Part shown: positions 1 through 64,000 of the stretch, piece by piece
How the letters are laid out: every line of letters begins with the position of its first letter
How positions within the stretch are numbered: the stretch's first letter is position 1
NCBI GenBank assembly: GCA_035063765.1
Contig: JAPSFT010000006.1
Location: 1 to 64,000, forward strand
Reading direction: 5' to 3'
From: Deltaproteobacteria bacterium
GTDB lineage: Bacteria; Myxococcota_A; UBA9160; PR03
Length of the DNA stretch: 64,000 nucleotides
Position numbers and translations under genes: made by a program
The notes under the pieces: generated by a model
Seen by the model: the letters and a program-made list of their open reading frames with translations, nothing else
The model's database searches: none
What the model was told of the DNA's origin: nothing

Positions 1-763
1 GCATCGCGGAGTGGAGCGCCAGCGTCTTGCGGGCCAGCACGGCGTCCGAGACGTCGGCGCGCGCCATCGCCTTGAGCGGCTTCACCGACTGGAGCGTGTC
101 GGTGAGGGAGGTGAGCAGGGCACGCGAGATCTTGGTCTGCCGCTTGCCCGCGCGGCGGGCCACCCGCACCAGCCGCTGGAGCCCGAAGGAGAGCACGAGC
201 GCGGCCACCAGGTAGACGAGGGTCGCCTTCCAGGCGACCAGCAGCGCCACCACGACGGCCACCAGGAACTGCAGGCCGGCGGCCACCAGCGTCGCCGCCT
301 TCAGATAGGCCTGCGAGGCGCGCGCCGCCTCGCCCGCCACGGAGTTGATGAACTTGCCGACCGGCTGGCCCACGAAGTACTGCCAGCGCGCCAGCAAGAG
401 CGCGCGCAGGAGCTCGAGGCGCAGGTCCGTCGCGACCTGGGCGACCGTGTAGCCGATGCCTCGCATCGCGACGAGCATCGCGCCGCTGCGCAGCAGGATG
501 AACGCGACCACGAGCAGCAGCAGCGCCGAGAGCGTCGGCTCGATGCCGACCCGCTCGAGCGTCTCGAGGGCGGTCTTGCCGATGCCGTCGGAGATCCCGC
601 CGAGCGCCGGGTCCGCGTGCCCCTCGCGCTGCGCCGCCAGGCTCAGGACGGGCAGCAGCGCGGTGAGGCTCATGCCCTCGAGCGCGCCGGCCGCGAACAG
701 CGCGACGAGGACGCCGATGCTCTGCCAGGGATAGGCGCGGGCGAACGTCGCGAGGAGACGCAT
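1..763 (-). CDS. ABC exporter, transmembrane part (partial, MsbA-like)
   Basis: The reading frame opens with ATG at 763 and runs off the window edge, giving about 254 residues. They form the transmembrane half of an ABC exporter: hydrophobic helices near residues 15-35, 80-100 and 160-195, separated by amphipathic coupling stretches such as VATDLRLELLRALLLARW. The nucleotide-binding domain would lie beyond base 1 and cannot be checked. The family exports lipids, lipid-linked glycans or peptides across the inner membrane. The asparagine synthase and glycosyltransferase genes starting 220 bases away on the other strand suggest a lipid A or lipid-linked glycan substrate (inference). A peptide or drug exporter remains possible. 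Confidence 0.75.
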   Translation of the reverse strand, partial: MRLLATFARAYPWQSIGVLVALFAAGALEGMSLTALLPVLSLAAQREGHADPALGGISDGIGKTALETLERVGIEPTLSALLLLVVAFILLRSGAMLVAMRGIGYTVAQVATDLRLELLRALLLARWQYFVGQPVGKFINSVAGEAARASQAYLKAATLVAAGLQFLVAVVVALLVAWKATLVYLVAALVLSFGLQRLVRVARRAGKRQTKISRALLTSLTDTLQSVKPLKAMARADVSDAVLARKTLALHSAM

Positions 764-985
764 GGGCGTGACGGTGGGTCCGGGCGGGGGTGGAGTGGGG
801 GGCGCGCAGGCGGGGCATGCGCAGCGTGCGCAGGCTAGCAGCCCGCGGGTCACGGGCAATCACCCGCGGGGTCGCAGCGCGGTACACCGCCGGCAGGCTG
901 TTACCTTGCGCCACGCTCGCCGCTCGGACCCTCGCACCCGCCGCCGCGCGGGGCCCCGGGGCGTGCGCGGACAGGGGGTACGCGG

Positions 986-2986
986 ATGTGTGGGATCGCC
1001 GGGCTCCTGTCGGCTCGCGCCGACACGCAGGCCGAGGTCCTCGAACGCAGCGTGCGCGCGATGGCGGACACGCTGGCCCATCGCGGCCCCGACGACGCAG
1101 GGACGTGGGTCGACGCCGAGGCGGGGGTCGCGCTCGGCCACCGGCGGCTCGCGATCCTCGACCTCTCGCCCGCGGGCTACCAGCCGATGGTGTCGGAGGA
1201 CGGCCGGCTCGTCCTCTCCTACAACGGCGAGGTCTACAACTTCCGGGAGCTGCGCACCGAGCTCGAGGGCGGCGGCCACAAGTTCCGCGGCAGCGGCGAC
1301 ACGGAGGTGCTGCTCGCGGCGATCGGCGCCTGGGGGCTCGAGACCGCCCTGCAGCGCGCGTGGGGGATGTTCGCCTTCGCGCTCTGGGACCGCGCGCGGC
1401 GCGTGCTCTGGCTCGCGCGCGACCGCGCCGGCAAGAAGCCGCTCTACTACGGGTCCGCAGGCGGGCGGCTCCTGTTCGGCTCCGAGCTGAAGGCGCTGGC
1501 GGCGCATCCCGATTTCGCGGCCGGCATCGACCGCGACGCGCTCGGCCTCTACCTCCGCTACGGCTGGGTGCCGGGGCCCCATTCCATCTACCGCGGCGTG
1601 CGCAAGCTGCCGGCCGGGAGCTTCGTCGCGCTGGCTCCGGGCCAGGCGGCCGACGCCGTGAGCCCGCGGCCCTACTGGTCGGCCCGCGAGGTCGCCGAGC
1701 GCGGCGCGCGCGAGCCCTTCGCCGGCTCGCTCGAGGAGGCCGTCGAGGCGCTCGACGCGCTGCTCGGGGACGCGGTCGGGCGCCGGATGATCTCCGACGT
1801 GAGCCTCGGCGCCCTGCTCTCGGGCGGGATCGACTCGAGCACGGTGGTCGCGCTGATGCAGGCGCGCAGCGCGCGTCCGGTGCGCACCTTCTCGATCGGC
1901 TTCCGCGAGGCCGGCTTCGACGAGGCGGGCCACGCGCGGGCGGTCGCGGCGCACCTCGGCACGCAGCACACGGAGCTCTATCTCGAGCCCGCCGACGCCC
2001 TCGCGCTGATCCCGAGGCTCCCGGAGCTCTACGACGAGCCGTTCGCGGATGCCTCGCAGATCCCGACCTTCGCCGTGGCGAAGCTGGCGCGCGAGAGCGT
2101 GACGGTGGCGCTCTCCGGTGACGGCGGCGACGAGCTCTTCGCCGGCTACAACGTCTACACCGAGAGCCTGCGCCGCTGGCGCGAGCTCGAGGAGACGCCG
2201 CTCGCCGCGCGCCGCGTGCGCGCACGTGCCCTGCGCGCGGCCGGCCGCCTCGGCTGGCGACTCCAGGCGCGCTCCGCGCAGCCGCGCCGCGAGGACGAGC
2301 GCCGCCCGCTCTTCGCGCGGCTCGAGAAGCGCGCGCGCCTCCTGGACGCCGCCGACGCCGTGGACGTCTTCGCGAGGAAGAAGGCCCAGGACGGCCGCGG
2401 GCTCGCGCTCGGGGCCCGCCCGCTGCGCTCGCTCTTCGAAGCACGGGCGGCGCGGGCCGACCTCGGCGAGCCGGTCCGCCAGATGCTCTATCTCGACTTC
2501 GTGGCCTACCTGGGGGACGACATCCTGGTGAAGGTCGATCGCGCCAGCATGGGAACCAGCCTCGAGGTGCGCTGCCCCCTGCTCGACCATCGCGTGGTCG
2601 AGCTCGCCTGGTCGCTGCCGCTCGAGATGCAGCTCGGCGACGGCGGCAAGCGCGTGCTGCGCCGGCTCCTGGCCCGCTACGTGCCGCCCGCCCTGATCGA
2701 CCGCCCCAAGGCCGGCTTCAGCGTGCCGGTCGAGCACTGGCTGCGCGGGCCGCTCCGGGAGTGGGGCGAGAGCCTGCTCGACGAAGGCCGGCTGCGGCGC
2801 GAGGGCTTCCTGGACCCGGCCGGCGTGCGCCGGATCTGGCGCCAGCACCAGCTCGGCTGGCTCTCGCGCGACCAGCTGCTGTGGAACGTGCTGATGTTCC
2901 AGGCCTGGCTGGACGCGCAGCGTGGCCCCGCCGGAGGGCGCACATCGAGCCAGGGAGGGGCATGGCCCACATCGCCCTGTTCATGA
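986..2986 (+). CDS. asnB: asparagine synthase (glutamine-hydrolysing), AsnB type
   Basis: 666 residues, the usual family length. The protein begins MCGIAGL, so Cys2 is the Ntn glutaminase nucleophile, which fixes the start at 986. The glutaminase half (about 2-215) has the RGPDD and YNGEVYN motifs. The synthetase half has the PP-loop LLSGGIDSS near residue 277, and SGDGGDELFAGYN. The family uses ATP and glutamine to amidate aspartate. In glycan clusters, paralogs amidate sugar-linked or peptide acids, so the true acceptor is uncertain here. The last 25 bases overlap the next glycosyltransferase gene, so the two are probably co-translated. The C-terminal tail after about residue 645 looks non-conserved. 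Confidence 0.93.
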   Translation: MCGIAGLLSARADTQAEVLERSVRAMADTLAHRGPDDAGTWVDAEAGVALGHRRLAILDLSPAGYQPMVSEDGRLVLSYNGEVYNFRELRTELEGGGHKFRGSGDTEVLLAAIGAWGLETALQRAWGMFAFALWDRARRVLWLARDRAGKKPLYYGSAGGRLLFGSELKALAAHPDFAAGIDRDALGLYLRYGWVPGPHSIYRGVRKLPAGSFVALAPGQAADAVSPRPYWSAREVAERGAREPFAGSLEEAVEALDALLGDAVGRRMISDVSLGALLSGGIDSSTVVALMQARSARPVRTFSIGFREAGFDEAGHARAVAAHLGTQHTELYLEPADALALIPRLPELYDEPFADASQIPTFAVAKLARESVTVALSGDGGDELFAGYNVYTESLRRWRELEETPLAARRVRARALRAAGRLGWRLQARSAQPRREDERRPLFARLEKRARLLDAADAVDVFARKKAQDGRGLALGARPLRSLFEARAARADLGEPVRQMLYLDFVAYLGDDILVKVDRASMGTSLEVRCPLLDHRVVELAWSLPLEMQLGDGGKRVLRRLLARYVPPALIDRPKAGFSVPVEHWLRGPLREWGESLLDEGRLRREGFLDPAGVRRIWRQHQLGWLSRDQLLWNVLMFQAWLDAQRGPAGGRTSSQGGAWPTSPCS

Positions 2987-4227
2987 ACAACCTGCCGACG
3001 GGCGGCGCCGAGCGCGTGATGCTCTCGCTCGCCCGGGCCTTCGCCGCGCGCGGCCATCGCGTGGACTTCGTGCTGGTCGTCCGCCACGGCGAGCTGGTCG
3101 CGCAGATCCCGAGCACAGCGAAGGTGGTCGAGCTCGGGGCGGTCCACCGCAACCGCGTGCTGCCGGGCCTGCTGCGCCTCGAGTCCGGCACCCGCCGCCT
3201 CGTGACCCGCGCGCTCTACCAGGCCAAGCCGCCCAAGGTGGTGCGCGGGCTCCCGCCGCTGGCCCGCTACCTGCGCCGGGCGCGCCCCGACGCGCTGCTC
3301 TCGACCCTGCCCGTCAACAACCTGGTGGCGCTGTGGGCGGCGTCGCTGGCGGGCGTGCCCACCCGGGTGGTCGTGCGCGAGGCCACCCACGAGTCCTCGG
3401 ATCTCCCCGGCGAGGAGGGGCCCTTCCTGCGCCTCTTCCCGCAGCTCGCCCACCGCTGGTATCCGCGTGCCGCAGCCGTCGTCACGGTGTCGAACGGAGT
3501 GGCGGACGACCTCGCGAGCTTCGTCGGCATCGAGCGCGAGCGCCTGACGACGATCTACAACCCGGTCGACCTCGCGCGCATCGCAGCGGAGAGCCAGCTC
3601 GCGCCCGACGAGCCGTGGCTCGCGCCGGGAGGCCCGCCGACGCTGGTGGCGGCCGGCCGGCTCGTCCCGCAGAAGGACTTCGTGACCCTCCTGCACGCGC
3701 TCGCGCGGGTCCGGCGCGAGCGGCCCGTGCGTCTCGTCGTGCTCGGGCGCGGCCCGCTGCGCGAGCGCCTGGCGGAGCTGGCGGGCCAGCTCGGCATCGC
3801 CGAGGCGCTGCGCATGCCGGGCGTCGTCGCCAACCCCTTCGCCTACCTGGCCCGCGCGGCCGCCTTCGTGCTGTCGTCGGCGTGGGAGGGCCTGCCGAAC
3901 GTGCTGCTCGAGGCGCTCGCCTGCGGCTGCCCGGTGGTGGCCACCGACTGCCCGAGCGGGCCGCGCGAGATCCTGGCGGACGGCCGCTACGGGCCACTCG
4001 TGCCGGTGGGAGACCCGGCGGCGCTGGCCGCGGCGATCCTGGCCACGCTCGACGCGCCGCCGGATCCCGCCCGACTGCGTGCACGCGCGGCCGACTTCGC
4101 GATCGAGCGCAGCGCCGGCCGCTACCTCGAGGTGCTGCTCGGGGGGCCGAGCCCGGATGCGGTCCCGGCGTGGGGCGCGGCGGCGGCACCCGCGGAAGCT
4201 CCGGCGAGCGCGGGGAGGACGGCATGA
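2962..4227 (+). CDS. glycosyltransferase family 4
   Basis: 421 residues starting at ATG 2962, with a strong ribosome site (agggagggg) just upstream. It has a GT-B fold. The N-terminal acceptor domain has the glycine-rich start NNLPTGGAERV. The C-terminal donor domain has AAGRLVPQKDF, and the EX7E-type motif in EGLPNVLLEALACGCPVVAT followed by DCPSGPREI. The enzyme transfers a sugar from a nucleotide sugar to a growing glycan on the cytoplasmic face. It overlaps asnB upstream and the methyltransferase downstream (ATGA at 4224-4227). A second GT4 at 9792-11024 shares NPFAW/NPFAY and the DCPSGP signature and is a paralog. Donor and acceptor cannot be read from the sequence. Confidence 0.9.
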   Translation: MAHIALFMNNLPTGGAERVMLSLARAFAARGHRVDFVLVVRHGELVAQIPSTAKVVELGAVHRNRVLPGLLRLESGTRRLVTRALYQAKPPKVVRGLPPLARYLRRARPDALLSTLPVNNLVALWAASLAGVPTRVVVREATHESSDLPGEEGPFLRLFPQLAHRWYPRAAAVVTVSNGVADDLASFVGIERERLTTIYNPVDLARIAAESQLAPDEPWLAPGGPPTLVAAGRLVPQKDFVTLLHALARVRRERPVRLVVLGRGPLRERLAELAGQLGIAEALRMPGVVANPFAYLARAAAFVLSSAWEGLPNVLLEALACGCPVVATDCPSGPREILADGRYGPLVPVGDPAALAAAILATLDAPPDPARLRARAADFAIERSAGRYLEVLLGGPSPDAVPAWGAAAAPAEAPASAGRTA

Positions 4228-4964
4228 GCGATCCGCCGCCGCATCGCTGGACCCCGGAACGGTCGCGCGCGTTCTGGGACTGGGAATCCCGGCATCCCGA
4301 GCGCTTCTTCGCGACCACCTGCGCGCCCGAGCTGGTCCGCCGGGTACGCCGCCACCTCGCCGGGCGCGAGGCGATCCTCGACTACGGCAGTGGGGCCGGG
4401 GCACTCGTCGGCGTGCTCCTCGGCCGCGGCCATCGGGTGGCCGGCGCCGACTCCGCACGCGCCGCGGTGGAGGCGCTGCGCCGCCGGTTCGCGGGCCATC
4501 CGGGCTTCCTCGGCGCCTTCCATACCGACGAGCTGCTCACCTCGGGAGCCCCGCGCTTCGACCTGGTCTTCGCGACCGAGGTGGTCGAGCACCTCTACGA
4601 CGAGTGGCTCGACGGCCTGCTCGAGAACCTGCGCCGGATCGTGCGTCCCGGCGGGCGGATCGTCTTCACCACGCCCAACGAGGAGGACCTCGACGAGGAG
4701 ATGCTCGCCTGCCCGTGCTGCGGGACGCCCTTCCACCGCTGGCAGCACGTGCGGAGCTGGTCGTGCGAGAGCCTGAGCGCGCACCTCGAGGCTCGCGGCT
4801 TCCGGATCGTCGAGGCCTTCACCGCCGACTTCTCCCTCACCCTCTCCCGGCCGGGGAAGCGCTTCGACCACGCCCGCAAGCGCTTCAAGTACTGGCGCAA
4901 GCCCCACAAGAAGCGGCCCCAGCTCGCGGTCGTCTGCAGCGTGGAGCCGGCCGCGGGCACCTGA
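4224..4964 (+). CDS. class I SAM-dependent methyltransferase
   Basis: 246 residues. Its start overlaps the stop of the GT4 gene by four bases. Motif I is ILDYGSGAGALVGVLL near residue 52, followed by an acidic ribose-binding region at AGADS. FATEVVEHLYDE and RPGGRIVFTTPNEED fit the UbiE/Coq3-like Methyltransf_11/23 group. CPCCGTPFHRWQHVRSW is a pair of cysteines plus a histidine between motif III and the C-terminus, typical of sugar or glycan methyltransferases near glycosyltransferases. It probably methylates a sugar or lipid-linked glycan made by this cluster (inference). A functional parallel at 11136-11867 also follows a GT4 gene. Confidence 0.85.
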   Translation: MSDPPPHRWTPERSRAFWDWESRHPERFFATTCAPELVRRVRRHLAGREAILDYGSGAGALVGVLLGRGHRVAGADSARAAVEALRRRFAGHPGFLGAFHTDELLTSGAPRFDLVFATEVVEHLYDEWLDGLLENLRRIVRPGGRIVFTTPNEEDLDEEMLACPCCGTPFHRWQHVRSWSCESLSAHLEARGFRIVEAFTADFSLTLSRPGKRFDHARKRFKYWRKPHKKRPQLAVVCSVEPAAGT

Positions 4965-4969
4965 GCCGC

Positions 4970-5752
4970 TCAGCGCACGACCCCGATCGCCGAGAGCTCC
5001 ACCTTGGTGAGCAGCACCACCCGCTGGTGTCGCGCCATCCACTCGTCGACCGCGCTGCGATTGCCGGCCCATTTGAAGTAGTCGTCCACGACGAGAACCC
5101 CGCCCGGCGACAGGCGTGGCATCAGGTGCTCCATCTCGTGGCGGGTCGACTCGTACCAGTCCGTGTCGAGCCGCAGGGCGGCGATCCGTTCCGGAGCGGC
5201 ACGGGGGATCGTCTCCTCCACCCTGCCGGGAACCAGGACGAAGCGCTCCGCGGGGGTGTCGACCTGCGCGAGGTTGGCGCGCACGTCGGCCTCGCTGGCA
5301 TCGCACCAGGCGCTCGAATCGTTGCCGGTGCGCCGCGCCGCGAAGATCGACGCGGGATCCTCCTTGCCGAGCAGGTCGACGTCCTGGTCCCCCGGTCGCG
5401 TCATGCCCGTGAACGTGTCGTAGAGCCAGATGCGGCGGCCCTCGGCACCGAGCTGGCGTAGGGTCAGGGCGGCGGCCATCACGGCCCCCCCGCGCCAGAC
5501 CCCGCACTCCACGAGGTCTCCCGGGATTCCGGCGCGTGCGACGTATCGCACCGCCTCGATCCAGGCAAAGAGCGCGCCCGGACCGAGCATCGTGTAGGGG
5601 CGCACGCGCTCGATCGTGTCACGCGCCTCGGGGTCGAGCTCGCGCAGCTCGCGCGCGCGCTTGCCCTCCCGCCGCCGCGCGCGGCGCCGCTCCCGGAACC
5701 GCCGGGCGCCCTGCGCCAGGCGCCGGAGACGATTCCCGTCCCCGCCGCTCAT
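4970..5752 (-). CDS. TylF/MycF-type O-methyltransferase
   Basis: 260 residues from ATG 5752. The start overlaps the stop of the upstream gene (ATGA at 5749-5752), so the two are translationally coupled. Signature blocks are LVECGVWRGG (SAM binding), IWLYDTFTGMTRPGDQD, LRLDTDWYEST and GGVLVVDDYFKW. These match macrocin O-methyltransferases (TylF family), which use SAM and a divalent metal to methylate sugar hydroxyls. The N-terminal 40 residues are arginine-rich and not part of the family domain. With the neighbouring GT-A-like gene it forms a two-gene minus-strand operon inside the glycan locus, so a sugar of the surface glycan is the likely substrate. Confidence 0.87.
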   Translation of the reverse strand: MSGGDGNRLRRLAQGARRFRERRRARRREGKRARELRELDPEARDTIERVRPYTMLGPGALFAWIEAVRYVARAGIPGDLVECGVWRGGAVMAAALTLRQLGAEGRRIWLYDTFTGMTRPGDQDVDLLGKEDPASIFAARRTGNDSSAWCDASEADVRANLAQVDTPAERFVLVPGRVEETIPRAAPERIAALRLDTDWYESTRHEMEHLMPRLSPGGVLVVDDYFKWAGNRSAVDEWMARHQRVVLLTKVELSAIGVVR

Positions 5753-6663
5753 GCCGCGAGGGGCGGGGTGCGCTCGAGCACCTCGAGGGCGTCGTGGCGC
5801 AGGTGGTCGAGGCGCATCTCCTCGCGCAGGAGCGCCTCGTTGACGGTGCCCTGCTCGACGCACTCGCGCAGCAGGCCGAAGAAGAAGCGCTCCTGCGCCG
5901 GGTCCGGGTGCGGGAGGTAGCGCTCGGGCGCGCGCTTCCGGGTCAGCGGGCGCAGCCAGGTGGCGGGGTTCAGCGCCTTCACCTTCTTGGTGGCCGGCGT
6001 GAAGTCGACCGGGAGCCCGGTCTTCCAGGGCTGGGTCTGGCGCTTGGTGTTGTGGATCAGCTTCGTACGCGGCGTCAGCCGGTCGAAGTCGTTCCACTCG
6101 TCCTCGAAGCGGCCGATCGTCCCGGACGGCTCGTCGCGAAGCAGGATCCAGTCCATGTAGTCGCGCTCGAAGGCGAAGAGCTCGGCGAACTGCTCCTCGC
6201 AGCGCCAGTGGTGGAGCTTCGCGCAGTCGAGGAGCATGACGCTGCTGGCCATGCCGCCCGCGAGGCCCTTGCTGCCGCTGCGCAGGCGACAGCACACGGC
6301 CTTGCCCTGCATGTCGCGCGCGAGCAGCTCCCACACGTCGCCGACCGCGAAGACGTCCGGGTCGATCACGAGCGCGCGCCCCCGGTAGCCCATCACCTCG
6401 GGCGGCCGGAAGCGCAGCGGCGTGAAGGACTGGAGGTTCTCGTAACGCCACGGAACGCGCTCGCCCTCGCGCAGGTAGAGCTGGCCTTCGCGGGCGCGCA
6501 GGAAGGGGTGGTCCCCGGTCGTCAGGAACTCGACCTCGAAGCGCTCGGCGTGGGCGCTGTTGCGCCGCAGCGAGTGGCGCGAGACCAGCGCGCCCAGCCA
6601 CTGGCGCTCGTTGGTGTGGACGAAGACGCGCGGCTTCGGCTCGGGCTCGCTCGCCTCGCTCAT
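5749..6663 (-). CDS. GT-A-like glycosyltransferase, paralog of 8874-9773
   Basis: 304 residues. The start (ATG 6663) is preceded by a ribosome site of the form GGAGGCGACC. ALVIDPDVFAVGDV contains a DxD-type metal-binding site (DPD near residue 97), and MLLDCAKLHHW resembles the acceptor-side motif of GT8-like enzymes. Further conserved blocks are FEDEWNDFDRLTP and QPWKTGLPVDF. The protein at 8874-9773 is over half identical by eye across its whole length, including LLRECVEQG/LLRECLERG and the C-terminal HDALEVLERTPPL. No trans-membrane segment is seen, so it is probably cytoplasmic. The family assignment rests on the DxD layout; the sugar is unknown. Confidence 0.6.
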   Translation of the reverse strand: MSEASEPEPKPRVFVHTNERQWLGALVSRHSLRRNSAHAERFEVEFLTTGDHPFLRAREGQLYLREGERVPWRYENLQSFTPLRFRPPEVMGYRGRALVIDPDVFAVGDVWELLARDMQGKAVCCRLRSGSKGLAGGMASSVMLLDCAKLHHWRCEEQFAELFAFERDYMDWILLRDEPSGTIGRFEDEWNDFDRLTPRTKLIHNTKRQTQPWKTGLPVDFTPATKKVKALNPATWLRPLTRKRAPERYLPHPDPAQERFFFGLLRECVEQGTVNEALLREEMRLDHLRHDALEVLERTPPLAA

Positions 6664-6809
6664 GGTCGCCTCCCCTCGCCTCCCGGGGTCGTTTCGCTGG
6701 CAGCGGGAGCCGCCGGTGGCGGAAGGTAACGACCGCCCTTCCGGGCGGAAACCGTGCGCCCCGCGGGCCGCGCTGGTGTCGCCGGGCGCCGTGTGCTTCC
6801 GTCCGCACG

Positions 6810-7841
6810 ATGTCCGCCGGCCCGCGCACCTGGCTGCTGCTCGGCGAGAAGCCCGGCGACAACGCGCAGGCCCGCGTGCTCGCCGACGCGCTCGGCTGGC
6901 CCTACGAGACGCGCACGCTGCGCATGCAGCCCGAGTGGGTGCTCGGCAAGCCGCGCGTGCGGCCCTCGCTCGCGCACCTCGACCTCGCGCGCTCGGATCG
7001 CCTCGAGCCGCCCTGGCCCGCGCTGCTGATCACGGTCGGGCGGCGGCTGTCGTCGGCGGCGCTCTGGGTGGAGCGCCAGTCGCGCGGGGCGACGAAGCTG
7101 GTCCTGATCGGCAAGCCGCGCCGCCGGCTCGGGCGCTTCGCGCTCGTCGTCGCGGGCGCGCAGTACCGGATCGGAGCGCGGCGCAACGTCGTGCGGATCG
7201 GGCTCCCGCTGCTCCGGATCGACCCGGACACGGTGGCTGCAGCGGCCAGCGCGTGGCGCGGCCGGCTCGCGCCGGCGCCGCGGCCGCTGCTCGCGCTCCT
7301 CGTCGGCGGACCCACCAAGGCGCTGCGCCTCGACGCCGCGGTGGCGCGCGCGATCGCCGTACGCGCAGCAGCCGACAGCGCGCGCGCGGGGGGATCCCTC
7401 CACGTCTGCACGAGCCGGCGCACGCCGCCCGCCGTCGTCGAGGCGCTCGCCGAAGCCCTGCCCGGCGGCACGCCGCTCTACCGCTGGCGGCCCGACGACC
7501 CCGACAACCCCTACCTGGCGCTCCTCGGCCTGGCCGATCGCTTTGCGGTGACGGCGGACAGCGTGACGATGATGGTCGAGGTCGCCCGCCTCGGCCGGCC
7601 GCTCGCGATCGCGCGCCTGCCCGCACGCCGCTCGCGCCTGCGCGCGCTCACCCGCTCGCGCGACCTCGATGCCGTGGCACGCCTCCTGCTCGCGCGCGGG
7701 CTCGCGCTCGAGCTCGGACAGGCTTGGCATCCACCCGCCCGCGCGCTCGACGACGACGTGTCGGTGGTGGCCGCACGCGTGCGCGAGCTCTTCCCGCCCC
7801 CCGCGGGAGCCGTACCCGAGGCGACCCCGCCGGCGAAGTGA
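6810..7841 (+). CDS. ELM1-like (DUF1022) putative GT-B protein, copy 1
   Basis: 343 residues from ATG 6810. It begins TWLLLGEKPGDNAQARVLAD, the N-terminal hallmark of the group named after plant mitochondrial fission factor ELM1. Later it has LITVGRRLSSAALWVERQ, LLVGGPTKALRLD, LYRWRPDDPDNPYLALLGLAD and VTADSVTMMVEVARLGRPLAI. In bacteria these proteins sit in lipopolysaccharide and glycan loci, and their fold resembles GT-B glycosyltransferases; no reaction has been established from sequence alone. It is divergent from the GT-A-like gene (147-base intergenic region) and followed by a sulfotransferase. A longer paralog lies at 11884-13083. Confidence 0.72.
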   Translation: MSAGPRTWLLLGEKPGDNAQARVLADALGWPYETRTLRMQPEWVLGKPRVRPSLAHLDLARSDRLEPPWPALLITVGRRLSSAALWVERQSRGATKLVLIGKPRRRLGRFALVVAGAQYRIGARRNVVRIGLPLLRIDPDTVAAAASAWRGRLAPAPRPLLALLVGGPTKALRLDAAVARAIAVRAAADSARAGGSLHVCTSRRTPPAVVEALAEALPGGTPLYRWRPDDPDNPYLALLGLADRFAVTADSVTMMVEVARLGRPLAIARLPARRSRLRALTRSRDLDAVARLLLARGLALELGQAWHPPARALDDDVSVVAARVRELFPPPAGAVPEATPPAK

Positions 7842-7926
7842 TACGTTGCGAGCCTGCCCGTCGCCGGCCACGTCCCTCCGCGACCGGGCCCGTCCCCCCG
7901 CAGACCGTCCGACCGTACAGGAAGCG

Positions 7927-8877
7927 ATGCCCATGTTCGCGATCGTCCGGAGCGTCCTCCGCAACGCAGGGATGAAGGCCCAGCGCTTCGCCGTTCTCGC
8001 GCTGGCGTCACCTCTCCCGGCCGAGCGCCGCCGGAGCCTCGAGCGCCGGCTGCGCGGCCGCGAGCAGGTGCGCAAGCTCGAGGCCGCCGACGTCGTCATC
8101 GTGTCGTACGGCAAGGCCGGCCGCACCTGGCTACGGGTCCTGCTCTCGCGCCTCTACCAGCTCCTCTACGGCCTGCCGGAGGTGCTGCTCGGCTTCGACA
8201 ACCTCCATGCCCGCGACCGCCGGGTCCCGAAGGTCTTCTTCACGCACGACAACTACGTGCAGGACTACACCGGCCACCGCGACAAGCGCGCGTTCCGCGG
8301 CAAGAAGGTGATCCTGCTGGTGCGCAACCCGCAGGACGTGGCCGTCTCCCAGTACTTCCAGTGGAAGTTCCGCATGCGCCGCGCGAAGAAGGCGCTCAAC
8401 GACTACCCGGAGCACGGCCAGGACCTCTCGACCTACGACTTCGTGATGCGCCCCGCCTCGGGGATCGCGAAGATCATCGACTGGATGAACGGCTGGGCCG
8501 CCGAGGTGGGGCAGGTCCCCTCGCTGCTGCTCGTCCGCTACGAGGACCTGCGCGCCGACACCGTGGGCGAGCTGCGCCGGATCGCCACGTTCATGGGTGC
8601 GCCCGCCGACGAGGCGGCGCTCCAGGGGGCGGTCGAGTACGCCTCGATCGAGAACATGCGCAAGCTCGAGACGCAGCGGAAGTTCTGGCTCTCGGGCGGC
8701 CGCATGACCCCGCGCGACCGCGACGACCCGAACTCCTACAAGGTCCGCCGCGCCAAGGTCGGGGGCTACCGCGACTACTTCGACGACGAGCAGGTGGCCC
8801 GCATCGACGAGCAGGTGCGGGAGAAGCTCTCGCCGGTCTTCGGCTACGGCGCGGGGCGGGAGGGCGCCGGCGCTTGA
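7927..8877 (+). CDS. sulfotransferase
   Basis: 316 residues. ATG 7927 is preceded closely by AGGAAG; ATG 7933 is an alternative. The 5'-phosphosulfate-binding loop of PAPS-dependent sulfotransferases is visible as IVSYGKAGRTWLR near residue 60. The 3'-phosphate site is seen as LLVRNPQDVAVSQYFQW near residue 135, and LLVRYEDLR and a C-terminal YKVRRAKVGGYRDYF also match. The enzyme moves sulfate from PAPS to a hydroxyl of a sugar or lipid. Here it implies a sulfated surface glycan (inference). Its stop overlaps the TTG start of the next gene. Confidence 0.87.
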   Translation: MPMFAIVRSVLRNAGMKAQRFAVLALASPLPAERRRSLERRLRGREQVRKLEAADVVIVSYGKAGRTWLRVLLSRLYQLLYGLPEVLLGFDNLHARDRRVPKVFFTHDNYVQDYTGHRDKRAFRGKKVILLVRNPQDVAVSQYFQWKFRMRRAKKALNDYPEHGQDLSTYDFVMRPASGIAKIIDWMNGWAAEVGQVPSLLLVRYEDLRADTVGELRRIATFMGAPADEAALQGAVEYASIENMRKLETQRKFWLSGGRMTPRDRDDPNSYKVRRAKVGGYRDYFDDEQVARIDEQVREKLSPVFGYGAGREGAGA

Positions 8878-9773
8878 AACCCACCGTCTTCATCCACACC
8901 AACGACCGCCAGATCGTGGGCGCGCTGGTGGCCGAGCACGCGCTGAAGCGGAACTCGGCCCATGCGGGCGCCTTCGACGTCCGCATCCTCCGCCGCGAGG
9001 ACCATCCCTGGTTCGAAGCCCACGAGGGTCGCCCGTACCTGCGCGACGGCGCCTGGCGCGCGTGGCGCAACGACGACCTCCAGTCCTTCACGCCCCTGCG
9101 CTTCCTGCCGCCCGAGGCGATGGGCTTCGCGGGCCGGGCGCTCGTCATCGACCCCGACATCTTCGCGGTCGCCGACGTCTTCGAGCTGCTCGCTCGCGAC
9201 ATGCAGGGCAAGGCGATCCTGTGCCGGCGCCGCTCGGGCTGGAAGAAGAAGAGCTGCTTCGCCTCGAGCGCGATGCTGCTCGACTGCGCGCGGCTCCGGC
9301 ACTGGCGCTGCCGCGAGGGCTTCGAGGAGCTCTTCACCGGCCAGCGCGACTACGCCGACTGGATCTGCCTGCGGCTCGAGGACGAGGCCACGATCGGCGC
9401 CTTCGAGGACGAGTGGAACGACTTCGACCGCCTGACCCCGGCGACGCGCCTGCTCCACAACACGCGCCGCTGGACCCAGCCCTGGAAGACCGGCCTGCCG
9501 GTGGACTTCGTGCCAGGTGAGAAGTTCACGGGCCTGCCGGGCGTGTCGTGGCTGATGCGCAAGCGCCGCGAGTGGTTCGGCGACCACGCCTTCCTCGGCC
9601 GCTATCTGCGCCATCCCGACGCCCGCCAGGAGCGCTTCTTCTTCGGCCTGCTGCGCGAGTGCCTCGAGCGCGGCGTCGTCAGCGAGGAGCTGCTGCGCCG
9701 CGAGATGAAGTGCAACCACGTCCGCCACGACGCCCTCGAGGTGCTCGAGCGCACGCCGCCGCTCGTCGCGTAG
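8874..9773 (+). CDS. GT-A-like glycosyltransferase, paralog of 5749-6663
   Basis: 299 residues. The likely start is TTG 8874, which overlaps the sulfotransferase stop (TTGA) and gives LKPTVFIHTNDRQIVGALV. This aligns without gaps to RVFVHTNERQWLGALV in the paralog. DxD site: ALVIDPDIFAVADVFELLARD. Shared blocks are SFTPLRF, FEDEWNDFDRLTP, QPWKTGLPVDF and the C-terminal HDALEVLERTPPLVA. It belongs to the plus-strand run sulfotransferase - GT-A - GT4 - methyltransferase. The function is inferred from the DxD motif and context; donor and acceptor are unknown. Confidence 0.6.
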   Translation: MKPTVFIHTNDRQIVGALVAEHALKRNSAHAGAFDVRILRREDHPWFEAHEGRPYLRDGAWRAWRNDDLQSFTPLRFLPPEAMGFAGRALVIDPDIFAVADVFELLARDMQGKAILCRRRSGWKKKSCFASSAMLLDCARLRHWRCREGFEELFTGQRDYADWICLRLEDEATIGAFEDEWNDFDRLTPATRLLHNTRRWTQPWKTGLPVDFVPGEKFTGLPGVSWLMRKRREWFGDHAFLGRYLRHPDARQERFFFGLLRECLERGVVSEELLRREMKCNHVRHDALEVLERTPPLVA

Positions 9774-9791
9774 CCGGACCGCCCGATCCGC

Positions 9792-11024
9792 ATGCCCAAC
9801 GCCGAGCTCGCGTTCTATCTCGAGGATCTCGGGGGCGGCGGTGTCCAGGTCGTCTTCACCCGCCTCGCGCGCGCCCTCGCCGCGCGGGGCCGCCGCGTGG
9901 AGCTCTGGGCCGCCTCGACCGAGGGCCGGCTCGCCGCGACCCTGCCGGCCGGGATCCCGGTGGTCCCGATCGCGTGCGCGTCGCGCGTGCGGACGGCGCG
10001 CGAGGTGCTGCGGGCGGCGCCGCGCCTGGCCCCGGCGACGCTCGCTGCGATCCTGCTCGGGCGCGAGCCCGAGACGGCGCTGCGCGAGATCGACGGGCTC
10101 GCAAGCGCGCTCCAGCAGCGGCGCCCGTCGATCCTGCTGGCCGCCACTCCCTACCGCAACCTCGAGGCGCTGCTCGCCCGGGAGCGTGCAGGCGGCGGGA
10201 CGCGGATCGTCGTGAGCGAGCACAACGACCTGCGCGCCGGTCACGGGCTGGGCCGCGGTCGCCATCGCATGCTGCTCGGACGCCTCCAGCGCGCCCTGTA
10301 TCCGCGCGCCGATGCGATCGTCGCCGTCTCGCGCGGGGCGGCGGAGGACGTCGCCCGCCGCAGCGGCCTGCCGCTCGAGCGCGTCACGGTGATCCACAAC
10401 CCGGCGGTGCCGTCCGACGTCGCGGCGCGGGGGGCGGAGCCGATCGAGCATCCCTGGCTCGCGCCCGGGGAGCCGCCGGTGGTCCTGGCCGTCGGCCGCC
10501 TGGGCGCCGCGAAGGACCTCGAGACGCTGCTGCGCGCCTTCGCCCGGCTGCGCCGGCAGCGGCCCGCGCGGCTCGTCGTGCTCGGCTCCGAGCGGCGGCC
10601 CGAGAAGACCACCCGGCGCATCGCGGCGCTGCGCGCGCTCGCGGCCGGACTCGGCTCGGCGGGCGACGTCGACTTCGTCGGCTACGCCGACAACCCCTTC
10701 GCGTGGATGGCGCGCGCCGCGGTGCTGGCCGTGAGCTCGCGCAACGAGGGCTTCTGCAACGTGATCGCCGAGGCCCTGGCCTGCGGCTGTCCGGTCGTCA
10801 GCACCGACTGCCCGAGCGGGCCGGCCGAGATCCTCGACGGCGGCCGCTACGGCCGGCTGGTCGCGGTGGGTGACGACCTCGCAATGGCCGGAGCCCTGGC
10901 CGCGACGCTCGCCGAGCCGCGCGACGCGGAGCGGCTGCGCGCGCGGGGGGCACGCTTCGGGATCGAGAACGCGGTGCACCGCTACGAAGGACTGCTCTGG
11001 CCCACCGGCACGCGGGAGGCCTGA
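9792..11024 (+). CDS. glycosyltransferase family 4 (second copy)
   Basis: 410 residues from ATG 9792. GT-B layout: an N-terminal glycine-rich loop EDLGGGGVQVVF, then the donor domain with AVGRLGAAKDLETLLRAF, NEGFCNVIAEALACGCPVVS and TDCPSGPAEIL (EX7E type). It is a paralog of 2962-4227, and each copy is followed by a methyltransferase gene. It acts on nucleotide-sugar donors at the inner face of the membrane during glycan assembly. The specific sugar is unreadable. Confidence 0.9.
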   Translation: MPNAELAFYLEDLGGGGVQVVFTRLARALAARGRRVELWAASTEGRLAATLPAGIPVVPIACASRVRTAREVLRAAPRLAPATLAAILLGREPETALREIDGLASALQQRRPSILLAATPYRNLEALLARERAGGGTRIVVSEHNDLRAGHGLGRGRHRMLLGRLQRALYPRADAIVAVSRGAAEDVARRSGLPLERVTVIHNPAVPSDVAARGAEPIEHPWLAPGEPPVVLAVGRLGAAKDLETLLRAFARLRRQRPARLVVLGSERRPEKTTRRIAALRALAAGLGSAGDVDFVGYADNPFAWMARAAVLAVSSRNEGFCNVIAEALACGCPVVSTDCPSGPAEILDGGRYGRLVAVGDDLAMAGALAATLAEPRDAERLRARGARFGIENAVHRYEGLLWPTGTREA

Positions 11025-11135
11025 GCGGAGCCGGGTGCAGCGCCCGGACGCGGGACGCTTCCTGGTTGCCACCCATCGGGGGGCCGCTCATACTGGCCGC
11101 AGCCCGCGATCGCCATCACGCGGAGAAGACCGGCC

Positions 11136-11867
11136 GTGCCGCTGATCCGACGCATCCGCAACCTCCTGCGCTACGGGCACGGCCCCGCGGCACGCGCGCG
11201 CAAGAAGGCCGACAAGCGCGAGGCCAAGCGCCGGCGCTTCGAGTCCGAGCGCTGGGAGCACGGCGGCGAGCTGTCCCGGCGCCGCTATGGCTCGTACGAG
11301 GAGTATCTCCGGCACCAGGCCAGCAAGCTCGACGGGATCGAGGAGCGGCTGCGCGAGAACCAGGACGCGGAGCTCGCCGAGTTCCGCGAGCGCTTCCGGG
11401 CCTGCCGCTCGCTCGCCGGGGCCCGGACGGTGCTGTGCCTGGGCGCGCGGCTGGGCACCGAGGTGCGCGCCCTGCTCGAGCTCGGCCACTTTGCGGTCGG
11501 GATCGACCTCAACCCGGGGCCCGAGAACCCGTTCGTGCTGCCCGGCGACTTCCACCACCTGGTGTTCCCGGACGGATCGGCCGACGCGGTCTACAGCAAC
11601 GCCCTCGATCACGTCTTCGATCTCGACCGCCTGGTGGGAGAGGTGTCGCGCGTGCTGGCCCCCGGCGGCGTCTTCGTCGCAGAGATCGAGACGGGCTACG
11701 AGGAGGGCCACGTGCCCGGCGACTTCGAGGCGATCCACTGGCGCGACTCCGACGCGCTGGTCTCCCGGATCGCCGACGTCGGCAAGCTCGCGGTCGAGGA
11801 GGTCCTCGAGCTCGGCACGACGCGGCGCAACCAGCGGCGCCTGATCAGCTTCCGCAAGGCGGCCTGA
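11136..11867 (+). CDS. SAM-dependent methyltransferase-like protein
   Basis: 243 residues from GTG 11136, with GGAGAAG upstream. The first 60 residues are highly basic and probably helical. The core has TVLCLGARLGTEVRALLELG (a motif I variant, GARLGTE), AVGIDLNPG, FVLPGDFHHLVFPDGSADAVYSNALDHVFDLD (motif II region) and LAPGGVFVAEIETGYEEG. This is the Methyltransf_11 pattern, though motif I departs from the usual D-G-G-T. The substrate is probably a glycan or lipid intermediate of the cluster (inference). Confidence 0.7.
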   Translation: MPLIRRIRNLLRYGHGPAARARKKADKREAKRRRFESERWEHGGELSRRRYGSYEEYLRHQASKLDGIEERLRENQDAELAEFRERFRACRSLAGARTVLCLGARLGTEVRALLELGHFAVGIDLNPGPENPFVLPGDFHHLVFPDGSADAVYSNALDHVFDLDRLVGEVSRVLAPGGVFVAEIETGYEEGHVPGDFEAIHWRDSDALVSRIADVGKLAVEEVLELGTTRRNQRRLISFRKAA

Positions 11868-11883
11868 GCCGGCGCGTGCCGCG

Positions 11884-13083
11884 TCAGCCCGCGTGGGCGG
11901 GCGGCGGCGGGAGCACGACGGGCTCGAAGAGCGCGCGCACGCGCGCCGCCGCGCGCTCGATGTCGCGCAGGGGCGGCGGCTGCTCGGCGGGAGCGCCCTC
12001 GCCGAGCCAGGCAGCGCGGCCGGAGGCAACGAGCAGCTTCTGCACGATCCGGATGTCGCGGGTCCAGCGCGTCGGCCCCCAGCGCATGCCGATCCGGTAG
12101 ATCACGGCGTTCAGGTGGGCGCGGTCGAGGCAGTGCCACCAGGGAGGGCCCGCCTCGTCGCGCTCACGCATGGAGAAGCGACCTTCCCCGGTGTCGAAGA
12201 GGAACACCGGGCGGCCGGTCACGCAGGCCTCGGTCATCATCGAGACGCTGTCGCCGGTCACGACGAGCTGGTCGGCCAGGCCGAGGAAGCCGAAGTAGGG
12301 GTTGTCGGGATCGCCGGGTCGCCAGCGGTACAGGAACGAGGGGACCGACACGCCGCGGAACAGCGCGTCGATGGCCTCGCGCGGGGTCCGCGCGCTGGTG
12401 GTGACGAGCAGCGAGCCGCCCGCCCGCGCGGCCAGCGCGCTCGCGTCGCGCGCGAGCCGCGCGCCCGAGCGCGCGTCGAAGGGGTACGGGCCGCTCGGCC
12501 CCCCGGCGAGGACCACGACGCGCGGCCGCGGCAGGTGCGCGAGGCGCTCTTCCCACAGGGCGGCGGCCTCCTGCAAACGCTCGGGCGTCACGCGGTGGAG
12601 CGGCGTCTCGTTGTGCAGGACGTTGGCGAGGCGCGGGAGCCGGTACTGGGGCGTCGTCACCACCAGATCCCAGCTCTCCAGGGCGGCCCAGGGCCGTCCC
12701 ACGTGCACGAGCCGCATCGGCGCATCGGAGCGGTTGCGGATCCAGCGCGCGATCGGCTCGTTGCGGCGCCCCGCCGAGATGACCAGATCCGGCCACGGCG
12801 GCCCGAGCGCGCTCGAACGCTCCTTCACCACACCCGCCAGTGTCGATGCGAAGGGCAGGTTCACGAGCCGCTCCCACGGCTGGTAGACGAAGCGCTTGAT
12901 CTCGAAGGGCCAGCCGATCGCCTCGCCGAGCGCCTCGACCTGCGAGTTGTCGCCGGCGCGGTGGCCCATCAGGAGCCAGACACGGGGTGCCTGCCCCGGC
13001 CGGGAGCGGTCACCGGGCGAGCGCTCGCCGGGCGGGTGTTGCGCGGACGGCCGGCCCGTCCGGTGGACGGCGGGCTCAGGCAC
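11884..13083 (-). CDS. ELM1-like (DUF1022) putative GT-B protein, copy 2
   Basis: 399 residues. GTG 13083 was chosen because GGAGGGAGG lies about six bases upstream; a further in-frame start near 13182 lacks such a site. Family blocks are VWLLMGHRAGDNSQVEAL, LVISAGRRNEPIARWI, VVVLAGGPSGPYPFD, FLYRWRPGDPDNPYFGF and VTGDSVSMMTEACVTGRPVF, each matching a block of copy 1 (6810-7841). Compared with copy 1 it has an extra C-terminal stretch containing GPPWWHCLDRAHLN and a long proline-rich N-terminus. Function as for copy 1: a glycosyltransferase-like role is inferred, not shown. Confidence 0.72.
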   Translation of the reverse strand: MPEPAVHRTGRPSAQHPPGERSPGDRSRPGQAPRVWLLMGHRAGDNSQVEALGEAIGWPFEIKRFVYQPWERLVNLPFASTLAGVVKERSSALGPPWPDLVISAGRRNEPIARWIRNRSDAPMRLVHVGRPWAALESWDLVVTTPQYRLPRLANVLHNETPLHRVTPERLQEAAALWEERLAHLPRPRVVVLAGGPSGPYPFDARSGARLARDASALAARAGGSLLVTTSARTPREAIDALFRGVSVPSFLYRWRPGDPDNPYFGFLGLADQLVVTGDSVSMMTEACVTGRPVFLFDTGEGRFSMRERDEAGPPWWHCLDRAHLNAVIYRIGMRWGPTRWTRDIRIVQKLLVASGRAAWLGEGAPAEQPPPLRDIERAAARVRALFEPVVLPPPPAHAG

Positions 13084-13203
13084 GGGTGGCCTCCCTCCGG
13101 CACGCGACCCGGCGGGGGGAAGGGGCGCGGCACACCGCGGCATCTTCCAAGCCCCTCCGCTCGCTGTCAAGAACGCTGGCACGCGGAGACAGGGCGGCGC
13201 GCC

Positions 13204-15501
13204 TCATGCTCCCCTCCCGAAGCCGCGGACCCGGGTGGCGAGCACCGCGGCCGCGCCCCCGAGCACACCGACCGGCCCGAAGCCGGCGAGCCACGGCGAG
13301 ACGGCCCCGCCGTAGCCGAGCGAGGCACCCACCGCCGCGAGGAGCACCCAGCCCCCCCCGGCGAGCGCGCTGGCGACGAGGGTGTGGACCGGCTTCGGAA
13401 AGGGCGGGCCGCCGGCCGCGAAGAGCAACGCGAGCGCGGGCAGGAGCAGGCACGCGAGCGGGGAGGCCAGCTTGATCGCGAGGTCCACGCGGAAGGCGGT
13501 CGGGTCGAGCCCGCGCTCGCGCAGGACGCGGATCTCGCGGCGCAGGTCCGCGATCGAGAGGTGCTCGCCCTCGACCTCGACGACGGCGTCCTGGCCGAGC
13601 TGCACGATGGGCTCGGCGGCGATCGGGTGGATGCCCTCGGCGTCGATCGCGAAGCGGCGCGGCTCTTCGAGGCTCCAGTTGCCGCCGCCGACGTGGAGCG
13701 CGTGCGCGGCGTCGGTGCGATAGCGCGGCAGGCCGTCGGGGCCGAGCTCGTAGAGCACGACACCGCTCGCCGTACCCGCCATCGGGTCGAGGCGCTCGGC
13801 CTCGAGCAGGCGGTCGCCCGAGAGCGACCAGAGCTTCACCTGCACCGCCCCCTTGTCCTTGATCTCGGTCTGCTTGATGCGGCTCGCGCGTGCGTTCGCG
13901 CGCGGCACCAGGTCGTTGGCGAGCGGGTGGTAGGCCACCGCCGCGACGATGCAGGCCATCAGCACCGGCGCCACGATCCGCGAGGTGGGGATGCCACAGG
14001 CGCGCATGCCGACCAGCTCGCCGGTGGCGCCGAGCAGGCTCAGGGTGAGCGCCGACGCCACGAGCAGCGCCATCGGGACTACGCGCGAGGCGAGCAGCGG
14101 GAGGCGCGCGCCGTAGAAGCGAAGCACCTCGCCGGGCGTCGAGCCGTACTTGGTGAACCACTTCATGTTGTCGAGGAGATCGATCACGAAGTAGGCGGCG
14201 AGGAGCGCCCCGAAGCACAGGAGCAGGAGCTCGAGGAAGGTGACGAGCAGGTAGCGGTCGAGCACGAAGCGGTGCAGGCGGGGGGGCCGCGCGGCGGCCT
14301 CGCCGCCGCGCCGGGCCCACCCGTGCGGGCACACCGGTCCGCTGCGGCGGGCGGGCAGCGTCACGAGCAGCACCGCCGCCAGCGCACCCAGCACGAGGTT
14401 CGGCAGCCAGACCGCCAGCTCGACCGGGAAGGTCTCGGCGCGCGCGAGTCCGTTGCCGAGCTGGAGCAGCCCGTAGTAGACCACCGCCGCGGCGATCCCG
14501 AGCACCATGCCGCTCGAGCGCGACGGCCGTGCCCGCGCGATCGAGAGACCCACGCCGAGCAGCGCGAAGATCACGGTGCCGATCGGCAGGGCCACGCGCT
14601 GGTGCCATTCCTGGCGCGCCTCGCGCCGGCGCGAGGCGTCGGCGCCCGCTCCCATCGAGGCGAGCAGCTCCGCGACCGGCGCCGAGGCTGCCCAGCCTTC
14701 GAGCGAGTCGACCCTCTCCGGCGCCGCCAGGACCTGGCGCATGCTCTCGAAGCGCACCTGGGTGGGCTCGTTGCCCACGGTCGCCATCACCACGCCGTTC
14801 TCGATCGCGAGGGTGCGGTGGCCGTCCTCGTGGTCGAGGGTCGCGCGCTCGGCGAACACCGTGCCGCCCAGGCTCGGCGCGCGTACCGCCAGCGAGCGCA
14901 GCACGTCGCCGCGCGGCGAGACCTCGCGGGCCACGAGCCGCCAGTCGCCGAGGCGTTCGACCTGGCCGCTCCGGAAGGGCGTCCCGCGCTCCCCGGCGCT
15001 GAACGCGCGCAGCGTGGCGTCGAGGCTCCGGTTCGCCCACGGCACCGCTGCCAGCGCGAGCGCCACACCCGCCGCCGTGAAGAGCGCGGCGAAGGCCGCC
15101 ACCGGCCCGGCCAGCGTGCGCGCCGAGATGCCCGCGGCCTCGAGCGCCACGATCTCGCGATCGGCGCCGAGCCGGCCGAGCCCGACGAGCACCCCGACCA
15201 GCACCGCGAAGGGGATCGCACGGCCGAGCATCGGCACCGAGCGGTAGAGCGCGATCCAGGCCACCTCCCCGACGCCGAAGCCGCGGTTCACGACGAGATC
15301 CGAGTAGCCGACCAGGTCCGCCGCGAGGACGACGAAGGTGATCCCCGCGAGCGCGAAGAGGCTCGGGAAGACGAGCTCGCGCAGCACCGCGCGCCGGAGC
15401 GTGCGGCCGAGCCGCCGGCGGTGCGGGGGCGGCGACCGCCGCGGGCGGGCGGGAGGGCCGACGGAGCTCGGAGAGCGCGAAACCGCCTGGGCTTGCTTCA
15501 T
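13204..15501 (-). CDS. fused LptF-LptG lipopolysaccharide export permease
   Basis: 765 residues, about twice the length of a single YjgP/YjgQ permease. Half one (about 35-385) begins LRRAVLRELVFPSLFALAG, has ADREIVALEAAGIS, a periplasmic beta-rich middle and three C-terminal helices. Half two (about 415-765) begins LDRYLLVTFLELLLLCFG, has GELVGMRACGIPTSRIV and an equivalent ending. Both carry the E-(I/L)-V-(A/G)-(L/M) coupling region followed by (A)-x-G-I. LptF and LptG normally form a heterodimer that, with LptB, extracts LPS from the inner membrane. Here one chain supplies both. No lptB or lptC is seen nearby. The start ATG 15501 is plausible but without a clear ribosome site. Confidence 0.88.
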   Translation of the reverse strand: MKQAQAVSRSPSSVGPPARPRRSPPPHRRRLGRTLRRAVLRELVFPSLFALAGITFVVLAADLVGYSDLVVNRGFGVGEVAWIALYRSVPMLGRAIPFAVLVGVLVGLGRLGADREIVALEAAGISARTLAGPVAAFAALFTAAGVALALAAVPWANRSLDATLRAFSAGERGTPFRSGQVERLGDWRLVAREVSPRGDVLRSLAVRAPSLGGTVFAERATLDHEDGHRTLAIENGVVMATVGNEPTQVRFESMRQVLAAPERVDSLEGWAASAPVAELLASMGAGADASRRREARQEWHQRVALPIGTVIFALLGVGLSIARARPSRSSGMVLGIAAAVVYYGLLQLGNGLARAETFPVELAVWLPNLVLGALAAVLLVTLPARRSGPVCPHGWARRGGEAAARPPRLHRFVLDRYLLVTFLELLLLCFGALLAAYFVIDLLDNMKWFTKYGSTPGEVLRFYGARLPLLASRVVPMALLVASALTLSLLGATGELVGMRACGIPTSRIVAPVLMACIVAAVAYHPLANDLVPRANARASRIKQTEIKDKGAVQVKLWSLSGDRLLEAERLDPMAGTASGVVLYELGPDGLPRYRTDAAHALHVGGGNWSLEEPRRFAIDAEGIHPIAAEPIVQLGQDAVVEVEGEHLSIADLRREIRVLRERGLDPTAFRVDLAIKLASPLACLLLPALALLFAAGGPPFPKPVHTLVASALAGGGWVLLAAVGASLGYGGAVSPWLAGFGPVGVLGGAAAVLATRVRGFGRGA

Positions 15502-15655
15502 CGGTGGCGTCGGCCTGGCGTGGCGATGGCGCGCGTCGCTCCCGGGGCCGTCGCTGCAGGTGAGAAGGACCGGAGGAGTAGAGCGCGGAGGAGGCGGCGG
15601 GACGGTACGAAACGGCCGGCGTGCATGCCAGGAAGACCCCGAGGGGCAAACCGGA

Positions 15656-16639
15656 TCAGCGGAGCACGCCCTGGCGCAGCAGGCGGATCAGGATCGGCAC
15701 GGCGTGGAGGACAGGGCGACGGCGCTGGCGCTCGCTCAGCTCGACGCGCACGCCGCTGTGCCGCTCGACCTTGAAGATCGCGTAGTCCACCCAGCCGTCG
15801 AAGGTGGCCGGCGCCTTCACGAGGCCGGCGACGGCAAAGGCCTTCGCGAGCGGCCGGCGCAGGCGCCAGCGGCGGCGCGCACGCGCGCGCCAGGCCGGCT
15901 CCGAGGCCACCGCGAGCTCGCGCCCGCCGGCGAGCAGCCGCAGCCGGCCGCGCGCCTCGAGCTCCCGCAGCGCCGCCACCGCGACCCGGTCGAAGCGCTC
16001 GCCCTGCGCCGCGTAGAGCGCGTCGATGGTCTCGGCCTTCTCGCCGCGCAGCTCCGCGCGATAGGTCTCGCGAAACGCGGTCGTCCACAGCTCGGCCGGC
16101 TCGAAGCGCTGCACCGGGCCGCCGCCCGGAAGCCAGGTGAGCATGCGGTCGACCGCGGTCAGGGTCGCGCTGCGCACGGCCGCGAGCGCCTCGCCGCGCG
16201 CGGCCTCGTCGCGCACCCACACGAGCCGCGAGGGCTGGCAGAAGCGCGACCAGATGCGCGCGTCCACCCGCCGCCCGCGCGCGGCGCGCAGGAAGTGCCG
16301 GCGCGAGATCAGCGCGTACTTCGCGCGCAGCCGCTCGCCCCCATGATCGATCTCGACGTAGAAGACGTTGGGCGGGAGGAGCCAGCCGAGCAGCGCCTGG
16401 AGCCGCGAGCGGTGCGCGGCGCGGTAGCCGTCCACCAGCACGTAGAAGTCGAGCACCCCCTCGGTCGTGCCCCGGCGCAGGCAGGAGCCGTAGAACAGGA
16501 CGGCCGACACACCGTCATGTCGCTTGCGGACGGCGCCGGCCATCCGCGCGACCGGCTCGGGGACCGGAGCGTGGAGCTCGGCCGCCAGCAGCTCGTCGAG
16601 CGCGGCCGCCCCCGCTGCCACCACGCCTGCCTCAGGCAC
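15656..16639 (-). CDS. Tam41-like CDP-diacylglycerol synthase candidate (nucleotidyltransferase fold)
   Basis: 327 residues from GTG 16639, overlapping the diacylglycerol kinase stop by eight bases. The nucleotidyltransferase signature is VLFYGSCLRRG followed by VLDFYVLVDGY (GS...DF/D pattern, near residues 48-72). Further motifs parallel mitochondrial Tam41: PPNVFYVEIDHGGERLRAKY (compare the Tam41 AGVYFN...VKYGVV block), the W..F.QPSRLVW stretch, then AFRETYRAELRGEKAETI where Tam41 has SYAGDIR..GGE. Tam41 makes CDP-diacylglycerol from phosphatidate and CTP. The neighbour makes phosphatidate, which supports the call. The assignment is by motif memory, not alignment; another nucleotidyltransferase activity is possible. 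Confidence 0.55.
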   Translation of the reverse strand: MPEAGVVAAGAAALDELLAAELHAPVPEPVARMAGAVRKRHDGVSAVLFYGSCLRRGTTEGVLDFYVLVDGYRAAHRSRLQALLGWLLPPNVFYVEIDHGGERLRAKYALISRRHFLRAARGRRVDARIWSRFCQPSRLVWVRDEAARGEALAAVRSATLTAVDRMLTWLPGGGPVQRFEPAELWTTAFRETYRAELRGEKAETIDALYAAQGERFDRVAVAALRELEARGRLRLLAGGRELAVASEPAWRARARRRWRLRRPLAKAFAVAGLVKAPATFDGWVDYAIFKVERHSGVRVELSERQRRRPVLHAVPILIRLLRQGVLR

Positions 16640-17582
16640 GCAGGAAGCGCACGCCCTCGACGGCGCCGACGCGGACCACCCGGTCCGGGATCGGGTCGTA
16701 GAGCTCGCCGTCGAGGATGATGCCGGCGTCGAGCTGGACGGCCAGCTCGTGCACGTTGCGGCTGTGGTAGCCGTGTTCGGGGCGCGCGTGGGCGGGCGGG
16801 CGGCCGCGCAGGATGCCGGGCGCGGCGCTGCCGAAGCGGTACGCGCCGCCCTCGATGAGCGTGACCCGCAGCGGCGCCGGCTCCCGGCCCCAGAACGGGC
16901 GCATGCGCAGGAACAGACGCTCGAGGGTGCTGGTCATCGCGAGCAGCTGCTCGCGCGGCTCGAGCGCCTCGCCGTCGAGCGAGATGCGCATCTTGTCGGG
17001 CGTGAGCAGGCCGCGCATGCCGCCCACGACGGTGCGCGCGATCAGCACGCCGGTCACGACGCCGGCGCCGAACACGCCGCGCGCCTTGCCCTCGGGAAAG
17101 ACGTGGTGGACGAGGTCGACGGCCCGGTGCAGGACGCCGAAGCCCAGGAACATCCCGTAGTGGACGCCCTCGGCCGTCTCGACCCGCAGCACCGGCCGGG
17201 TCCGGACGTGCTCGCCGAGGCGGCCGGCACGGTCCGCCGCGATCAGCTCGGCGAGTCCGCGCACCGGATCCTTGCGGGCGCCCAGGTCCATCGCGGTCAT
17301 GTTCGTGCGCCCACCCCGGATCGGAGCGATCCAGGGCCGCCAGTCGCTCGCGGGGTTGCCGAGCAGATGGGTGAGCGCGTGCTGGATCGTGCCGTCGCCC
17401 CCGTTCAGCACCAGGATCTCGACGCCGGCGCGAGCGAAGTCGCGCAGCACGAGCGGCACGGCCGCGTCGCTCCCGGTCTCGGCGTGCAGGACGTCGGGAT
17501 GGCGCGCCAGGAAGCGCAGCACCTTGTCGACCTTCGAATCGCGCTGGCCGGCGCGCAGGTTGGAGAGGACGCCGATGCGCAT
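16632..17582 (-). CDS. diacylglycerol kinase-family lipid kinase
   Basis: 316 residues from ATG 17582. It has the DAGK catalytic domain: VLSNLRAG at the start, the nucleotide loop ILVLNGGDGTIQHAL near residue 60 and RGGRTNMTAMDLG (the substrate-loop equivalent of the G(T)xN motif). The C-terminal beta domain carries DGE motifs (SLDGEAL, ILDGELYDP). The family phosphorylates diacylglycerol or related lipids with ATP at the membrane. It overlaps the Tam41-like gene by eight bases, so a two-step diacylglycerol to phosphatidate to CDP-diacylglycerol route is suggested. The upstream gene ends only two bases before this start. Confidence 0.85.
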   Translation of the reverse strand: MRIGVLSNLRAGQRDSKVDKVLRFLARHPDVLHAETGSDAAVPLVLRDFARAGVEILVLNGGDGTIQHALTHLLGNPASDWRPWIAPIRGGRTNMTAMDLGARKDPVRGLAELIAADRAGRLGEHVRTRPVLRVETAEGVHYGMFLGFGVLHRAVDLVHHVFPEGKARGVFGAGVVTGVLIARTVVGGMRGLLTPDKMRISLDGEALEPREQLLAMTSTLERLFLRMRPFWGREPAPLRVTLIEGGAYRFGSAAPGILRGRPPAHARPEHGYHSRNVHELAVQLDAGIILDGELYDPIPDRVVRVGAVEGVRFLRA

Positions 17583-17584
17583 CG

Positions 17585-18706
17585 TCAGTTCCCTCCCGAG
17601 CCGGGTTCCAAGGCGGCCGCCGCAGGCACCCCGGCGCCCCCTGGCGGTTGCGGATTGGTCCAGGCGAGCTTCGCGAGCGCGGGGCCGCGCAGTGAGCGCG
17701 AGCCGCTCCGGAGCTCGAAGGAGGGCGTGCTCCAGGCGAGGCGCGGGCGCGTGCGCAGCTCGAGGGCGGCGCGCAGCGGCGCCGGGAGCCGGGCGAAGGG
17801 CTCGAAGACCCCGAGCGGCTCCCCGAACTCCGCTCGGCCGGCCAGGCCCGGCGCCGTGAAGCGCAGCCACGCGAGGTCTGGATAGCCGGCGGCGCCTGCT
17901 CGCCAGCCGAGCTCGCTCCCGCTCGGGGCGCCCTGGAAGACCGTGCGCCCGTCGCGCCGGACGAGCAGCCAGGCTTCGCGCGCTCCACTCGGTGTCTCGC
18001 TCTCGCGGAAGTAGAGGCCGAGCCCGGGCTCCATCGCGAAGAGCTCGACGGCGCGGCGCAGGCAGTCCACCTCGAGCCCGGGCGTCCAGCGGTGGGTGAG
18101 CGCGGCGAGCCCGCGCAGCGCGACCGGAGCCGCCGCGCGCCCGGGACGGAAGCTTCCCGTGGCGGAGCCGGCCACCTCGAGCACGTCGAAGTCGCAGCCG
18201 GGGCTCACATCCCGCGCCGGCCAGGCCGGCGCGCCCGCGCCTTCGATCGCGAGATCGATCCCGAGCTCGTTCTTGTCGACGACGAAGCGGCGCGTGGGAC
18301 CTGCCTGGTCGAGGACGATCGACTGGAGGTCGAGACGCCGGCCGTTGTCTTCGAGCCGCCAGCCGCCTTCGCGCTCGCTGCGGGAGAAGCGATGAACCTT
18401 GCCGCCCGGCTCGACGAGCTCCCCCAGCACGACCGCCGTGCGCCCACCGGGCCCCGTGTTGGCGAGCGCGGCCGTGGCCACGAGCAGGTGCCCCGATTCG
18501 AAGCGCGCCACGAGGTCCCAGTACTCGCCGGCCAGCGCCCCCGCCGGAAGCCGGGCCCCCGGATCGCCCCGCTCGACGCTCGCGTCGCTCCGGGCGCCGA
18601 ACGCGAGCCCGCCGCCGATCGTCGCGAGCGACGCCGCCGCCACCACGGCCACCCGGCGGCGGAGCGCGGACGAGAGGGAGCGCGTGCGCAGCGGCGCTGC
18701 CGTCAG
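17585..18706 (-). CDS. predicted exported protein, unknown function
   Basis: About 373 residues if translated from the CTG near 18706; GTG 18652 is another option. No ATG with a ribosome site is seen before the divergent gene. RRRVAVVAAASLATIGGGLA is a signal-peptide or anchor-like segment. The remainder is rich in short beta-like stretches (GHLLVATAALANTGPGGRTA, RRFVVDKNELGIDLAIEG, GCDFDVLEVAGSATGSF). The order of these resembles CrtC/Svf1 lipocalin-like proteins, but I see no diagnostic residue, so I do not assign a function. It ends two bases before the lipid-kinase gene and may deliver or bind a lipid. Confidence 0.55.
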   Translation of the reverse strand: MTAAPLRTRSLSSALRRRVAVVAAASLATIGGGLAFGARSDASVERGDPGARLPAGALAGEYWDLVARFESGHLLVATAALANTGPGGRTAVVLGELVEPGGKVHRFSRSEREGGWRLEDNGRRLDLQSIVLDQAGPTRRFVVDKNELGIDLAIEGAGAPAWPARDVSPGCDFDVLEVAGSATGSFRPGRAAAPVALRGLAALTHRWTPGLEVDCLRRAVELFAMEPGLGLYFRESETPSGAREAWLLVRRDGRTVFQGAPSGSELGWRAGAAGYPDLAWLRFTAPGLAGRAEFGEPLGVFEPFARLPAPLRAALELRTRPRLAWSTPSFELRSGSRSLRGPALAKLAWTNPQPPGGAGVPAAAALEPGSGGN

Positions 18707-18877
18707 GGGACTTGCGCTCCTCTGGTCGAGGTCGGATCGGGCCTCCCGGACCGTCGGGGGTCGGGCATGGCCGGCGCCTCCTCGGATCGCCGCTGGAGGG
18801 AGCGGCTCTGGAACCGGCAGCGACCGGATCGGGGGCCGGGTGTTCCCGTGCCGGTGAGACCGTATCGTAACGCCTCC

Positions 18878-19942
18878 ATGACCGACCGCTTCCAGTCCGG
18901 GGCTGCGCCCGGAGCTGCCTGTCCCGCCGGAGGCGGCTTCCTCACGCTCGCCCATCTCTCGGATCTCCACGCGACCGATGTCCGTCTTGGATCCCCGCGG
19001 GATCTGCTGAGCAAGCGCGCGCTCGGCTGGCTCTCATGGCGCCACAAGCGGCGCAAGGAGCACCTCCAGGCGGTGCTCGAAGCCCTGCTCGAGGATCTCC
19101 GCGCGCACCGCCCGGACCACGTCGCCGTGACGGGCGACCTGACGCACCTGGGCCTCCCGGGGGAGATCGAGGCGGCCGTCGCCTGGCTCGAGCGAATCGG
19201 GCCGCCCGAGCGTGTGGCGATCGTGCCCGGCAACCACGACGCCTACGCCGGGGCCGCCGGTGCCGAGCGCTGGGCACCCTGGCGCGCCTACCTGGGCGAC
19301 GGCGCGGGGCGACAGGCGCCGCGTCCGGACCCGGCCGGCGACCCGGCCACGGCGGGCTTTCCCTGGGTGCGCCGGATCGGCTCCTCGCTCGCGCTCCTCG
19401 GGGTCTCCTCGGCGCGGCCCACCGCGCCGCTGCTTGCCACCGGAGTGATCGGCCAGGCGCAGCGCGCCCGCCTCGAGCAGCAGCTCGACGAGCTCGGGGC
19501 CGAAGGACGTACCCGCGTCGTGCTGATGCACCATCCGCCGATCCCGGCGGGCCAGTCGCGCCGCCGCCAGCTCGACGACGCGGAGGCGTTGCGGGCCCTG
19601 CTCGCGCGGGCGGGCGCCGAGCTGATCCTGCACGGCCACACCCACGAGAGTCATCTCGGCGAGCTGCCCGGGCCCCACGGCGCGATCCCCGTGATCGGCG
19701 TCCCTTCGTCGTCGTCGATCGGGAAGCGTCCGGCGCGGCGTGCGCGCTACCACCTCTATCGCATCGAGCCCCGGCGCGACCCGGCCGGGGCGCCGGCGTG
19801 CCGGCTCTCCTGGCAGGTGCGGGGCTACGACGCCGGGAGCGGGCGATTCGTCGCGGAGGACGGCCCGCGGGCCTGGACGCCGGGCGCTCGATCGCAGCCG
19901 GCCGGCGGGGAGCCGGCGAGCGGGCCGGCCGGTCCGCCCTGA
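18878..19942 (+). CDS. calcineurin-like metallophosphoesterase
   Basis: 354 residues from ATG 18878. All five metallophosphoesterase blocks are visible: LAHLSDLHA (DxH), VTGDLTHLG (GD), IVPGNHDAY (GNHD), LMHHPPIP (H) and LHGHTHESH (GHTH). The DLLSKRALGWLSWRHKRR insertion after block I matches a group often annotated as UDP-2,3-diacylglucosamine or 3',5'-cyclic nucleotide phosphodiesterase relatives, but substrate cannot be assigned. It is cytoplasmic, as no signal peptide is seen. It is divergent from the exported protein gene and convergent with the nucleotidyltransferase gene. Confidence 0.87.
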   Translation: MTDRFQSGAAPGAACPAGGGFLTLAHLSDLHATDVRLGSPRDLLSKRALGWLSWRHKRRKEHLQAVLEALLEDLRAHRPDHVAVTGDLTHLGLPGEIEAAVAWLERIGPPERVAIVPGNHDAYAGAAGAERWAPWRAYLGDGAGRQAPRPDPAGDPATAGFPWVRRIGSSLALLGVSSARPTAPLLATGVIGQAQRARLEQQLDELGAEGRTRVVLMHHPPIPAGQSRRRQLDDAEALRALLARAGAELILHGHTHESHLGELPGPHGAIPVIGVPSSSSIGKRPARRARYHLYRIEPRRDPAGAPACRLSWQVRGYDAGSGRFVAEDGPRAWTPGARSQPAGGEPASGPAGPP

Positions 19943-19967
19943 GGTGGCGCGAAGCAGCGCCCTTCCG

Positions 19968-20768
19968 TCAGGACGCGGTCCGCCGGGCGGCCAGGACCCG
20001 GGCAGCGGCCTCGAGGTCGGCGGCGCCGTCGACGTCGATCGCGCACTCGGCAAAGGGCATGCGGATCGCGGCGGCCCGCACGCCCATCGCGGCCGAGACA
20101 CGGGCCACCGCGGCGTCGAGCGGGAGGCGGCCGAGCGCGAAGCGCGCGAGAGTGACCGGGCCGAAGAGCGCGGCCATCCGCCACGGTCGCTTGCGGACGA
20201 CCTCGGCGCGGACCCAGAAGCGCGCCGCCTCGGCGGCGCGGGGCGTCCGGAAGCAGAAGAGGTTCGCCCCCGTGACGGCGTCGTCGCCGAGCGGGATGAA
20301 GGTCCGGCGCACGCGCGGAAACCGGGCCCGGAACAGGGAGGCCTCGACCACCGCCACCGCGACGTCGGCGCCGGTGGCGTCGGCCGCCCCCAGGAAATGC
20401 CGCACCATGGCGGGCGTCAGCAGCGGGTGATCCGCGGTGGTGACGAGCACGGCACCGCCGCCGGACTCGCGCACGAGGAAGTCGTGGACGCTCGCGGCGG
20501 GCGAGCCCGCGCTCGCGTGGTGGCGCAGCCAGCCCTCCGCCACCCAGGCGCGCAGCACCGGCGTCGCCTCGAGCAGGGCCGCATCGCCGGCGCTCACGAA
20601 GGTGGGGCGCGTGCCGACCGCCTCGCGCAGGCACGCGAGCACGCGCTCGATCATCGGCGTGCCGTCGACCTCGACGAGCGCCTTGGTGGCGGTGGGCAGG
20701 CCCATCTCGCCCTCGCCCGCGCGCCGGCCGGCGAGCACCAGGACGCGCGCGATGCCCGGATCGGTCAT
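19968..20768 (-). CDS. MobA-like NTP transferase domain protein
   Basis: 266 residues from ATG 20768. The Rossmann-like nucleotidyltransferase signature is VLVLAGRRAG followed by TKALVEVDGTPMIERVL, with the catalytic acidic site in VLVTTADHPLLTP. It fits the NTP_transf_3 group (MobA, IspD-like and sugar nucleotidyltransferases). The C-terminal 90 residues (WVRAEVVRKRPWRMAALFG) are outside the core. The transferred nucleotide and acceptor are unknown. Convergent to the metallophosphoesterase gene; 257 bases separate its start from dnaE2 on the other strand. Confidence 0.75.
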   Translation of the reverse strand: MTDPGIARVLVLAGRRAGEGEMGLPTATKALVEVDGTPMIERVLACLREAVGTRPTFVSAGDAALLEATPVLRAWVAEGWLRHHASAGSPAASVHDFLVRESGGGAVLVTTADHPLLTPAMVRHFLGAADATGADVAVAVVEASLFRARFPRVRRTFIPLGDDAVTGANLFCFRTPRAAEAARFWVRAEVVRKRPWRMAALFGPVTLARFALGRLPLDAAVARVSAAMGVRAAAIRMPFAECAIDVDGAADLEAAARVLAARRTAS

Positions 20769-21025
20769 GGGTGGCCCTACCTGCCCCCGGCGCCAAGCCG
20801 GATCTGGGCAGGACCCCGGGGGCTCCGGCACCGGCCGGAACGGGGCTCCCACCCGCTGGAACGATGCAGCGTGCGGACCCGGCCCGATCACCGGCCCTCG
20901 CGACGCACCGTGCGGCGCAGGATACCGCCCGCGGGGCCCGCCGGACCGCTCCCGGTCCTCGTTCCTCCTCCACCGCGACCGCTTCCCATCCTCGCTGTCT
21001 TCCCCTCCGGCTTGCTCCAAGGCGA

Positions 21026-24000
21026 ATGGAAGGCGAAGATCGGGAGGTGCCCCACCCCTCGGACTACGTCGAGCTGCGCTGCGCCAGCGCCTTCTCGTTC
21101 CTGGCCGGCGCCTCGAACCCCGAGGATCTGGTCGACCGCGCCGCCGGGACGGGGCATCACGCGCTCGCGCTCGCCGACCGCGACGGGCTCTACGGGATCC
21201 CGCGCTTCCACCAGGCCGCGCAGGCCGCCGGCCTCGCGGCGATCGTCGGCGCGCGCGTGCGGGTTCTCGGCGGTCCCGAGCTGCTCCTGCTGGTCGAGAC
21301 GGCGCGCGGCCATCGCCACCTCGCGCGGCTGCTCACCGCCGCGCACGCGAAGGGCGGCAAGCACGCGCCCCGCTTCGTGACCTGGGACGAGCTCGAGGCG
21401 CACGCGGGCGAGCTCGTCGCGCTCGTGCGCGGCGACGCCGCGCTCTCGGCGGCGGCGCTCGACCGCGTGCGCGCGACGGCCGGCGCCGGGCGCACCTGGG
21501 TCGACGTCTCGCGCCACCTCGACCGCCGGCTCGAGGCGGCGGCACGCCGGGCAGCGGCGCTCGCCGAGGCCTGCGGCGTGCCGGTGGTGGCCAGCAACGA
21601 CGTCCGCCACGCACGCGCGGCCGACCGCGTGGTGCTCGACGTGCTCACCTGCCTGCGCGAGAAGACCTCCCTCGACGGCGCCGGGCGGCGGCTCGCGCCG
21701 AACGCCGAGCGGCACCTGAAGCCGCCCGCCGAGATGGCGCGCCTGTTCGCCGACCGCCCCGACTGGCTGCGCGCGACGCGCGCCGTGGCCGAGCGCTGCG
21801 CCTTCCGGCTCGACGCGCTCGGCTACCACTTCCCCGCCTTTCCGACACCGGACGGCGTCTCGCAGCAGGAGTGGCTGCGCCGGCTCACCTTCGCAGGCGC
21901 CCGGCGTCGCTACGGGAGCCCCCTCCCCGATCGCGCACGCCGCCAGCTCGAGCACGAGCTCGCGGTGATCGCCAAGCTCGATCTCGCCGGCTACTTCCTG
22001 ATCGTCGAGGACCTGGCGCGCTTCGCGCGGGAGCGCGGGATGCTGGCCCAGGGCCGGGGCTCCGCCGCCAACAGCGCGGTCTGCTACGCGCTCGGCATCA
22101 CCGCGGTCGACCCGGTCGGGATGGAGCTGCTCTTCGAGCGCTTCCTGTCCGAGGAGCGCGGCGAGTGGCCCGACATCGACATCGACCTGCCCTCGGGCGA
22201 GCCGCGCGAGGCGGTGATCCAGTACGTCTTCGCGCGCTACGGAGCGCGCGAGCCCGCGGGAACCACCGGGACGGGCGCGGCGATGACCGCCAACGTGATC
22301 ACCTGGCGCACGCGGCTCGCGGTGCGCGAGGTCGGCAAGGTGCTGGGGCTCGACCCGGGCGCGATCGACCGGCTCGCGAAGCTGCTCTCGACGCTCGCGC
22401 TGCGCGAGGACCTCGACGAGACGCGCGCGCTGCTGCGCCAGGGCGGCGTGGACCCGGGCGCGCCCCAGGTGCGCGCGCTGCTCGGGCTGGTCGGGCGGAT
22501 GACCGGGCTCCCGCGCCACCTCGGCCAGCACCCGGGCGGGATCGTGATCGCCGCCGGGCGCCTCGACGAGGTGGTGCCGATCGAGCCCGCCGCGATGCCC
22601 GGCCGCCGCGTGATCCAGTGGGACAAGGACGACTGCGCCGATCTCGGCATCATCAAGATCGACCTGCTCGGGCTCGGCATGCTGAACGCGCTCGAGCGCA
22701 CGATCACGCTGGTGCGCGAGCACGAGGGCGTCGCGATCGACCTGGCGCGGCTGCCCGCCGACGACGCTGCCACCTGGGCCATGATCCAGCGCGCCGACAC
22801 GATGGGCACCTTCCAGATCGAGAGCCGCGCGCAGATGGCGACGCTCCCGCGCATGAAGCCGGCCTCGTTCTACGACCTGGTCGTGGAGGTGGCGATCATC
22901 CGCCCGGGCCCGATCGTGGGCCGCCTCGTGCACCCCTACCTGAACCGGCGTGCCGGCCGCGAGCCCGTCACCTATCCGCACCCCTCGCTCGAGCCGATCC
23001 TGCGCCGCACGCTCGGCGTGCCGCTGTTCCAGGAGCAGCTCCTGCGCATCGCGATGACCGCGGCCGGCTTCGGCGGCGGCGAGGCCGAGGAGCTGCGCCG
23101 CGCGATGGGCTTCAAGCGCTCGCGCGAGCGCATGGAGCGGCTCGAGGCGCGCCTGCGCGCCGGCATGACCGCCCGCGGGATCACCGGCCCGGCCCAGGAC
23201 GACGTGGTGCGCGGCATCACCTCCTTCGCCCTCTACGGCTTCCCCGAGTCCCATGCCGCCAGCTTCGCCCTGATCGCCTGGGCCTCCGCCTGGCTCAAGC
23301 AACACCATCCAGCGGCCTTCCTCGCCGGCCTCCTCGACGCCTGGCCCATGGGCTTCTACTCCCCGGCGACACTGGTCCAGGACGCCCGACGCCACGGCGT
23401 CGCCGTCCTGCCGATCGACGTCGCCCACTCTTCGTGGCAATGCACCTTGGAAGCAACCACGCGTGCTCCCGCGAACCCCGAACCCCCCGCCGTCCGCCTT
23501 CCCTTCCGCTTCGTCCGCGGCCTGCGCGAACGAAGCGCCCGCCGCATCGAAGCGGCCCGCGCCGAACGCCCCTTCTCCCACGCCGCCGACCTCGCCCGCC
23601 GCGCCGCCCTCGCCCGCGAGGAGCTCCTCGCCCTCGCCGAGCTCGGCGCGCTCGCCTCGATCGACCCCGCCGCGCGCACCCGGCGCGCCGCGCTCTGGCA
23701 GGTCGCCGGCCTCGAGCGCGACCCGCGCTCGCTCTTCGCCGGCGCCGCGCCCGCGAGCACCGATTCGCCGCTCCCCGAGATGTCCCCGCTCGAGGCGACG
23801 CTCGCCGACTACCGCACGAGCGGCCTCTCGACGGGCCCCCACGTGATGGCGCACCTGCGCGAGGCCCTCCAGGCGCGCGGCGTCCTCCCCGCCGCGGCGC
23901 TGCGCGCCGTCCCCGACGGCCGCCGCGTCCGCACCGCGGGCCACGTGGTCGTGCGCCAGCGCCCGGGCTCGGCGCAGGGCATGTGCTTCCTCACGCTCGA

Positions 24001-24205
24001 GGACGAGACCGGCACCTCGAACGCGGTCCTGACCCCGCCCCGCTACCGGCGCTTCCGCGCACCGCTCCACACCGCGCCGCTCGTCGAGATCGAGGGCCCG
24101 GTCCAGAACGTCGACGGCGTCGTCCACGTGCGCGTCGAGCGGCTGGCCCCGCTCGCACTCCCCGCGGACCTCGACGCCCTGCCGGCTTCACACGACTACC
24201 GCTGA
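21026..24205 (+). CDS. dnaE2: error-prone DNA polymerase III alpha-like subunit, DnaE2/ImuC
   Basis: 1059 residues from ATG 21026. It has the PHP domain at the N-terminus, the polymerase palm with RGSAANSAVCYALGI, the catalytic pair in PDIDIDLP and the third acid in KIDLLGLGML, then a C-terminal OB-like region. The PHP metal ligands are replaced: ELRCAS where replicative DnaE has HCHS, and ADRDGLYG where it has DHDG. AAMTANVITWRTRLAVREVGK and QYVFARYG are typical of DnaE2. The enzyme does mutagenic translesion synthesis, normally with ImuA/ImuB; neither is nearby. Its last 18 bases overlap the convergent PEP-CTERM gene. Confidence 0.92.
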   Translation: MEGEDREVPHPSDYVELRCASAFSFLAGASNPEDLVDRAAGTGHHALALADRDGLYGIPRFHQAAQAAGLAAIVGARVRVLGGPELLLLVETARGHRHLARLLTAAHAKGGKHAPRFVTWDELEAHAGELVALVRGDAALSAAALDRVRATAGAGRTWVDVSRHLDRRLEAAARRAAALAEACGVPVVASNDVRHARAADRVVLDVLTCLREKTSLDGAGRRLAPNAERHLKPPAEMARLFADRPDWLRATRAVAERCAFRLDALGYHFPAFPTPDGVSQQEWLRRLTFAGARRRYGSPLPDRARRQLEHELAVIAKLDLAGYFLIVEDLARFARERGMLAQGRGSAANSAVCYALGITAVDPVGMELLFERFLSEERGEWPDIDIDLPSGEPREAVIQYVFARYGAREPAGTTGTGAAMTANVITWRTRLAVREVGKVLGLDPGAIDRLAKLLSTLALREDLDETRALLRQGGVDPGAPQVRALLGLVGRMTGLPRHLGQHPGGIVIAAGRLDEVVPIEPAAMPGRRVIQWDKDDCADLGIIKIDLLGLGMLNALERTITLVREHEGVAIDLARLPADDAATWAMIQRADTMGTFQIESRAQMATLPRMKPASFYDLVVEVAIIRPGPIVGRLVHPYLNRRAGREPVTYPHPSLEPILRRTLGVPLFQEQLLRIAMTAAGFGGGEAEELRRAMGFKRSRERMERLEARLRAGMTARGITGPAQDDVVRGITSFALYGFPESHAASFALIAWASAWLKQHHPAAFLAGLLDAWPMGFYSPATLVQDARRHGVAVLPIDVAHSSWQCTLEATTRAPANPEPPAVRLPFRFVRGLRERSARRIEAARAERPFSHAADLARRAALAREELLALAELGALASIDPAARTRRAALWQVAGLERDPRSLFAGAAPASTDSPLPEMSPLEATLADYRTSGLSTGPHVMAHLREALQARGVLPAAALRAVPDGRRVRTAGHVVVRQRPGSAQGMCFLTLEDETGTSNAVLTPPRYRRFRAPLHTAPLVEIEGPVQNVDGVVHVRVERLAPLALPADLDALPASHDYR

Positions 24206-25027
24206 GGTGCTTCCTCGGATCCCGACCGCCTGCGGGCCACCGCTCGCCCGCGCGACCGACGTCGAGGGCCAGCGCCCCGGGCGCCTCGGCCTCCGGCCCC
24301 GGGTCTGGACCGCCGGGAGCGCGAGCAACCCGAGGGCGAGCAGGCCAAGCGTCCCGGGCTCCGGCGCGAGGGCTGGCGTCGGCCTTCCCGGCGAGAGGTT
24401 CACGACGGCGTCGAGCTCGAAGGAATCGAGACCCGGCGTGAAGCCGTCGTCGTGGACGAGAACGCTCACCAGCTCGAGTGGACCGAGGTCGAGGCGGTCG
24501 AGATCGATCGCGATCAGCGTGTCCCGGGCATCCGGGCCGAACCCCGGCGTGTCCGCCGAGAAGATGATGAGCTCGTCCAGGCTCCCGAGCAGCAGCAGCG
24601 CTCCCGACGCGAGCCGGCCCCGGAAGCTCGCACCGTCGAGCCCACCGTCCTCGAAGAAGAAGAGCTCGGCGCCCTCCAGCGAGGGCCCTGCGCTGCGGAT
24701 CCCGTCGCTCGTCACCGTGCGCTCGAAGGCGAGCTCGATCCCCCCACCCGTGCCGAGTGCCACCGCGAGCTGGCTGTCCGGCTCGACGCCGAAGCCGATG
24801 TCGTCGGGATCGAAGAGCGCGGCACTGCCGTCGAGGCCGAGATCGCCGTCGGACGCCGGCGCATAGTGGACGACGACGCTTGCCGGAAGCCCACCGGGGA
24901 CACCGAAGAGGAAGGGCGAGGGGTCGGCGAGTCGGATCGACGAGGCCTGGACCGGAGAGGCGGGGAGTCCGGCGGCGATCAGGAGCAGCAGAAGGGACGA
25001 GGACGGCGTGAGGAGCCAGCGGTACAT
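24188..25027 (-). CDS. exported protein with PEP-CTERM-like sorting signal
   Basis: 279 residues. ATG 25027 sits eight bases after GGAG; the in-frame GTG at 25042 is less likely. A signal peptide spans about 1-28 (LLLLLIAAGLPASPVQA). The middle is a beta-rich domain without a recognised family. PEPGTLGLLALGLLALPAV near residue 222 followed by RGRRPRR is a PEP-CTERM signal, which exosortase systems use for surface sorting. Oddly, about 30 further residues follow the basic cluster, and the stop lies inside the dnaE2 3' end. No exosortase gene is in the window. Confidence 0.75.
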   Translation of the reverse strand: MYRWLLTPSSSLLLLLIAAGLPASPVQASSIRLADPSPFLFGVPGGLPASVVVHYAPASDGDLGLDGSAALFDPDDIGFGVEPDSQLAVALGTGGGIELAFERTVTSDGIRSAGPSLEGAELFFFEDGGLDGASFRGRLASGALLLLGSLDELIIFSADTPGFGPDARDTLIAIDLDRLDLGPLELVSVLVHDDGFTPGLDSFELDAVVNLSPGRPTPALAPEPGTLGLLALGLLALPAVQTRGRRPRRPGRWPSTSVARASGGPQAVGIRGSTSAVVV

Positions 25028-25228
25028 CGGCGGCATCTCCACTGCACAGTGTCGGATGAGCAGCGATCCACACCGTGGAAGTGGGCTACGCGCCGAGGGA
25101 GTGGCAGGCGGCGGGCGGCGGGCGATGATGCATCCTGGCGGAGAAGGTGTGCGGATCCACCGAGTTGCGCGCCTTCCCTGCCGGCTCGCTGCCGATCGGC
25201 GCGGCCCGGAGACGCGATCGGACGGGTT

Positions 25229-26308
25229 CTAGTCGCGCTCGCCCTCGAGGACCGCTCCCAGGTAGCAGACGTTCGCGGCATCCGCGGAAGCACGGACACG
25301 GACCCGGGTCGATGCCGGCACGAGCACCTCGAGGGTGAGGAAGTCCCGCGCGGCGATCCGGCGCGAGACGTCGTCGATGGTGATCGAGAGGCAGTCCGAT
25401 CCCACGAAGGCCACGCTGAAGTCGATCTCGCCGGCCCGATCGGGATCGGGCAGTGGCTCCCAAGGGGGCGGCGGAACGACGCGTCTCAGGGTCGGTCGTT
25501 GGATCCAGCCAAGGGTCTCGTCCTCGCAGGCGCAGCGCGAGGATCCGAGGCTCGTTCCATCCCAGAGCGTCCCGCGATGATGGATCACCCGCAACGCGAT
25601 CGGCCGCTCGATCCCGAAGGCGTCGCTGAACTCGCGCAAGGCGGCGGAGGCACCGGGGCCGAGGGCGTCGTCCTCTTGCGAGCAGCGGCGGACGTCCAGG
25701 CAGATCTGGAAGGCCGGGTCGGAGAGCACCGGGCGTGAGACGGCGAAGGTCCAGCGGAAGCGGGCCGGCAGCCCCCCGGCGCCGGTCTCGGGGCAATGCG
25801 GGACGTTCTGGTACAGCGGCCGCCCATGGACGGAACGCTCCGCGGACACGCCGAGCGCACCCTCGGCCACGAAGGCCTCCCCGAGGCTTCCCGCCCGGGA
25901 GTACGGGTCGGGTGCGCCACTCGAGCTGCACGAGCAGCCGGCGGCCGTCGCGAAGCCTCGGCGGGGAATCGCGCTGCCCGGGTCGTCGAAGCCGCCACTG
26001 CCAGCGGGAGGCCCCTCGGTGGTCCACCGGGTGGCTCCGGCGAAGCGGCTTCGGGTCGGCCGGGGAAGCCGCTCGTCACCGCCCCCCCGGCCCGGCAGGT
26101 TCTCGCGATCCCCGACGTACTCGCATTCGAGGGTCGAGGGCGAGGAGGCGGCTGCGGTCTCCGGATCGGGTAGGAGCCCGATCGGGAGCAGCAGCAGGAG
26201 GAGGAGCGCCCGGCGCAGCCGGGCCGGCCTGCGAACCGGGGTGGCGCAGCGCCGCCCCTGGCCCCTCGAACGGAGCCCGGCCGAGACGCGTCGGCGTGTC
26301 TTCCGCAT
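25229..26308 (-). CDS. exported protein of a new four-copy family (long form)
   Basis: 359 residues from ATG 26308. The basic start MRKTRRR leads into LLLLLLLPIGLLP, a signal peptide. The mature protein has ECEYVG, then GALGVSAE, PLYQNVP, SDPAFQICLDVRR, EDDALGPGASAALREF, RVIHHRG, SRCACEDETLGWI and IAARDFLTLEVLVP, ending NVCYLGAVLEGE. These blocks recur in the same order in 31671-32804, and more loosely in 30735-31604 and the end of 27274-29352. I know no named family with them. It is transcribed away from the cohesin-like gene at 26485. Secreted or surface location is inferred from the signal peptide. Confidence 0.75.
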   Translation of the reverse strand: MRKTRRRVSAGLRSRGQGRRCATPVRRPARLRRALLLLLLLPIGLLPDPETAAASSPSTLECEYVGDRENLPGRGGGDERLPRPTRSRFAGATRWTTEGPPAGSGGFDDPGSAIPRRGFATAAGCSCSSSGAPDPYSRAGSLGEAFVAEGALGVSAERSVHGRPLYQNVPHCPETGAGGLPARFRWTFAVSRPVLSDPAFQICLDVRRCSQEDDALGPGASAALREFSDAFGIERPIALRVIHHRGTLWDGTSLGSSRCACEDETLGWIQRPTLRRVVPPPPWEPLPDPDRAGEIDFSVAFVGSDCLSITIDDVSRRIAARDFLTLEVLVPASTRVRVRASADAANVCYLGAVLEGERD

Positions 26309-26484
26309 CCTCGCTCCGAAACCGCAGGATCCCCGGTCCAGCAGCAGCGCCGCCCAGCATACCCACGGAAGTGGATCCGACACAAGCCTCATCGGAGTTG
26401 CGGAAGTCCCACGAGAAGGCTGGACGGGAGCGGCGGATCTGTGGTCCAATCCCTCGCCGTTGCACGACGAGGGAGTTGCCGAAG

Positions 26485-27210
26485 ATGACGCTCCGATCCG
26501 GTTGCGATCAGCGGAGCGCCCGCCCCCGGCGCATCCGGAAGCAGCAAGAGCACGCGGAACGGTCCGGTGTCGGCCCGGATCTCGACGTCGGGGTCCGTCC
26601 CGCTGCGAGGCCCGGCGGGCGTGGCGGCCGCCGAGCCCACCTCGCAAGCTGGCTCCTGGGCCTACCCGCCGCCCTCCTGCCTTCCTCGCCCGCGGGGGCA
26701 GCGACTGCCTGGGCGGTGGTCTCCTTCGAGAGTCCGCCTCCGGTCGCGATCGGTTCGCTCGACCTCTCGCTGACCTTCGACCCCGCGATCCTGCAACCCG
26801 TCCTGGCCGGGAACCCCACCTTCCCGACCCTCGTCGACCCGATCGTCTGTGCGTTCGACCCGCCGTCCGCACCGTGCGCGTCCGCGGCGGGCGCCGCGGT
26901 GGATCTTCCCAGCGCGAACGCCAGCGCGCCGGGGAACGTCGACGTCGCGCTCCTCTCGGTCGCCGGCCTCGGCGCGAGCGGCGACGTCTTCGCCATCGAG
27001 TTCGATGCGATCGGAGCGGGTCCGCCCGACCTCGCGCTGGTCGTGGAATCGATCACCGACCCCGCGACGCTACCGATCCCTCCGGGCCAGCGTCCCGTGA
27101 TCGCCGTCCGCCTCGTCCCGGAGCCCGAGGCCGGCGTTCTCGGCGCGGCCGTGGCCCTCGGCGCGCTCGCGCGGCGCCGCCGGCTTGCGCGCCGACACCG
27201 GTCGAGGTAG
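26485..27210 (+). CDS. cohesin-like surface protein with PEP-CTERM-like tail
   Basis: 241 residues from ATG 26485, although the signal-like segment LASWLLGLPAALLPSSPAGAA lies unusually far in (about 48-70), so a later start is possible. The domain after it reads IGSLDLSLTFDPAILQPV, then GNVDVALLSVAGLGASGDVFAIEF, the strand order of cohesin domains. The tail VPEPEAGVLGAAVALGALARRRR is a PEP-CTERM-type sorting signal. A cohesin-like domain anchored at the surface could hold dockerin-bearing partners such as those encoded at 33-47 kb (inference). It is flanked by two members of the new exported family. Confidence 0.65.
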   Translation: MTLRSGCDQRSARPRRIRKQQEHAERSGVGPDLDVGVRPAARPGGRGGRRAHLASWLLGLPAALLPSSPAGAATAWAVVSFESPPPVAIGSLDLSLTFDPAILQPVLAGNPTFPTLVDPIVCAFDPPSAPCASAAGAAVDLPSANASAPGNVDVALLSVAGLGASGDVFAIEFDAIGAGPPDLALVVESITDPATLPIPPGQRPVIAVRLVPEPEAGVLGAAVALGALARRRRLARRHRSR

Positions 27211-27215
27211 CGAAG

Positions 27216-27246
27216 CGGCCGCCCGCAGCAGCACCGCGGGCGGCCG
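27216..27246. terminator. strong hairpin between convergent genes
   Basis: GGCCGCCCGC at 27217-27226 and GCGGGCGGCC at 27236-27245 are perfect inverted repeats, extended by one C-G pair on the outside, with a nine-base loop. The hairpin lies between the stops of the convergent genes ending at 27210 and 27274. No T-run follows on either side, so a bidirectional transcription barrier is likely but an intrinsic terminator is not proven. Confidence 0.5.
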
Positions 27247-27273
27247 GCATCGCTCCTCGGAGGCGAAACCCGC

Positions 27274-29352
27274 TCAGGGCGCCAGGGGATCCGCCGTCAG
27301 GTAGGCCGCCTCGCAGGACGACACGTCGGCGAAGACCCGTGCCCGCTCGCTGCCCGGCACCAGGATCCGGACCTCGATCAGGTCGCCCGGCAGGAGCAGA
27401 CTGTTCTGCCGTCCTCCGAAGGGCTCGAGGAGGATCGTCTTGGGCTTGCAGCCCAGGAACTCCATGTAGTTGTACGGCCGCATGTCGGTCGGAACCCGCT
27501 CGAGGCCGGGCGTCGTGATCGCGTCCATCGGCCCTCCACACGGTGACTCGGTGTGGAGAGGTCCGCAGAAATGGACCACCTCCATCAGCGCCGGCTCGTT
27601 CGCCACCAGGTAGGAGGTCAGTCCCGGATCCACGCCCCCGCGCGGCGTGAAGGTCTGGGCCGGGCTGTGGTCGTCGCGCCAGGCGCGCTCGGCGCACAGG
27701 GAGCAGCTCACGTCCATCACGTCCTGCATCGGGAGATTGGAGACCAGCATGCGCCAGCTGAACAGGGCGGGTAGGCCGGGTTGGGGGTGCACGCCGGCCT
27801 TGCCAGGCGGAATCCGTGGAATGTTCGACCACACGCCCGGTCGCCCGATGACCTCGAGCGCGCCCTGGGTCGTGAAGGTCTCGCGCGAATCCACGTCCGG
27901 CTCCCCGTCCGGGAAGACGCCGCTGCCGAACTGGGTCCCGTTGCCGAGCGGCAGGGTGGGTACGAGCGAGAGCTGATCGTCGAAGCCGACCCCTTCGTGC
28001 TCCTTGCGCGTGCCCCCGCCGTCGTCGGGCGGCTTCGGGCACTGGTTCTTGTCGGCCCTCGCGCCGGCCTCGGCACGATCGCTCGCGCGGGTGGTCGAGC
28101 CCTCCAGGCCGAAGACCTCGGCGACGTTCTCGAAGGTCAGCGACTCGTTCGGCTCGAAGGGCTCGGCCGAGATGCCCGGCCACTCGCAGCGCACGACGAC
28201 GCGGCCGCAGCTCGGATCGAGGATCCCGTCGAGACCGCAGTCGATGTCACCGGTAGAGGGGAAGGGGCTGGCCGGATTGGCGCGGAAGTCCGCCGGCGGC
28301 AGGGCGCCGGCGATCGAGGCCGTGAAGCCGCCGCCGCCGGTCGGTGTCACCGCGAGCGGGCCCGTCGGGATCGAGTCGGGCTCGCCCTCGGTGACCGCGC
28401 AGGTCGGGGTTCCGAGCGGGACCTCCGAGGACGGCGCGTCCTCGAGGCGCAGCGAATCGAACTCGAGCGAGCCGTCGTTGACGATCGTGTACTCGGAGCT
28501 GAAGACGAACGAGCCCGGAGCCGGAGGCTGGCAGGTGCCCCGCGCCTGCTTCTCGAGGGAGATGCCGGCCCGTGCCACCGTGAAGATGGTCTGGTCCTCC
28601 AGGCAGGTATCGTCCTGGGACCCGCTCTGCAGCCGCAGGACGAAGCGATCCACGTCGAAGGGACGCGGCAGATCGGCCGTCGCGACCTCCAGGAGGATCT
28701 CCCGGCTGACGCTGCCCGGCCCGGGAAGCGCCACGCCGCGCGTTCCGGCCGCGAAGCTGCCCACCAGGGCTCCCGCCAGCACGTCGCAGGGCTCCACCCG
28801 AACCGGGTCTCCCACCAGGAGCGGTCCGGCGCACAGGCCACCCTCCGATCCGGCGAGGCCGCTGAGCGCGAAGCCACCGACGTTCGTCTGGGTCACCGCC
28901 AGGCGGAAGTCCGCCAGGCCATCGGGCGGCACGTTGGTGTCGATCTCGACGGCATAGCCCTCCCGCTCGCCGATGCCGGCCTTGTCGAACTGGAAGGTGC
29001 CGGCGTTCGGATCGCCGTCACCGTCCCCGTCGCCGGCCCTGCCGCCCTGCAGGAATCCGACGCTCAGGACGCCGTCCTGATCGAGCGTGAAGCAGGCTTC
29101 GTTGATGTCCCAGCCCGAGCCGGTGATCGGGGAGTTGCCCTCGAGACAGGCAAGAGCGTCCTCGGGATCGGTCTGACAGGCGGCTACGGCGATGTCGGGG
29201 CGCGTTCCGTTCCCGGCGTCGATTACGGCCTGCTCGAGCGCCTGGAAGGAAGCCGGCTGCGCCGAGGCCGCGAGAGGCCATGCGAGCACGAGCAGGAGCG
29301 GCACGCGGAGGAGCGAACCGGCCTCTCCCCAACAGCGAGTCCGGAGGTTCAT
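27274..29352 (-). CDS. large exported protein with C-terminal domain of the new four-copy family
   Basis: 692 residues; ATG 29352 follows GAGGAGA. Signal peptide 1-31 (LLLVLAWPLAASA). Residues about 32-445 are a beta-rich, cysteine-containing region with an Asp-Gly run (GDGDGDGDPN, possible calcium loop) and a DUF11-like stretch near FSSEYTIVNDGSLEF. Residues 450-692 form the shared domain: KEHEGVG, RETFTTQGALEVI, VSCSLCAER, YMEFLGCKPKTILLE, PGDLIEVRILVP and DVSSCEAAYL, closely matching the whole mature protein at 30735-31604. Probably secreted and disulfide-bonded. The last gene of the minus-strand run; 173 bases separate it from the HEAT-repeat gene. Confidence 0.8.
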   Translation of the reverse strand: MNLRTRCWGEAGSLLRVPLLLVLAWPLAASAQPASFQALEQAVIDAGNGTRPDIAVAACQTDPEDALACLEGNSPITGSGWDINEACFTLDQDGVLSVGFLQGGRAGDGDGDGDPNAGTFQFDKAGIGEREGYAVEIDTNVPPDGLADFRLAVTQTNVGGFALSGLAGSEGGLCAGPLLVGDPVRVEPCDVLAGALVGSFAAGTRGVALPGPGSVSREILLEVATADLPRPFDVDRFVLRLQSGSQDDTCLEDQTIFTVARAGISLEKQARGTCQPPAPGSFVFSSEYTIVNDGSLEFDSLRLEDAPSSEVPLGTPTCAVTEGEPDSIPTGPLAVTPTGGGGFTASIAGALPPADFRANPASPFPSTGDIDCGLDGILDPSCGRVVVRCEWPGISAEPFEPNESLTFENVAEVFGLEGSTTRASDRAEAGARADKNQCPKPPDDGGGTRKEHEGVGFDDQLSLVPTLPLGNGTQFGSGVFPDGEPDVDSRETFTTQGALEVIGRPGVWSNIPRIPPGKAGVHPQPGLPALFSWRMLVSNLPMQDVMDVSCSLCAERAWRDDHSPAQTFTPRGGVDPGLTSYLVANEPALMEVVHFCGPLHTESPCGGPMDAITTPGLERVPTDMRPYNYMEFLGCKPKTILLEPFGGRQNSLLLPGDLIEVRILVPGSERARVFADVSSCEAAYLTADPLAP

Positions 29353-29525
29353 GTGCGATCTTCTCCTCGGGCCGCCACCGTTCTGGAGCCGACCCGCTTC
29401 CAGTTGTCCGTATCACGCCTCGCATCCGCTCCGGATCCTCCGCGCTGCATCCACTGCGAGCCTCAGCTCGCCCTCGACCTCGCCCACGGCCCTGCCACGA
29501 CGCCAGCGGCGGCGGCAGGATCCGC

Positions 29526-30686
29526 TCAATCGTTCTCACCGAACACGACCACCTGCCCACTCGCAGGCGCGCGCGGTCCACGCCCGCCTCCGTTCGAGGG
29601 CGGTGCTCCGCCGTGTAGAGCCGGGTCGAAATTCGGTCCCGGATCGAGGGCCGGCCCTCCGGTCCTCGCGTAGCGCAGCCCGATGGCGGCGCCCTCCCGT
29701 GCGCTCCTGCTGCGGTGGTTCGCGGCGACCCACTCGAGCGCCGATACGACGCGGCCGGGGTCGAGGCCGTCGGCGAGGCGGCCCATGTCCATCGCGGCCG
29801 TCCGGACGATGTCGCTCGAGGGGTCCTGGAGCGCCGCGAGGTAGAAATCGGTGAGGCCCTGCCAGTCCGTGCTGTTCGCCGCGGCCTGGAGCTTCCGGTA
29901 GCGGACCCGCGTGTCGTCCGTCGCCTGGAAGTCCGCGATCAGCGGGGTCATGTCGTAGGCCGCGCGCGCGCGGAACAGGTCGACGGGGGCGACCTGATCG
30001 GATCGGGAGATCTCGCCCAGGGCCTCCGCCGCCGCTGCCTCCGCCTCCGTTCCCGCGAATCGACCGAGACCCAGGACGGCCATCCGTCCCAGGTCGGTTC
30101 CCGACTCCGCGGCCGCCAGGCCACGAAGCGCGTCGACGGCGGCGGTCGCTCCGGAGGCGGCGAGCGCTGCGACGGCGCGTTGCCGCTCGTCCGGGGAGGC
30201 CCCGGCGTCCTTCGCCAGCGCGACCGCGTCCGCGAGGCTCATCGCCGGCGCCGGCTCTGCCGTGGCCGGCGGTTCGCTCGCAGGCCCGCGGGCTGCCGCC
30301 AGGCTCGCGCGGATCGCGCCGAGCTCGGACGCGGAGCCCTCGCTGCGAGCGACGGCAACCACCCGCAGCAGGTCGTCGCCGCGGAACACCTCGATGCGGC
30401 CGAAGGAGCGGCCGAGGAGGCGGTCGAGCGCGCCGGGCTCCGCGAGCTGCTCCGCGGCGCCCGCCGGCAGCGCCAGGCCCTGTTCTCCGTCGAGGAAGTC
30501 GATGTGGGGCTCCGCCTGGCCGCCCCGGGCGGCAGGGGATACGAGGAGCCAGGAAAGGAGGACGGCCCATCCGGTTCGCGGCGTCGAGCGCGCTGTCCAG
30601 ATGGGCCGGAGAGCCCGGAGGGAAGGGGACGCCGGGCGCAGGTGCCGTACCGGCCTGCACAGCGCCCCCTTCACCATCCTGTACAT
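29526..30686 (-). CDS. exported HEAT-repeat-like protein
   Basis: 386 residues from ATG 30686 (ATG 30677 also possible). A hydrophobic segment, GWAVLLSWLLVSPAARGG, near residue 40 is a late signal or anchor. From about residue 155 the chain is a run of paired alanine-rich helices of about 30-35 residues (ERQRAVAALAASGATAAVDALRGLA, LGRMAVLGLGRFAG, DIVRTAAMDMGRLADG, AREGAAIGLRYARTGG), which is the HEAT/PBS-lyase repeat pattern used for protein binding. The end is Gly/Pro-rich and disordered. It lies 48 bases after the small family member, so is probably co-transcribed with it. Confidence 0.7.
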   Translation of the reverse strand: MYRMVKGALCRPVRHLRPASPSLRALRPIWTARSTPRTGWAVLLSWLLVSPAARGGQAEPHIDFLDGEQGLALPAGAAEQLAEPGALDRLLGRSFGRIEVFRGDDLLRVVAVARSEGSASELGAIRASLAAARGPASEPPATAEPAPAMSLADAVALAKDAGASPDERQRAVAALAASGATAAVDALRGLAAAESGTDLGRMAVLGLGRFAGTEAEAAAAEALGEISRSDQVAPVDLFRARAAYDMTPLIADFQATDDTRVRYRKLQAAANSTDWQGLTDFYLAALQDPSSDIVRTAAMDMGRLADGLDPGRVVSALEWVAANHRSRSAREGAAIGLRYARTGGPALDPGPNFDPALHGGAPPSNGGGRGPRAPASGQVVVFGEND

Positions 30687-30734
30687 GGCTCTCGTCTCCT
30701 GCTCCTGCCCATCGAGGCGATGGTGTCTCGCCTT

Positions 30735-31604
30735 TCAGGGCTCACCCAGGCAGATGTCCTTGAAGGCACCTTCCCCGGGAAGGCAGCCACGGATGTAGGA
30801 GACCTCGCAGGACGTCACGTCCAGGTTGGCGTGGAGGTCGGCGGTCGCCGGAACGTCGATCGTGACGTTCAGCAGGTCGCCGCGGAAGAACGTGCCATCG
30901 TTCTCCACCACCACGACTTTGGGCTTGCAGCCCAGCCACTCGACGTAGGACGAGGGCTCCCCCCGGGCCGAGGTGTACTGGAGCAGCCCGGGAATGGTGC
31001 GGACCTTGAGAGGCTGGGTTCCGCTGCAGGTCGGGTTGCCGCTGCTGCAGGTATGCCGCACCGAGAGGCGCCAGGGCTCCTGGGCCTTGTTCAGCTTGGC
31101 GAGCAGCTCGCTGTCTCCCTCGAAGTAGTCCTGCTCGTACCCGTTCTCGTACGGAATGTAGGTCTGCCCCGGACCCATGCTCTGCGGGCGCTGAGCGCAG
31201 ACCGAGCAGGTGACCTCCAGGTTCGAGAGGATGGAGCTGCTCTTGATCCCGATTCGCCACTCGGCGCTCGCCGGGAAGCCCGCCTGGCGGAACCCCGGCT
31301 CCTTGATCGTCGGGATCGACTGGTAGTTCCCGGAAGGCACCGGGATGACCTCGAGCATGCCGCTGCGGGAGAAGCTTTCGCCCGCGAACTCGTCCACATC
31401 CTCCGTGCCGTACTTGTTTCCCGGCCCGCCCGGAGGCGCGATCGGGGATCCGATCGGCGTGCAGCCGCCGTCGTCACCGCGCTTGTCGAGCACGGTGTCG
31501 CGGCCGACGCATTCGTGTTCCTTCACCATCGCCCCCGCGAAAGCCTGGGCGGGCAGCAGGGCCATCGCCGCCAGCGCCGCGAGGAACGTCGTTGCGCGCT
31601 TCAT
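30735..31604 (-). CDS. exported cysteine-rich protein of the new four-copy family (short form)
   Basis: 289 residues. ATG 31604 has AAGGAG nine bases upstream. Signal peptide 1-24 ends AQAFAGA. Landmarks in the mature chain: KEHECVG at 28-34, ESFSRSGMLEVI at 76-87, CSVCAQR at 133-139, RHTCSSGNPTC at 183-193, VEWLGCKPK at 221-229, RGDLLNVTIDVP at 241-252 and DVTSCEVSYI at 262-271. The cysteine pairs suggest disulfides formed outside the cytoplasm. It is essentially one copy of the domain found at the C-terminus of the 692-residue protein at 27274-29352. Function unknown. It follows the 377-residue member by 66 bases. Confidence 0.8.
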   Translation of the reverse strand: MKRATTFLAALAAMALLPAQAFAGAMVKEHECVGRDTVLDKRGDDGGCTPIGSPIAPPGGPGNKYGTEDVDEFAGESFSRSGMLEVIPVPSGNYQSIPTIKEPGFRQAGFPASAEWRIGIKSSSILSNLEVTCSVCAQRPQSMGPGQTYIPYENGYEQDYFEGDSELLAKLNKAQEPWRLSVRHTCSSGNPTCSGTQPLKVRTIPGLLQYTSARGEPSSYVEWLGCKPKVVVVENDGTFFRGDLLNVTIDVPATADLHANLDVTSCEVSYIRGCLPGEGAFKDICLGEP

Positions 31605-31670
31605 GATTCTCTTCTCCTTGCTGAGTGCGATCCTCTGGAACTCGTGCCGCTTCATCGCTGCACCCGCCGA

Positions 31671-32804
31671 TCAGAGGCCGGTCTCGCCCGGAAGGGGCGT
31701 CCCGATGTAGCCGAGGGCCGCAGAGTCCTGCGACGCACGGACGCGATGTCGCGTCGTCGACGGAATCTTGAGCTGTACGGTGATGAAGTCACGAGCGGCG
31801 ATGAAGCCGTCGTTCTTGACCGTCTTCACGATGCAGTCCTTGCCGATGAAGGCCACGCTCTCGTCGAGGATCTCCTCCGAAACCTCGACGAAGCCCGGAT
31901 CGGGGAGCTGGTCCTCCGGATACACCGGATGATGGACGTGCTGCAGGGTCGGATTCAGGATGTCCACCAGCGAGCGGTCCTCGCAAGGGCAGCGCGACGG
32001 GCCGTTGCCCTGGGGAGCCGGGAGCTGGAGGTTGCCGCGATGATGGACCACGCGGATCAGCACCGGATGCTCCGGGCCGTGATGGTCCCAGAACTCGCGC
32101 AGCGCGATCGTGGCGTCCTGGCCCAGCGCGTCGTCCTCTTCCTGCGGCCGGCGCACGTCGAGGCAGATCTGGACCTGGATGTCCGACACCACCGGCCGCT
32201 CGAGCCCCATCGTCCACTGGTAGTCGGCCGCAAAGCCGCGCTGGCCGGTGACGATGTCGGTCGGGACGTTCTGGTACACGGGGAAGCCGTTCACCGAGCT
32301 CGCGCCGGGCACCAGGAGCGCGCCAGCCGTCTTGAACGCCTCCTTCACCTGGCTCCCGGTCTTGTAGAAGTCGGTGCCGCCGGCACCCGTGCAGCCCACC
32401 CGGATCGCATCGGTCCCGCCGTCCTGGAGCAGCTCCGGGACCTCGTCCTGGAGGCAACGCCTCGGGTCGAACTGGATGCGGTTCACGGGATCCCCGGCGA
32501 AGTCCTCGAAGCACTTGGGGTCGTTGGCCGCGTTGGTGGCCGAGGGATCGCAAGCGCTCGAGTCGGAGCGGCCCGGGGGCGGACCCTCGGCGATCGAGTT
32601 GGCCGAGTTCGCGATCCGCGCCACGACCCCGTTGATCCCCTCTTCGAAGGGCGATTCGCCTACGTCGAAGCCCACCTTGTTGCGATTCTCGACGGCACCC
32701 ACGAACTCCTCTTCGAGGACCGTCTTGCCCGCCAACGCCGTCCCCGCGCCGAGCGTGACGCCGAGCGCCACCGCCAGCAGGGATGCGAAATGCGTCCTCA
32801 TCAC
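31671..32804 (-). CDS. exported protein of the new four-copy family (long form, second copy)
   Basis: 377 residues; ATG 32804 has GGAGG nine bases upstream. Signal peptide 1-26 (LLAVALGVTLGAGTALAG). Landmarks: EEEFVG at 31-36, VYQNVP at 176-181, QICLDVRR at 212-219, RVVHHRGNL at 251-259, CPCEDRSL at 272-279, IAARDFITVQLKIPS at 335-349 and ALGYIGTPLPGE at 363-374. The closest relative in the window is 25229-26308. Two histidines next to a Cys-x-Cys could bind metal (inference). It is the first gene after the sigma-54 promoter candidate at 32952-32967 and so probably heads the operon that continues to 29526 or 27274. Confidence 0.8.
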   Translation of the reverse strand: MMRTHFASLLAVALGVTLGAGTALAGKTVLEEEFVGAVENRNKVGFDVGESPFEEGINGVVARIANSANSIAEGPPPGRSDSSACDPSATNAANDPKCFEDFAGDPVNRIQFDPRRCLQDEVPELLQDGGTDAIRVGCTGAGGTDFYKTGSQVKEAFKTAGALLVPGASSVNGFPVYQNVPTDIVTGQRGFAADYQWTMGLERPVVSDIQVQICLDVRRPQEEDDALGQDATIALREFWDHHGPEHPVLIRVVHHRGNLQLPAPQGNGPSRCPCEDRSLVDILNPTLQHVHHPVYPEDQLPDPGFVEVSEEILDESVAFIGKDCIVKTVKNDGFIAARDFITVQLKIPSTTRHRVRASQDSAALGYIGTPLPGETGL

Positions 32805-33154
32805 GATCTACCTCCATCCAATCGCCGCCGCAGCGACCTTGCCACCCGGAGGCCCCCGCTGCGCGGACCCTCGCCGCGCTCGAGCTTCCTCCGGCGCCCG
32901 GCCTCGAACGCGGCACCACCGTGGCGCGTCGGGCGGACGGAGGAGTTCCTTCGCAAAGCCCGTGCCGGTTTCGCCAGGCATCCGAGTGGATTCCCCTTCG
33001 AGTGAGCAGCTCTGCGAATCCAGGGAGTTACGGGCTGCGGCGGCCACCTCGGAGCCAGGCGCGCCCCTGCTTCGAGCCGGCGCGTCCGACGATTCGTGCC
33101 GGCCGCTCGGAACGAATCGTCGAAGCAGCCGCTGGCGCGTGCGCTCGCCTCCCG
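32805..33154. other. 350-base intergenic region upstream of the four-paralog genes
   Basis: No credible gene on either strand. It holds the ribosome site of the 377-residue gene (GGAGG on the minus strand) and the sigma-54-type promoter match listed separately. The part at 33000-33154 shows nothing I can name; activator sites for the NtrC-type regulator would be expected there. It is the longest gene-free stretch of the window. Confidence 0.6.
32952..32967 (-). promoter_or_regulatory. sigma-54 (-24/-12) promoter candidate
   Basis: Read on the minus strand the bases are CGGCACGGGCTTTGCG. The sigma-54 consensus is TGGCAC-N5-TTGC(A/T), so the GG and GC doublets have the required ten-base spacing and only the first base and the last base differ. 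It points towards the gene starting at 32804, predicting a leader of roughly 140 bases. The window encodes an NtrC-type sigma-54 activator at 40518-41903, the likely partner (inference). Confidence 0.6.
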
Positions 33155-35302
33155 TCACGGCGCCAGGTCCACGTTCATGGTGTCGGCCGCGACGAAGCCC
33201 GAAGCACCGCAGTCGCGCGCCTCGAGCCGGAGCGTGTAGCGCCCCGGAAGGTCCGCCCGGAACGTGGTGTCGAGGACGGTCGGGTTGCCGAGAAGGGGCT
33301 TGCTGCCCGCCGGCTGGCTCGTGACGCTCCAGAGGATCGCGAGGGGTTGGCTGCCCGCCGGCACGTCGTTCGGATCGGAGGCGCTCGCGTCGATCGCCAG
33401 GTTCACATTCACGGCTCCGGCCCGATCCGGGCCCGCGGAGACCACGGGGGGCGCGTTGAGCATCGGGACCGTGACCGCGTTGTTGCCGGGGCTCAGGTCC
33501 GGCGGGGCCGCCGGCAGGGGTGGCAGCGCGGGGGTCGGAGCGAGGGAGAGCTGCAGGGTCGATGCGCCGAGGTTCTGCGTCACGCGCCCCCGTAGCGGAG
33601 CCTGGAGGGCTCCGACCGGCACGCAGTCGAACTCGAAGCCGTCGAGCGCGGTCGAAGGCGCCGCGAGCGCATAGCGGAAGTTCTCGAAGCCCTTCGAGAT
33701 GCCGAGGTCCTTGGCCCCGGCCAGATCGGCGAGGTTCTGGAACTCGACCTGGACGTCGACCACGTCCCCCACCTCGCGATGGCACGCTTCCTCGGAGCTC
33801 CCGGGCTCGAAGAACCGTACGCGCGTGATGGCGAGATCGGGGCTCCCGAGGCCGCGGCCGCTGCCGACGCAGAACCGTCCCTCCGCGGTGCTGGCGCCCT
33901 GCGGGAAGAGGTTGTTGCCCTCGTCGAGCTCGTGGATCGCGCCGCCGGTGCCGGGCGGGTTGCCGGGCTGACTGCCGGTGCTGTCCACGAGCGCCCGGAA
34001 GTCGTGCAGTCCCGGCGGCAGCAGGAGCGGCCCTCCACCCGCCACGCAGTCGCCACCCTCCGCAACGAACTGCGAGAACGCGAGGGCCACGGACTCGCCG
34101 GGGTCGAAGCGCTCGCCGGGCGGAATCACGACCTCGGCACAGGAGCGGCTGGTCGGCGGAAAGGGCCCGAAGGGGCCGGGGACGGGCGGGAAGACGCCCG
34201 CGTAGTCGATGAAGACGTCGCTCCAGAAGCTGGCGACGGCCGACGCATCGCCGACGTTCGCGACCTCGAAATGGAAGGAGATCGGGTCGAACTGCGAAGG
34301 GGCGGCCGGCTGGATGATCGGCACCGCGCTCGGACGCGGCACGAGATCCGCGGCGACCGGTGGGCACTGCGCCACGTACAGGGCCGGCGCCTGGCCCGGC
34401 ACGTTGTCGGCAAAGGTCTCGTCGGCGAGGCGGTGGAAGGGGTCGACGACGGCCGACCACTCCTGGATCGTCTCGACGGGCTCGGTCGCGAAGACGGGGC
34501 CGACCTCGACGATCAACGCATGGCCGCCGGCGGACTCGGTCGTCGCGCAGGTGATCCCGGGCGCCGAGAAGCCCTCGGGGCAGACGACCGAGCAGGCATC
34601 CGCGGGACGGGGCGGCGGGTTGGCGAAGAGGCCGTCCCCGTCTCCGTCGACGTCCTCGGGTCCCGGGAAGGAGCCGCCGAAGGGCGGCGCATCGAAGTCC
34701 CAGGCGGTGGCGTCCTCTCGCATCCAGAGACAGACCTCGAAGGGAACCGTGGGGGGCTGCGCGAGACCGACGACCGTGCGCAGGCGGACCTCGGCCGGAC
34801 CGTCGAAGGCACCGTTCAGGTTGCAGTCCACGTCGCCGGCAAACTCGTCTGGGAAGGGATCGCCGGGGAAGACGTCGCGGTCCCCGAGCGCCGGCTGCGC
34901 GGGCAGCGTGCCGAGATCGGTCCGGTAGTCCGCGTTCGCCGGCTCGAGCCGGATCAGGCCGACCGCCGCCCGCAGGAGCACGAGGGCGTCGGCGGCGTTC
35001 ACGAGCCCGTCGGGGGTCGGCTTCCACTGCGCGAGACCGCCGCCGGGTGCGGGCAAGGGAACACCCGGCGCCACGTCGATCGACCAGTCCCCCAGGCCGC
35101 AGCCGATGGAGCTCACCAGGGAAAGCGCCCGGCGCAGGGCGATCAACGCATCGGCGACCGTGACGCGTCCGTCCCGCTGCGCGGGACACCAGGCCGACCC
35201 TGCGGCGGTCCCCGGTGCCACGTCTCCGGGCTGGGCACGCGCGACGGAGGCGACTCCACCGAGCAGCAGGGACAGCAGCAGCCACGAGAGCAAACGCTTC
35301 AT
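33155..35302 (-). CDS. exported protein: duplicated N-terminal dockerin-like motif, CARDB-like and PKD-like domains
   Basis: 715 residues from ATG 35302. Signal peptide 1-23. Two dockerin-like motifs follow at the N-terminus: DGRVTVADALIALRRALSLV, and DGLVNAADALVLLRAAVGLI after a DVAP element. The middle has Ca-loop-like runs (DVDGDGDGLF), cysteines, and CARDB-type strands (ISFHFEVANVGDASAVASFW, DPGESVALAF, HELDEGNNLF). The C-terminus (about 600-715) is PKD/REJ-like: VVSAGPDRAG, DASASDPNDVPAGSQPLAIL, ADLPGRYTLRLEARD. Probably a secreted scaffold or structural subunit. It is the last gene of the operon that begins with the histidine kinase, ending just before the sigma-54 promoter region. Confidence 0.78.
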   Translation of the reverse strand: MKRLLSWLLLSLLLGGVASVARAQPGDVAPGTAAGSAWCPAQRDGRVTVADALIALRRALSLVSSIGCGLGDWSIDVAPGVPLPAPGGGLAQWKPTPDGLVNAADALVLLRAAVGLIRLEPANADYRTDLGTLPAQPALGDRDVFPGDPFPDEFAGDVDCNLNGAFDGPAEVRLRTVVGLAQPPTVPFEVCLWMREDATAWDFDAPPFGGSFPGPEDVDGDGDGLFANPPPRPADACSVVCPEGFSAPGITCATTESAGGHALIVEVGPVFATEPVETIQEWSAVVDPFHRLADETFADNVPGQAPALYVAQCPPVAADLVPRPSAVPIIQPAAPSQFDPISFHFEVANVGDASAVASFWSDVFIDYAGVFPPVPGPFGPFPPTSRSCAEVVIPPGERFDPGESVALAFSQFVAEGGDCVAGGGPLLLPPGLHDFRALVDSTGSQPGNPPGTGGAIHELDEGNNLFPQGASTAEGRFCVGSGRGLGSPDLAITRVRFFEPGSSEEACHREVGDVVDVQVEFQNLADLAGAKDLGISKGFENFRYALAAPSTALDGFEFDCVPVGALQAPLRGRVTQNLGASTLQLSLAPTPALPPLPAAPPDLSPGNNAVTVPMLNAPPVVSAGPDRAGAVNVNLAIDASASDPNDVPAGSQPLAILWSVTSQPAGSKPLLGNPTVLDTTFRADLPGRYTLRLEARDCGASGFVAADTMNVDLAP

Positions 35303-35340
35303 CTCGATTTCCTCACGGACCCGTCACCGACGGGGTCCCT

Positions 35341-36420
35341 TCAGCCCCGCTTCCCTCCGAGCTCGCTCTCGATCAGACGACGGAACACGTCGATCGGCTC
35401 CGCACCGAACACCGGCTTGCCGTTGACGAAGTAGGCCGGCGTGCCCTGCACGCCAGCGTCGCGACCGGCCGCCAGGTCCGCCTCGACGAGGGCGCGATAC
35501 CGCTCCGAGGCCAGGCAGGTCTCGAAGGCGGCGAGATCGAGACCGACCGCGCCGGCCAGCTCCCGGAGCTTCTCGTCGCTCAGCGCGTCCTGGTGCTCGA
35601 AGAGCAGATCGTGGTAGGGCCAGAAGCGACCCTGCTCGTTGGCGCACATCGACGCCTGGGCGGCGGGCATCGCCTCGGCGTGGGAGCTCAGCGGGAAGTG
35701 GCGATAGACGAGGCGGAGCTTGCCGGGGTACTCCTCGAACAGCGCCTCCATCGGCTCGCGCATGCTCCGGCAGTAGGGGCACTGGAAGTCGGAGAACTCG
35801 ACGATCGTCACCGGTGCCTGCGCGTCTCCGCGCGCCGGCGCCTGCTCTCCCCCCGCCACCGCGACCACGGGGAGCACCGGCTGGGGCAGATCGATCTCGA
35901 CGCCGGCCTCGTTGCGCAGCCGCGCGAGCAAGGCGTTCTTCAGCTCCTCGCGCTTCTGTCCGACCCGCACCTTCCGGAGCTCGTCGTGGACCTCGTCGAA
36001 GGGCCGGCCGATCCGTTCCTCGTACTGCTGGTAGAGCGCCCGGAGGTCCTCCTCGCTCACGAGCTCGGCGGGCTCGCCGACCTCCTTGCGCATGAGCTCG
36101 GTCGGCGTGATCCCCTGCCGCTTCGCCTCTTCCGTGATCACACGCGCGTCGACCAGGAAGCTCAGGCGCCGTTCCTTGGCGGCGTGCATCTGGTTGGCAT
36201 GATCGATCTCGGCCTTGAACAGCTCGCTGTGCATCTCCTCCTCGAGCTCTGCCTCGGTGAGCTGCCAGCCCTCCATGCGCGCCACGACCCGGTCCCCCTT
36301 CCCGTCGTGGATGCCGTGCTGGCAACCGGTGGCGAGCAGGCCGGTGGCGAGGATCGCCACGAGACACGCGGGAGCGAGGCAATGCGCGAGGGGGCTTCGG
36401 GAACGGTTGGGTCGGTCCAT
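35341..36420 (-). CDS. lipoprotein: SurA/PpiC-like N-terminal segment fused to DsbA-like thiol oxidoreductase
   Basis: 359 residues; ATG 36420 has GGAGGAG nine bases upstream. Lipobox LLATGC with Cys33. Residues about 50-170 are charged helices (EGWQLTEAELEEEM, DARVITEEAKRQGIT) like the SurA/PpiC N-terminal chaperone region, without a rotamase domain. Residues about 195-359 are a DsbA/thioredoxin-like domain with the redox site CPYC at 214-217 and GTPAYFVNGKPVFG holding the cis-proline. The family oxidises or isomerises disulfides in the periplasm. Its place among cysteine-rich exported proteins suggests it folds them (inference). Confidence 0.85.
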   Translation of the reverse strand: MDRPNRSRSPLAHCLAPACLVAILATGLLATGCQHGIHDGKGDRVVARMEGWQLTEAELEEEMHSELFKAEIDHANQMHAAKERRLSFLVDARVITEEAKRQGITPTELMRKEVGEPAELVSEEDLRALYQQYEERIGRPFDEVHDELRKVRVGQKREELKNALLARLRNEAGVEIDLPQPVLPVVAVAGGEQAPARGDAQAPVTIVEFSDFQCPYCRSMREPMEALFEEYPGKLRLVYRHFPLSSHAEAMPAAQASMCANEQGRFWPYHDLLFEHQDALSDEKLRELAGAVGLDLAAFETCLASERYRALVEADLAAGRDAGVQGTPAYFVNGKPVFGAEPIDVFRRLIESELGGKRG

Positions 36421-36454
36421 GGCAACGGGCTCCTCCACGATGGGACGGGTTCGT

Positions 36455-38041
36455 TCAGCAGGGGTCGATCGACCGATCCAGGTTCACCTGGATGCAGCGT
36501 CGGTTGTTGGTGTCGTCGAGCTCGGGAATCTGGTGATCGGGATCGAGATCGAGCTCGATCCGCGCGGGCATCGCGAGCAGCGGCAGGAGGTCGCTCTCCA
36601 GGAACCCCTGCGCGCCCACCACGAAGCAGGGCAGGTCCGACGAGAGCTCCTGGGGCTGGGCGCCGAAGACCGAGATCCGGAGCCGGGCGAAGGCGGCCGG
36701 CTGGGGGAAGCCGCCGGCGAAGGGCACCACGTCGCGGGTGCCGGCGTTCGAGAACCCCGCGCTCACGCGGAAGCTGCTGCCGGCAAAGCTCGGGACGATG
36801 GCGTCGGCGCGCAGGTCGACGAGATCGCCGGGCTCGGCCGGGCCGCTCCCGATGCACAGCGGGAGCGGTGGGCTCACGTTGTTCGACTCGTTGATCTCGG
36901 CGACGTCGCCGATCGCCACGGGCGGCCCGCAGGTCTCGAGCCCCCCATCGACCGTGGCCCAGAGCACGTGGGGGCCGGGAGCGACGCCACTGCCGAGACC
37001 GGTCGGCAGCGAGACGACGATTTCGCCGCCACCCGGCACCGGCGTCTCCACCTGCGAGAACAACGGCGCGCAGGCGCCGGGCTCCGGGGGGACGGGGGGA
37101 TCGAAGAACACGTCGAGCGCGAAGGGCACCTGGACGGGTGCCGTTCCCTGGTTCCGGATCGTCACCTCGAGCGTGAACGGCTCGCCGGGGAGGGGGACCG
37201 GAGGTCTGACACCGATCGCTCCGAAGGTCGGGAAGACGAGATCGGGCTGGGGCGGCGGCGGCGGCGCCACGAGCAGGGAGCCCGCGAGGACGTTGTTGCC
37301 CTCGTCGGATTCCGGGATCTGGTCGCCGTCGTCGAGCACCAGCCAGAAGGATCGGAATCCCGTGTCGGCGGGTACCGTCAGGTCGACGCCCACCTGCCGC
37401 GACTCGCCGGCCGCGAAGCCCTCGAGCGGGGAACAGGCGAGCGGCGCCGGCGCCGGCACCGCGAGGGGATCCGTCGGGTAGGCGCAGAGCAGAGCCGGGC
37501 CGCTGGCGGCGTTGCGCGAGACCGCCTGCGCGAGCAGCGTGCTGCCGATGCCGGCCAGGAGCGGGAAGTCGGCGGCGAAGAGCCCGCCCTCGAAGTGGAG
37601 ATCGGGCGCTGCGGTGATGCGCACGAGTCCGAGCGAGGCGCGCAGCAGCACCAGCGCGTCGCTCGCGTCGACGACGCCCTCGCCACCGGCCACGAACAGC
37701 GGCGGATCGGCGCTCGCGTCGAAGGCCGCTGGCGGAGCCACGTCCACACCCTCGTCGCCGATCGTGACGCCATCGCACGCGAAGCCGCTCACGAGGCCGA
37801 CAGCGCGGCGCAGGACCAGCAGCGCGTCGGCGACGTCCGTACCGTTGCCTCCCCCCGGACACACGAGCGGCGGCTGGGCAGCGTCCGGCACCACGGGTGC
37901 CACGTCCCAGGGCTCCACGGCGCCGGCTTCCAGCGCCCGCGCCACGAGGCCCGCGGCGAGGAACAGGCCGACCAGGAGCCGAGCGGCTCCGCGCCCTCCC
38001 GACCACAGCCCAGCCTGTCCCTGCACCCTGTGCAATCGCAC
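36455..38041 (-). CDS. exported CARDB-repeat protein with duplicated N-terminal dockerin-like motif
   Basis: 528 residues if started at GTG 38041 (GTG 38026 also fits); upstream frame extension would overlap the neighbouring gene and is rejected. The hydrophobic segment ARLLVGLFLAAGLVARALEA is the signal peptide. Dockerin-like motifs: VADALLVLRRAVGLV and DGVVDASDALVLLRASLGLVRI (the latter after VDVAPP; sequence reads EGVVDASDAL). Three CARDB-like domains follow, each ending in an IPE.D..NN pattern (IPESDEGNNV, EINESNNV, IPELDDTNNRRC). These act as extracellular adhesion or spacer modules. It sits in the run downstream of the regulator genes. Confidence 0.75.
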   Translation of the reverse strand: MRLHRVQGQAGLWSGGRGAARLLVGLFLAAGLVARALEAGAVEPWDVAPVVPDAAQPPLVCPGGGNGTDVADALLVLRRAVGLVSGFACDGVTIGDEGVDVAPPAAFDASADPPLFVAGGEGVVDASDALVLLRASLGLVRITAAPDLHFEGGLFAADFPLLAGIGSTLLAQAVSRNAASGPALLCAYPTDPLAVPAPAPLACSPLEGFAAGESRQVGVDLTVPADTGFRSFWLVLDDGDQIPESDEGNNVLAGSLLVAPPPPPQPDLVFPTFGAIGVRPPVPLPGEPFTLEVTIRNQGTAPVQVPFALDVFFDPPVPPEPGACAPLFSQVETPVPGGGEIVVSLPTGLGSGVAPGPHVLWATVDGGLETCGPPVAIGDVAEINESNNVSPPLPLCIGSGPAEPGDLVDLRADAIVPSFAGSSFRVSAGFSNAGTRDVVPFAGGFPQPAAFARLRISVFGAQPQELSSDLPCFVVGAQGFLESDLLPLLAMPARIELDLDPDHQIPELDDTNNRRCIQVNLDRSIDPC

Positions 38042-38070
38042 TCCATCCCCGCCCCTGCCCGGGCGGCGGA

Positions 38071-39297
38071 TCAAGGCCGCGGGACCACCCGCACCTCGAT
38101 GCTCTTCTCGTTGTTGTCCTCTCCTCCGTCGCTGCCCTCGTCGATCTCGTGGTACGGGTCGGCCACGGCCCGCACCGTCCAGCCTCCCCCGACGTTGAAG
38201 GACAGCGGAATGCCGGGCAGCACGAACGACGCGCCCGCGGCCAGGAAGCGCAGATCGAGGGAGCGGCGCTCCGGCTCGGCGGTATTCGCGAAACCCGGCA
38301 GCGGCGCGTCCGGCCCGAAGCTCAGGTCGACCGAGAAGGGGACGGCCGTGTCCGCGGTCCCGCGGTTGGCGACCCGCACGCGGATCACCGCCCGATCGCC
38401 CAGGGTCGCCGACGGGGGATCGAGCTCGAGCGACTCGATGACCAGATCCGCACGACCCGACTGCTCGGCGCTGCCGACCGCCACGATCGCCGGGCCGGTC
38501 ACGTTGTTGGAGCGGTCGAGGTCGTTCGTCTCTTCGTCCGTATCGACCTGCGCGTGCACGCCGACCAGGCGCGGCTTGTCGAAGAGCAGCCGCATGGGAA
38601 CCTCGAAGCGTTCGCCCGGGCCCAGGGGCGGCACGCGCACCCGATGCTGTCCGGGCAGGCGCGGCTGGGGCCCGATCTCGTCGTTCACGTAGAAGTCGAG
38701 CGCAACCGGCCCGGTGGTCGCGGCCGTCCCGCGGTTCTCGACCGAGGCCACCACGCGGAAGTCGCGCCCGGCGCCGGGCGAGGCCGGATCGAAACGCAGC
38801 TCGCCGAGCGCCAGATCGGGTTGCGGCGGCCGGGGCGCCGCGACGGTCAGCGCCGAGAGGATGACGTTGTTGTCGCGGGTCTCCTCCTCGACCTGGTCGT
38901 CGGGATCGAGCACGAAGTACCACTGGAGCTCGCCGGGCTGCTCGGGAGCCTGCCAGGGGAGGGAGGAGGTGTGTGTCGCACCGGCAGCGATCGGATCCTC
39001 GAGCCGCCCCGCGAAGATCGGAGCCTCGGGCTCGGCAACGCGGGGATCGGAGGCATAGGCGACCACGTCGACGCCGCCCGGAAAGTCGCCGGCCCCGGCA
39101 TTCGCGACGACGAACAGCAGGTGCGCCGAGGCGCCCGGCGCCGGGAACATCGGGTCCGCGGACACGAAGCTCGCGAAGCGGAGATCCGGGCGCGGCGCTC
39201 CGACCTTGCGACCCGTCTCCCGCAGGCCGACGAAGAGCAGCAGGGCCAGGACCGCCGTCGTCGCCGCCCCCAGGATCGCCCACCGGGTTCCGCTCAT
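38071..39297 (-). CDS. membrane-anchored three-CARDB protein
   Basis: 408 residues. ATG 39297 overlaps the stop of the cohesin-dockerin gene (ATGA at 39294-39297). An N-terminal anchor, WAILGAATTAVLALLLFVGL, lacks a cleavage-type motif, so the protein is probably anchored with the rest outside. Three CARDB-like repeats of 110-125 residues each contain the PDL..... start, the N(R/A)G(T/A) centre and the D-x-x-N-N finish (VEEETRDNNV, DEETNDLDRSNNV, DEGSDGGEDNN). A CARDB protein without dockerin motif; possibly the inner attachment of the extracellular assembly (inference). Confidence 0.78.
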   Translation of the reverse strand: MSGTRWAILGAATTAVLALLLFVGLRETGRKVGAPRPDLRFASFVSADPMFPAPGASAHLLFVVANAGAGDFPGGVDVVAYASDPRVAEPEAPIFAGRLEDPIAAGATHTSSLPWQAPEQPGELQWYFVLDPDDQVEEETRDNNVILSALTVAAPRPPQPDLALGELRFDPASPGAGRDFRVVASVENRGTAATTGPVALDFYVNDEIGPQPRLPGQHRVRVPPLGPGERFEVPMRLLFDKPRLVGVHAQVDTDEETNDLDRSNNVTGPAIVAVGSAEQSGRADLVIESLELDPPSATLGDRAVIRVRVANRGTADTAVPFSVDLSFGPDAPLPGFANTAEPERRSLDLRFLAAGASFVLPGIPLSFNVGGGWTVRAVADPYHEIDEGSDGGEDNNEKSIEVRVVPRP

Positions 39298-40508
39298 GGT
39301 GCCTCCGCTCGTCCTGCCACAGGGTTCTGCGTCTTCTCTTGCGCCGACTGCCGGAGCTGCTCGAGCCTCCGGACCCGCTCGCTCTCGACGAGGTTCGCGC
39401 GGAAGGCCTCGAGGTCGATCGCATCGATCACGCCGTTGCGTACCAGATCGAAGGTGTCGTCGTAGCCTTCGCGGCCCGCGCGCAATCCGAGCCGCTCGAT
39501 CAGGGCCTGGCGATCGCGTGCGCCCTGCGTGCCGTCACCGTCGAGGTCGACGTCGACACGCGGGTACACCGGCAGCGGATGGCGCTCGAGCAGCCCGAAG
39601 GCCGCGAGCTCGACCGACGCCGGCAGGGAGCGTCGCTCGACGACCAGGCGAACGGAGAGGCCGTTCCCATCGGGCTCGATCCCTTCGACGCGTACGCCCG
39701 CGCCGGCCACCTGGAGCGTGGCGGGCGCGAGCGACAGCGCCTCGATGGAACGCCAGGCCCGGACGCGGAGCCGGATCCGCGGCGAGGGTCCGTCCGCCAG
39801 CACGGCGCGGGGCTCGAACTGGACCTGCAGGCGATGGCCCGCGGCGCGTGCGGCGAGGTCCTCCGCGCGGCGCTCCGGATCGAGCGGTCGCCCATCGGCA
39901 TCGAAGCGCGGGGCGCCCTCGCCGGAGGCCGATGCCTCCGCGTCGGCCTCCGGCGCCTTCTCGCCCTCCGGGTCCTCGCGCGGGGCCGCGGCGCGCTCGT
40001 CCTCCGCCGGGACCTCGGTCGGCTCGGGTGCGGCCTCCGGGTCCGCCCCGAGCGCCACCCGCGCAGAGGCGGTCTGGACATCGATCGGGGTGCCCGTGAG
40101 ATCGGTCACGCGCGCCTCCAGCTCGAGATCGACGGAGCCGGATGCCGCCTGGACGGGGAAGCGAAGCCGCGCGAGCTGTCCTTCCCCCGACACCCCGCTC
40201 GGCACGAGCACGGCCAGCCGATACGAGCCTGGCTCCGCCGTGTGGTCGAGGGCCATCCCGTGTCGGGCGAGGACGCCGCGCTCGCGCGTCGGCGCGGCGA
40301 GCCGCTCCGGATCGAAGCGCACGATCAGGTCGAAGCTTCCGGCGTCGTGCAGATCACTCGCGAGTACGTCGACGACGATCGCCGACGACTCGACGGTCAC
40401 CGCCTCGAGGCGCAGCTCGCTGGCCCGCGCGGAGGGCGCGCTCCACCCCGCCAGGACCAGCAGCGTCGAGAGGACCCATCCGGGACGGTGACGAAGCCAT
40501 GCGCGCAC
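39294..40508 (-). CDS. exported protein with N-terminal cohesin-like and C-terminal dockerin domains
   Basis: 404 residues; signal peptide 1-29 (STLLVLAGWSAPSARAS). Residues 31-152 follow the cohesin strand pattern: LEAVTVESSAIVVDVLASDL, GSFDLIVRFDPERL, YRLAVLVPSGVSGEGQLARL, ending VQTASARVAL. A Pro/Glu/Ala-rich linker covers 155-200. A second beta domain covers about 225-312. Residues 318-373 are a canonical-looking dockerin: DVDLDGDGTQGARDRQALIERLG, then FDLVRNGVIDAIDLEAFRANL. Having both partners in one chain allows chain building or intramolecular capping (inference). Nine bases after the regulator gene and overlapping the next. Confidence 0.75.
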   Translation of the reverse strand: MRAWLRHRPGWVLSTLLVLAGWSAPSARASELRLEAVTVESSAIVVDVLASDLHDAGSFDLIVRFDPERLAAPTRERGVLARHGMALDHTAEPGSYRLAVLVPSGVSGEGQLARLRFPVQAASGSVDLELEARVTDLTGTPIDVQTASARVALGADPEAAPEPTEVPAEDERAAAPREDPEGEKAPEADAEASASGEGAPRFDADGRPLDPERRAEDLAARAAGHRLQVQFEPRAVLADGPSPRIRLRVRAWRSIEALSLAPATLQVAGAGVRVEGIEPDGNGLSVRLVVERRSLPASVELAAFGLLERHPLPVYPRVDVDLDGDGTQGARDRQALIERLGLRAGREGYDDTFDLVRNGVIDAIDLEAFRANLVESERVRRLEQLRQSAQEKTQNPVAGRAEAP

Positions 40509-40517
40509 GCTTTCCCC

Positions 40518-41899
<1,382 letters not shown>

Positions 41900-41903
<4 letters not shown>

Positions 41904-43159
41904 GGCGCGGCCTCCGCGGCCGGGATCTCGAGGGTCACCTCGGTTCCCGCCCCGGGCGCGCTGGCGGTCGCAACCTCGCCGCCGTGACGCCGCAGCATCC
42001 GGCGTGCGAGCACGAGGCCGAGCTCGGCGGCCGGCGTTCCCGCGGCGCCGGGTTCCTGGGGGCGAGCGGAGTGGCCCGCCGCGACGCTGCCACCGCTATC
42101 CCTCACCACCAGGTGGATGCGTCCGCTCGCGGCCCGACTCGACACCAGCAGCTCGCCCCCCTGCCCCATCGCCTCGACGCTGCCCAGGATCACGTTGAGG
42201 AGCGCCTGGCGGAGCACGACGCTGCCGATCGCGGCAGGCGGAAGGGCCGGCTGCAGATCCCACGACAGCTTCACGTTCGCCGTCTCGAGCTGTCGCTCCA
42301 GGAAGCGAAGGACCTCCCCCACGGTCGCGTTGAGGTCGCAGGGGCCCGGGGCCTCGTCGACCCGGCGGAAGTCCGAGAGCTGCTCGACGTAGAGGCCGAT
42401 GCGCTCGACGGCGCCACGCAGCAGCAGGATCTGCTCGCGACGCGGGTCGGGGGCGGGCGTGTCCTCGAGCAGGACGTGGACCAGATGGTGCATGGCCTGC
42501 AGCGGATTGGTGACCTCGTGGGCCACGTTCGCGACCAGGCGCCCCGAGGTGGCCAGGGGCTCCCACTGGGTCAACTGCTCGACGAGGCGATCGCGATCGG
42601 CGGAGAGACGCTCGAGCTCGCGAACCCGCACCGGGTCACGGGAGCCGAAGCCCCAGGCCACTGCGACGACGACACCGTTCAGGAGCAGCAGAGCGCCCGC
42701 GAGCGTGAACACGACCGCCTGGGGAGCAACCGGCAGCTCGCTCTCGAAGCCGAGCCATCCGCCCGCCGCGAGACCGGCCAGCAGCGCCCAGACCAGCACG
42801 AGCCCGTCGGCGATCAGGAAGGCGGTCGTCAGGCCGAGCGTGCCGGCGGCAACGACCAGGAGGGGCGCGTAGGCAGCGAGCTGGAGGCCGGGACGCGGGC
42901 CGGCCAGCCAGACGAGGCCGGCCGTCACGGCGGCGAACGCGAGGCCACACGCGAGCGGCACCCCGGCGTGTGAGCGCGTGCGAGCGATCCACCCGATCGC
43001 GACGGCAGCGATCCCCGACGAGAGGGAGGCAGCGGCGAGCTCCGGCACCGGTGCGCCGCGCGCCGTTGCGGTCGCGATCGTCGCCAGGAGCACGAGCACG
43101 CCGAGCCCCGCGAGCTGTCTTCCCGCCTCGTGCCCGGCGGCGTCGAGCGAACCATCCAT
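41900..43159 (-). CDS. multi-pass sensor histidine kinase (degenerate ATP site)
   Basis: 419 residues from ATG 43159. About six hydrophobic helices in 1-175 form a membrane sensor without a large outside domain. A short coiled coil (RVRELERLSADRDRLVEQL) leads to the H-box LVANVAHEVTNPLQ. The ATPase domain is unusual: the N-box reads LLNVILGSVEAM, with Gly where Asn is expected, G1 reads DSGGSV instead of DxGxG, and G2 reads ELGLVLARRM instead of GxGLGL. Family members phosphorylate a partner regulator, here the overlapping NtrC-type protein. Reduced or altered kinase activity is possible. Confidence 0.88.
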
Positions 43160-43244
43160 CGAAGTCCGACCTCGGCGTCCTCGCGCCGCCCCTCAGAACC
43201 CGCCCCGCTGCTCGACCAACCCGAAGCCCCGTCTTCGAAGCCTT

Positions 43245-43296
43245 CCCCTCGGTCCCCGAAGCCCCCTCTTTGGTTCCAGACCCCCCTCTTCGGTCC
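43245..43296. repeat. three imperfect direct repeats upstream of the kinase-regulator operon
   Basis: CCCCTCGGTCC begins at 43245, CCCCTCTTTGGTTCC at 43263 and CCCCTCTTCGGTCC at 43283, so the units recur at 18 and 20 bases, about two helix turns. They lie in the 241-base gap between the giant exported-protein gene and the histidine kinase start at 43159. A tandem operator is a possible reading; pure C/T-rich low complexity is the alternative. Confidence 0.35.
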
Positions 43297-43400
43297 GCTC
43301 CTCATCCCTCCGAGAACAGGATCGGAACCGCTCTTGTAACACAGTTCGACGAGAGCGCGTGGACTTTCGAACCTCCTCCCGTCGGTGACGCCTTCAACGC

Positions 43401-46400
43401 TCAGGGGGAGGGATCGACGACGATGGAATCGCAGGCGAGTGTCAGCGCGGGGACCGGTACCGCCATCGGATCGGTCCCGGAGGCGACGATCCGACCCGAG
43501 AAAGCGTCACAGGTCGCCACCAGTCCGGGCTCGAGGGTGAGCGGAAGCCGTAACACGCGGCCCGGACCGTGGAATCCGACCGCGCTGATCAAGGCGATCT
43601 GGACCGATCCTCCGGGGAAGGACGCGAATGCGAATCCGTTTCCGACACCACCCTGCGGGGGGCCAAGGATCTCGATCGCGACGCCGTCGGCAACGGCGAC
43701 CGGGCTCATGCCCTCGGGCAGGTCGATCGAGACCGTGAGCGAGCCGATCGGACCGACGTCGCCGATCGCGAGGAGCAGCGACACCTGACCGGGACGGGCC
43801 GCGGTCGCGACGGCGCGGCTGGCGAACGCGCTCCCGGCGATCCGCGCGGAGACGTCGAAGGGACCACCGTGCAGGGGACCCTCGAGAGCCACCTCGGCGC
43901 GCCCGGCGAGCGTGCTCGCCCACGCCGCGGACGGAACGCCCGCGCTCGCTTCGAAGAAGACGCGGGTGCCATCGGCTGCGGCATCTCCGTCCGCCTCCCG
44001 CACCGTCGCCACGAGCCGTGCGGCGCCGGCGGTCGCGACCGGAAGGAGTCGCGGTTCGATCGACAAATCGATCGCCACCGGCGTGTCGGTCGCGGGCGCC
44101 ACCGCAAGCGGGAGATCGGTGACGGCGGCGCCCGCCCGGATCCGGAGCCACGCGGGGGCGGCCAGGTCGACGGAACCCGGGGGCTGCCACGCGAAGCTGG
44201 CGAGGCCCCCGATGGTGCCGACACCTGCGGGGATCACGGCCCCGTCGCTCGCGCGGGCCGACACCGGAACCCCATCCGGGACGGGATCACCCGAGGGGTC
44301 GCTGATCCTCGCGGTGACCCCGGCGGGCGCAAGGCCCGGGACCAGCGCGAGCACTCCGGTCGCGAGCTCCGCGCGGGCCGGCTCCGCGTCGCTCGCGAGG
44401 ACGGGGATGGCCAGCGCTGCCGCTCCGAAGCGTACGAGCGCGACCCCCGGCGTCGCTGCGGTCAGCACGGTCGCCACCTCCCGGGCTCCCCCGCCATCGA
44501 AGGCGCCGTCGCCGTCACGATCGAGATCGCCCGGCCCCGGGAAATCGCCGAAGGGCGCGAGGTTCAGATCGGGCGCGGCGCTCGTCGGCTCGCGCTCGAC
44601 GAGCGTCTGGCCGTCGAGCAGGCCTCCCGTGACCGTGATGGAGACGGGCCCGGGGGCCAGCGACATGCCTGCGACGAGGGGCTCGAAGCGCGCGAGCACC
44701 GGGACGCCGGGGCCGCCGGCGACGACGGCCGGGGCGGCCGCGCGCAGGCTCGCGCGGCCGGCAGCGCTGCCGGCCGCGACGATCTCGAGCACGGCCGCCG
44801 CTTCCATCCCACCGGCACTCGCCGTGAGGACCACGAGACCGGGCTCGAGCGGCGCCGCGAAGGGAACGACGGCGATCCCCGCCACGGCCGTCGCGTCGGA
44901 GCCCTCCGGGAAGCCGCCCGCGCCGGCTTCGAAGGACACGGGCGTCCCGTCCGCGATCCGGCCGACACGCTCGTCCGCCGGGGCGAGGATCGCGACGACT
45001 CGCACGGGGGTCGGTGTCCCCGCTGCGACGACGGCCGGATCGGCGTGGAGCGCGATGCGCCCGACCTCGTCCGCTCCGTTCCGCACTGCGACCCGGGTCT
45101 GCGTCGCGGCGCTCGTGCCGGGTACGCTGGCCCGCACGGTGGCGACCCCCGGCTCGGGACCGGGCGTGAAGAGCGTGCGGAGGCGGCCGAGTCGGGTCGT
45201 CCCCGCCACCGCCCGAAGCATCCCGAGATCGGTGGAGAGTGCCACGGGCGTGCCGTCCGCAATCTCCGCGCCCGGCGCGCGAGGCAGGACCTCGATCTCG
45301 ACGAGGCCCTCCGGCTCGCTTCCGCGCGCGAAGGCTCCCGGCGTCACGGTGATCCGCAGCGCTGCCGGCCACGCTGGATCCGGGTCGACACGGACCGCCA
45401 CCACAGTGGTGTCGCCGGATGCCGCGGGATCCGTCACGCGGAGCTCGAAGCGCAGGGTCAGCGCAGCGCCCGTCTCGGGCGCCACGAAACGGGCGACCGG
45501 ACCCGCCGGATCGTCGAGTGTCACGGAGGGTCCGGCGAGCTGCCGCCAGGCGAAGCGCAGCGGGTCGCCGTCGGGGTCGCTCGACGCCAACCCGTCGAGG
45601 ACGACCGTTCGGCCCTCGAGCACCGTGCCGGGAGCGCTCGCACCGGCGACGGGCGCCTCGTTGATCGGCAGGGCCGTGAACTCGATCGTGGCCGATCCAC
45701 CCGCCCCTTCGTCGTCGCGCGCCGCCAGCGCGAAGCGGAACACGGTGGGTGCCTGCAGCGAGGGCACCGTGAAGCCGACGCCGCCTTCGCCGGCGGCGAG
45801 GAGCGAAATCGCCGGTCCGGCCTCCTGCGACCAGGCCAGCACGACGGGATCCAGGTTCGGATCCTGCACCACGCCCGAGAGCCGGACGAACACCCCTTCG
45901 CTGGGGCTGGCCGGCTCGACCCGCAGGCCGCTCACGACGGGCGGATCGTTGAGCGGTTCGATGCGGATGCGGACCGAATCGGTCGCGCTCGTGAGCCCGT
46001 CGGGATCCTGGACCCGCAGCTCGAAGACCAGCTCGGTCTCCACCGCCACGTCGGGCGCCTGGAAGCTGGGCACGGCCCCGCCGCCGGCGAGGGCGACCTC
46101 GGGCCCTGCCGTCTGCTCCCAGAGGAAGAGCAGGGGATCGTCGTTCGGGTCCGTCCCCGCGCCCGCCAGGGAAGCGCCCGTGCCCTCGAGGAGGATCTGG
46201 TCCGGGCCCGCATCCGACACGGGTGGACCGTTCACGACGATCGGCAGTCGGGCGACATCGTCGTCCGGCGCGAGATCGACTCCCGTTGGCTGCACCTGCA
46301 CCTGCAGGAGCGCCGGGCCTGCCGCCGATCCGCCCGCGAACGCGACGTCGACGGTCACGGCGGCGCCCGGAGCCAACGAGGTCGCGACCTGCGCCTCGCC

Positions 46401-46883
46401 AGCGAGCACGGGCGACCCGGTTCCCGAGGCCGCGAGCCGGCTCACGACGATGCGCGCGCCGGGCTCGCTCGGTGCATCCCCGTCGTTCTCGAGCCGGACG
46501 CGGATGGAGGCCTCCGCATCCACGACCGGCCGCGCCGGGGTGACCGTCTCGACGGCGAGGCGGAGATTGGGGGGGATCCGTACCAGGCCGAACGCCAGCC
46601 GCAGGCACAGGAGCGCGTCGACGGCGTCGATGCTGCCATCGCCGAGCGGCCGGACGAAGAGCTCGTCGATCCGCTCGATCGGTGCCATGTCGACGGCCGC
46701 CCGGGTCGGCTCCGCGAGCTCGATGAGCCCGACGGCGGCGCGCAGCACCACGAGTGCATCGCCCGCGTCGACCCGGCCGTCCCCGACCGCCGGGGCGACG
46801 TCGCAACGGCCCAGGGCGCGCGCCTCGATCGGAGCCAGCCATCCCGCGGCCAGGACCACACCGAGCACGAGCGCGCGAGGCAT
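43401..46883 (-). CDS. giant exported protein: N-terminal dockerin-like pair, CARDB, PKD-like, Big-like, C-terminal cohesin-like domain
   Basis: 1160 residues from ATG 46883 (GTG 46886 has the better spacing to GGGAGG). Signal peptide 1-22. Dockerin-like pair: CDVAPAVGDGRVDAGDALVV and LGDGSIDAVDALLCLRLAFG. Then a CARDB-like domain (about 105-205), three PKD/REJ-like domains (VSDAGPDQILLEG; DPNLDPVVLAWSQEAGP; SSDPDGDPLRFAWRQLAGP), and Big_1/invasin-like repeats with ADGTPV(A/S) motifs. The C-terminal 130 residues are cohesin-like (IGSLTVSIDLPEGMSPV, GGSVQIALISAVGFHGPGRV), echoing 26485-27210. Probably a long secreted scaffold. Divergent from the secretin gene, which may export it (inference). 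Confidence 0.78.
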   Translation of the reverse strand: MPRALVLGVVLAAGWLAPIEARALGRCDVAPAVGDGRVDAGDALVVLRAAVGLIELAEPTRAAVDMAPIERIDELFVRPLGDGSIDAVDALLCLRLAFGLVRIPPNLRLAVETVTPARPVVDAEASIRVRLENDGDAPSEPGARIVVSRLAASGTGSPVLAGEAQVATSLAPGAAVTVDVAFAGGSAAGPALLQVQVQPTGVDLAPDDDVARLPIVVNGPPVSDAGPDQILLEGTGASLAGAGTDPNDDPLLFLWEQTAGPEVALAGGGAVPSFQAPDVAVETELVFELRVQDPDGLTSATDSVRIRIEPLNDPPVVSGLRVEPASPSEGVFVRLSGVVQDPNLDPVVLAWSQEAGPAISLLAAGEGGVGFTVPSLQAPTVFRFALAARDDEGAGGSATIEFTALPINEAPVAGASAPGTVLEGRTVVLDGLASSDPDGDPLRFAWRQLAGPSVTLDDPAGPVARFVAPETGAALTLRFELRVTDPAASGDTTVVAVRVDPDPAWPAALRITVTPGAFARGSEPEGLVEIEVLPRAPGAEIADGTPVALSTDLGMLRAVAGTTRLGRLRTLFTPGPEPGVATVRASVPGTSAATQTRVAVRNGADEVGRIALHADPAVVAAGTPTPVRVVAILAPADERVGRIADGTPVSFEAGAGGFPEGSDATAVAGIAVVPFAAPLEPGLVVLTASAGGMEAAAVLEIVAAGSAAGRASLRAAAPAVVAGGPGVPVLARFEPLVAGMSLAPGPVSITVTGGLLDGQTLVEREPTSAAPDLNLAPFGDFPGPGDLDRDGDGAFDGGGAREVATVLTAATPGVALVRFGAAALAIPVLASDAEPARAELATGVLALVPGLAPAGVTARISDPSGDPVPDGVPVSARASDGAVIPAGVGTIGGLASFAWQPPGSVDLAAPAWLRIRAGAAVTDLPLAVAPATDTPVAIDLSIEPRLLPVATAGAARLVATVREADGDAAADGTRVFFEASAGVPSAAWASTLAGRAEVALEGPLHGGPFDVSARIAGSAFASRAVATAARPGQVSLLLAIGDVGPIGSLTVSIDLPEGMSPVAVADGVAIEILGPPQGGVGNGFAFASFPGGSVQIALISAVGFHGPGRVLRLPLTLEPGLVATCDAFSGRIVASGTDPMAVPVPALTLACDSIVVDPSP

Positions 46884-47174
46884 CACGAGGCAGCGACCTC
46901 CCGGGCGGGAGCGGGCGGCGGTGCGAGGAGCAACGGGAACCGCAGCGCAGGGCCGGCAGGTCGGCGAGGAGCGGGGTCGGCGAGCGTCGGAGGATGCTGT
47001 CACCGACCTCCGTCGCCTGTCAACCGGAATCCGGCGCGTCACGCGCCCGTGCCTCGGACGACGGCCCTGCGCGGCTCGGCACCACCAGCAGGCGGCGCTG
47101 CCGATCGAGGTCTAGTGTCCCGGCCCAGGAATTCGCCGACATCCGGTCCCCGCTCCGGGCCGCTGGAGACCTCG
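46884..47174. other. divergent intergenic region between giant scaffold gene and secretin gene
   Basis: 291 bases without a credible gene. It carries the ribosome site GGGAGG for the minus-strand gene and GGAG for the secretin. CGGCACC at about 47077 looks like a -24 element, but the -12 GC is at the wrong distance, so no sigma-54 site is called here. Both promoters must lie in this stretch. Confidence 0.45.
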
Positions 47175-49319
47175 ATGCGCGCGCTCGCTCCCGCCGGTCG
47201 TCGATGGGGCTGCCACCTCGCCGCGACCCTGGCATGGCTTGCCTTGCTCGGCCTGCCCCTGCCGGGGGCCGCGGCGACCGAGCCCGAGCTGCGCTTCGCC
47301 CTCCACTTCGACGATGCCGAGCTCGCGCAAGTCGTGGCCGCGATTGCAGAAGCGACCGGTTCGTCGTTCCTCTTCGACGAGCGGCTCCGGGGTCGCGTCA
47401 CCCTGCACGTCCCCCGGCGGGTGGACGCCGAAGAGGCGATCGAGATCCTGAACGTGGCGCTCGAGCTTCGCGGGTTCGTTGCCGTCCCCACCCCGGCCGG
47501 CCCGCTGCGCATCGCCCCGCTCGAGGACTCGAAGTCGCTCGCACCGTTGCAGGAGGCGCCGAAGCGAACGGGGGCGTTGGCGATGACGATCCACGATCTC
47601 GAGTACGTAGAGCCGGACGCCCTCGTGCCGATCCTGTCTCCGCTGCTGGGCAAGGACGGCCTGGTGGTGCCGCTCCCTTCGCGACCGACGCTGGTGCTCG
47701 CGGGGACCGGCGCCGAGCTCCAGCGCCTGCTCCAGATCGTCTCCGCCCTCGATGTGCGGGAGCGGGAGAAGCTGGCGCTCTTCCGCCCGCACCGCCGCAG
47801 CGCCGCCGAGCTGCAGCCCGTCCTCGAGGCTGCCCTGGAGCCGCCGCGCGGCGCGCGAGCACCGCGGGTGCTGGCGGTCGATCCTGGCAATGCGCTGCTG
47901 GTGATCGGACCGCCGGCGTCCGTCGTGCGGGCCCGTGAGCTGATCGGACGGCTCGATCAGCTGCCGCCCGCGCTCGGCAGCATCGAGGTCGTGCAGCTCG
48001 CCTATGCCGACGCCGAGGATCTGGCCGAGACGCTGGCGCAGCTCGAGAGCGGGAATCCGCTCGCCCGTCCCGAGCGGGACGCGGCAACGACCATCCTGCA
48101 GGAGCAGTCGTGGTCGGCCGTTCCCTACCCGGCAGGAAATGCCCTGCTCCTCCGTGCCGGCCCCGAGGCCATGCGCGAGCTGATGCGGCTGATCGATCTC
48201 CTCGATCGTCCCCCGACCCTGATCCGTGTCGACGCCCAGGTCATCGAGCTGCTGGCCGCGGAGGGACGCGATCTGGCGATCGACGCCCTCTTCACGGGGG
48301 GAATCGGATCGGGCAACGACGGCAGCTACGCGATCCAGTCGATCACCAGCGGCTCGGGTGATCTGCTCGCCGGGACGGCGCCCGGACGTGTCTTCGACCT
48401 CACCAACGGCGTCTCGCTGGTGCCCGGGCCGGACGGCCAGCCGATCGCCGTCCCCGACCAGCAGGTCGCCGTCCTCGCCGAGGCGCAGGGGATCCATGCC
48501 CGGATCCTGCTCGAGCCCCGCTTGACGCTGCTGAACGGGGACGAGGGGGAGATCTCGGTCGGCGACAACCTGCCGATCCCGGTATCGGCGGCTCCTGCCG
48601 AAGGCGTCGTCACCGATCCGTTGCAGACCAACGTCCAGATCGAACGCCAGGACGTCGCCACCGTGTTGCGGGTCCGGGCGACGACCAGCCAGGACACGAA
48701 GGCCCCGATCCGCCTCGAGCTCAGCGTCGAATCGAACTTCCTGGGCCCATCGCTCGCCGGGGACGTCGACCTGGTCGGCCCGACGATCCGCACGCGGCGC
48801 CTCGAGGCCGTGCTGGCCCTCGCGGACGGCGAGCTGCTGCTGGTGGGCGGACGCTCGCTGCCGCTCCGGACACGTCAGGGAACCGGCATCCCCTTCCTGC
48901 GGAGCATTCCCGTCCTCGGCTGGGCGGTACGCTCGGAACGGAGTCGCCGCGTCGAGTCGACGCTCGCGATCCTCGTGCGCGCGCAGACGCTGCGCGATCC
49001 CGCGCTCGTCGAGGCCGACACGATCCGTTCGCGGTGGGCCTTCCAACGGCATCTCGAACGCCTCGCCCCGCTGCAGGGACGGACGGACGCTCCTTGGGCG
49101 GTGCACCTCGGCTCCGGCGGAGCCGGGGAGTGCAACCCGTTGTCGCGTACGATCTCCGCGACGAGCGGACGCCTCCTCGTGGTGCCCCGGGCCGAGCCCG
49201 AGGATGCGGTCTGCGACCTCGTGCTGGTCGACTTCGAGACGCTCGGCCAGGCGGCCCGTGCGGCCGAGCGTCTCTCTCGCGAAGGCTGGCACCCGCGCCT
49301 CGTCGCCCTCCCGCCCTGA
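47175..49319 (+). CDS. gspD: GspD-type secretin (outer-membrane channel)
   Basis: 714 residues; ATG 47175 with GGAG seven bases upstream. Signal peptide 1-33. An N0-like domain (LHFDDAELAQVVAAIAEATG) is followed by N1-N3 repeats (MTIHDLEYVEPDALVPIL; LFRPHRRSAAELQPVLEA; VVQLAYADAEDLAETLAQL). The secretin core has LLEPRLTLLNGDEGEISVGD and the signature GIPFLRSIPVLGWAVRSE. About 100 extra residues follow, ending in a SPOR-like LVDFETLGQAARAAERLSRE. The family forms the outer-membrane gate of type II secretion. No other gsp gene is present in the window, so it is an orphan or the rest lies elsewhere. Confidence 0.9.
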   Translation: MRALAPAGRRWGCHLAATLAWLALLGLPLPGAAATEPELRFALHFDDAELAQVVAAIAEATGSSFLFDERLRGRVTLHVPRRVDAEEAIEILNVALELRGFVAVPTPAGPLRIAPLEDSKSLAPLQEAPKRTGALAMTIHDLEYVEPDALVPILSPLLGKDGLVVPLPSRPTLVLAGTGAELQRLLQIVSALDVREREKLALFRPHRRSAAELQPVLEAALEPPRGARAPRVLAVDPGNALLVIGPPASVVRARELIGRLDQLPPALGSIEVVQLAYADAEDLAETLAQLESGNPLARPERDAATTILQEQSWSAVPYPAGNALLLRAGPEAMRELMRLIDLLDRPPTLIRVDAQVIELLAAEGRDLAIDALFTGGIGSGNDGSYAIQSITSGSGDLLAGTAPGRVFDLTNGVSLVPGPDGQPIAVPDQQVAVLAEAQGIHARILLEPRLTLLNGDEGEISVGDNLPIPVSAAPAEGVVTDPLQTNVQIERQDVATVLRVRATTSQDTKAPIRLELSVESNFLGPSLAGDVDLVGPTIRTRRLEAVLALADGELLLVGGRSLPLRTRQGTGIPFLRSIPVLGWAVRSERSRRVESTLAILVRAQTLRDPALVEADTIRSRWAFQRHLERLAPLQGRTDAPWAVHLGSGGAGECNPLSRTISATSGRLLVVPRAEPEDAVCDLVLVDFETLGQAARAAERLSREGWHPRLVALPP

Positions 49320-49395
49320 TCGCCTCCCGGGCGCGGGGTCCCGAGCGCCGCGCGCGAATCCCCCCGGCCGCCCGCCGGCACGCTCCGCTGGCGCT

Positions 49396-51345
49396 TCAGA
49401 TCTCGATCTGCGCGCCGAGCTCGACCACGCGGTTCGGCGGCAGGCCGAAGAACTGCGTCGCCGGGCGCGAGTTGCGCGAGAGATAGGCGAACAGCGCCTT
49501 GCGCCAGCGCGCCATCCTCGACGGGCCGCCGGTCAGCAGGGTTTCGCGGCCGAGGAAGTAGGAGGTGTCGTCGAGGTCGACCGCCAGGCCCTCGGCGAGG
49601 CACACGGCGAGCAGCCGCGGTACGTGCGGGGTCTGCATGAAGCCGTAGCGCGCCTGGACCCGCCAGAAGCCGTCGCCGACCTCCTCGACCTCGAAGTTGC
49701 GGCCGAAGGGAACCGCCGGAACCTGCTCGGTCGTGATCGAGAGCAGCACGACCTGTTCGTGGAGCATCTTGTTGTGCTTCACGTGGTGGAGCAGCACGGG
49801 CGGGATGCCGTGGGGGTTGGACGTCATGAAGACGGCGGTCCCCGGGACCCGCGGCAGCCCGTGCGAGCGCACGTCGGCGAGGAACACGTCGACCGGCATC
49901 GTGCCGGCGATGAAGTAGCGCGCCAGGTCCTCGCGCCCCTGCCGCCAGGTCGTCATCACGACGACGAGCACGGCGCCGAGCACCAGCGGCACCCAGCCGC
50001 CGTGCTCGACCTTGGTCAGGTTCGCGCCCAGGAACGCCGCGTCGACCAGCAGGAAGCCGCTCGCGAGGCTCGCGGCGGCCGGCAGGCTCCAGCCCCAGAC
50101 GCCGCGCGCCAGCCCGAAGAACAGGATCGAGGTCATCGTCATCGTGCCGGTCACGGCGATCCCGTAGGCGGCCGCGAGCCGGCTCGAGGAGCCGAAGCCC
50201 AGCACCAGCGCAAGGCACACGAGCAGGAGGAACCAGTTGATCTCCGGCACGTAGATCTGGCCCTCGGTCTCCCCGGAGGTGTGCACGATCCGCATGCGCG
50301 GGAAGAAGCCGAGCTGGATGGCGCTGCGCGTCAGCGAGTAGGCGCCCGAGATCAGCGCCTGGGAGGCGATGATCGCCGCGAGCGTCGCGAGCACGAGCAT
50401 CGGGTAGAGCCAGAGGCCCGGCGCCAGCGCGTAGAAGGGGTTCGTCACCGCAACGCCGCCCTCGAGCAGGACGGCGCCCTGACCCAGGTAGTTGAGTACC
50501 AGCGCCGGCATGACGACGGCGTACCAGGCGGTCCGGATCGGCCGTGCGCCGAAGTGACCCATGTCGGTGTAGAGTGCTTCACTGCCGGTCACCACCAGCA
50601 CCACCGAGGCGAGCAGCAGGAAGGCGGTGACGCCGTGCTCGGCGAGGAAGCGGATCGCGTGCAGGGGGCTCACCGCCGCGAGCACGCCCGGCTGGCGCAG
50701 CGCGGCGATCGCGCCGGCCGTGCCGATCGCCACGAACCACGCGAGCATCACCCAGCCGAACACCGAGCCGATCCGGCCGGTGCCGAAGCGCTGGACCGAG
50801 AACAGCCCGATCAGGAGCACGACCGTGATCGGCACGACGGCGTCGCGCAGGGCGGGCGTCGCAATCTCGATGCCCTCGATCGCGCTCAGGATCGAGATCG
50901 CCGGCGTGATCGCGCCGTCGCCGTAGAGGAGGCCCGCGCCGATCAGGGCGAGCAGCGGCGCGATGCGCCGCCAGCGGGCACTCTGCGAGTCGCGCTGGAG
51001 CGCCAGCAGGGCGAGGATCCCGCCCTCGCCCTCGTTGTCCGCGCGCATGATGAAGGTCAGGTACTTGACGCACACCACCAGCACGAGCGCCCACACCACC
51101 AGCGAGAGGACGCCCAGCACGTTGGCCTCGCTGAGCGCGACCCCGTGCGAGCCGTGGAAGCACTCGCGGAGCGCGTAGAGCGGCGAGGTGCCGATGTCGC
51201 CGTAGACGACCCCGATCGCGCCGAGCGCGAGCGCCGGGAGGCCGACCTCCGGGGCCGCCGGCGCGCCGGGAGCCGCGGCAACGGCGCGCGGTGGCCCGGC
51301 CCCGGTCGGGAGCTCGCGGGTTCCGGAGGACGGATCGGACGCCAT
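49396..51345 (-). CDS. kup: Kup-type potassium uptake protein
   Basis: 649 residues from ATG 51345. The family start motif ALGAIGVVYGDIGTSPLYALRECF lies near residue 38, followed by twelve hydrophobic helices up to about 430 (for example GILALLALQRDS, GDGAITPAISILSAIEGIE, GSEALYTDMGHFG) and a cytoplasmic C-terminal domain (MPVDVFLADVRSHGLPRVPGTAVF). Kup carriers import K+ with protons across the inner membrane. Full length for the family. Convergent with the secretin gene; a monocistronic unit, 65 bases downstream of the adaptor gene. Confidence 0.93.
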   Translation of the reverse strand: MASDPSSGTRELPTGAGPPRAVAAAPGAPAAPEVGLPALALGAIGVVYGDIGTSPLYALRECFHGSHGVALSEANVLGVLSLVVWALVLVVCVKYLTFIMRADNEGEGGILALLALQRDSQSARWRRIAPLLALIGAGLLYGDGAITPAISILSAIEGIEIATPALRDAVVPITVVLLIGLFSVQRFGTGRIGSVFGWVMLAWFVAIGTAGAIAALRQPGVLAAVSPLHAIRFLAEHGVTAFLLLASVVLVVTGSEALYTDMGHFGARPIRTAWYAVVMPALVLNYLGQGAVLLEGGVAVTNPFYALAPGLWLYPMLVLATLAAIIASQALISGAYSLTRSAIQLGFFPRMRIVHTSGETEGQIYVPEINWFLLLVCLALVLGFGSSSRLAAAYGIAVTGTMTMTSILFFGLARGVWGWSLPAAASLASGFLLVDAAFLGANLTKVEHGGWVPLVLGAVLVVVMTTWRQGREDLARYFIAGTMPVDVFLADVRSHGLPRVPGTAVFMTSNPHGIPPVLLHHVKHNKMLHEQVVLLSITTEQVPAVPFGRNFEVEEVGDGFWRVQARYGFMQTPHVPRLLAVCLAEGLAVDLDDTSYFLGRETLLTGGPSRMARWRKALFAYLSRNSRPATQFFGLPPNRVVELGAQIEI

Positions 51346-51410
51346 CGGAGCGGGAACCGTGACCGGGAACGGGGCGGCTCGCAAGCTCGGGGCTCCCGGG
51401 CCGGAGCCCG

Positions 51411-52637
51411 TCAGTCCGCCGCCATCTCGACCGCCTGGCCCTCGCGCAGCCCCTCGGCCTCGCCCACCACCAGCGCCTCGCCGCCCGAGAGGCCCTTCGC
51501 GACCACCACCCGATCGGCGCCCGAGGGGCCGGCCAGCGCGAGGGGCTGGCGCCGCAGCCGGCCCTCCGTCACCACCCAGGCGAAGGGATCGCCTTCGCCC
51601 CCGCGCACCGCCGCCCGCGGCGCCAGGACGGCACCCTCCCCCCCGGCGCCCTCACCCGCAGCGGCCGGCTCCGCCTCGGCCAGGAAGGCGACGCGCACGC
51701 TCATGTCGGGCCGCAGCCATCCGTCGGGGTCCAGGATCCCGACCTCGACCTTGAGCGTGCCCTTCTGGCGGTTGATCTGGGGATACATCTTCACGACCCG
51801 CGCCGCGTAGCGGCGGTCGGGATAGGCGTCGGGCACCACCTCGGCGGCCTGGCCCATCGCGACGCGCGCGAGGTCCGCCTCGTTCACGTCGAGCTCGGCG
51901 CGCAGGTCGTCGAGGTTCGCCATCCGGACGAGCTCGCCCGAGCCCTCGAAGCCGCCCGGCACCGCGATCTCGCCCACCTCCTTGAACTTCTCGAGGATCA
52001 CGCCCGCCGTGGGCGCACGCACGACGGTGTCCTCGAGATCGACCTCGCGGCGCGCGATCTCGGCCTCGAGCCGCGCCGCCTCGGCCTCGGCCACCCGCAG
52101 CGCGTTCACGCGCAGGTCGAGGTCGGAGCGCGAGGCGACGTCGCGCTCGACGAGCTCGCGGGTACGCGCGAGCTCCTTGCGCTGGAGCTCGACGTCGGCG
52201 CGCGCGCGCAGCAGGCTCGCGCGCGCCTCGCGCAGGGCGGCCTCGTAGGAGCGCGCATCCAGGCGCACCAGCGCCTGCCCCGCCTCGACCCGCTCGCCCT
52301 CCTCGACCAGGTACTCCTCGATCCGGCTCGGCACGCGCACGCCGAGCGAGATGTAGCGCTCGCCCGTCACCACGTAGCCCGAGCCGGTGAGCACCTGCGC
52401 GGCCGGCGCCGCGCCGCCCTCGCTGCGCTCGGCGTAGGCGACGCGCACGACGGGGGTCCCGCCGAGCACGAGCCGCAGCCCGATGCCGGCCGCGGCGAGG
52501 AGCGCGATCCCAAGCGCGGCCCACCGGAGCCGGCGCCCGCGCGGCGGCCGCGCGCGCACCGCGGCCCCGCGATCGATGCGCAGCGACTCGAGCTCCTCGC
52601 GCGCGCTCCTCCGCTCCGCCTCCATCGTCTCCCTCAC
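51411..52637 (-). CDS. HlyD/MacA-type periplasmic adaptor
   Basis: 408 residues from GTG 52637, overlapping the permease stop (GTGA); ATG 52625 is an alternative. One membrane anchor (about 40-60, WAALGIALLAAAGIGL). Lipoyl halves: SRIEEYLVEEGERVEAGQALVRLD and VVRAPTAGVILEKFKEVGEIAVP, with a coiled-coil hairpin between them (ARADVELQRKELARTRELVERD). Then beta-barrel and membrane-proximal domains (RLRRQPLAL, VVAKGLSGGEALVVG). It links an inner-membrane ABC transporter to the outer membrane or acts as a periplasmic conduit. Last gene of the four-gene ABC operon starting at 55687. Confidence 0.88.
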   Translation of the reverse strand: MRETMEAERRSAREELESLRIDRGAAVRARPPRGRRLRWAALGIALLAAAGIGLRLVLGGTPVVRVAYAERSEGGAAPAAQVLTGSGYVVTGERYISLGVRVPSRIEEYLVEEGERVEAGQALVRLDARSYEAALREARASLLRARADVELQRKELARTRELVERDVASRSDLDLRVNALRVAEAEAARLEAEIARREVDLEDTVVRAPTAGVILEKFKEVGEIAVPGGFEGSGELVRMANLDDLRAELDVNEADLARVAMGQAAEVVPDAYPDRRYAARVVKMYPQINRQKGTLKVEVGILDPDGWLRPDMSVRVAFLAEAEPAAAGEGAGGEGAVLAPRAAVRGGEGDPFAWVVTEGRLRRQPLALAGPSGADRVVVAKGLSGGEALVVGEAEGLREGQAVEMAAD

Positions 52638-53812
52638 GCCTTGCGCAGCGCCTCGACCGGGCGCAGCCGGGCCGCCCGCGAGGCGGGAAAGAAGCCCCCC
52701 ACCAGCCCGATCGCCAGCGCCAGCCCGAGCGCCGTCACGAGGTCCCCGGCCCCGACCCGGAGCTGGACGACGTTGGTCGTGAAGGTGGCGGCGCCGAAAC
52801 CGATCCCGCCGAGGAGCTGCGAGACCACCCGGCCGAGCAGCGCCGCCACCGCCGCGCCCACCGCAAAGCCGGCCAGCGCCACCGCCAGCGCCTCGACGAG
52901 GAACGACGTCAGGATCGCGAGGCGCGAGAAGCCGAGCGCGCGCAGGGTCCCGATCTCGGCGCGCCGCGCCTGCACCGCGGCGTAGAGCGTGTTGGTGGCG
53001 CCGAAGGCCGCGCCGACGCCGGCCAGCACCGCGAGCCCGATCACGATCAGGTAGAAGACGTTCGCCGACTCCGCCTGCTCGGCGTAGTACTCGCTCTCGG
53101 GCCGGGCCTCGAGCGCCCAGCGCGGGTCGTCGTCCACCCGGCGCACGAGCGCGTCGCGGTCGGCGCCGTCGGCCAGGCGCAGGCGCACGCCCGAGTAGGG
53201 GACGGGACGCTTGGCGTCGTTGGCGAGCTCGCGCACGTCCACCCAGACCTCGCTCTCGAACGAGGAGCCGCCGGCGTCGAAGCGGCCCACCACCTTCCAG
53301 GTGCCGCGCCCGAAGCGGAGCTCGTCGCCCACCCGGGTGCCGACGTAGCGGCCCGCCACCCCGCTGCCGACGATCGCCTCGCCGCTCGAGGGCTCGAACA
53401 TGCGCCCCTCGACGAGCTCCACCTCGTCGTGCACGCGCAGCGCCACCGGCTCGACGCCGCGCACCAGCACGTTCTCGCGCCCGCCGCCCTCGCGGTGGAA
53501 GAAGGGCTGCACGACCAGCTCCGGCGAGGCCAGGGGCTCGTCCTCGGGCCCGCGCGCGACGCCGTCGAAGTAGCGCAGCGCCTGGAAGGCCTCGAGCGGC
53601 AGCAGGCTCGAGCCGTCGTTGGTCGAGCCCTTGCGCAGCACGATCAGGTTGCGCGGGTGGCCGGTGCTCACGAGGGTCCGCTTCAGGCTCGAGACGAGCC
53701 CCGAGAAGAGCGTCGTGGCCACCACGACCAGCGCCACCACGGCGACCGTGAGCAGCGTGCGCGTGCGGCGCGCCGCCAGGTTCGCGAGCGGGTAGCGGAG
53801 CGGGAGGAACAC
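52634..53812 (-). CDS. FtsX/MacB-type ABC permease (second)
   Basis: 392 residues; GTG 53812 starts one base after the TAG of the upstream permease gene. One helix near the N-terminus (LLTVAVVALVVVATTLFSGLV), a periplasmic MacB-like core domain (about 45-260, with SGEAIVGSGVAGRYVGTRVGD) and three C-terminal helices including ARRAEIGTLRALGFSRLAILT, the FtsX-domain signature. Pairs with the other permease to make an ABC transporter of the mechanotransmission type, moving lipids, lipoproteins or small molecules through the adaptor. Confidence 0.88.
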   Translation of the reverse strand: MFLPLRYPLANLAARRTRTLLTVAVVALVVVATTLFSGLVSSLKRTLVSTGHPRNLIVLRKGSTNDGSSLLPLEAFQALRYFDGVARGPEDEPLASPELVVQPFFHREGGGRENVLVRGVEPVALRVHDEVELVEGRMFEPSSGEAIVGSGVAGRYVGTRVGDELRFGRGTWKVVGRFDAGGSSFESEVWVDVRELANDAKRPVPYSGVRLRLADGADRDALVRRVDDDPRWALEARPESEYYAEQAESANVFYLIVIGLAVLAGVGAAFGATNTLYAAVQARRAEIGTLRALGFSRLAILTSFLVEALAVALAGFAVGAAVAALLGRVVSQLLGGIGFGAATFTTNVVQLRVGAGDLVTALGLALAIGLVGGFFPASRAARLRPVEALRKA

Positions 53813-53813
53813 C

Positions 53814-54983
53814 CTAGAAGACCTCGCGCAGGGTCTGGGCGACCGGCCGCCGGGCTGCCCCGAAGGAGGGCACGACGCCCGCGAGCATGCCGACGAAGAA
53901 GGCGAGGAACACGCCCTGGACCAGGATCGTGTTGGTGACGACGAAGCTCCCGAGCGGACCCAGCGCCGGGCTCCAGCCCGACACGCTCTCGTGCAGGAAG
54001 GCGGTGATGCCGAGCGCCGCCAGCGCGCCGAGCACACCGCCCAGCGTCGAGAGCAGCGTCGCCTCCGCAAACAGGGTCGTGAACACGAGGCGGCGCGAGA
54101 AGCCGAGCGCCTTCAGCACCGCGATCTCGCCCATCCGCTCGCGGACCGCCATGCTGGCGGTGTTGGCGGCGATGAACACGATGCACAGCGCCACGAGCCC
54201 GGTCACGATCAGGATCACGGTCACGAAGCCCTCGAGCATGCCGAAGAAGTTCGCGAAGTAGCTCTTCTCGGTCTCGGTGACGGTCTCGGCCTCGCTGTTG
54301 CGGAAGGTGCCGTCGATCTGCGCCATCAGCGGGCTCACCTGGTCCGGGTCGTCCACGCGCACCCAGATCGTGCCCAGGAAGTCGAGGCTCCTGCGCCCGG
54401 CGGCGCGCAGCGCCTGGTCCAGGTACTCGCGCTGGAACCACAGGTGCGGAGCCTGCGCGTCGGGGATCTCGCCGACGATCTGGAACTCGAGGTCCACCGG
54501 GAAGATGGTGCCCCGGAGCGTGATCCGGTCGCCGATCTTCCAGCCCTGTTTCTCGAGCGTGCCGCGCCCGACGATCGCCGCGTCGCGGTAGCGGCGGAAT
54601 GCGTCGAGCTGTGCGGGCGCGATGCCCCAGTCCTCCCACACCACCGCGACCGCATCCGGCTCGACCGCGAAGTTCGGGAACTCGACGCCCTTCTCGATCC
54701 GGAAGGCGCCGCCGTACCAGGTCCAGCTCGCGGCGTCCACGACGCCCGGCATCGCGCGCACCTTCTGGAGGTAGGAGTAGGGCAGCGGGTAGACGAGCCC
54801 CGCCTTGTTCAGCACCACCAGGCGGGTGTTGGAGGCGAGCTCGTTCAGGATGCGGTCGAGGCCGCCCGGCATGGTGAGCAGCAGGCAGACCAGCGCCACC
54901 GCGAGCGCGATGGCGCCGGCCGTGAGCGCGCTGCGCAGCTTGTTGCGCGCGAGATTGGCCCAGATCAGGGGCAGGAACTTCAC
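53814..54983 (-). CDS. FtsX/MacB-type ABC permease (first)
   Basis: 389 residues; GTG 54983 overlaps the ATPase stop (GTGA). First helix LRSALTAGAIALAVALVCLLL, periplasmic core (about 45-260), then MAVRERMGEIAVLKALGFSR, the FtsX-domain coupling motif, and three helices ending GVVPSFGAARRPVAQTL. Two separate, diverged permeases suggest a heterodimer, as in LolCE-like transporters, rather than a MacB homodimer. The substrate is unknown. Confidence 0.88.
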   Translation of the reverse strand: MKFLPLIWANLARNKLRSALTAGAIALAVALVCLLLTMPGGLDRILNELASNTRLVVLNKAGLVYPLPYSYLQKVRAMPGVVDAASWTWYGGAFRIEKGVEFPNFAVEPDAVAVVWEDWGIAPAQLDAFRRYRDAAIVGRGTLEKQGWKIGDRITLRGTIFPVDLEFQIVGEIPDAQAPHLWFQREYLDQALRAAGRRSLDFLGTIWVRVDDPDQVSPLMAQIDGTFRNSEAETVTETEKSYFANFFGMLEGFVTVILIVTGLVALCIVFIAANTASMAVRERMGEIAVLKALGFSRRLVFTTLFAEATLLSTLGGVLGALAALGITAFLHESVSGWSPALGPLGSFVVTNTILVQGVFLAFFVGMLAGVVPSFGAARRPVAQTLREVF

Positions 54984-55687
54984 GGCCGGGCGCCGCCGGC
55001 GGCGGGCCGGCCGCCCGGCACCGAGTCGCGCAGCACGCCCTTGTCGAGGTGGTGGATCTCGTCGACGAAGGCCTCGCCGCGCGGATCGTGGGTCACCATC
55101 ACCACGGTCTTGCCGAACTCGCGGGCGAGATCGCGCAACAGGCCCAGGATCTCGACGGCGTTCTTGGCGTCGAGATCGCCGGTGGGCTCGTCGGCGACGA
55201 TGATCTCGGGATCGCTCACGACGGCGCGGGCGATTGCCACGCGCTGCTGCTCACCACCCGAGAGCTCGGCGGGCCTGTGGCCGGCGCGCTCGGCGAGCCC
55301 CACCACGCGCAGCGCCGTGAGCGCCCGCGCGCGCCGCTCCTCGCGCCCGAGGTGGGTCAGCAGCAGCGGCAGCTCGACGTTGCGCTGCGCGTCGAGCACC
55401 GGGATCAGGTTGAAGAACTGGAACACGAAGCCCACGTGGCGCGCGCGGAAACCCGCGAGCTCGTCCTCGCTGAGGTCGTCGAGGCGCTGCCCCGCGACGA
55501 CCACCTCGCCGCTGCTCGGGCGGTCGAGGCCCGCGAGCAGGTTCAGGAGCGTGCTCTTGCCCGAGCCCGAGGGCCCCATCAGCGCCACGAAGCGGCCACG
55601 CCCGATCGAGAGCGACACGCCCTCGAGCGCGTGCACCTCGTCGGCGCCGCGGTGGTAGATCCGCGAGACGTCTCGGATTTCGATCAT
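54980..55687 (-). CDS. ABC transporter ATPase (MacB/LolD type)
   Basis: 235 residues from ATG 55687. Walker A GPSGSGKST, Q-loop FVFQFFNLIPVLDAQRNVELPLLL, signature LSGGEQQRVAIARA, Walker B IIVADEPTGDLD and H-switch MVTHDPR. FQFFNLIP and EPTGDLD are typical of the LolD/MacB/FtsE group. It energises the two FtsX-type permeases encoded immediately downstream; the four genes overlap or abut. Confidence 0.93.
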   Translation of the reverse strand: MIEIRDVSRIYHRGADEVHALEGVSLSIGRGRFVALMGPSGSGKSTLLNLLAGLDRPSSGEVVVAGQRLDDLSEDELAGFRARHVGFVFQFFNLIPVLDAQRNVELPLLLTHLGREERRARALTALRVVGLAERAGHRPAELSGGEQQRVAIARAVVSDPEIIVADEPTGDLDAKNAVEILGLLRDLAREFGKTVVMVTHDPRGEAFVDEIHHLDKGVLRDSVPGGRPAAGGARP

Positions 55688-55738
55688 CGGGGCCCGGTCC
55701 ACGGGGGCGCGCGAGCGACCAGCGTAGCCCGCTTCGCC

Positions 55739-56050
55739 CTAGTGGGTCGCACCGGCGTCCGCGGCGCCGGCGGCGGACCGGCGTGCGGCGCCCAGGGTCT
55801 TGAAGAGCGCCACGATCCAGCCGATCGCGAAGAGCGCGGCCAGCAGCCCGAAGCCGATCGCGGCGCGCGACCCGGAGGCCAGCGCGCCGCGCGTCCAGTC
55901 GCCGAACATCCCGGCCAGGACGGTGTAGAACCCCACCACGCCGGCCCAGGCCGTCACGTCGCGCGCGCGGCCGGGCCCCTGCGCGGCGACCGCGATCGAG
56001 CCGGCCAGCGCCACCGCGATCAGTGCTGCGAGCCAGTGCCACCAGAGCAA
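55739..56050 (-). CDS. small membrane protein, unknown function
   Basis: 103 residues from TTG 56050 (LLWWHWLAALIAVALAGSIAV). Three hydrophobic segments are visible: about 5-22, 35-50 and 65-85. No family recognised. It lies 51 bases before the ABC operon on the same strand and may be its first gene. The TTG start is uncertain. Confidence 0.5.
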   Translation of the reverse strand: MLWWHWLAALIAVALAGSIAVAAQGPGRARDVTAWAGVVGFYTVLAGMFGDWTRGALASGSRAAIGFGLLAALFAIGWIVALFKTLGAARRSAAGAADAGATH

Positions 56051-56175
56051 AGGCGATCTCTCGTTCGAGGGGCCTGAGGAATATCGCGCTTCCGCGCAGC
56101 GCTCAAGTGCCGCGCACGGGGGGCTCCCGCCCCGCGCATTGCCTATGTTGCGACCTTCGCCAGCCGGGGAACCAC

Positions 56176-57549
56176 GTGGCCGATCTGCTCCGCACGCTGC
56201 GTTGCCGCAACGAGCACCGCCCGGGCGTCTTCGGGCGCCTCGCGACCGCGATCGGCACGGCCGGCGCGAACCTCGGCGACATCCGCACCGTGTGGGTGGG
56301 GCCCGACCACATCGTCCGCGACCTCGACATCCTGGTCGACGGCGGCGAGCAGCTCGAGCGCGCGGTCGAGGCGGTGCGGCGGGTCGAGGGCGTCGACCTG
56401 CTCGAGGTCATCGACGACGTCCACGAGCTCCACATCGACGGCAAGCTCGAGATCCGGCCGACCCATCCGGTGCGCTCGCTGCACGACCTGCGGCGCGTCT
56501 ACACGCCGGGGGTCGCCGAGGTGGCCCGCACGATCGCGCGCAACCCCGACGACTCGTACCTCTACACGATCCGGGGCAAGACCGTCGCGATCGTCACCAA
56601 CGGGACGCGCGTGCTCGGACTCGGCAACGTCGGGCCGCTGGCGGCGCTGCCGGTGATGGAGGGCAAGGCGGCCCTGCTGCACCAGTTCGCGGGCCTCTCC
56701 GCGATTCCCCTGGTGCTCGACACGCGCGACGCCGACGAGATCGTCCGCACCACGCTGCACGTCGCGAAGGGCTTCGGCGCGATCCAGCTCGAGGACATCG
56801 AGTCGCCGATCTGCTTCGAGGTGGAGCGCCGGCTCGTCGAGTCGCTCGAGATGCCGGTGCTGCACGACGACCAGCACGGCACCGCGGTCGCGACCCTGGC
56901 GGCCGCCACGGTCGCGATGCAGCGTGCCGGTCTCGACCTCGCGCGGGCCCGGATCGGCGTGATCGGGCTCGGCGCCGCCGGCACCGCGATCGCACGCATG
57001 CTGGGCGCGGCCACCGAGCAGCCGGTCCTCGGCTTCGACCCGGGCCCCGACGCGATCGCGCGGCTCGTCGAGGGCGGCGGCGAGGCCGCCGCGAGCCTCG
57101 CCGACCTGATGGCGCGCGCCGACCTGGTCGTCGCGGTCACCGGCCGCGCGGGCCTGATCCCGCCCGCGAGCGTGCGCCGCGGCCAGGGCATCCTCGCGCT
57201 CACCAACCCCGACCCCGAGATCAAGCCCGAGGACGCGCTCGCCGCCGGCGCTTCCTTCGCCGCCGACGGCCGCTCGGTCAACAACCTGCTCGGCTTCCCG
57301 GGCATCCTGCGCGCCGCGATCGACACCCGCGCGCGCCGCATCGACGCCTCGATGTACGTGGCTGCCGCCCGCGCGATCGCCGAGAAGGCCGGTGCCAACG
57401 AGCTGGTCCCGAACCCGCTGCGTCTCGAAGTCCACCGCGCGGTCGCGCGCGCCGTCGCCGAGGCCGCCATGAAGTCGGGCGTCGCGCGCGTGCGCGTGCC
57501 GAGCGACTACCAGCTCGACCTGCCGCGGCGGGCGCCGGTGGCGGAGTAG
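56176..57549 (+). CDS. ACT-domain malic enzyme
   Basis: 457 residues; GTG 56176 has GGGGA five bases upstream. An ACT domain occupies about 1-85 (RCRNEHRPGVFGRLATAIGTAG, RDLDILVDG). The malic-enzyme part follows: RRVYTPGVAEVARTI, IRGKTVAIVTNGTRVLGLG (catalytic Tyr and Lys region), VLHDDQHGTAVATLAA (metal-binding DD), the Rossmann motif GLGAAGTAIARML and NPDPEI. It converts malate to pyruvate and CO2 with NAD(P). The ACT domain suggests amino-acid or effector control. Confidence 0.9.
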   Translation: MADLLRTLRCRNEHRPGVFGRLATAIGTAGANLGDIRTVWVGPDHIVRDLDILVDGGEQLERAVEAVRRVEGVDLLEVIDDVHELHIDGKLEIRPTHPVRSLHDLRRVYTPGVAEVARTIARNPDDSYLYTIRGKTVAIVTNGTRVLGLGNVGPLAALPVMEGKAALLHQFAGLSAIPLVLDTRDADEIVRTTLHVAKGFGAIQLEDIESPICFEVERRLVESLEMPVLHDDQHGTAVATLAAATVAMQRAGLDLARARIGVIGLGAAGTAIARMLGAATEQPVLGFDPGPDAIARLVEGGGEAAASLADLMARADLVVAVTGRAGLIPPASVRRGQGILALTNPDPEIKPEDALAAGASFAADGRSVNNLLGFPGILRAAIDTRARRIDASMYVAAARAIAEKAGANELVPNPLRLEVHRAVARAVAEAAMKSGVARVRVPSDYQLDLPRRAPVAE

Positions 57550-57582
57550 CGGGCGCCGCGCCCTGCCCGAGCGGGCGCCCGC
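57549..57582. terminator. GC-rich hairpin between malic enzyme and transketolase genes
   Basis: GCGGGCGCC (57549-57557) and GGCGCCCGC (57574-57582) are perfect inverted repeats with a 16-base loop, placed between two convergent stops. No T-run, so only a probable termination structure. Confidence 0.4.
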
Positions 57583-57593
57583 GCACCCGCTCC

Positions 57594-59615
57594 CTACCCG
57601 CGCAGGTGCTGGCGCACCCGCTCCGCGAGCTGGTCGGGCGTGAGACCGAAGGTCTCCGCGAGCGGCCCGATCGGGGCCGAGGCGCCGAAGCGGTCGATGC
57701 CGACGACGAGGCCCTTCGGGCCGACGAAGCGGCGGAAGCTCTCGCCGCGTGCCGCCTCGACGGCGACGACCGGCGTGGCCCCGCCCGCCAGGAGCGTGCG
57801 GCGCCAGTCCTCGGGCTGCGCGGCGAAGAGCTCGAGGCAGGGAGCCGAGACGACGCGCGCGGCGATCCCGTCGGCGGCGAGCTTGGCGGCGGCCTCCACC
57901 GAGAGCGAGACCTCGGAGCCCGTCGCGAGCAGCACCACGTCCGGCTTGGCCCCGGGCTCCACGACCCCGTAGCCGCCGCGCCAGACGTCCGCGGGCACGA
58001 AGCCCTTCGGCCGCACGAGCGGCGGCAGGTCCTGGCGCGTGAGCGCCAGCGCCACCGGGCCGCGCGCGCGCTCGAGCGCCCACGCCCAGGCCATCGCAGT
58101 CTCGACGCCGTCGGCGGGCCGGAACAGCGTCAGGCCCGGGATCACGCGCAGCGCGTCGAGGTGCTCGATCGGCTGGTGGGTGGGGCCGTCCTCGCCGAGG
58201 AAGATCGAGTCGTGCGTGAAGACGTAGACCACGCGCACGCCCATCAGGCAGGCCAGCCGGAGCGCCGGGCGCAGGTAGTCGCTGAAGACCAGGAAGGTGC
58301 CGGCGTAGGGCACGAAGGTGCCGTCGAGCGAGATGCCGTTCGAGGCCGCGGCCATGGCGTGCTCGCGGATCCCGTAGTGGAGGTTGCGGCCCGCGAAGGG
58401 GTCGGTCCCGCCGCCAGCGGCCGGCCCCACGTCGCCGCCGTCCTGGATGCGCGTCACGTTCGACTCGGCGAGGTCCGCCGAGCCCCCGACGAGCCAGGGC
58501 AGCGCCTGCGCGGCGTGCTGGATCACCGCGCCGGAGTGCTTGCGCGTCGAGGCCTTCTTGCCCTCGAGCGCCGCCGCCACCCCGGCTGCGAAGCCCTCGG
58601 GCACGTGCTTCGCGCGCAGCGCGTCCCAGCGTGCCGCGCGCTCGGGATCGGCCGCGCGCCAGCGCGCCAGGCCGGCGTCCGCCTCGGCGCGCTCGGCGCG
58701 CTTGGCGGCGATGCGCGCGTCCAGGTAGGCGCGCACGTCCTCGGGGACCAGGAAGGTGGGCTCGAGCGGCCAGCCGGCCGCCTCCTTGGTGGCGCGCGTC
58801 TCGTCGGGCCCGAGCGGTGCGCCGTGGGTCTTCGACTGGCCGGCGAGATGCGGGCTGCCGTAGCCGATCGTGGTGCGCAGCAGGATCAGCGAGGGACGCG
58901 CGGTCTCGGCGCGCGCGGCCTCGAGCGCGCGGCGCAGGGCAGCCGCGTCGTTGCCGTCGGCGATCGACTGGACGTGCCAGCGCTGCGCCGTGAAGCGCAT
59001 CGCCACGTCCTCGCTGAACGCGATCGTGGTCGGGCCGTCGATCGTGATGTGGTTGTCGTCGTAGAGGTAGACGAGGTTGCCGAGGCCCAGGTGCCCGGCC
59101 AGCGAGCCGGCCTCGGCCGAGATCCCTTCCATCAGGTCGCCGTCGCTGACGATGCCGTAGACGAAGTGGTTGCCCGGCCCGTCGGGGCCGAAACGCGCGC
59201 GGGTCATGCGCGCGGCGATCGCCATCCCGACGCCCGTCGCGAAGCCCTGGCCGAGCGGGCCGGTGGTGGTCTCGACGCCGGGCGTGTGGCCGTGCTCGGG
59301 ATGGCCGGGCGTCCGCGAGCCGAGCTGGCGGAAGCCGCGCAGGTCGTCGAGCGTGAGCCCGAAGCCGAACAGGTGGAGCAGCGAGTAGAGCAGCATCGAG
59401 GCGTGCCCGTTCGAGAGCACGAAGCGGTCGCGCAGCGCCCAGGCCGGGTCGCCCGGGTCGAAGCGCAGGTGCTGGTCCCAGAGCTCGAAGGCCGCGGCCG
59501 CGAGCCCCATCGGCGCGCCGGGATGCCCGCTCTTCGCGCGCTCGACCGCGTCGATCGCGAGGAAGCGGATCGTGTGTTCGATGCGCGCGCGCAGCGCGGG
59601 AGAGGGGGGCGTCAT
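57594..59615 (-). CDS. tkt: transketolase
   Basis: 673 residues from ATG 59615. N-terminal [18 protein letters not shown], the thiamine diphosphate site as [19 protein letters not shown] followed by [20 protein letters not shown]-type ends and the pyrimidine-domain glutamate in [15 protein letters not shown]. It moves two-carbon units in the pentose phosphate pathway. Typical length. Divergent from the LEA2-like lipoprotein gene. Confidence 0.95.
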
Positions 59616-59728
59616 CGCGGCTCCGCGGAAGGGTCGAAGAGGGAGTCCGACGATACCGCTCCGTCGCGACCGGGCAACGCCCGCGGGGGCTAGACTGCGC
59701 CGGCGCCGTGCCACGAGGAGCTGCTCGG

Positions 59729-60235
59729 ATGGGACGAGGGCTGCGAAGACGATCCGCCGCGCTGGTGCTCACGGCCGCGCTCGCCGGGCTCGCCGGCGCC
59801 GGCGCTCCCGGCTGCGCGTCGCTCGGCGTCGGCGCGGAGCCGATCGAGGTGAACCTGGCCGGGCTCACGCCGTTGCCGAGCACGGCCTTCGAGCACCGGC
59901 TGCGGGTGGACCTGCGCCTGCGCAACCCGAACCAGCGCGCCTACCGGATCGACGGGATCCGCTTCCGGCTGCTCGTGAACGGCGAGCGCCTCGCGTCGGG
60001 CCAGGCCGAGGTCGAGGCCGTGCTGCCCCGCCTCGGCGAGGTCGTGGTGCCGGTGACCGCCACCACGACCCTGCTCGACCTCGTGAACCAGGTGGTCGCG
60101 CTCGGGATCCGGGAGGAGGCGGGCCAGAGCGAGCTCGACTACGAGCTCACGGGCCGGATCTTCCTCGCCGGCTCGTGGGGCGGCATCGACTTCGAGCGGC
60201 GCGGCAGCACGGCCGACCTGCGCCGCCCCCGCTGA
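59729..60235 (+). CDS. LEA2-like (WHy domain) lipoprotein
   Basis: 168 residues; ATG 59729 with GAGGAG eight bases upstream. A signal peptide with lipobox-like AGAPGC (Cys about 30). The mature part is one LEA-type-2 domain: [61 protein letters not shown]. Such domains are seen in stress-related or envelope lipoproteins; the precise role is unknown. Confidence 0.75.
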
Positions 60236-60276
60236 GCGGCTCGCGATCGGTCCGGAAGAGCCGCTCCGCGAGGGGA

Positions 60277-60352
60277 TGGTCGGGGTGGTGGGATTCGAAC
60301 CCACGACGCGGAACCCCCAAAGTTCCGGCTCTAGCCGCTGAGCTACACCCCG
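60277..60352 (-). tRNA. tRNA-Pro (anticodon UGG)
   Basis: On the minus strand the acceptor arms CGGGGTG and CACCCCG pair fully. The D stem is GCTC/GAGC. The anticodon stem is GGAAC/GTTCC with loop TTTGGGG, so the anticodon is TGG (Pro). The T arm is GTGGG-TTCGAAT-CCCAC. Discriminator A and an encoded CCA are present at the 3' end (60277-60280). 76 bases. Confidence 0.97.
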
Positions 60353-60380
60353 AGGTCCGGAAGGCTAGCAGGCGCGCCGC

Positions 60381-61055
60381 TCAGGCGAGCTGGATCAGGC
60401 CGAAGACCTTCTCCTCGATCCACTCGACGAGCGCGCGCAGCGCGTCGGGGGAGATCTCGTGCCCCATGCCGAGCTCGCGGTAGGTGAGCGACACGCCGTA
60501 GGAGAGCAGCGCGTCGCGCGACTCCTGGGCGCGCGCGACCGGGATCATCGGGTCGTCGCTGCCGTGCACGACGAGCACCGGGAGGTTCTTGTGCGCATCG
60601 GCCGGCGGGGCCTGCGCGGCCAGCTCGGGCGGCAGCCACGAGGAGAGCGCCGCGAGCCCCGCGAAGCGCTCGGGGCGGCGCAGGAAGAGGTCGTAGGCCA
60701 TGACGCCGCCCTGGCTGAAGCCGAGCAGCAGGACCTTGCGCCGGTCGGCCGGATAGCGCTCGAGCGCCTGGTCGACGAAGGCCTCGAGCGCGCGGGCCGC
60801 CCTCCCCACCTCGCTCGGGTCGGGCTCGCGGCCGCCGGCCAGCGGGAACCACGCCCAGCCGATCACGACCCCCGGCCGGTCCGGCATCCCGACGCCCACC
60901 GGGCCCTGCGGGCAGACCATCAACGCCTCGCCGCCGCGCAGGAACGGGGCGAGCCCGAGCAGGTCGTTGGCGCTCGCGCCGAAGCCGTGGATCGCGAGGA
61001 TGGTGGGAAACGGGCCGTCTCCCTCGGGGACGTAGGCGGTGTGGACCAGGTTCAT
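60381..61055 (-). CDS. carboxylesterase/phospholipase-family alpha/beta hydrolase
   Basis: 224 residues from ATG 61055. Oxyanion region LAIHGFGASANDLLG, nucleophile elbow GFSQGG (Ser near 114), acid in VVHGSDDPMIP and His in GMGHEIS: a complete triad of the Abhydrolase_2 group (PF02230 type). Cytoplasmic, as there is no signal peptide. It cleaves carboxyl esters; the natural substrate is unknown. Divergent from leuC. Confidence 0.87.
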   Translation of the reverse strand: MNLVHTAYVPEGDGPFPTILAIHGFGASANDLLGLAPFLRGGEALMVCPQGPVGVGMPDRPGVVIGWAWFPLAGGREPDPSEVGRAARALEAFVDQALERYPADRRKVLLLGFSQGGVMAYDLFLRRPERFAGLAALSSWLPPELAAQAPPADAHKNLPVLVVHGSDDPMIPVARAQESRDALLSYGVSLTYRELGMGHEISPDALRALVEWIEEKVFGLIQLA

Positions 61056-61133
61056 GGCCGCGCACCGTAGCGGCGCGCGCGAGGCGCTGCCTGCTTCACG
61101 AGCCCTTCCCCGGAGTGCTATCCCCACCGCTCC

Positions 61134-62537
61134 ATGCCCCGAAGCCTCCTCGACAAGGTCTGGGACGCCCACACCGTCCGCGAGCTGCCGGGCGGGCAGA
61201 CGCAGCTCTTCATCGGCCTGCACCTGATCCACGAGGTCACGAGCCCGCAGGCCTTCGCCGCCCTGCGCGAGGCCCGGCTCGGGGTGCGCTTCCCGAAGCG
61301 CACCTTCGCGACCGTCGACCACATCATCCCGACCGATTCCCAGCGGCGGCCGCTCGGAGACCCGCTCGCCGAGGAGATGCTCCAGCACCTCGAGCGCAAC
61401 TGCGCCGAGCACGGGATCGCCTTCTTCGGGCCGGGCAGCGGCCGGCAGGGGATCGTGCACGTGATCGGGCCGGAGCTCGGGCTCACCCAGCCCGGCCTGA
61501 CGATCGCCTGCGGCGACTCCCACACCTCGACCCACGGCGCCTTCGGCGCGGTGGCGTTCGGGATCGGCACGAGCCAGGTGCGCGACGTGCTCGCCACCCA
61601 GTGCCTCGCGCTCGCGCGGCCGAAGGTCCGGCGCATCGAGGTGACGGGCAAGCTCGCGCCCGGCGTCTACGCGAAGGACGTGATCCTGACCATCATCCGC
61701 CGGCTCGGCGTGAAGGGCGGGATCGGCTACGCCTACGAGTACGCGGGCCCGGTCGTCGACGCGATGACGCTCGAGGAGCGCATGACCGTGTGCAACATGT
61801 CGATCGAGGGCGGCGCGCGCTGCGGCTACGTGAACCCCGACGAGACCACCTTCGCGTACCTCCAGGGGCGCGAGTACGCGCCCGCCGGGGCGGCCTTCGA
61901 GCGCGCCGTCGCCTGGTGGCGCGCGATCGCGAGCGACCCCGGTGCGGCCTACGCCGACCGCGTCGAGATCGAGGGCCACGCGCTCGCGCCGACCGTCACC
62001 TACGGCATCACCCCCGGCCAGGCGGTGGCCGTGGACGAGCGCGTCCCCTTCCCCGCCGACCTGCCCGCCGAGGAGCGCGCCGGCGTCGAGGAGGCGCTCG
62101 GCTTCATGGAGCTGAGGCCCGGCGAGCCGATCGCGGGCGTCAAGATCGACGTCGCCTTCATCGGCTCGTGCACGAACGGCCGGATCTCCGACCTGCGCGA
62201 GGCCGCCCGCGTGGCGCAGCTCGGGCGCGTGGCGCCCGGCGTGCGCACCTTCGTGGTGCCCGGCTCGCAGGAGGTGCAGCGCCAGGCCGAGGCCGAGGGC
62301 CTGCCCGAGATCTTCCGCGCCGCCGGCTTCGACTGGCGCGAGCCCGGCTGCTCGATGTGCCTCGCCATGAACCCCGACAAGCTGCGCGGCCGCGAGCTCT
62401 GCGCCTCGACCAGCAACCGCAACTTCAAGGGCCGCCAGGGCTCGCCGACCGGCCGTACGCTCCTGATGTCGCCGGCGATGGTGGCGGCGGCCGCGATCCG
62501 GGGCCACGTCGTCGACGTCCGCGAGGTGCTGGGATGA
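61134..62537 (+). CDS. leuC: 3-isopropylmalate dehydratase large subunit
   Basis: 467 residues from ATG 61134. Aconitase-fold motifs: [38 protein letters not shown] and [11 protein letters not shown] (the three iron-sulfur ligand cysteines), and [12 protein letters not shown]. With LeuD it isomerises 2-isopropylmalate to 3-isopropylmalate in leucine synthesis. Stop overlaps the leuD start (ATGA). Confidence 0.97.
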
Positions 62538-63139
62538 GTTCGGACGCCCGGGTCGTTCGCGTCGAGGGCCGCGGCTGCGTGCTGCGCGGCGACGACATCG
62601 ACACCGACCGGATCATCCCGGCGCGCTTCCTGCGCTGCGTCACCTTCGACGAGGTCGGCGCGCACGCCTTCGAGGACGACCGCCTCCAGGCCAAGGGCAA
62701 CCACCCGCTCGACGACCCGCGCTTCGCGGGCGCCCGCCTCCTGCTCGTCGGACGCAACTTCGGCTGCGGCTCCTCGCGCGAGCACGCGCCGCAGGCGCTC
62801 TGGCGTTTCGGCTTCCAGGCCTTCGTCGGCGAGTCGTTCGCCGAGATCTTCTTCGGCAACTGCGTGGCGCTCGGGCTGCCGTGCGTGACCCTGCCGCGCG
62901 CCGAGCTCACGAGGCTGATGGAGTCGGTGGAGCTCGACCCGCGCCAGGAACTGGTCCTCGACCTCGCCAAGGGCACGCTCGCCTCGAAGCTCGGCGCACA
63001 GGCCGTCGCGATGCCCGACGGCGCGCGCCGCCAGCTCGTGGAGGGCGCCTGGGACGCTACCGCCGTGCTGCTGGCCGCGGGCGACGCGATCGAGGCGACC
63101 GCGGCGCGGCTGCCCTACGTCGGGGGCTACACCGCGTAG
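62534..63139 (+). CDS. leuD: 3-isopropylmalate dehydratase small subunit
   Basis: 201 residues from ATG 62534, overlapping leuC by four bases. Motifs: [34 protein letters not shown] and [14 protein letters not shown]. It forms the swivel subunit with LeuC. Its last 13 bases overlap the truncated hepT-like gene on the other strand. Confidence 0.97.
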
Positions 63140-63423
63140 CGACGCGCCATCCCTCTCCGCGCCGCCTCGAGCACCTGGTGCCTGCCGAGCAGCCGCAACG
63201 CCTCGGCGTTGCTCGCCGGCGGCCCCCAGCCCTCGGACGCGCACAGGTGCTGCGCCACGTTCAGGCAGCCCTCGATCGCGGTGACGAAGCGGTACTTCAA
63301 CGCCGCGAGCCGGTCGGCGTCGGCGCTGAGCGCGGCGCGGTCCTCGCTCGCACGCCCGCGCAGCCACCCGAGATCTTCGCTCACCCGCTGGAGGAGCCGC
63401 CGGACGCGCCGCTCATCGACCAC
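63127..63423 (-). pseudogene. C-terminally truncated HepT-like toxin
   Basis: 98 residues, while HepT proteins usually have about 130-145. The conserved start is seen (RLLQRVSEDLGWLRGR, LAALKYRFVTAIEGCLNVAQHLC, PASNAEALRLLG), but the chain ends ...[11 protein letters not shown] just where family members have the FRN..VH.Y region. The RX4-6HXY catalytic/AMPylated motif is therefore absent. The stop lies inside the antisense end of leuD, as if a deletion joined the two. It overlaps mntA by 11 bases. Probably inactive as an RNase toxin. Confidence 0.7.
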
Positions 63424-63787
63424 CCGCGCGCTCCTCGAAGAAGATCCGGTCGAGCGCGCGCTGGCGGTCCTCCTCGTCGAGGTAGACGAGCCGGGTCTGC
63501 GCCTGCCAGGCCACCCGGGCCGGCGGGTCGTCGTCGAAGAGCAGCTCGCCGTGAAGCGCGACGCGGCCGGCCAGCTCGAGCGGCGCTCCGTTCAGGACCA
63601 GCAGGTCCACGCCGTCGGGCAGGCTCAGGTCCCAAGGCGCCGGGGCGGCGCCGGGCCACCAAGCGGCCACGTCGAGGTCGGAGTCCGGGCGCGCCGTCCC
63701 CGTCGCGCGCGAGCCGTGCACGAAGGCGAAGCGAGCACCCGCTCTACGCAGCCCGGTGACGATGGCGTCGCGCGAGGGACCGCTCAC
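63413..63787 (-). CDS. MntA-type nucleotidyltransferase antitoxin
   Basis: 124 residues from GTG 63787. The minimal nucleotidyltransferase signature GSRATGTARPDSDLDVA (GS-x10-DxD) and a third acid in GVDLLVLNGA are all present. In MntA-HepT systems this enzyme AMPylates the HepT toxin on its HXY tyrosine. The domain looks complete although the partner gene has lost that target. Confidence 0.85.
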   Translation of the reverse strand: MSGPSRDAIVTGLRRAGARFAFVHGSRATGTARPDSDLDVAAWWPGAAPAPWDLSLPDGVDLLVLNGAPLELAGRVALHGELLFDDDPPARVAWQAQTRLVYLDEEDRQRALDRIFFEERAGGR

Positions 63788-63798
63788 GGGGGCCGAGC

Positions 63799-64000
63799 TT
63801 AGCGGCCCCGGAACTTCGCGTCGCGCTTCTCGAGGAAGGCGTCCATCCCCTCGGCGTGGTCCTCGCTCGCGAAGACGAGGCCGAAGGCCTGCTGCTCGAG
63901 GGCGTGGGCGACCCGCAGGTCGGCGTCCTGCGCCTCCTGCAGGACGCGCTTGGCGAGCGCGACCGCGACGGGGCCCTTCGCCGCGATCCGCTCGCCGGCC
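63799..64000 (-). CDS. enoyl-CoA hydratase, C-terminal part (partial)
   Basis: The stop is TAA at 63799-63801; the rest runs off the window. The visible ~66 residues read GPVAVALAKRVLQEAQD, then EQQAFGLVFASEDHAEGMDAF and LEKRDAKFRGR, the classic crotonase C-terminus. It hydrates enoyl-CoA in fatty-acid or aromatic degradation; which member cannot be told. Confidence 0.88.
   Translation of the reverse strand, partial: AGERIAAKGPVAVALAKRVLQEAQDADLRVAHALEQQAFGLVFASEDHAEGMDAFLEKRDAKFRGR

Follow-up and report, generated by a model that had tools for sequence, protein, structure and literature searches.

The locus described here raises the question of which lipid a Tam41-like nucleotidyltransferase serves when its gene overlaps that of a lipid kinase. 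The window, by which we mean the whole 64,000-nucleotide stretch of DNA analysed, contains such a pair (Table 1), and the original prediction read it as a Tam41-like CDP-diacylglycerol (CDP-DAG) synthase and a diacylglycerol kinase forming a compact salvage route to phospholipids. The pair itself is as predicted, with a 327-codon gene that overlaps by 8 bp the end of the kinase gene, which runs from an ATG at 17582 to a stop at 16632, and with the kinase assigned to DAGK_cat by Pfam (31.1 bits, cut-off 23.6). The nucleotidyltransferase GS...DF pattern attributed to the 327-residue protein is also present, reading FYGSCLR...GVLDFY. Eight residues, G51, S52, D64, K107, R132, Y193, E196 and R198, are shared by all 81 aligned relatives, part of which were retrieved with a pattern containing the GS...D motif of G51, S52 and D64.

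Table 1 Features in and around the gene pair (window coordinates).
Feature	Position	Strand	Remarks
Tam41-fold nucleotidyltransferase gene, CpgC-type clade	15656..16639	minus	327 aa, GTG start
Lipid kinase gene, DAGK_cat, CpgB (ceramide kinase)-like	16632..17582	minus	PF00781
Fused LptF-LptG lipid-export permease, 765 aa	13204..15501	minus	Pfam; each half matches its own NCBIfam equivalog
Conserved partner, tandem-lipocalin (AttH-like) fold, N-terminal signal-like helix	17585..18820	minus	no Pfam family
Calcineurin-like phosphoesterase	18092..19942	plus	true start probably downstream of 18092; homologue in at least 59/80 best related loci
MobA/CofC-like nucleotidyltransferase (NTP_transf_3)	19968..21020	minus	homologue in at least 57/80 best related loci
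"Mitochondrial fission ELM1" gene (PF06258)	6810..7841	plus	
"Mitochondrial fission ELM1" gene (PF06258)	11884..13182	minus	
Sulfotransferase gene	7669..8877		

The proposed Tam41-like identity is upheld by the fold and by the profile matches of relatives, but not by a profile match of the window protein itself. Searched as a sequence against Pfam, NCBIfam and the PDB, the protein gives nothing significant; at E ≤ 1 it matches no Pfam family, PF09139 (the Mmp37/Tam41 profile) included, its own genome has no PF09139 match, and 28 aligned relatives miss this profile as well. A PF09139 scan of 377 genomes of the phylum gave 0 matches but detected 0 of 14 controls, and is thus no evidence of absence. 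The same profile does match 10 of the 44 members of a wider alignment (A2, the window protein with 43 of the 80 related loci described below), with a best E of 8.3e-10. When ten relatives were scanned singly, five scored above the cut-off, one below it, and four had no match, and a PF09139 search of the Desulforhabdus genome returned a match at the position of the window gene's homologue (locus L097). In the opposite direction, a 13-row profile that takes in divergent members has Schizosaccharomyces pombe Tam41 as its best match in the PDB (E 0.0012), pairing KYAV with KYGV, W...RF.P with W...GRF.KP, and TY..ELR with SY..DIR, while the YGS...D block, with its single catalytic-type D, is aligned solely as a sub-threshold segment; profiles of 29 rows (A1, with L027 left out) and 44 rows did not recover Tam41 from the PDB. 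As PF09139 is missed by the window protein and matched by some of its relatives, we place the protein in a related branch and outside the curated family. The resemblance to Tam41 is real but deep, and the gene represents a divergent branch related to Tam41.

The structural comparison is clearer. An AlphaFold (AF2) model of the 327-aa protein, built from 29 aligned sequences, has a pLDDT of 89.9 and a pTM of 0.88. A Foldseek search of 350,542 PDB chains places S. pombe Tam41 in all of the top four positions (E 7e-9 to 5e-8), and in VIA Tam41 occupies ranks 1–3, led by Firmicutes Tam41 with CTP-Mg (7ecd; Z 17.7, rmsd 3.1 over 228 residues, spanning 24–280 of the model) and including the S. pombe enzyme (6ig4/6ig2; Z 16.3). 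The next family, the aminoglycoside nucleotidyltransferases, reaches Z 9.1 over 113 residues. Structure superposition, proposed at the outset as a check, makes Tam41 the best match, at Z 16.3–17.7 versus 9.1 for the next family. The model contains both parts of the Tam41 fold, an NTase domain and a second (winged-helix) domain; the domain structure of Tam41 is described in PMC7018664. A viral fold library returned general nucleotidyltransferases only. Compared with Tam41/TAMM41 (PF09139; 7ecd, 6ig2, 6ig4), the whole fold is alike over about 225 residues and the blocks YGS...D, KY, R..P and Y.[DE].R are common to both, although identity in the structural alignment is 14–15%. Unlike Tam41, the window protein lacks a PF09139 match, is partnered with a CpgB-type kinase, and is encoded in a genome with a separate CdsA. 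Its lipid substrate is probably unlike that of Tam41, given the kinase partner and the separate CdsA.

The type of the kinase was assessed with the CpgB-type kinase of Dongia as the query against the genome. The window kinase scores 133 bits, and none of the other four PF00781 places exceeds 24 bits, from which we take the overlapping kinase to be the CpgB-type one; by best match, it appears nearer to the CpgB type than the other DAGK_cat kinases of the genome, two of which lie above the cut-off elsewhere. Whether the genome has cdsA had been left as a further check, and a CdsA-type enzyme is indeed encoded on contig C43 (PF01148, 187.5 bits). The reaction type that we propose for the window protein, between CTP and a lipid phosphate, is also that of CdsA, which PMC7018664 describes as an enzyme integral to the membrane and without relation to Tam41. 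Since the genome carries CdsA, we rejected the possibility that the pair stands in for a missing one. A true Tam41-like CDP-DAG synthase, supplied by a kinase that phosphorylates diacylglycerol and acting in a second or salvage phospholipid route, would be consistent with the common fold, with the Pfam assignment of the kinase to DAGK_cat, and with the statement in PMC11646218, citing Kimura 2022, that bacterial Tam41 makes CDP-DAG. We nevertheless regard such a synthase as unlikely, for CdsA is already encoded in the genome, as are two further DAGK_cat kinases, neither of which is picked out by the Dongia CpgB-type query that finds the window kinase, and the neighbours are genes of phosphosphingolipid clusters. 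With a CpgB/ceramide-diphosphoglycerate-type kinase in such surroundings, the compact salvage route of the original prediction is not borne out.

The pair recurs across several phyla. Relatives are encoded in 533 stretches of the genome collection, of which the best 80 were kept, so that the counts lean to close relatives; the neighbour counts are lower bounds because some loci are short. In 75 of these 80 loci the kinase gene immediately precedes the homologue on the same strand, and in 60 of the 75 the homologue starts within 20 bp of the kinase stop (the start nearest the kinase stop being chosen). A homologue is found in 51 of 377 genomes of the window's phylum and in 42 of 385 genomes of Dongia's class, and this recurrence, together with the adjoining kinase in 75 of 80 loci, argues that the pair is more than chance. 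Besides the phosphoesterase and the nucleotidyltransferase (Table 1), the neighbours in the best 80 loci include a CDP-alcohol transferase (at least 52), LptF/LptG (at least 39), Spt (at least 30), a CerR-like reductase (at least 27) and an acyl-AMP ligase (at least 22). In Dongia deserti the homologue has the kinase gene on one side and that of serine palmitoyltransferase (NF047599, 657.6 bits) on the other, past which lie genes for an ACP, an epimerase-family reductase and an acyl-AMP ligase, and the locus also carries CDP-alcohol transferases and LptF/LptG.

This Dongia gene order matches the one given in PMC11324152 for the ceramide-diphosphoglycerate cluster of Caulobacter, namely CC_1160 (ceramide kinase CpgB), CC_1161 (CpgC) and CC_1162 (spt). 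A second proxy comes from a published C. crescentus cpgB reverse primer, 22 of whose 24 bases match at the 3′ end of the kinase gene in an alphaproteobacterial locus where the window gene's homologue adjoins the kinase with a 4-bp overlap; the forward cpgB primer has no match at this locus. Caulobacter crescentus CpgC (CC_1161, CCNA_01219) likewise lies directly downstream of a CpgB-type kinase, and its neighbourhood and the window both contain a phosphoesterase, a nucleotidyltransferase and LptF/LptG. The window differs from Caulobacter in having LptF and LptG fused and a lipocalin-fold protein encoded between the phosphoesterase and the kinase, in lacking the CDP-alcohol transferase, and in that its genome places the Spt-like gene elsewhere. 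For the NTP_transf_3 neighbour, a PDB search made with a view to naming it CpgD found no match. The window protein is best read as the likely counterpart of Caulobacter CpgC, a reading drawn from gene order and the proxy loci.

With the fold, the conserved Tam41-type residues, the kinase type by best match and the gene order as direct observations, we propose that the window gene probably encodes a Tam41-fold CTP:ceramide-1-phosphate cytidylyltransferase of the CpgC clade, its substrate being deduced, and not a phosphatidate-salvage enzyme. The ceramide-kinase (CpgB) type of the kinase makes ceramide 1-phosphate the most likely substrate. In the proposed scheme the upstream-encoded kinase would make ceramide 1-phosphate, the Tam41-fold enzyme would move CMP from CTP, the presumed donor, to the lipid 1-phosphate and so yield CDP-ceramide, and an anionic head group would then be built on this intermediate; the finished lipid may leave through the adjoining LptFG-type permease. 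The enzyme itself is predicted to be a peripheral-membrane protein, comprising the NTase domain, the second helical or winged-helix-like domain, and basic C-terminal helices. More broadly, the chances are about even that this branch of Tam41-fold enzymes is a dedicated CDP-ceramide synthase, and that bacterial phosphosphingolipids are built on CDP-activated ceramide much as phospholipids are on CDP-DAG.

Published work on Caulobacter bears on this scheme. Part of it was already known, as PMC11324152 reports for CC_1161 an InterPro domain suggestive of CDP-DAG synthase and puts forward an NDP-activated ceramide. New here are the fold-level placement, the spread across phyla, and a concrete reaction to test. 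Papers up to 2026 (PMC12275187, PMC13228409) still give CpgC an "unidentified mechanism"; our literature search found no bacterial paper on CDP-ceramide, and CpgC and Tam41 appeared together in none of the matches listed. The published CpgC scheme has phosphoglycerate added directly to ceramide 1-phosphate with no CDP-ceramide intermediate, which would agree with the requirement in Caulobacter for cpgB and cpgC in making ceramide phosphoglycerate (CPG), with cpgA and cpgD needed only for CPG2 (PMC12275187, PMC11324152). A weak point of our proposal is that CpgA, a CDP-alcohol transferase, is needed for CPG2 and not for CPG, so that Caulobacter is left with no known gene for the conversion of CDP-ceramide to CPG. 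Direct addition nonetheless seems quite improbable to us, as the window protein has the fold and conserved residues of a CTP-dependent transferase and PMC11324152 itself calls such an addition energetically not very favourable. Placing the CpgC branch in the Tam41 fold predicts CTP as the donor, CDP-ceramide as the product and a set of residues to mutate, which makes this sphingolipid step testable.

Within the window we saw neither spt, another ceramide gene nor a CDP-alcohol transferase. An Spt-like gene is present on contig C9, with NF047600 as its best family (542.9 bits, below the cut-off of 640), and a separate BioF in the genome passes its own cut-off. A search of the genome for relatives of the related loci's CDP-alcohol transferase came back empty, with a query that had no positive control. 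On contig C8 (L122:9298-10680, minus strand) a 461-aa protein carries a CDP-alcohol phosphatidyltransferase domain, distant from the kinase-adjoining ones of other genomes, and could be the missing transferase. Across the window's order a strong match to the Spt-like protein occurs in 40 of 48 genomes that carry the gene versus 16 of 30 that do not, a count of the 78 order genomes among the matches listed in which two with weaker matches (G280 and G026) were scored as lacking Spt. The co-occurrence is modest (Fisher one-sided p 0.005, with kinship uncorrected and the threshold set after the scores were seen). That the pair acts in the window's lineage on some other lipid alcohol, such as a sphingoid base, an alkyl alcohol or a glycolipid, would agree with the lack of spt and of a CDP-alcohol transferase in the window and with the 8 of 48 order genomes in which the gene occurs without a strong Spt match. 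We give this little credence, seeing that the CPG2-type kinase, phosphoesterase, nucleotidyltransferase and permease genes are kept and that an Spt-like gene lies elsewhere in the genome.

The gene at 17585–18820 offers a further candidate component of such a pathway. Its product occurs in at least 29 of the 80 best related loci, and its model (pLDDT 86) adopts the AttH/CghA/Fsa2 tandem-lipocalin fold, with a VIA Z of about 26. Yeast Svf1, a protein with two lipocalin domains, is described in PMC10583516 as ceramide-binding, and by this analogy a role of the window protein as a bacterial sphingolipid carrier would be worth testing.

The Tam41-fold branch is widespread, with members in Myxococcota, Binatota, Thermodesulfobacteriota, Nitrospirota and Alphaproteobacteria. 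In a phylogeny of 81 sequences, none of them a eukaryotic Tam41, there are two halves, one of Myxococcota and Binatota, which includes the window protein, and the other of alphaproteobacteria, Thermodesulfobacteriota and Nitrospirota. Any explanation of where mitochondrial Tam41 came from should take into account how common Tam41-fold enzymes are in several bacterial phyla, Alphaproteobacteria among them. In four alphaproteobacterial genomes (G867, G714, G829 and G968) the match to the profile comes in two parts, as would be expected of a strongly diverged or shortened middle segment. Homologues also occur on plasmids, in 17 records of which 13 are from Roseomonas, and are mostly annotated as hypothetical protein. 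Two genes annotated as "mitochondrial fission ELM1" flank the cluster in the window, with a sulfotransferase gene alongside (Table 1), and ELM1 genes are likewise found in 12 of the 80 best related loci and in the alphaproteobacterial loci L189 and L194.

Follow-up and report, generated by a model that had tools for sequence, protein, structure and literature searches.

TasA and camelysin, which make up jelly-roll matrix fibres in Bacillus, are secreted beta-sandwich proteins with an N-terminal strand ahead of the core, and TasA, whose subunit is a jelly roll, polymerises via an N-terminal donor strand (PMC9674648). The CanA cannula proteins of the archaeon Pyrodictium comprise several orphan paralogues with few relatives by sequence; CanA is a jelly roll that forms an extracellular network as divalent-ion-driven polymers (PMC12326000). 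Cellulosome-type systems are built from dockerins and cohesins and are anchored by S-layer domains, and dockerin-cohesin systems are best known for arranging glycan-acting enzymes (PMC12484212). Orphan families of exported proteins abound in uncultured bacteria: the FESNov catalogue of uncultivated taxa holds 404,085 novel families, 23.7% of them with signal peptides (PMC10849945).

Here we describe four exported-type proteins, members A to D, encoded in a 64,000-nucleotide stretch of deltaproteobacterial DNA (the window). They would resemble TasA and camelysin in being secreted beta-sandwiches with an N-terminal strand ahead of the core, but have no sequence match to them, carry extra cysteines, have no visible SipW- or TapA-type partner and lie in a Gram-negative-type setting with a secretin. 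Like CanA they are several orphan paralogues; sequence matches between the two are likewise absent, and CanA (7uii) appears only as a non-significant fold match. We know of no comparable gene neighbourhood for CanA. The neighbours of A to D recall cellulosome-type systems in their dockerin-like pairs (PF00404, reaching or narrowly missing the cut-off) and cohesin-like domains, whereas A to D have neither domain, no glycoside hydrolase was found adjoining, and anchoring here would be by PEP-CTERM. As with FESNov families, A to D are exported and without homology to characterised proteins (PMC10849945). Unlike those, the four paralogues share one locus and are not known from any other genome; a catalogue built across many genomes would therefore probably overlook the family.

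Table 1. Family members and neighbouring genes, in window coordinates.
Feature	Coordinates	Strand	Remarks
PEP-CTERM protein	24188..25042	-	PF07589 E 9e-4, 19.7 bits vs cut-off 20.7; low-GC3 edge of block, beside dnaE2
Member A (long type)	25229..26308	-	359 aa; hydrophobic signal-like N-terminus; HHRG and CACED motifs; 39% to D
Cohesin-like domain, PEP-CTERM-like tail	26638..27210	+	PF00963 E 0.021, below cut-off; tail read from sequence
Member B	27274..29352	-	692 aa; family domain residues ~447-692 (27274-28014)
HEAT-repeat protein, exported	29526..30686	-	386 aa; PF13646 E 7e-7; between B and C
Member C (short type)	30735..31604	-	289 aa; CSVC, HTC, LGCKPK and SCE motifs
Member D (long type)	31671..32804	-	377 aa; GTG start; HHRG and CPCED motifs
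Double dockerin-like N-terminus	33155..35302	-	715 aa, 14 Cys; Dockerin_1 E 0.04
Lipoprotein-like SurA_N/DsbA fusion	35341..36438	-	PF13462 E 5e-33; PF01323 E 5e-28
Double dockerin-like N-terminus, CARDB	36455..38026	-	CARDB E 3.5e-10
Membrane-anchored CARDB protein	38071..39297	-	PF07705 E 6e-25; N-terminal hydrophobic stretch read from sequence
Cohesin-like N-terminus, dockerin-like C-terminus	39294..40508	-	Dockerin_1 21.2 bits vs cut-off 22.9 (C-terminal fragment)
Sigma-54 response regulator and histidine kinase	40518..43159	-	Two-component pair
1213-aa protein	43401..47042	-	Dockerin-like pair, PKD and invasin-D3-like repeats, cohesin-like C-terminus
GspD-like secretin	47175..49319	+	PF00263 E 2e-23; N0 domain E 1e-15; other low-GC3 edge

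The four reading frames exist at the coordinates proposed in the initial annotation, each with a purine-rich, ribosome-binding-like stretch on its 5' side. Its claim that they form one homologous family of four diverged copies was borne out, with all six pairwise BLASTP comparisons giving E ≤ 2.5e-4 (A with D, 39% identity, 1e-63; B domain with C, 32% identity, 1e-27; A with B, 5e-12; C with D, 3e-9; B with D, 3e-7; A with C, 2.5e-4) and Smith-Waterman scores 8.7 to 97 standard deviations above composition-preserving shuffles. Profile-profile alignment of the short pair (B, C) with the long pair (A, D) using hhalign gave a probability of 96.7 and an E value of 3.5e-10. Judged by these comparisons, A, B, C and D are beyond doubt true homologues and paralogous. 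The alignment separates two long members (A and D, 44% identical where aligned) from two short ones (the B domain and C, 36%); identity between the pairs is 25-28%. HHRG and C-x-C are common to A and D, LGCKPK and SCE..Y to B and C. Invariant in the four-way alignment are E-x-E-x-V-G, E-x-F...G-x-L-x-V, the P of YQNxP, a W, an R, P...V-x-H, the D of GD/RD, the P of VP and a C-terminal Y; the variable loops differ widely in length.

The landmarks said to be shared by all four copies stood in the alignment except for the "C-containing block". There the cysteines of the two pairs occupy different columns (none is common to the long and short pair), so this block, as aligned, is a shared strand and not a shared cysteine. 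Five cysteines are shared within each pair, and cysteine content is 2.1-3.5% in A to D versus 0-2% in their neighbours. Signal peptides had been assigned to all four; by eye, each does have a hydrophobic, signal-peptide-like N-terminus. Residues 1-446 of B are unrelated to the family domain and had no match in Pfam, the PDB or plasmids. Within this part an acidic DGDGDGDPN loop and a stretch reading like a DUF11-type repeat were noted.

The earlier statement that A to D belong to no named family at sequence level holds for the libraries searched. Against Pfam, NCBIfam, PHROGs and PADLOC nothing exceeded a curated cut-off and only noise was returned; the family profile matched no PDB sequence, nor did B (phmmer/HMM), and no catalytic family was matched in the profile libraries. 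The TasA/camelysin profile (Peptidase_M73) did not match A to D at E ≤ 1, Pfam found no dockerin or cohesin domain within them (dockerin-like and cohesin-like domains occur in neighbours only), and they have no PEP-CTERM tail (PF07589 unmatched, C-termini of soluble sequence). An NCBIfam FxsB match on C was rejected (E 0.008, 15 bits against a cut-off of 370), and a PADLOC HEAT match (E 0.008) was taken as generic HEAT similarity. By these searches, the family is one that sequence libraries do not yet contain.

Structures were predicted with AlphaFold2 from the four-row alignment, giving a mean pLDDT of 44 for D and 53 for C, with core blocks at 65-81. Mapped onto the alignment, the C and D models show the same order of elements: an N-terminal strand, a long variable loop, strands, a helix, a strand, a variable insert and three strands. 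For the comparison of a long with a short member, the strand order agrees, but at low confidence, and since both models draw on one and the same set of four sequences, their agreement is not independent proof. Foldseek searches of both models against the PDB and BFVD gave no match at E ≤ 1e-3. The best non-significant scores were mostly to jelly-roll or beta-sandwich proteins (TM 0.1-0.4), among them the Eph ligand-binding domain, a CBM, yeast adhesins, lectins and C1q-like proteins; Eph receptors, p53, LipL32 and capsids were rejected as homologues (E > 1e-3, TM 0.1-0.4). A jelly-roll-like beta-sandwich is our working model for A to D, weakly indicated by these predictions.

A profile of the family recovered exactly four places in its own genome, which are A to D. 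No relative was found by profile search in 79 other genomes of the order, 90 of the class or 378 of the phylum (235 other genera), using thresholds of E ≤ 0.01, 0.001 and 0.1 for order, phylum and class, respectively. The single match at 0.1 (class level, E 0.094) was rejected as noise, lying antisense inside a mercuric-reductase-like frame. The nearest relative compared, a species of the same genus, has no copy, and no relatives were found in viral contigs, phages or plasmids. Pattern scans of 84,980 species (one genome each) using D and the B/C alignment also gave none; these scans need short, near-exact peptides and are weak for divergent families, and absence from all life is not claimed. 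Between two species of the genus dnaE2 and tkt are ~74-83% identical, whereas A to D are 25-44% identical among themselves. If rates were comparable, the duplications giving A to D would be older than the genus, in which case either the set would have come as a whole from a source that was not sampled, or every sampled relative would have lost it. Fast evolution of A to D would weaken this dating.

The four genes lie in a block (24188-49319, ~25 kb) with GC3 below that of the flanks on both sides: the median is 0.890 in 16 block genes versus 0.948 in 22 flanking genes (Mann-Whitney p 3e-6), with visible steps at dnaE2/24188 and 49319/kup. In the same-family genome G003, dnaE2 and tkt adjoin directly and are convergent, while 33 kb separates them here. 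This is not a clean empty site: G003 has no malic-enzyme gene there, and in other relatives that gene is beside tkt. In the same-genus genome, the expected site of the block is flanked by contig ends. No integrase was noticed and no tRNA was found at the block edges (the only one is tRNA-Pro, 60277-60352). The block is likely an accessory genomic island.

Genes for surface-assembly modules abound around A to D (Table 1). The 26638-27210 gene separates A from B and runs in the opposite direction. Three proteins of the block start with a dockerin-like pair, and cohesin-like domains occur in three, one with a PEP-CTERM-like tail; the Pfam cut-off for dockerin is reached in one gene (the 1213-aa protein, Dockerin_1 22.9 bits; its PKD match has E 2e-18) and nearly reached elsewhere, and all cohesin calls are below cut-off (for the 404-aa product of 39294-40508, PDB cohesin E 0.23). 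The 1213-aa and 404-aa proteins each seem to carry both cohesin-like and dockerin-like partners. A non-cellulosomal cohesin-dockerin system at 26638-27210 and 33155-47042 is possible on these profile matches. The exported proteins nearby showed no domain of a glycan-acting enzyme. Three exosortases are encoded in the genome, and within the collection of papers searched none names PEP-CTERM, dockerin and cohesin together. In the SurA_N/DsbA fusion, SurA_N_3 is below cut-off (E 0.003) and the lipobox was read from sequence. Fusions of this kind, 34-40% identical, occur in same-family genomes, at least some of them beside a glycogen-phosphorylase-like gene, so the copy here appears to be a paralogue at a new location. 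The HEAT-repeat protein has no clear relative in the 79 other genomes of the order, where two weak matches are short or stop-broken. Secretin relatives in the order are ~30% identical and lie in other contexts, with no HEAT, DsbA or A to D genes within ~20 kb in ten other genomes. A "shared regulatory region" had been proposed for A to D; this was not backed by scans, in which sigma-70 sites and Rfam matches were absent and neither terminators nor sigma-54 sites were in excess.

Tentatively, and at somewhat less than an even chance, we favour the reading that A to D are Sec-exported, disulfide-containing beta-sandwich paralogues of an accessory island, serving as structural or adhesive units of an outer-surface or extracellular assembly. 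After export by Sec, their disulfides would be formed by the DsbA lipoprotein encoded in the same gene run, cohesin-like, dockerin-like and CARDB neighbours with exosortase-sorted PEP-CTERM-like tails would tether the assembly to the cell surface, with the secretin as a possible outer-membrane exit; A to D may together make up one structure as its distinct subunits. All that follows export is read from gene order and composition. Since A to D have no dockerin, cohesin or anchor, we infer from gene order that they join the neighbours' structure. Homology, exported-type N-termini, absence from sampled relatives, surface-assembly neighbours, the three exosortases, the low-GC3 block and, weakly, the matching element order and jelly-roll-type best scores of the two models are consistent with building blocks, and high cysteine content and the DsbA gene point to disulfides. 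Against this, sequence and fold matches reveal no function, the predicted models have low pLDDT and draw on four sequences, the cohesin-like calls fall short of the Pfam cut-off, and the odd number of shared cysteines per pair (five) does not fit simple full disulfide pairing.

Among the invariant residues, the polar ones (E, E, D, E, R, H, D) might just as well belong to a metal-binding or active site. They suit the rather unlikely alternative that A to D, instead of being structural subunits, are exported to bind ligands or metals or to work as enzymes on a substrate outside the cell, such as carbohydrate, with copies differing in specificity. Several non-significant fold matches (to carbohydrate-binding modules, lectins and domains of yeast adhesins) and the usual role of dockerin-cohesin systems noted above, point the same way; the lack of catalytic family matches and of glycan-acting domains in the neighbouring exported proteins argues against it, as do cysteine, HHRG and C-x-C sets that differ between the pairs. 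It is improbable that A to D are pilin-like units whose E-x-E-x-V-G strand inserts into the next subunit by donor-strand exchange, as in TasA fibres. The block order is conserved, in A, C and D the motif comes directly after the signal peptide, a long variable loop separates it from the core, and a strand is predicted there (residues 27-33 of C, 31-35 of D); however, placement of this strand has very low confidence, the TasA/camelysin Pfam family is unmatched, the motif is charged and not hydrophobic, and in B it is internal, behind ~446 residues. Divalent-ion-driven polymers of the CanA kind are a further rival. We regard as very improbable a lineage-restricted structure of a new type, in which heteropolymers of four disulfide-locked beta-sandwich subunits would stand on a PEP-CTERM-anchored, non-cellulosomal cohesin-dockerin scaffold with its own secretin. 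Hardly any weight is given to neutral or decaying lineage-specific duplicates with no common function: the family was found in one genome only and its loops vary widely, but four open frames are intact with coding-type GC3 and signal-like N-termini, and such intactness at 25-44% identity is unlikely without selection.

Should A to D be no more than orphan secreted proteins, they would be one commonplace case among the many unknowns in genomes of uncultured organisms. Four copies at one locus, within a surface-assembly island, lift them above the average orphan family, and the island taken as a unit, including a possible cohesin-dockerin system anchored through PEP-CTERM, may be a more interesting object than A to D themselves. 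If A to D are subunits of a surface structure, the building-block reading would mean a bacterial surface-assembly system invisible to sequence libraries, and would add a possible PEP-CTERM-anchored cohesin-dockerin scaffold outside cellulosomes.
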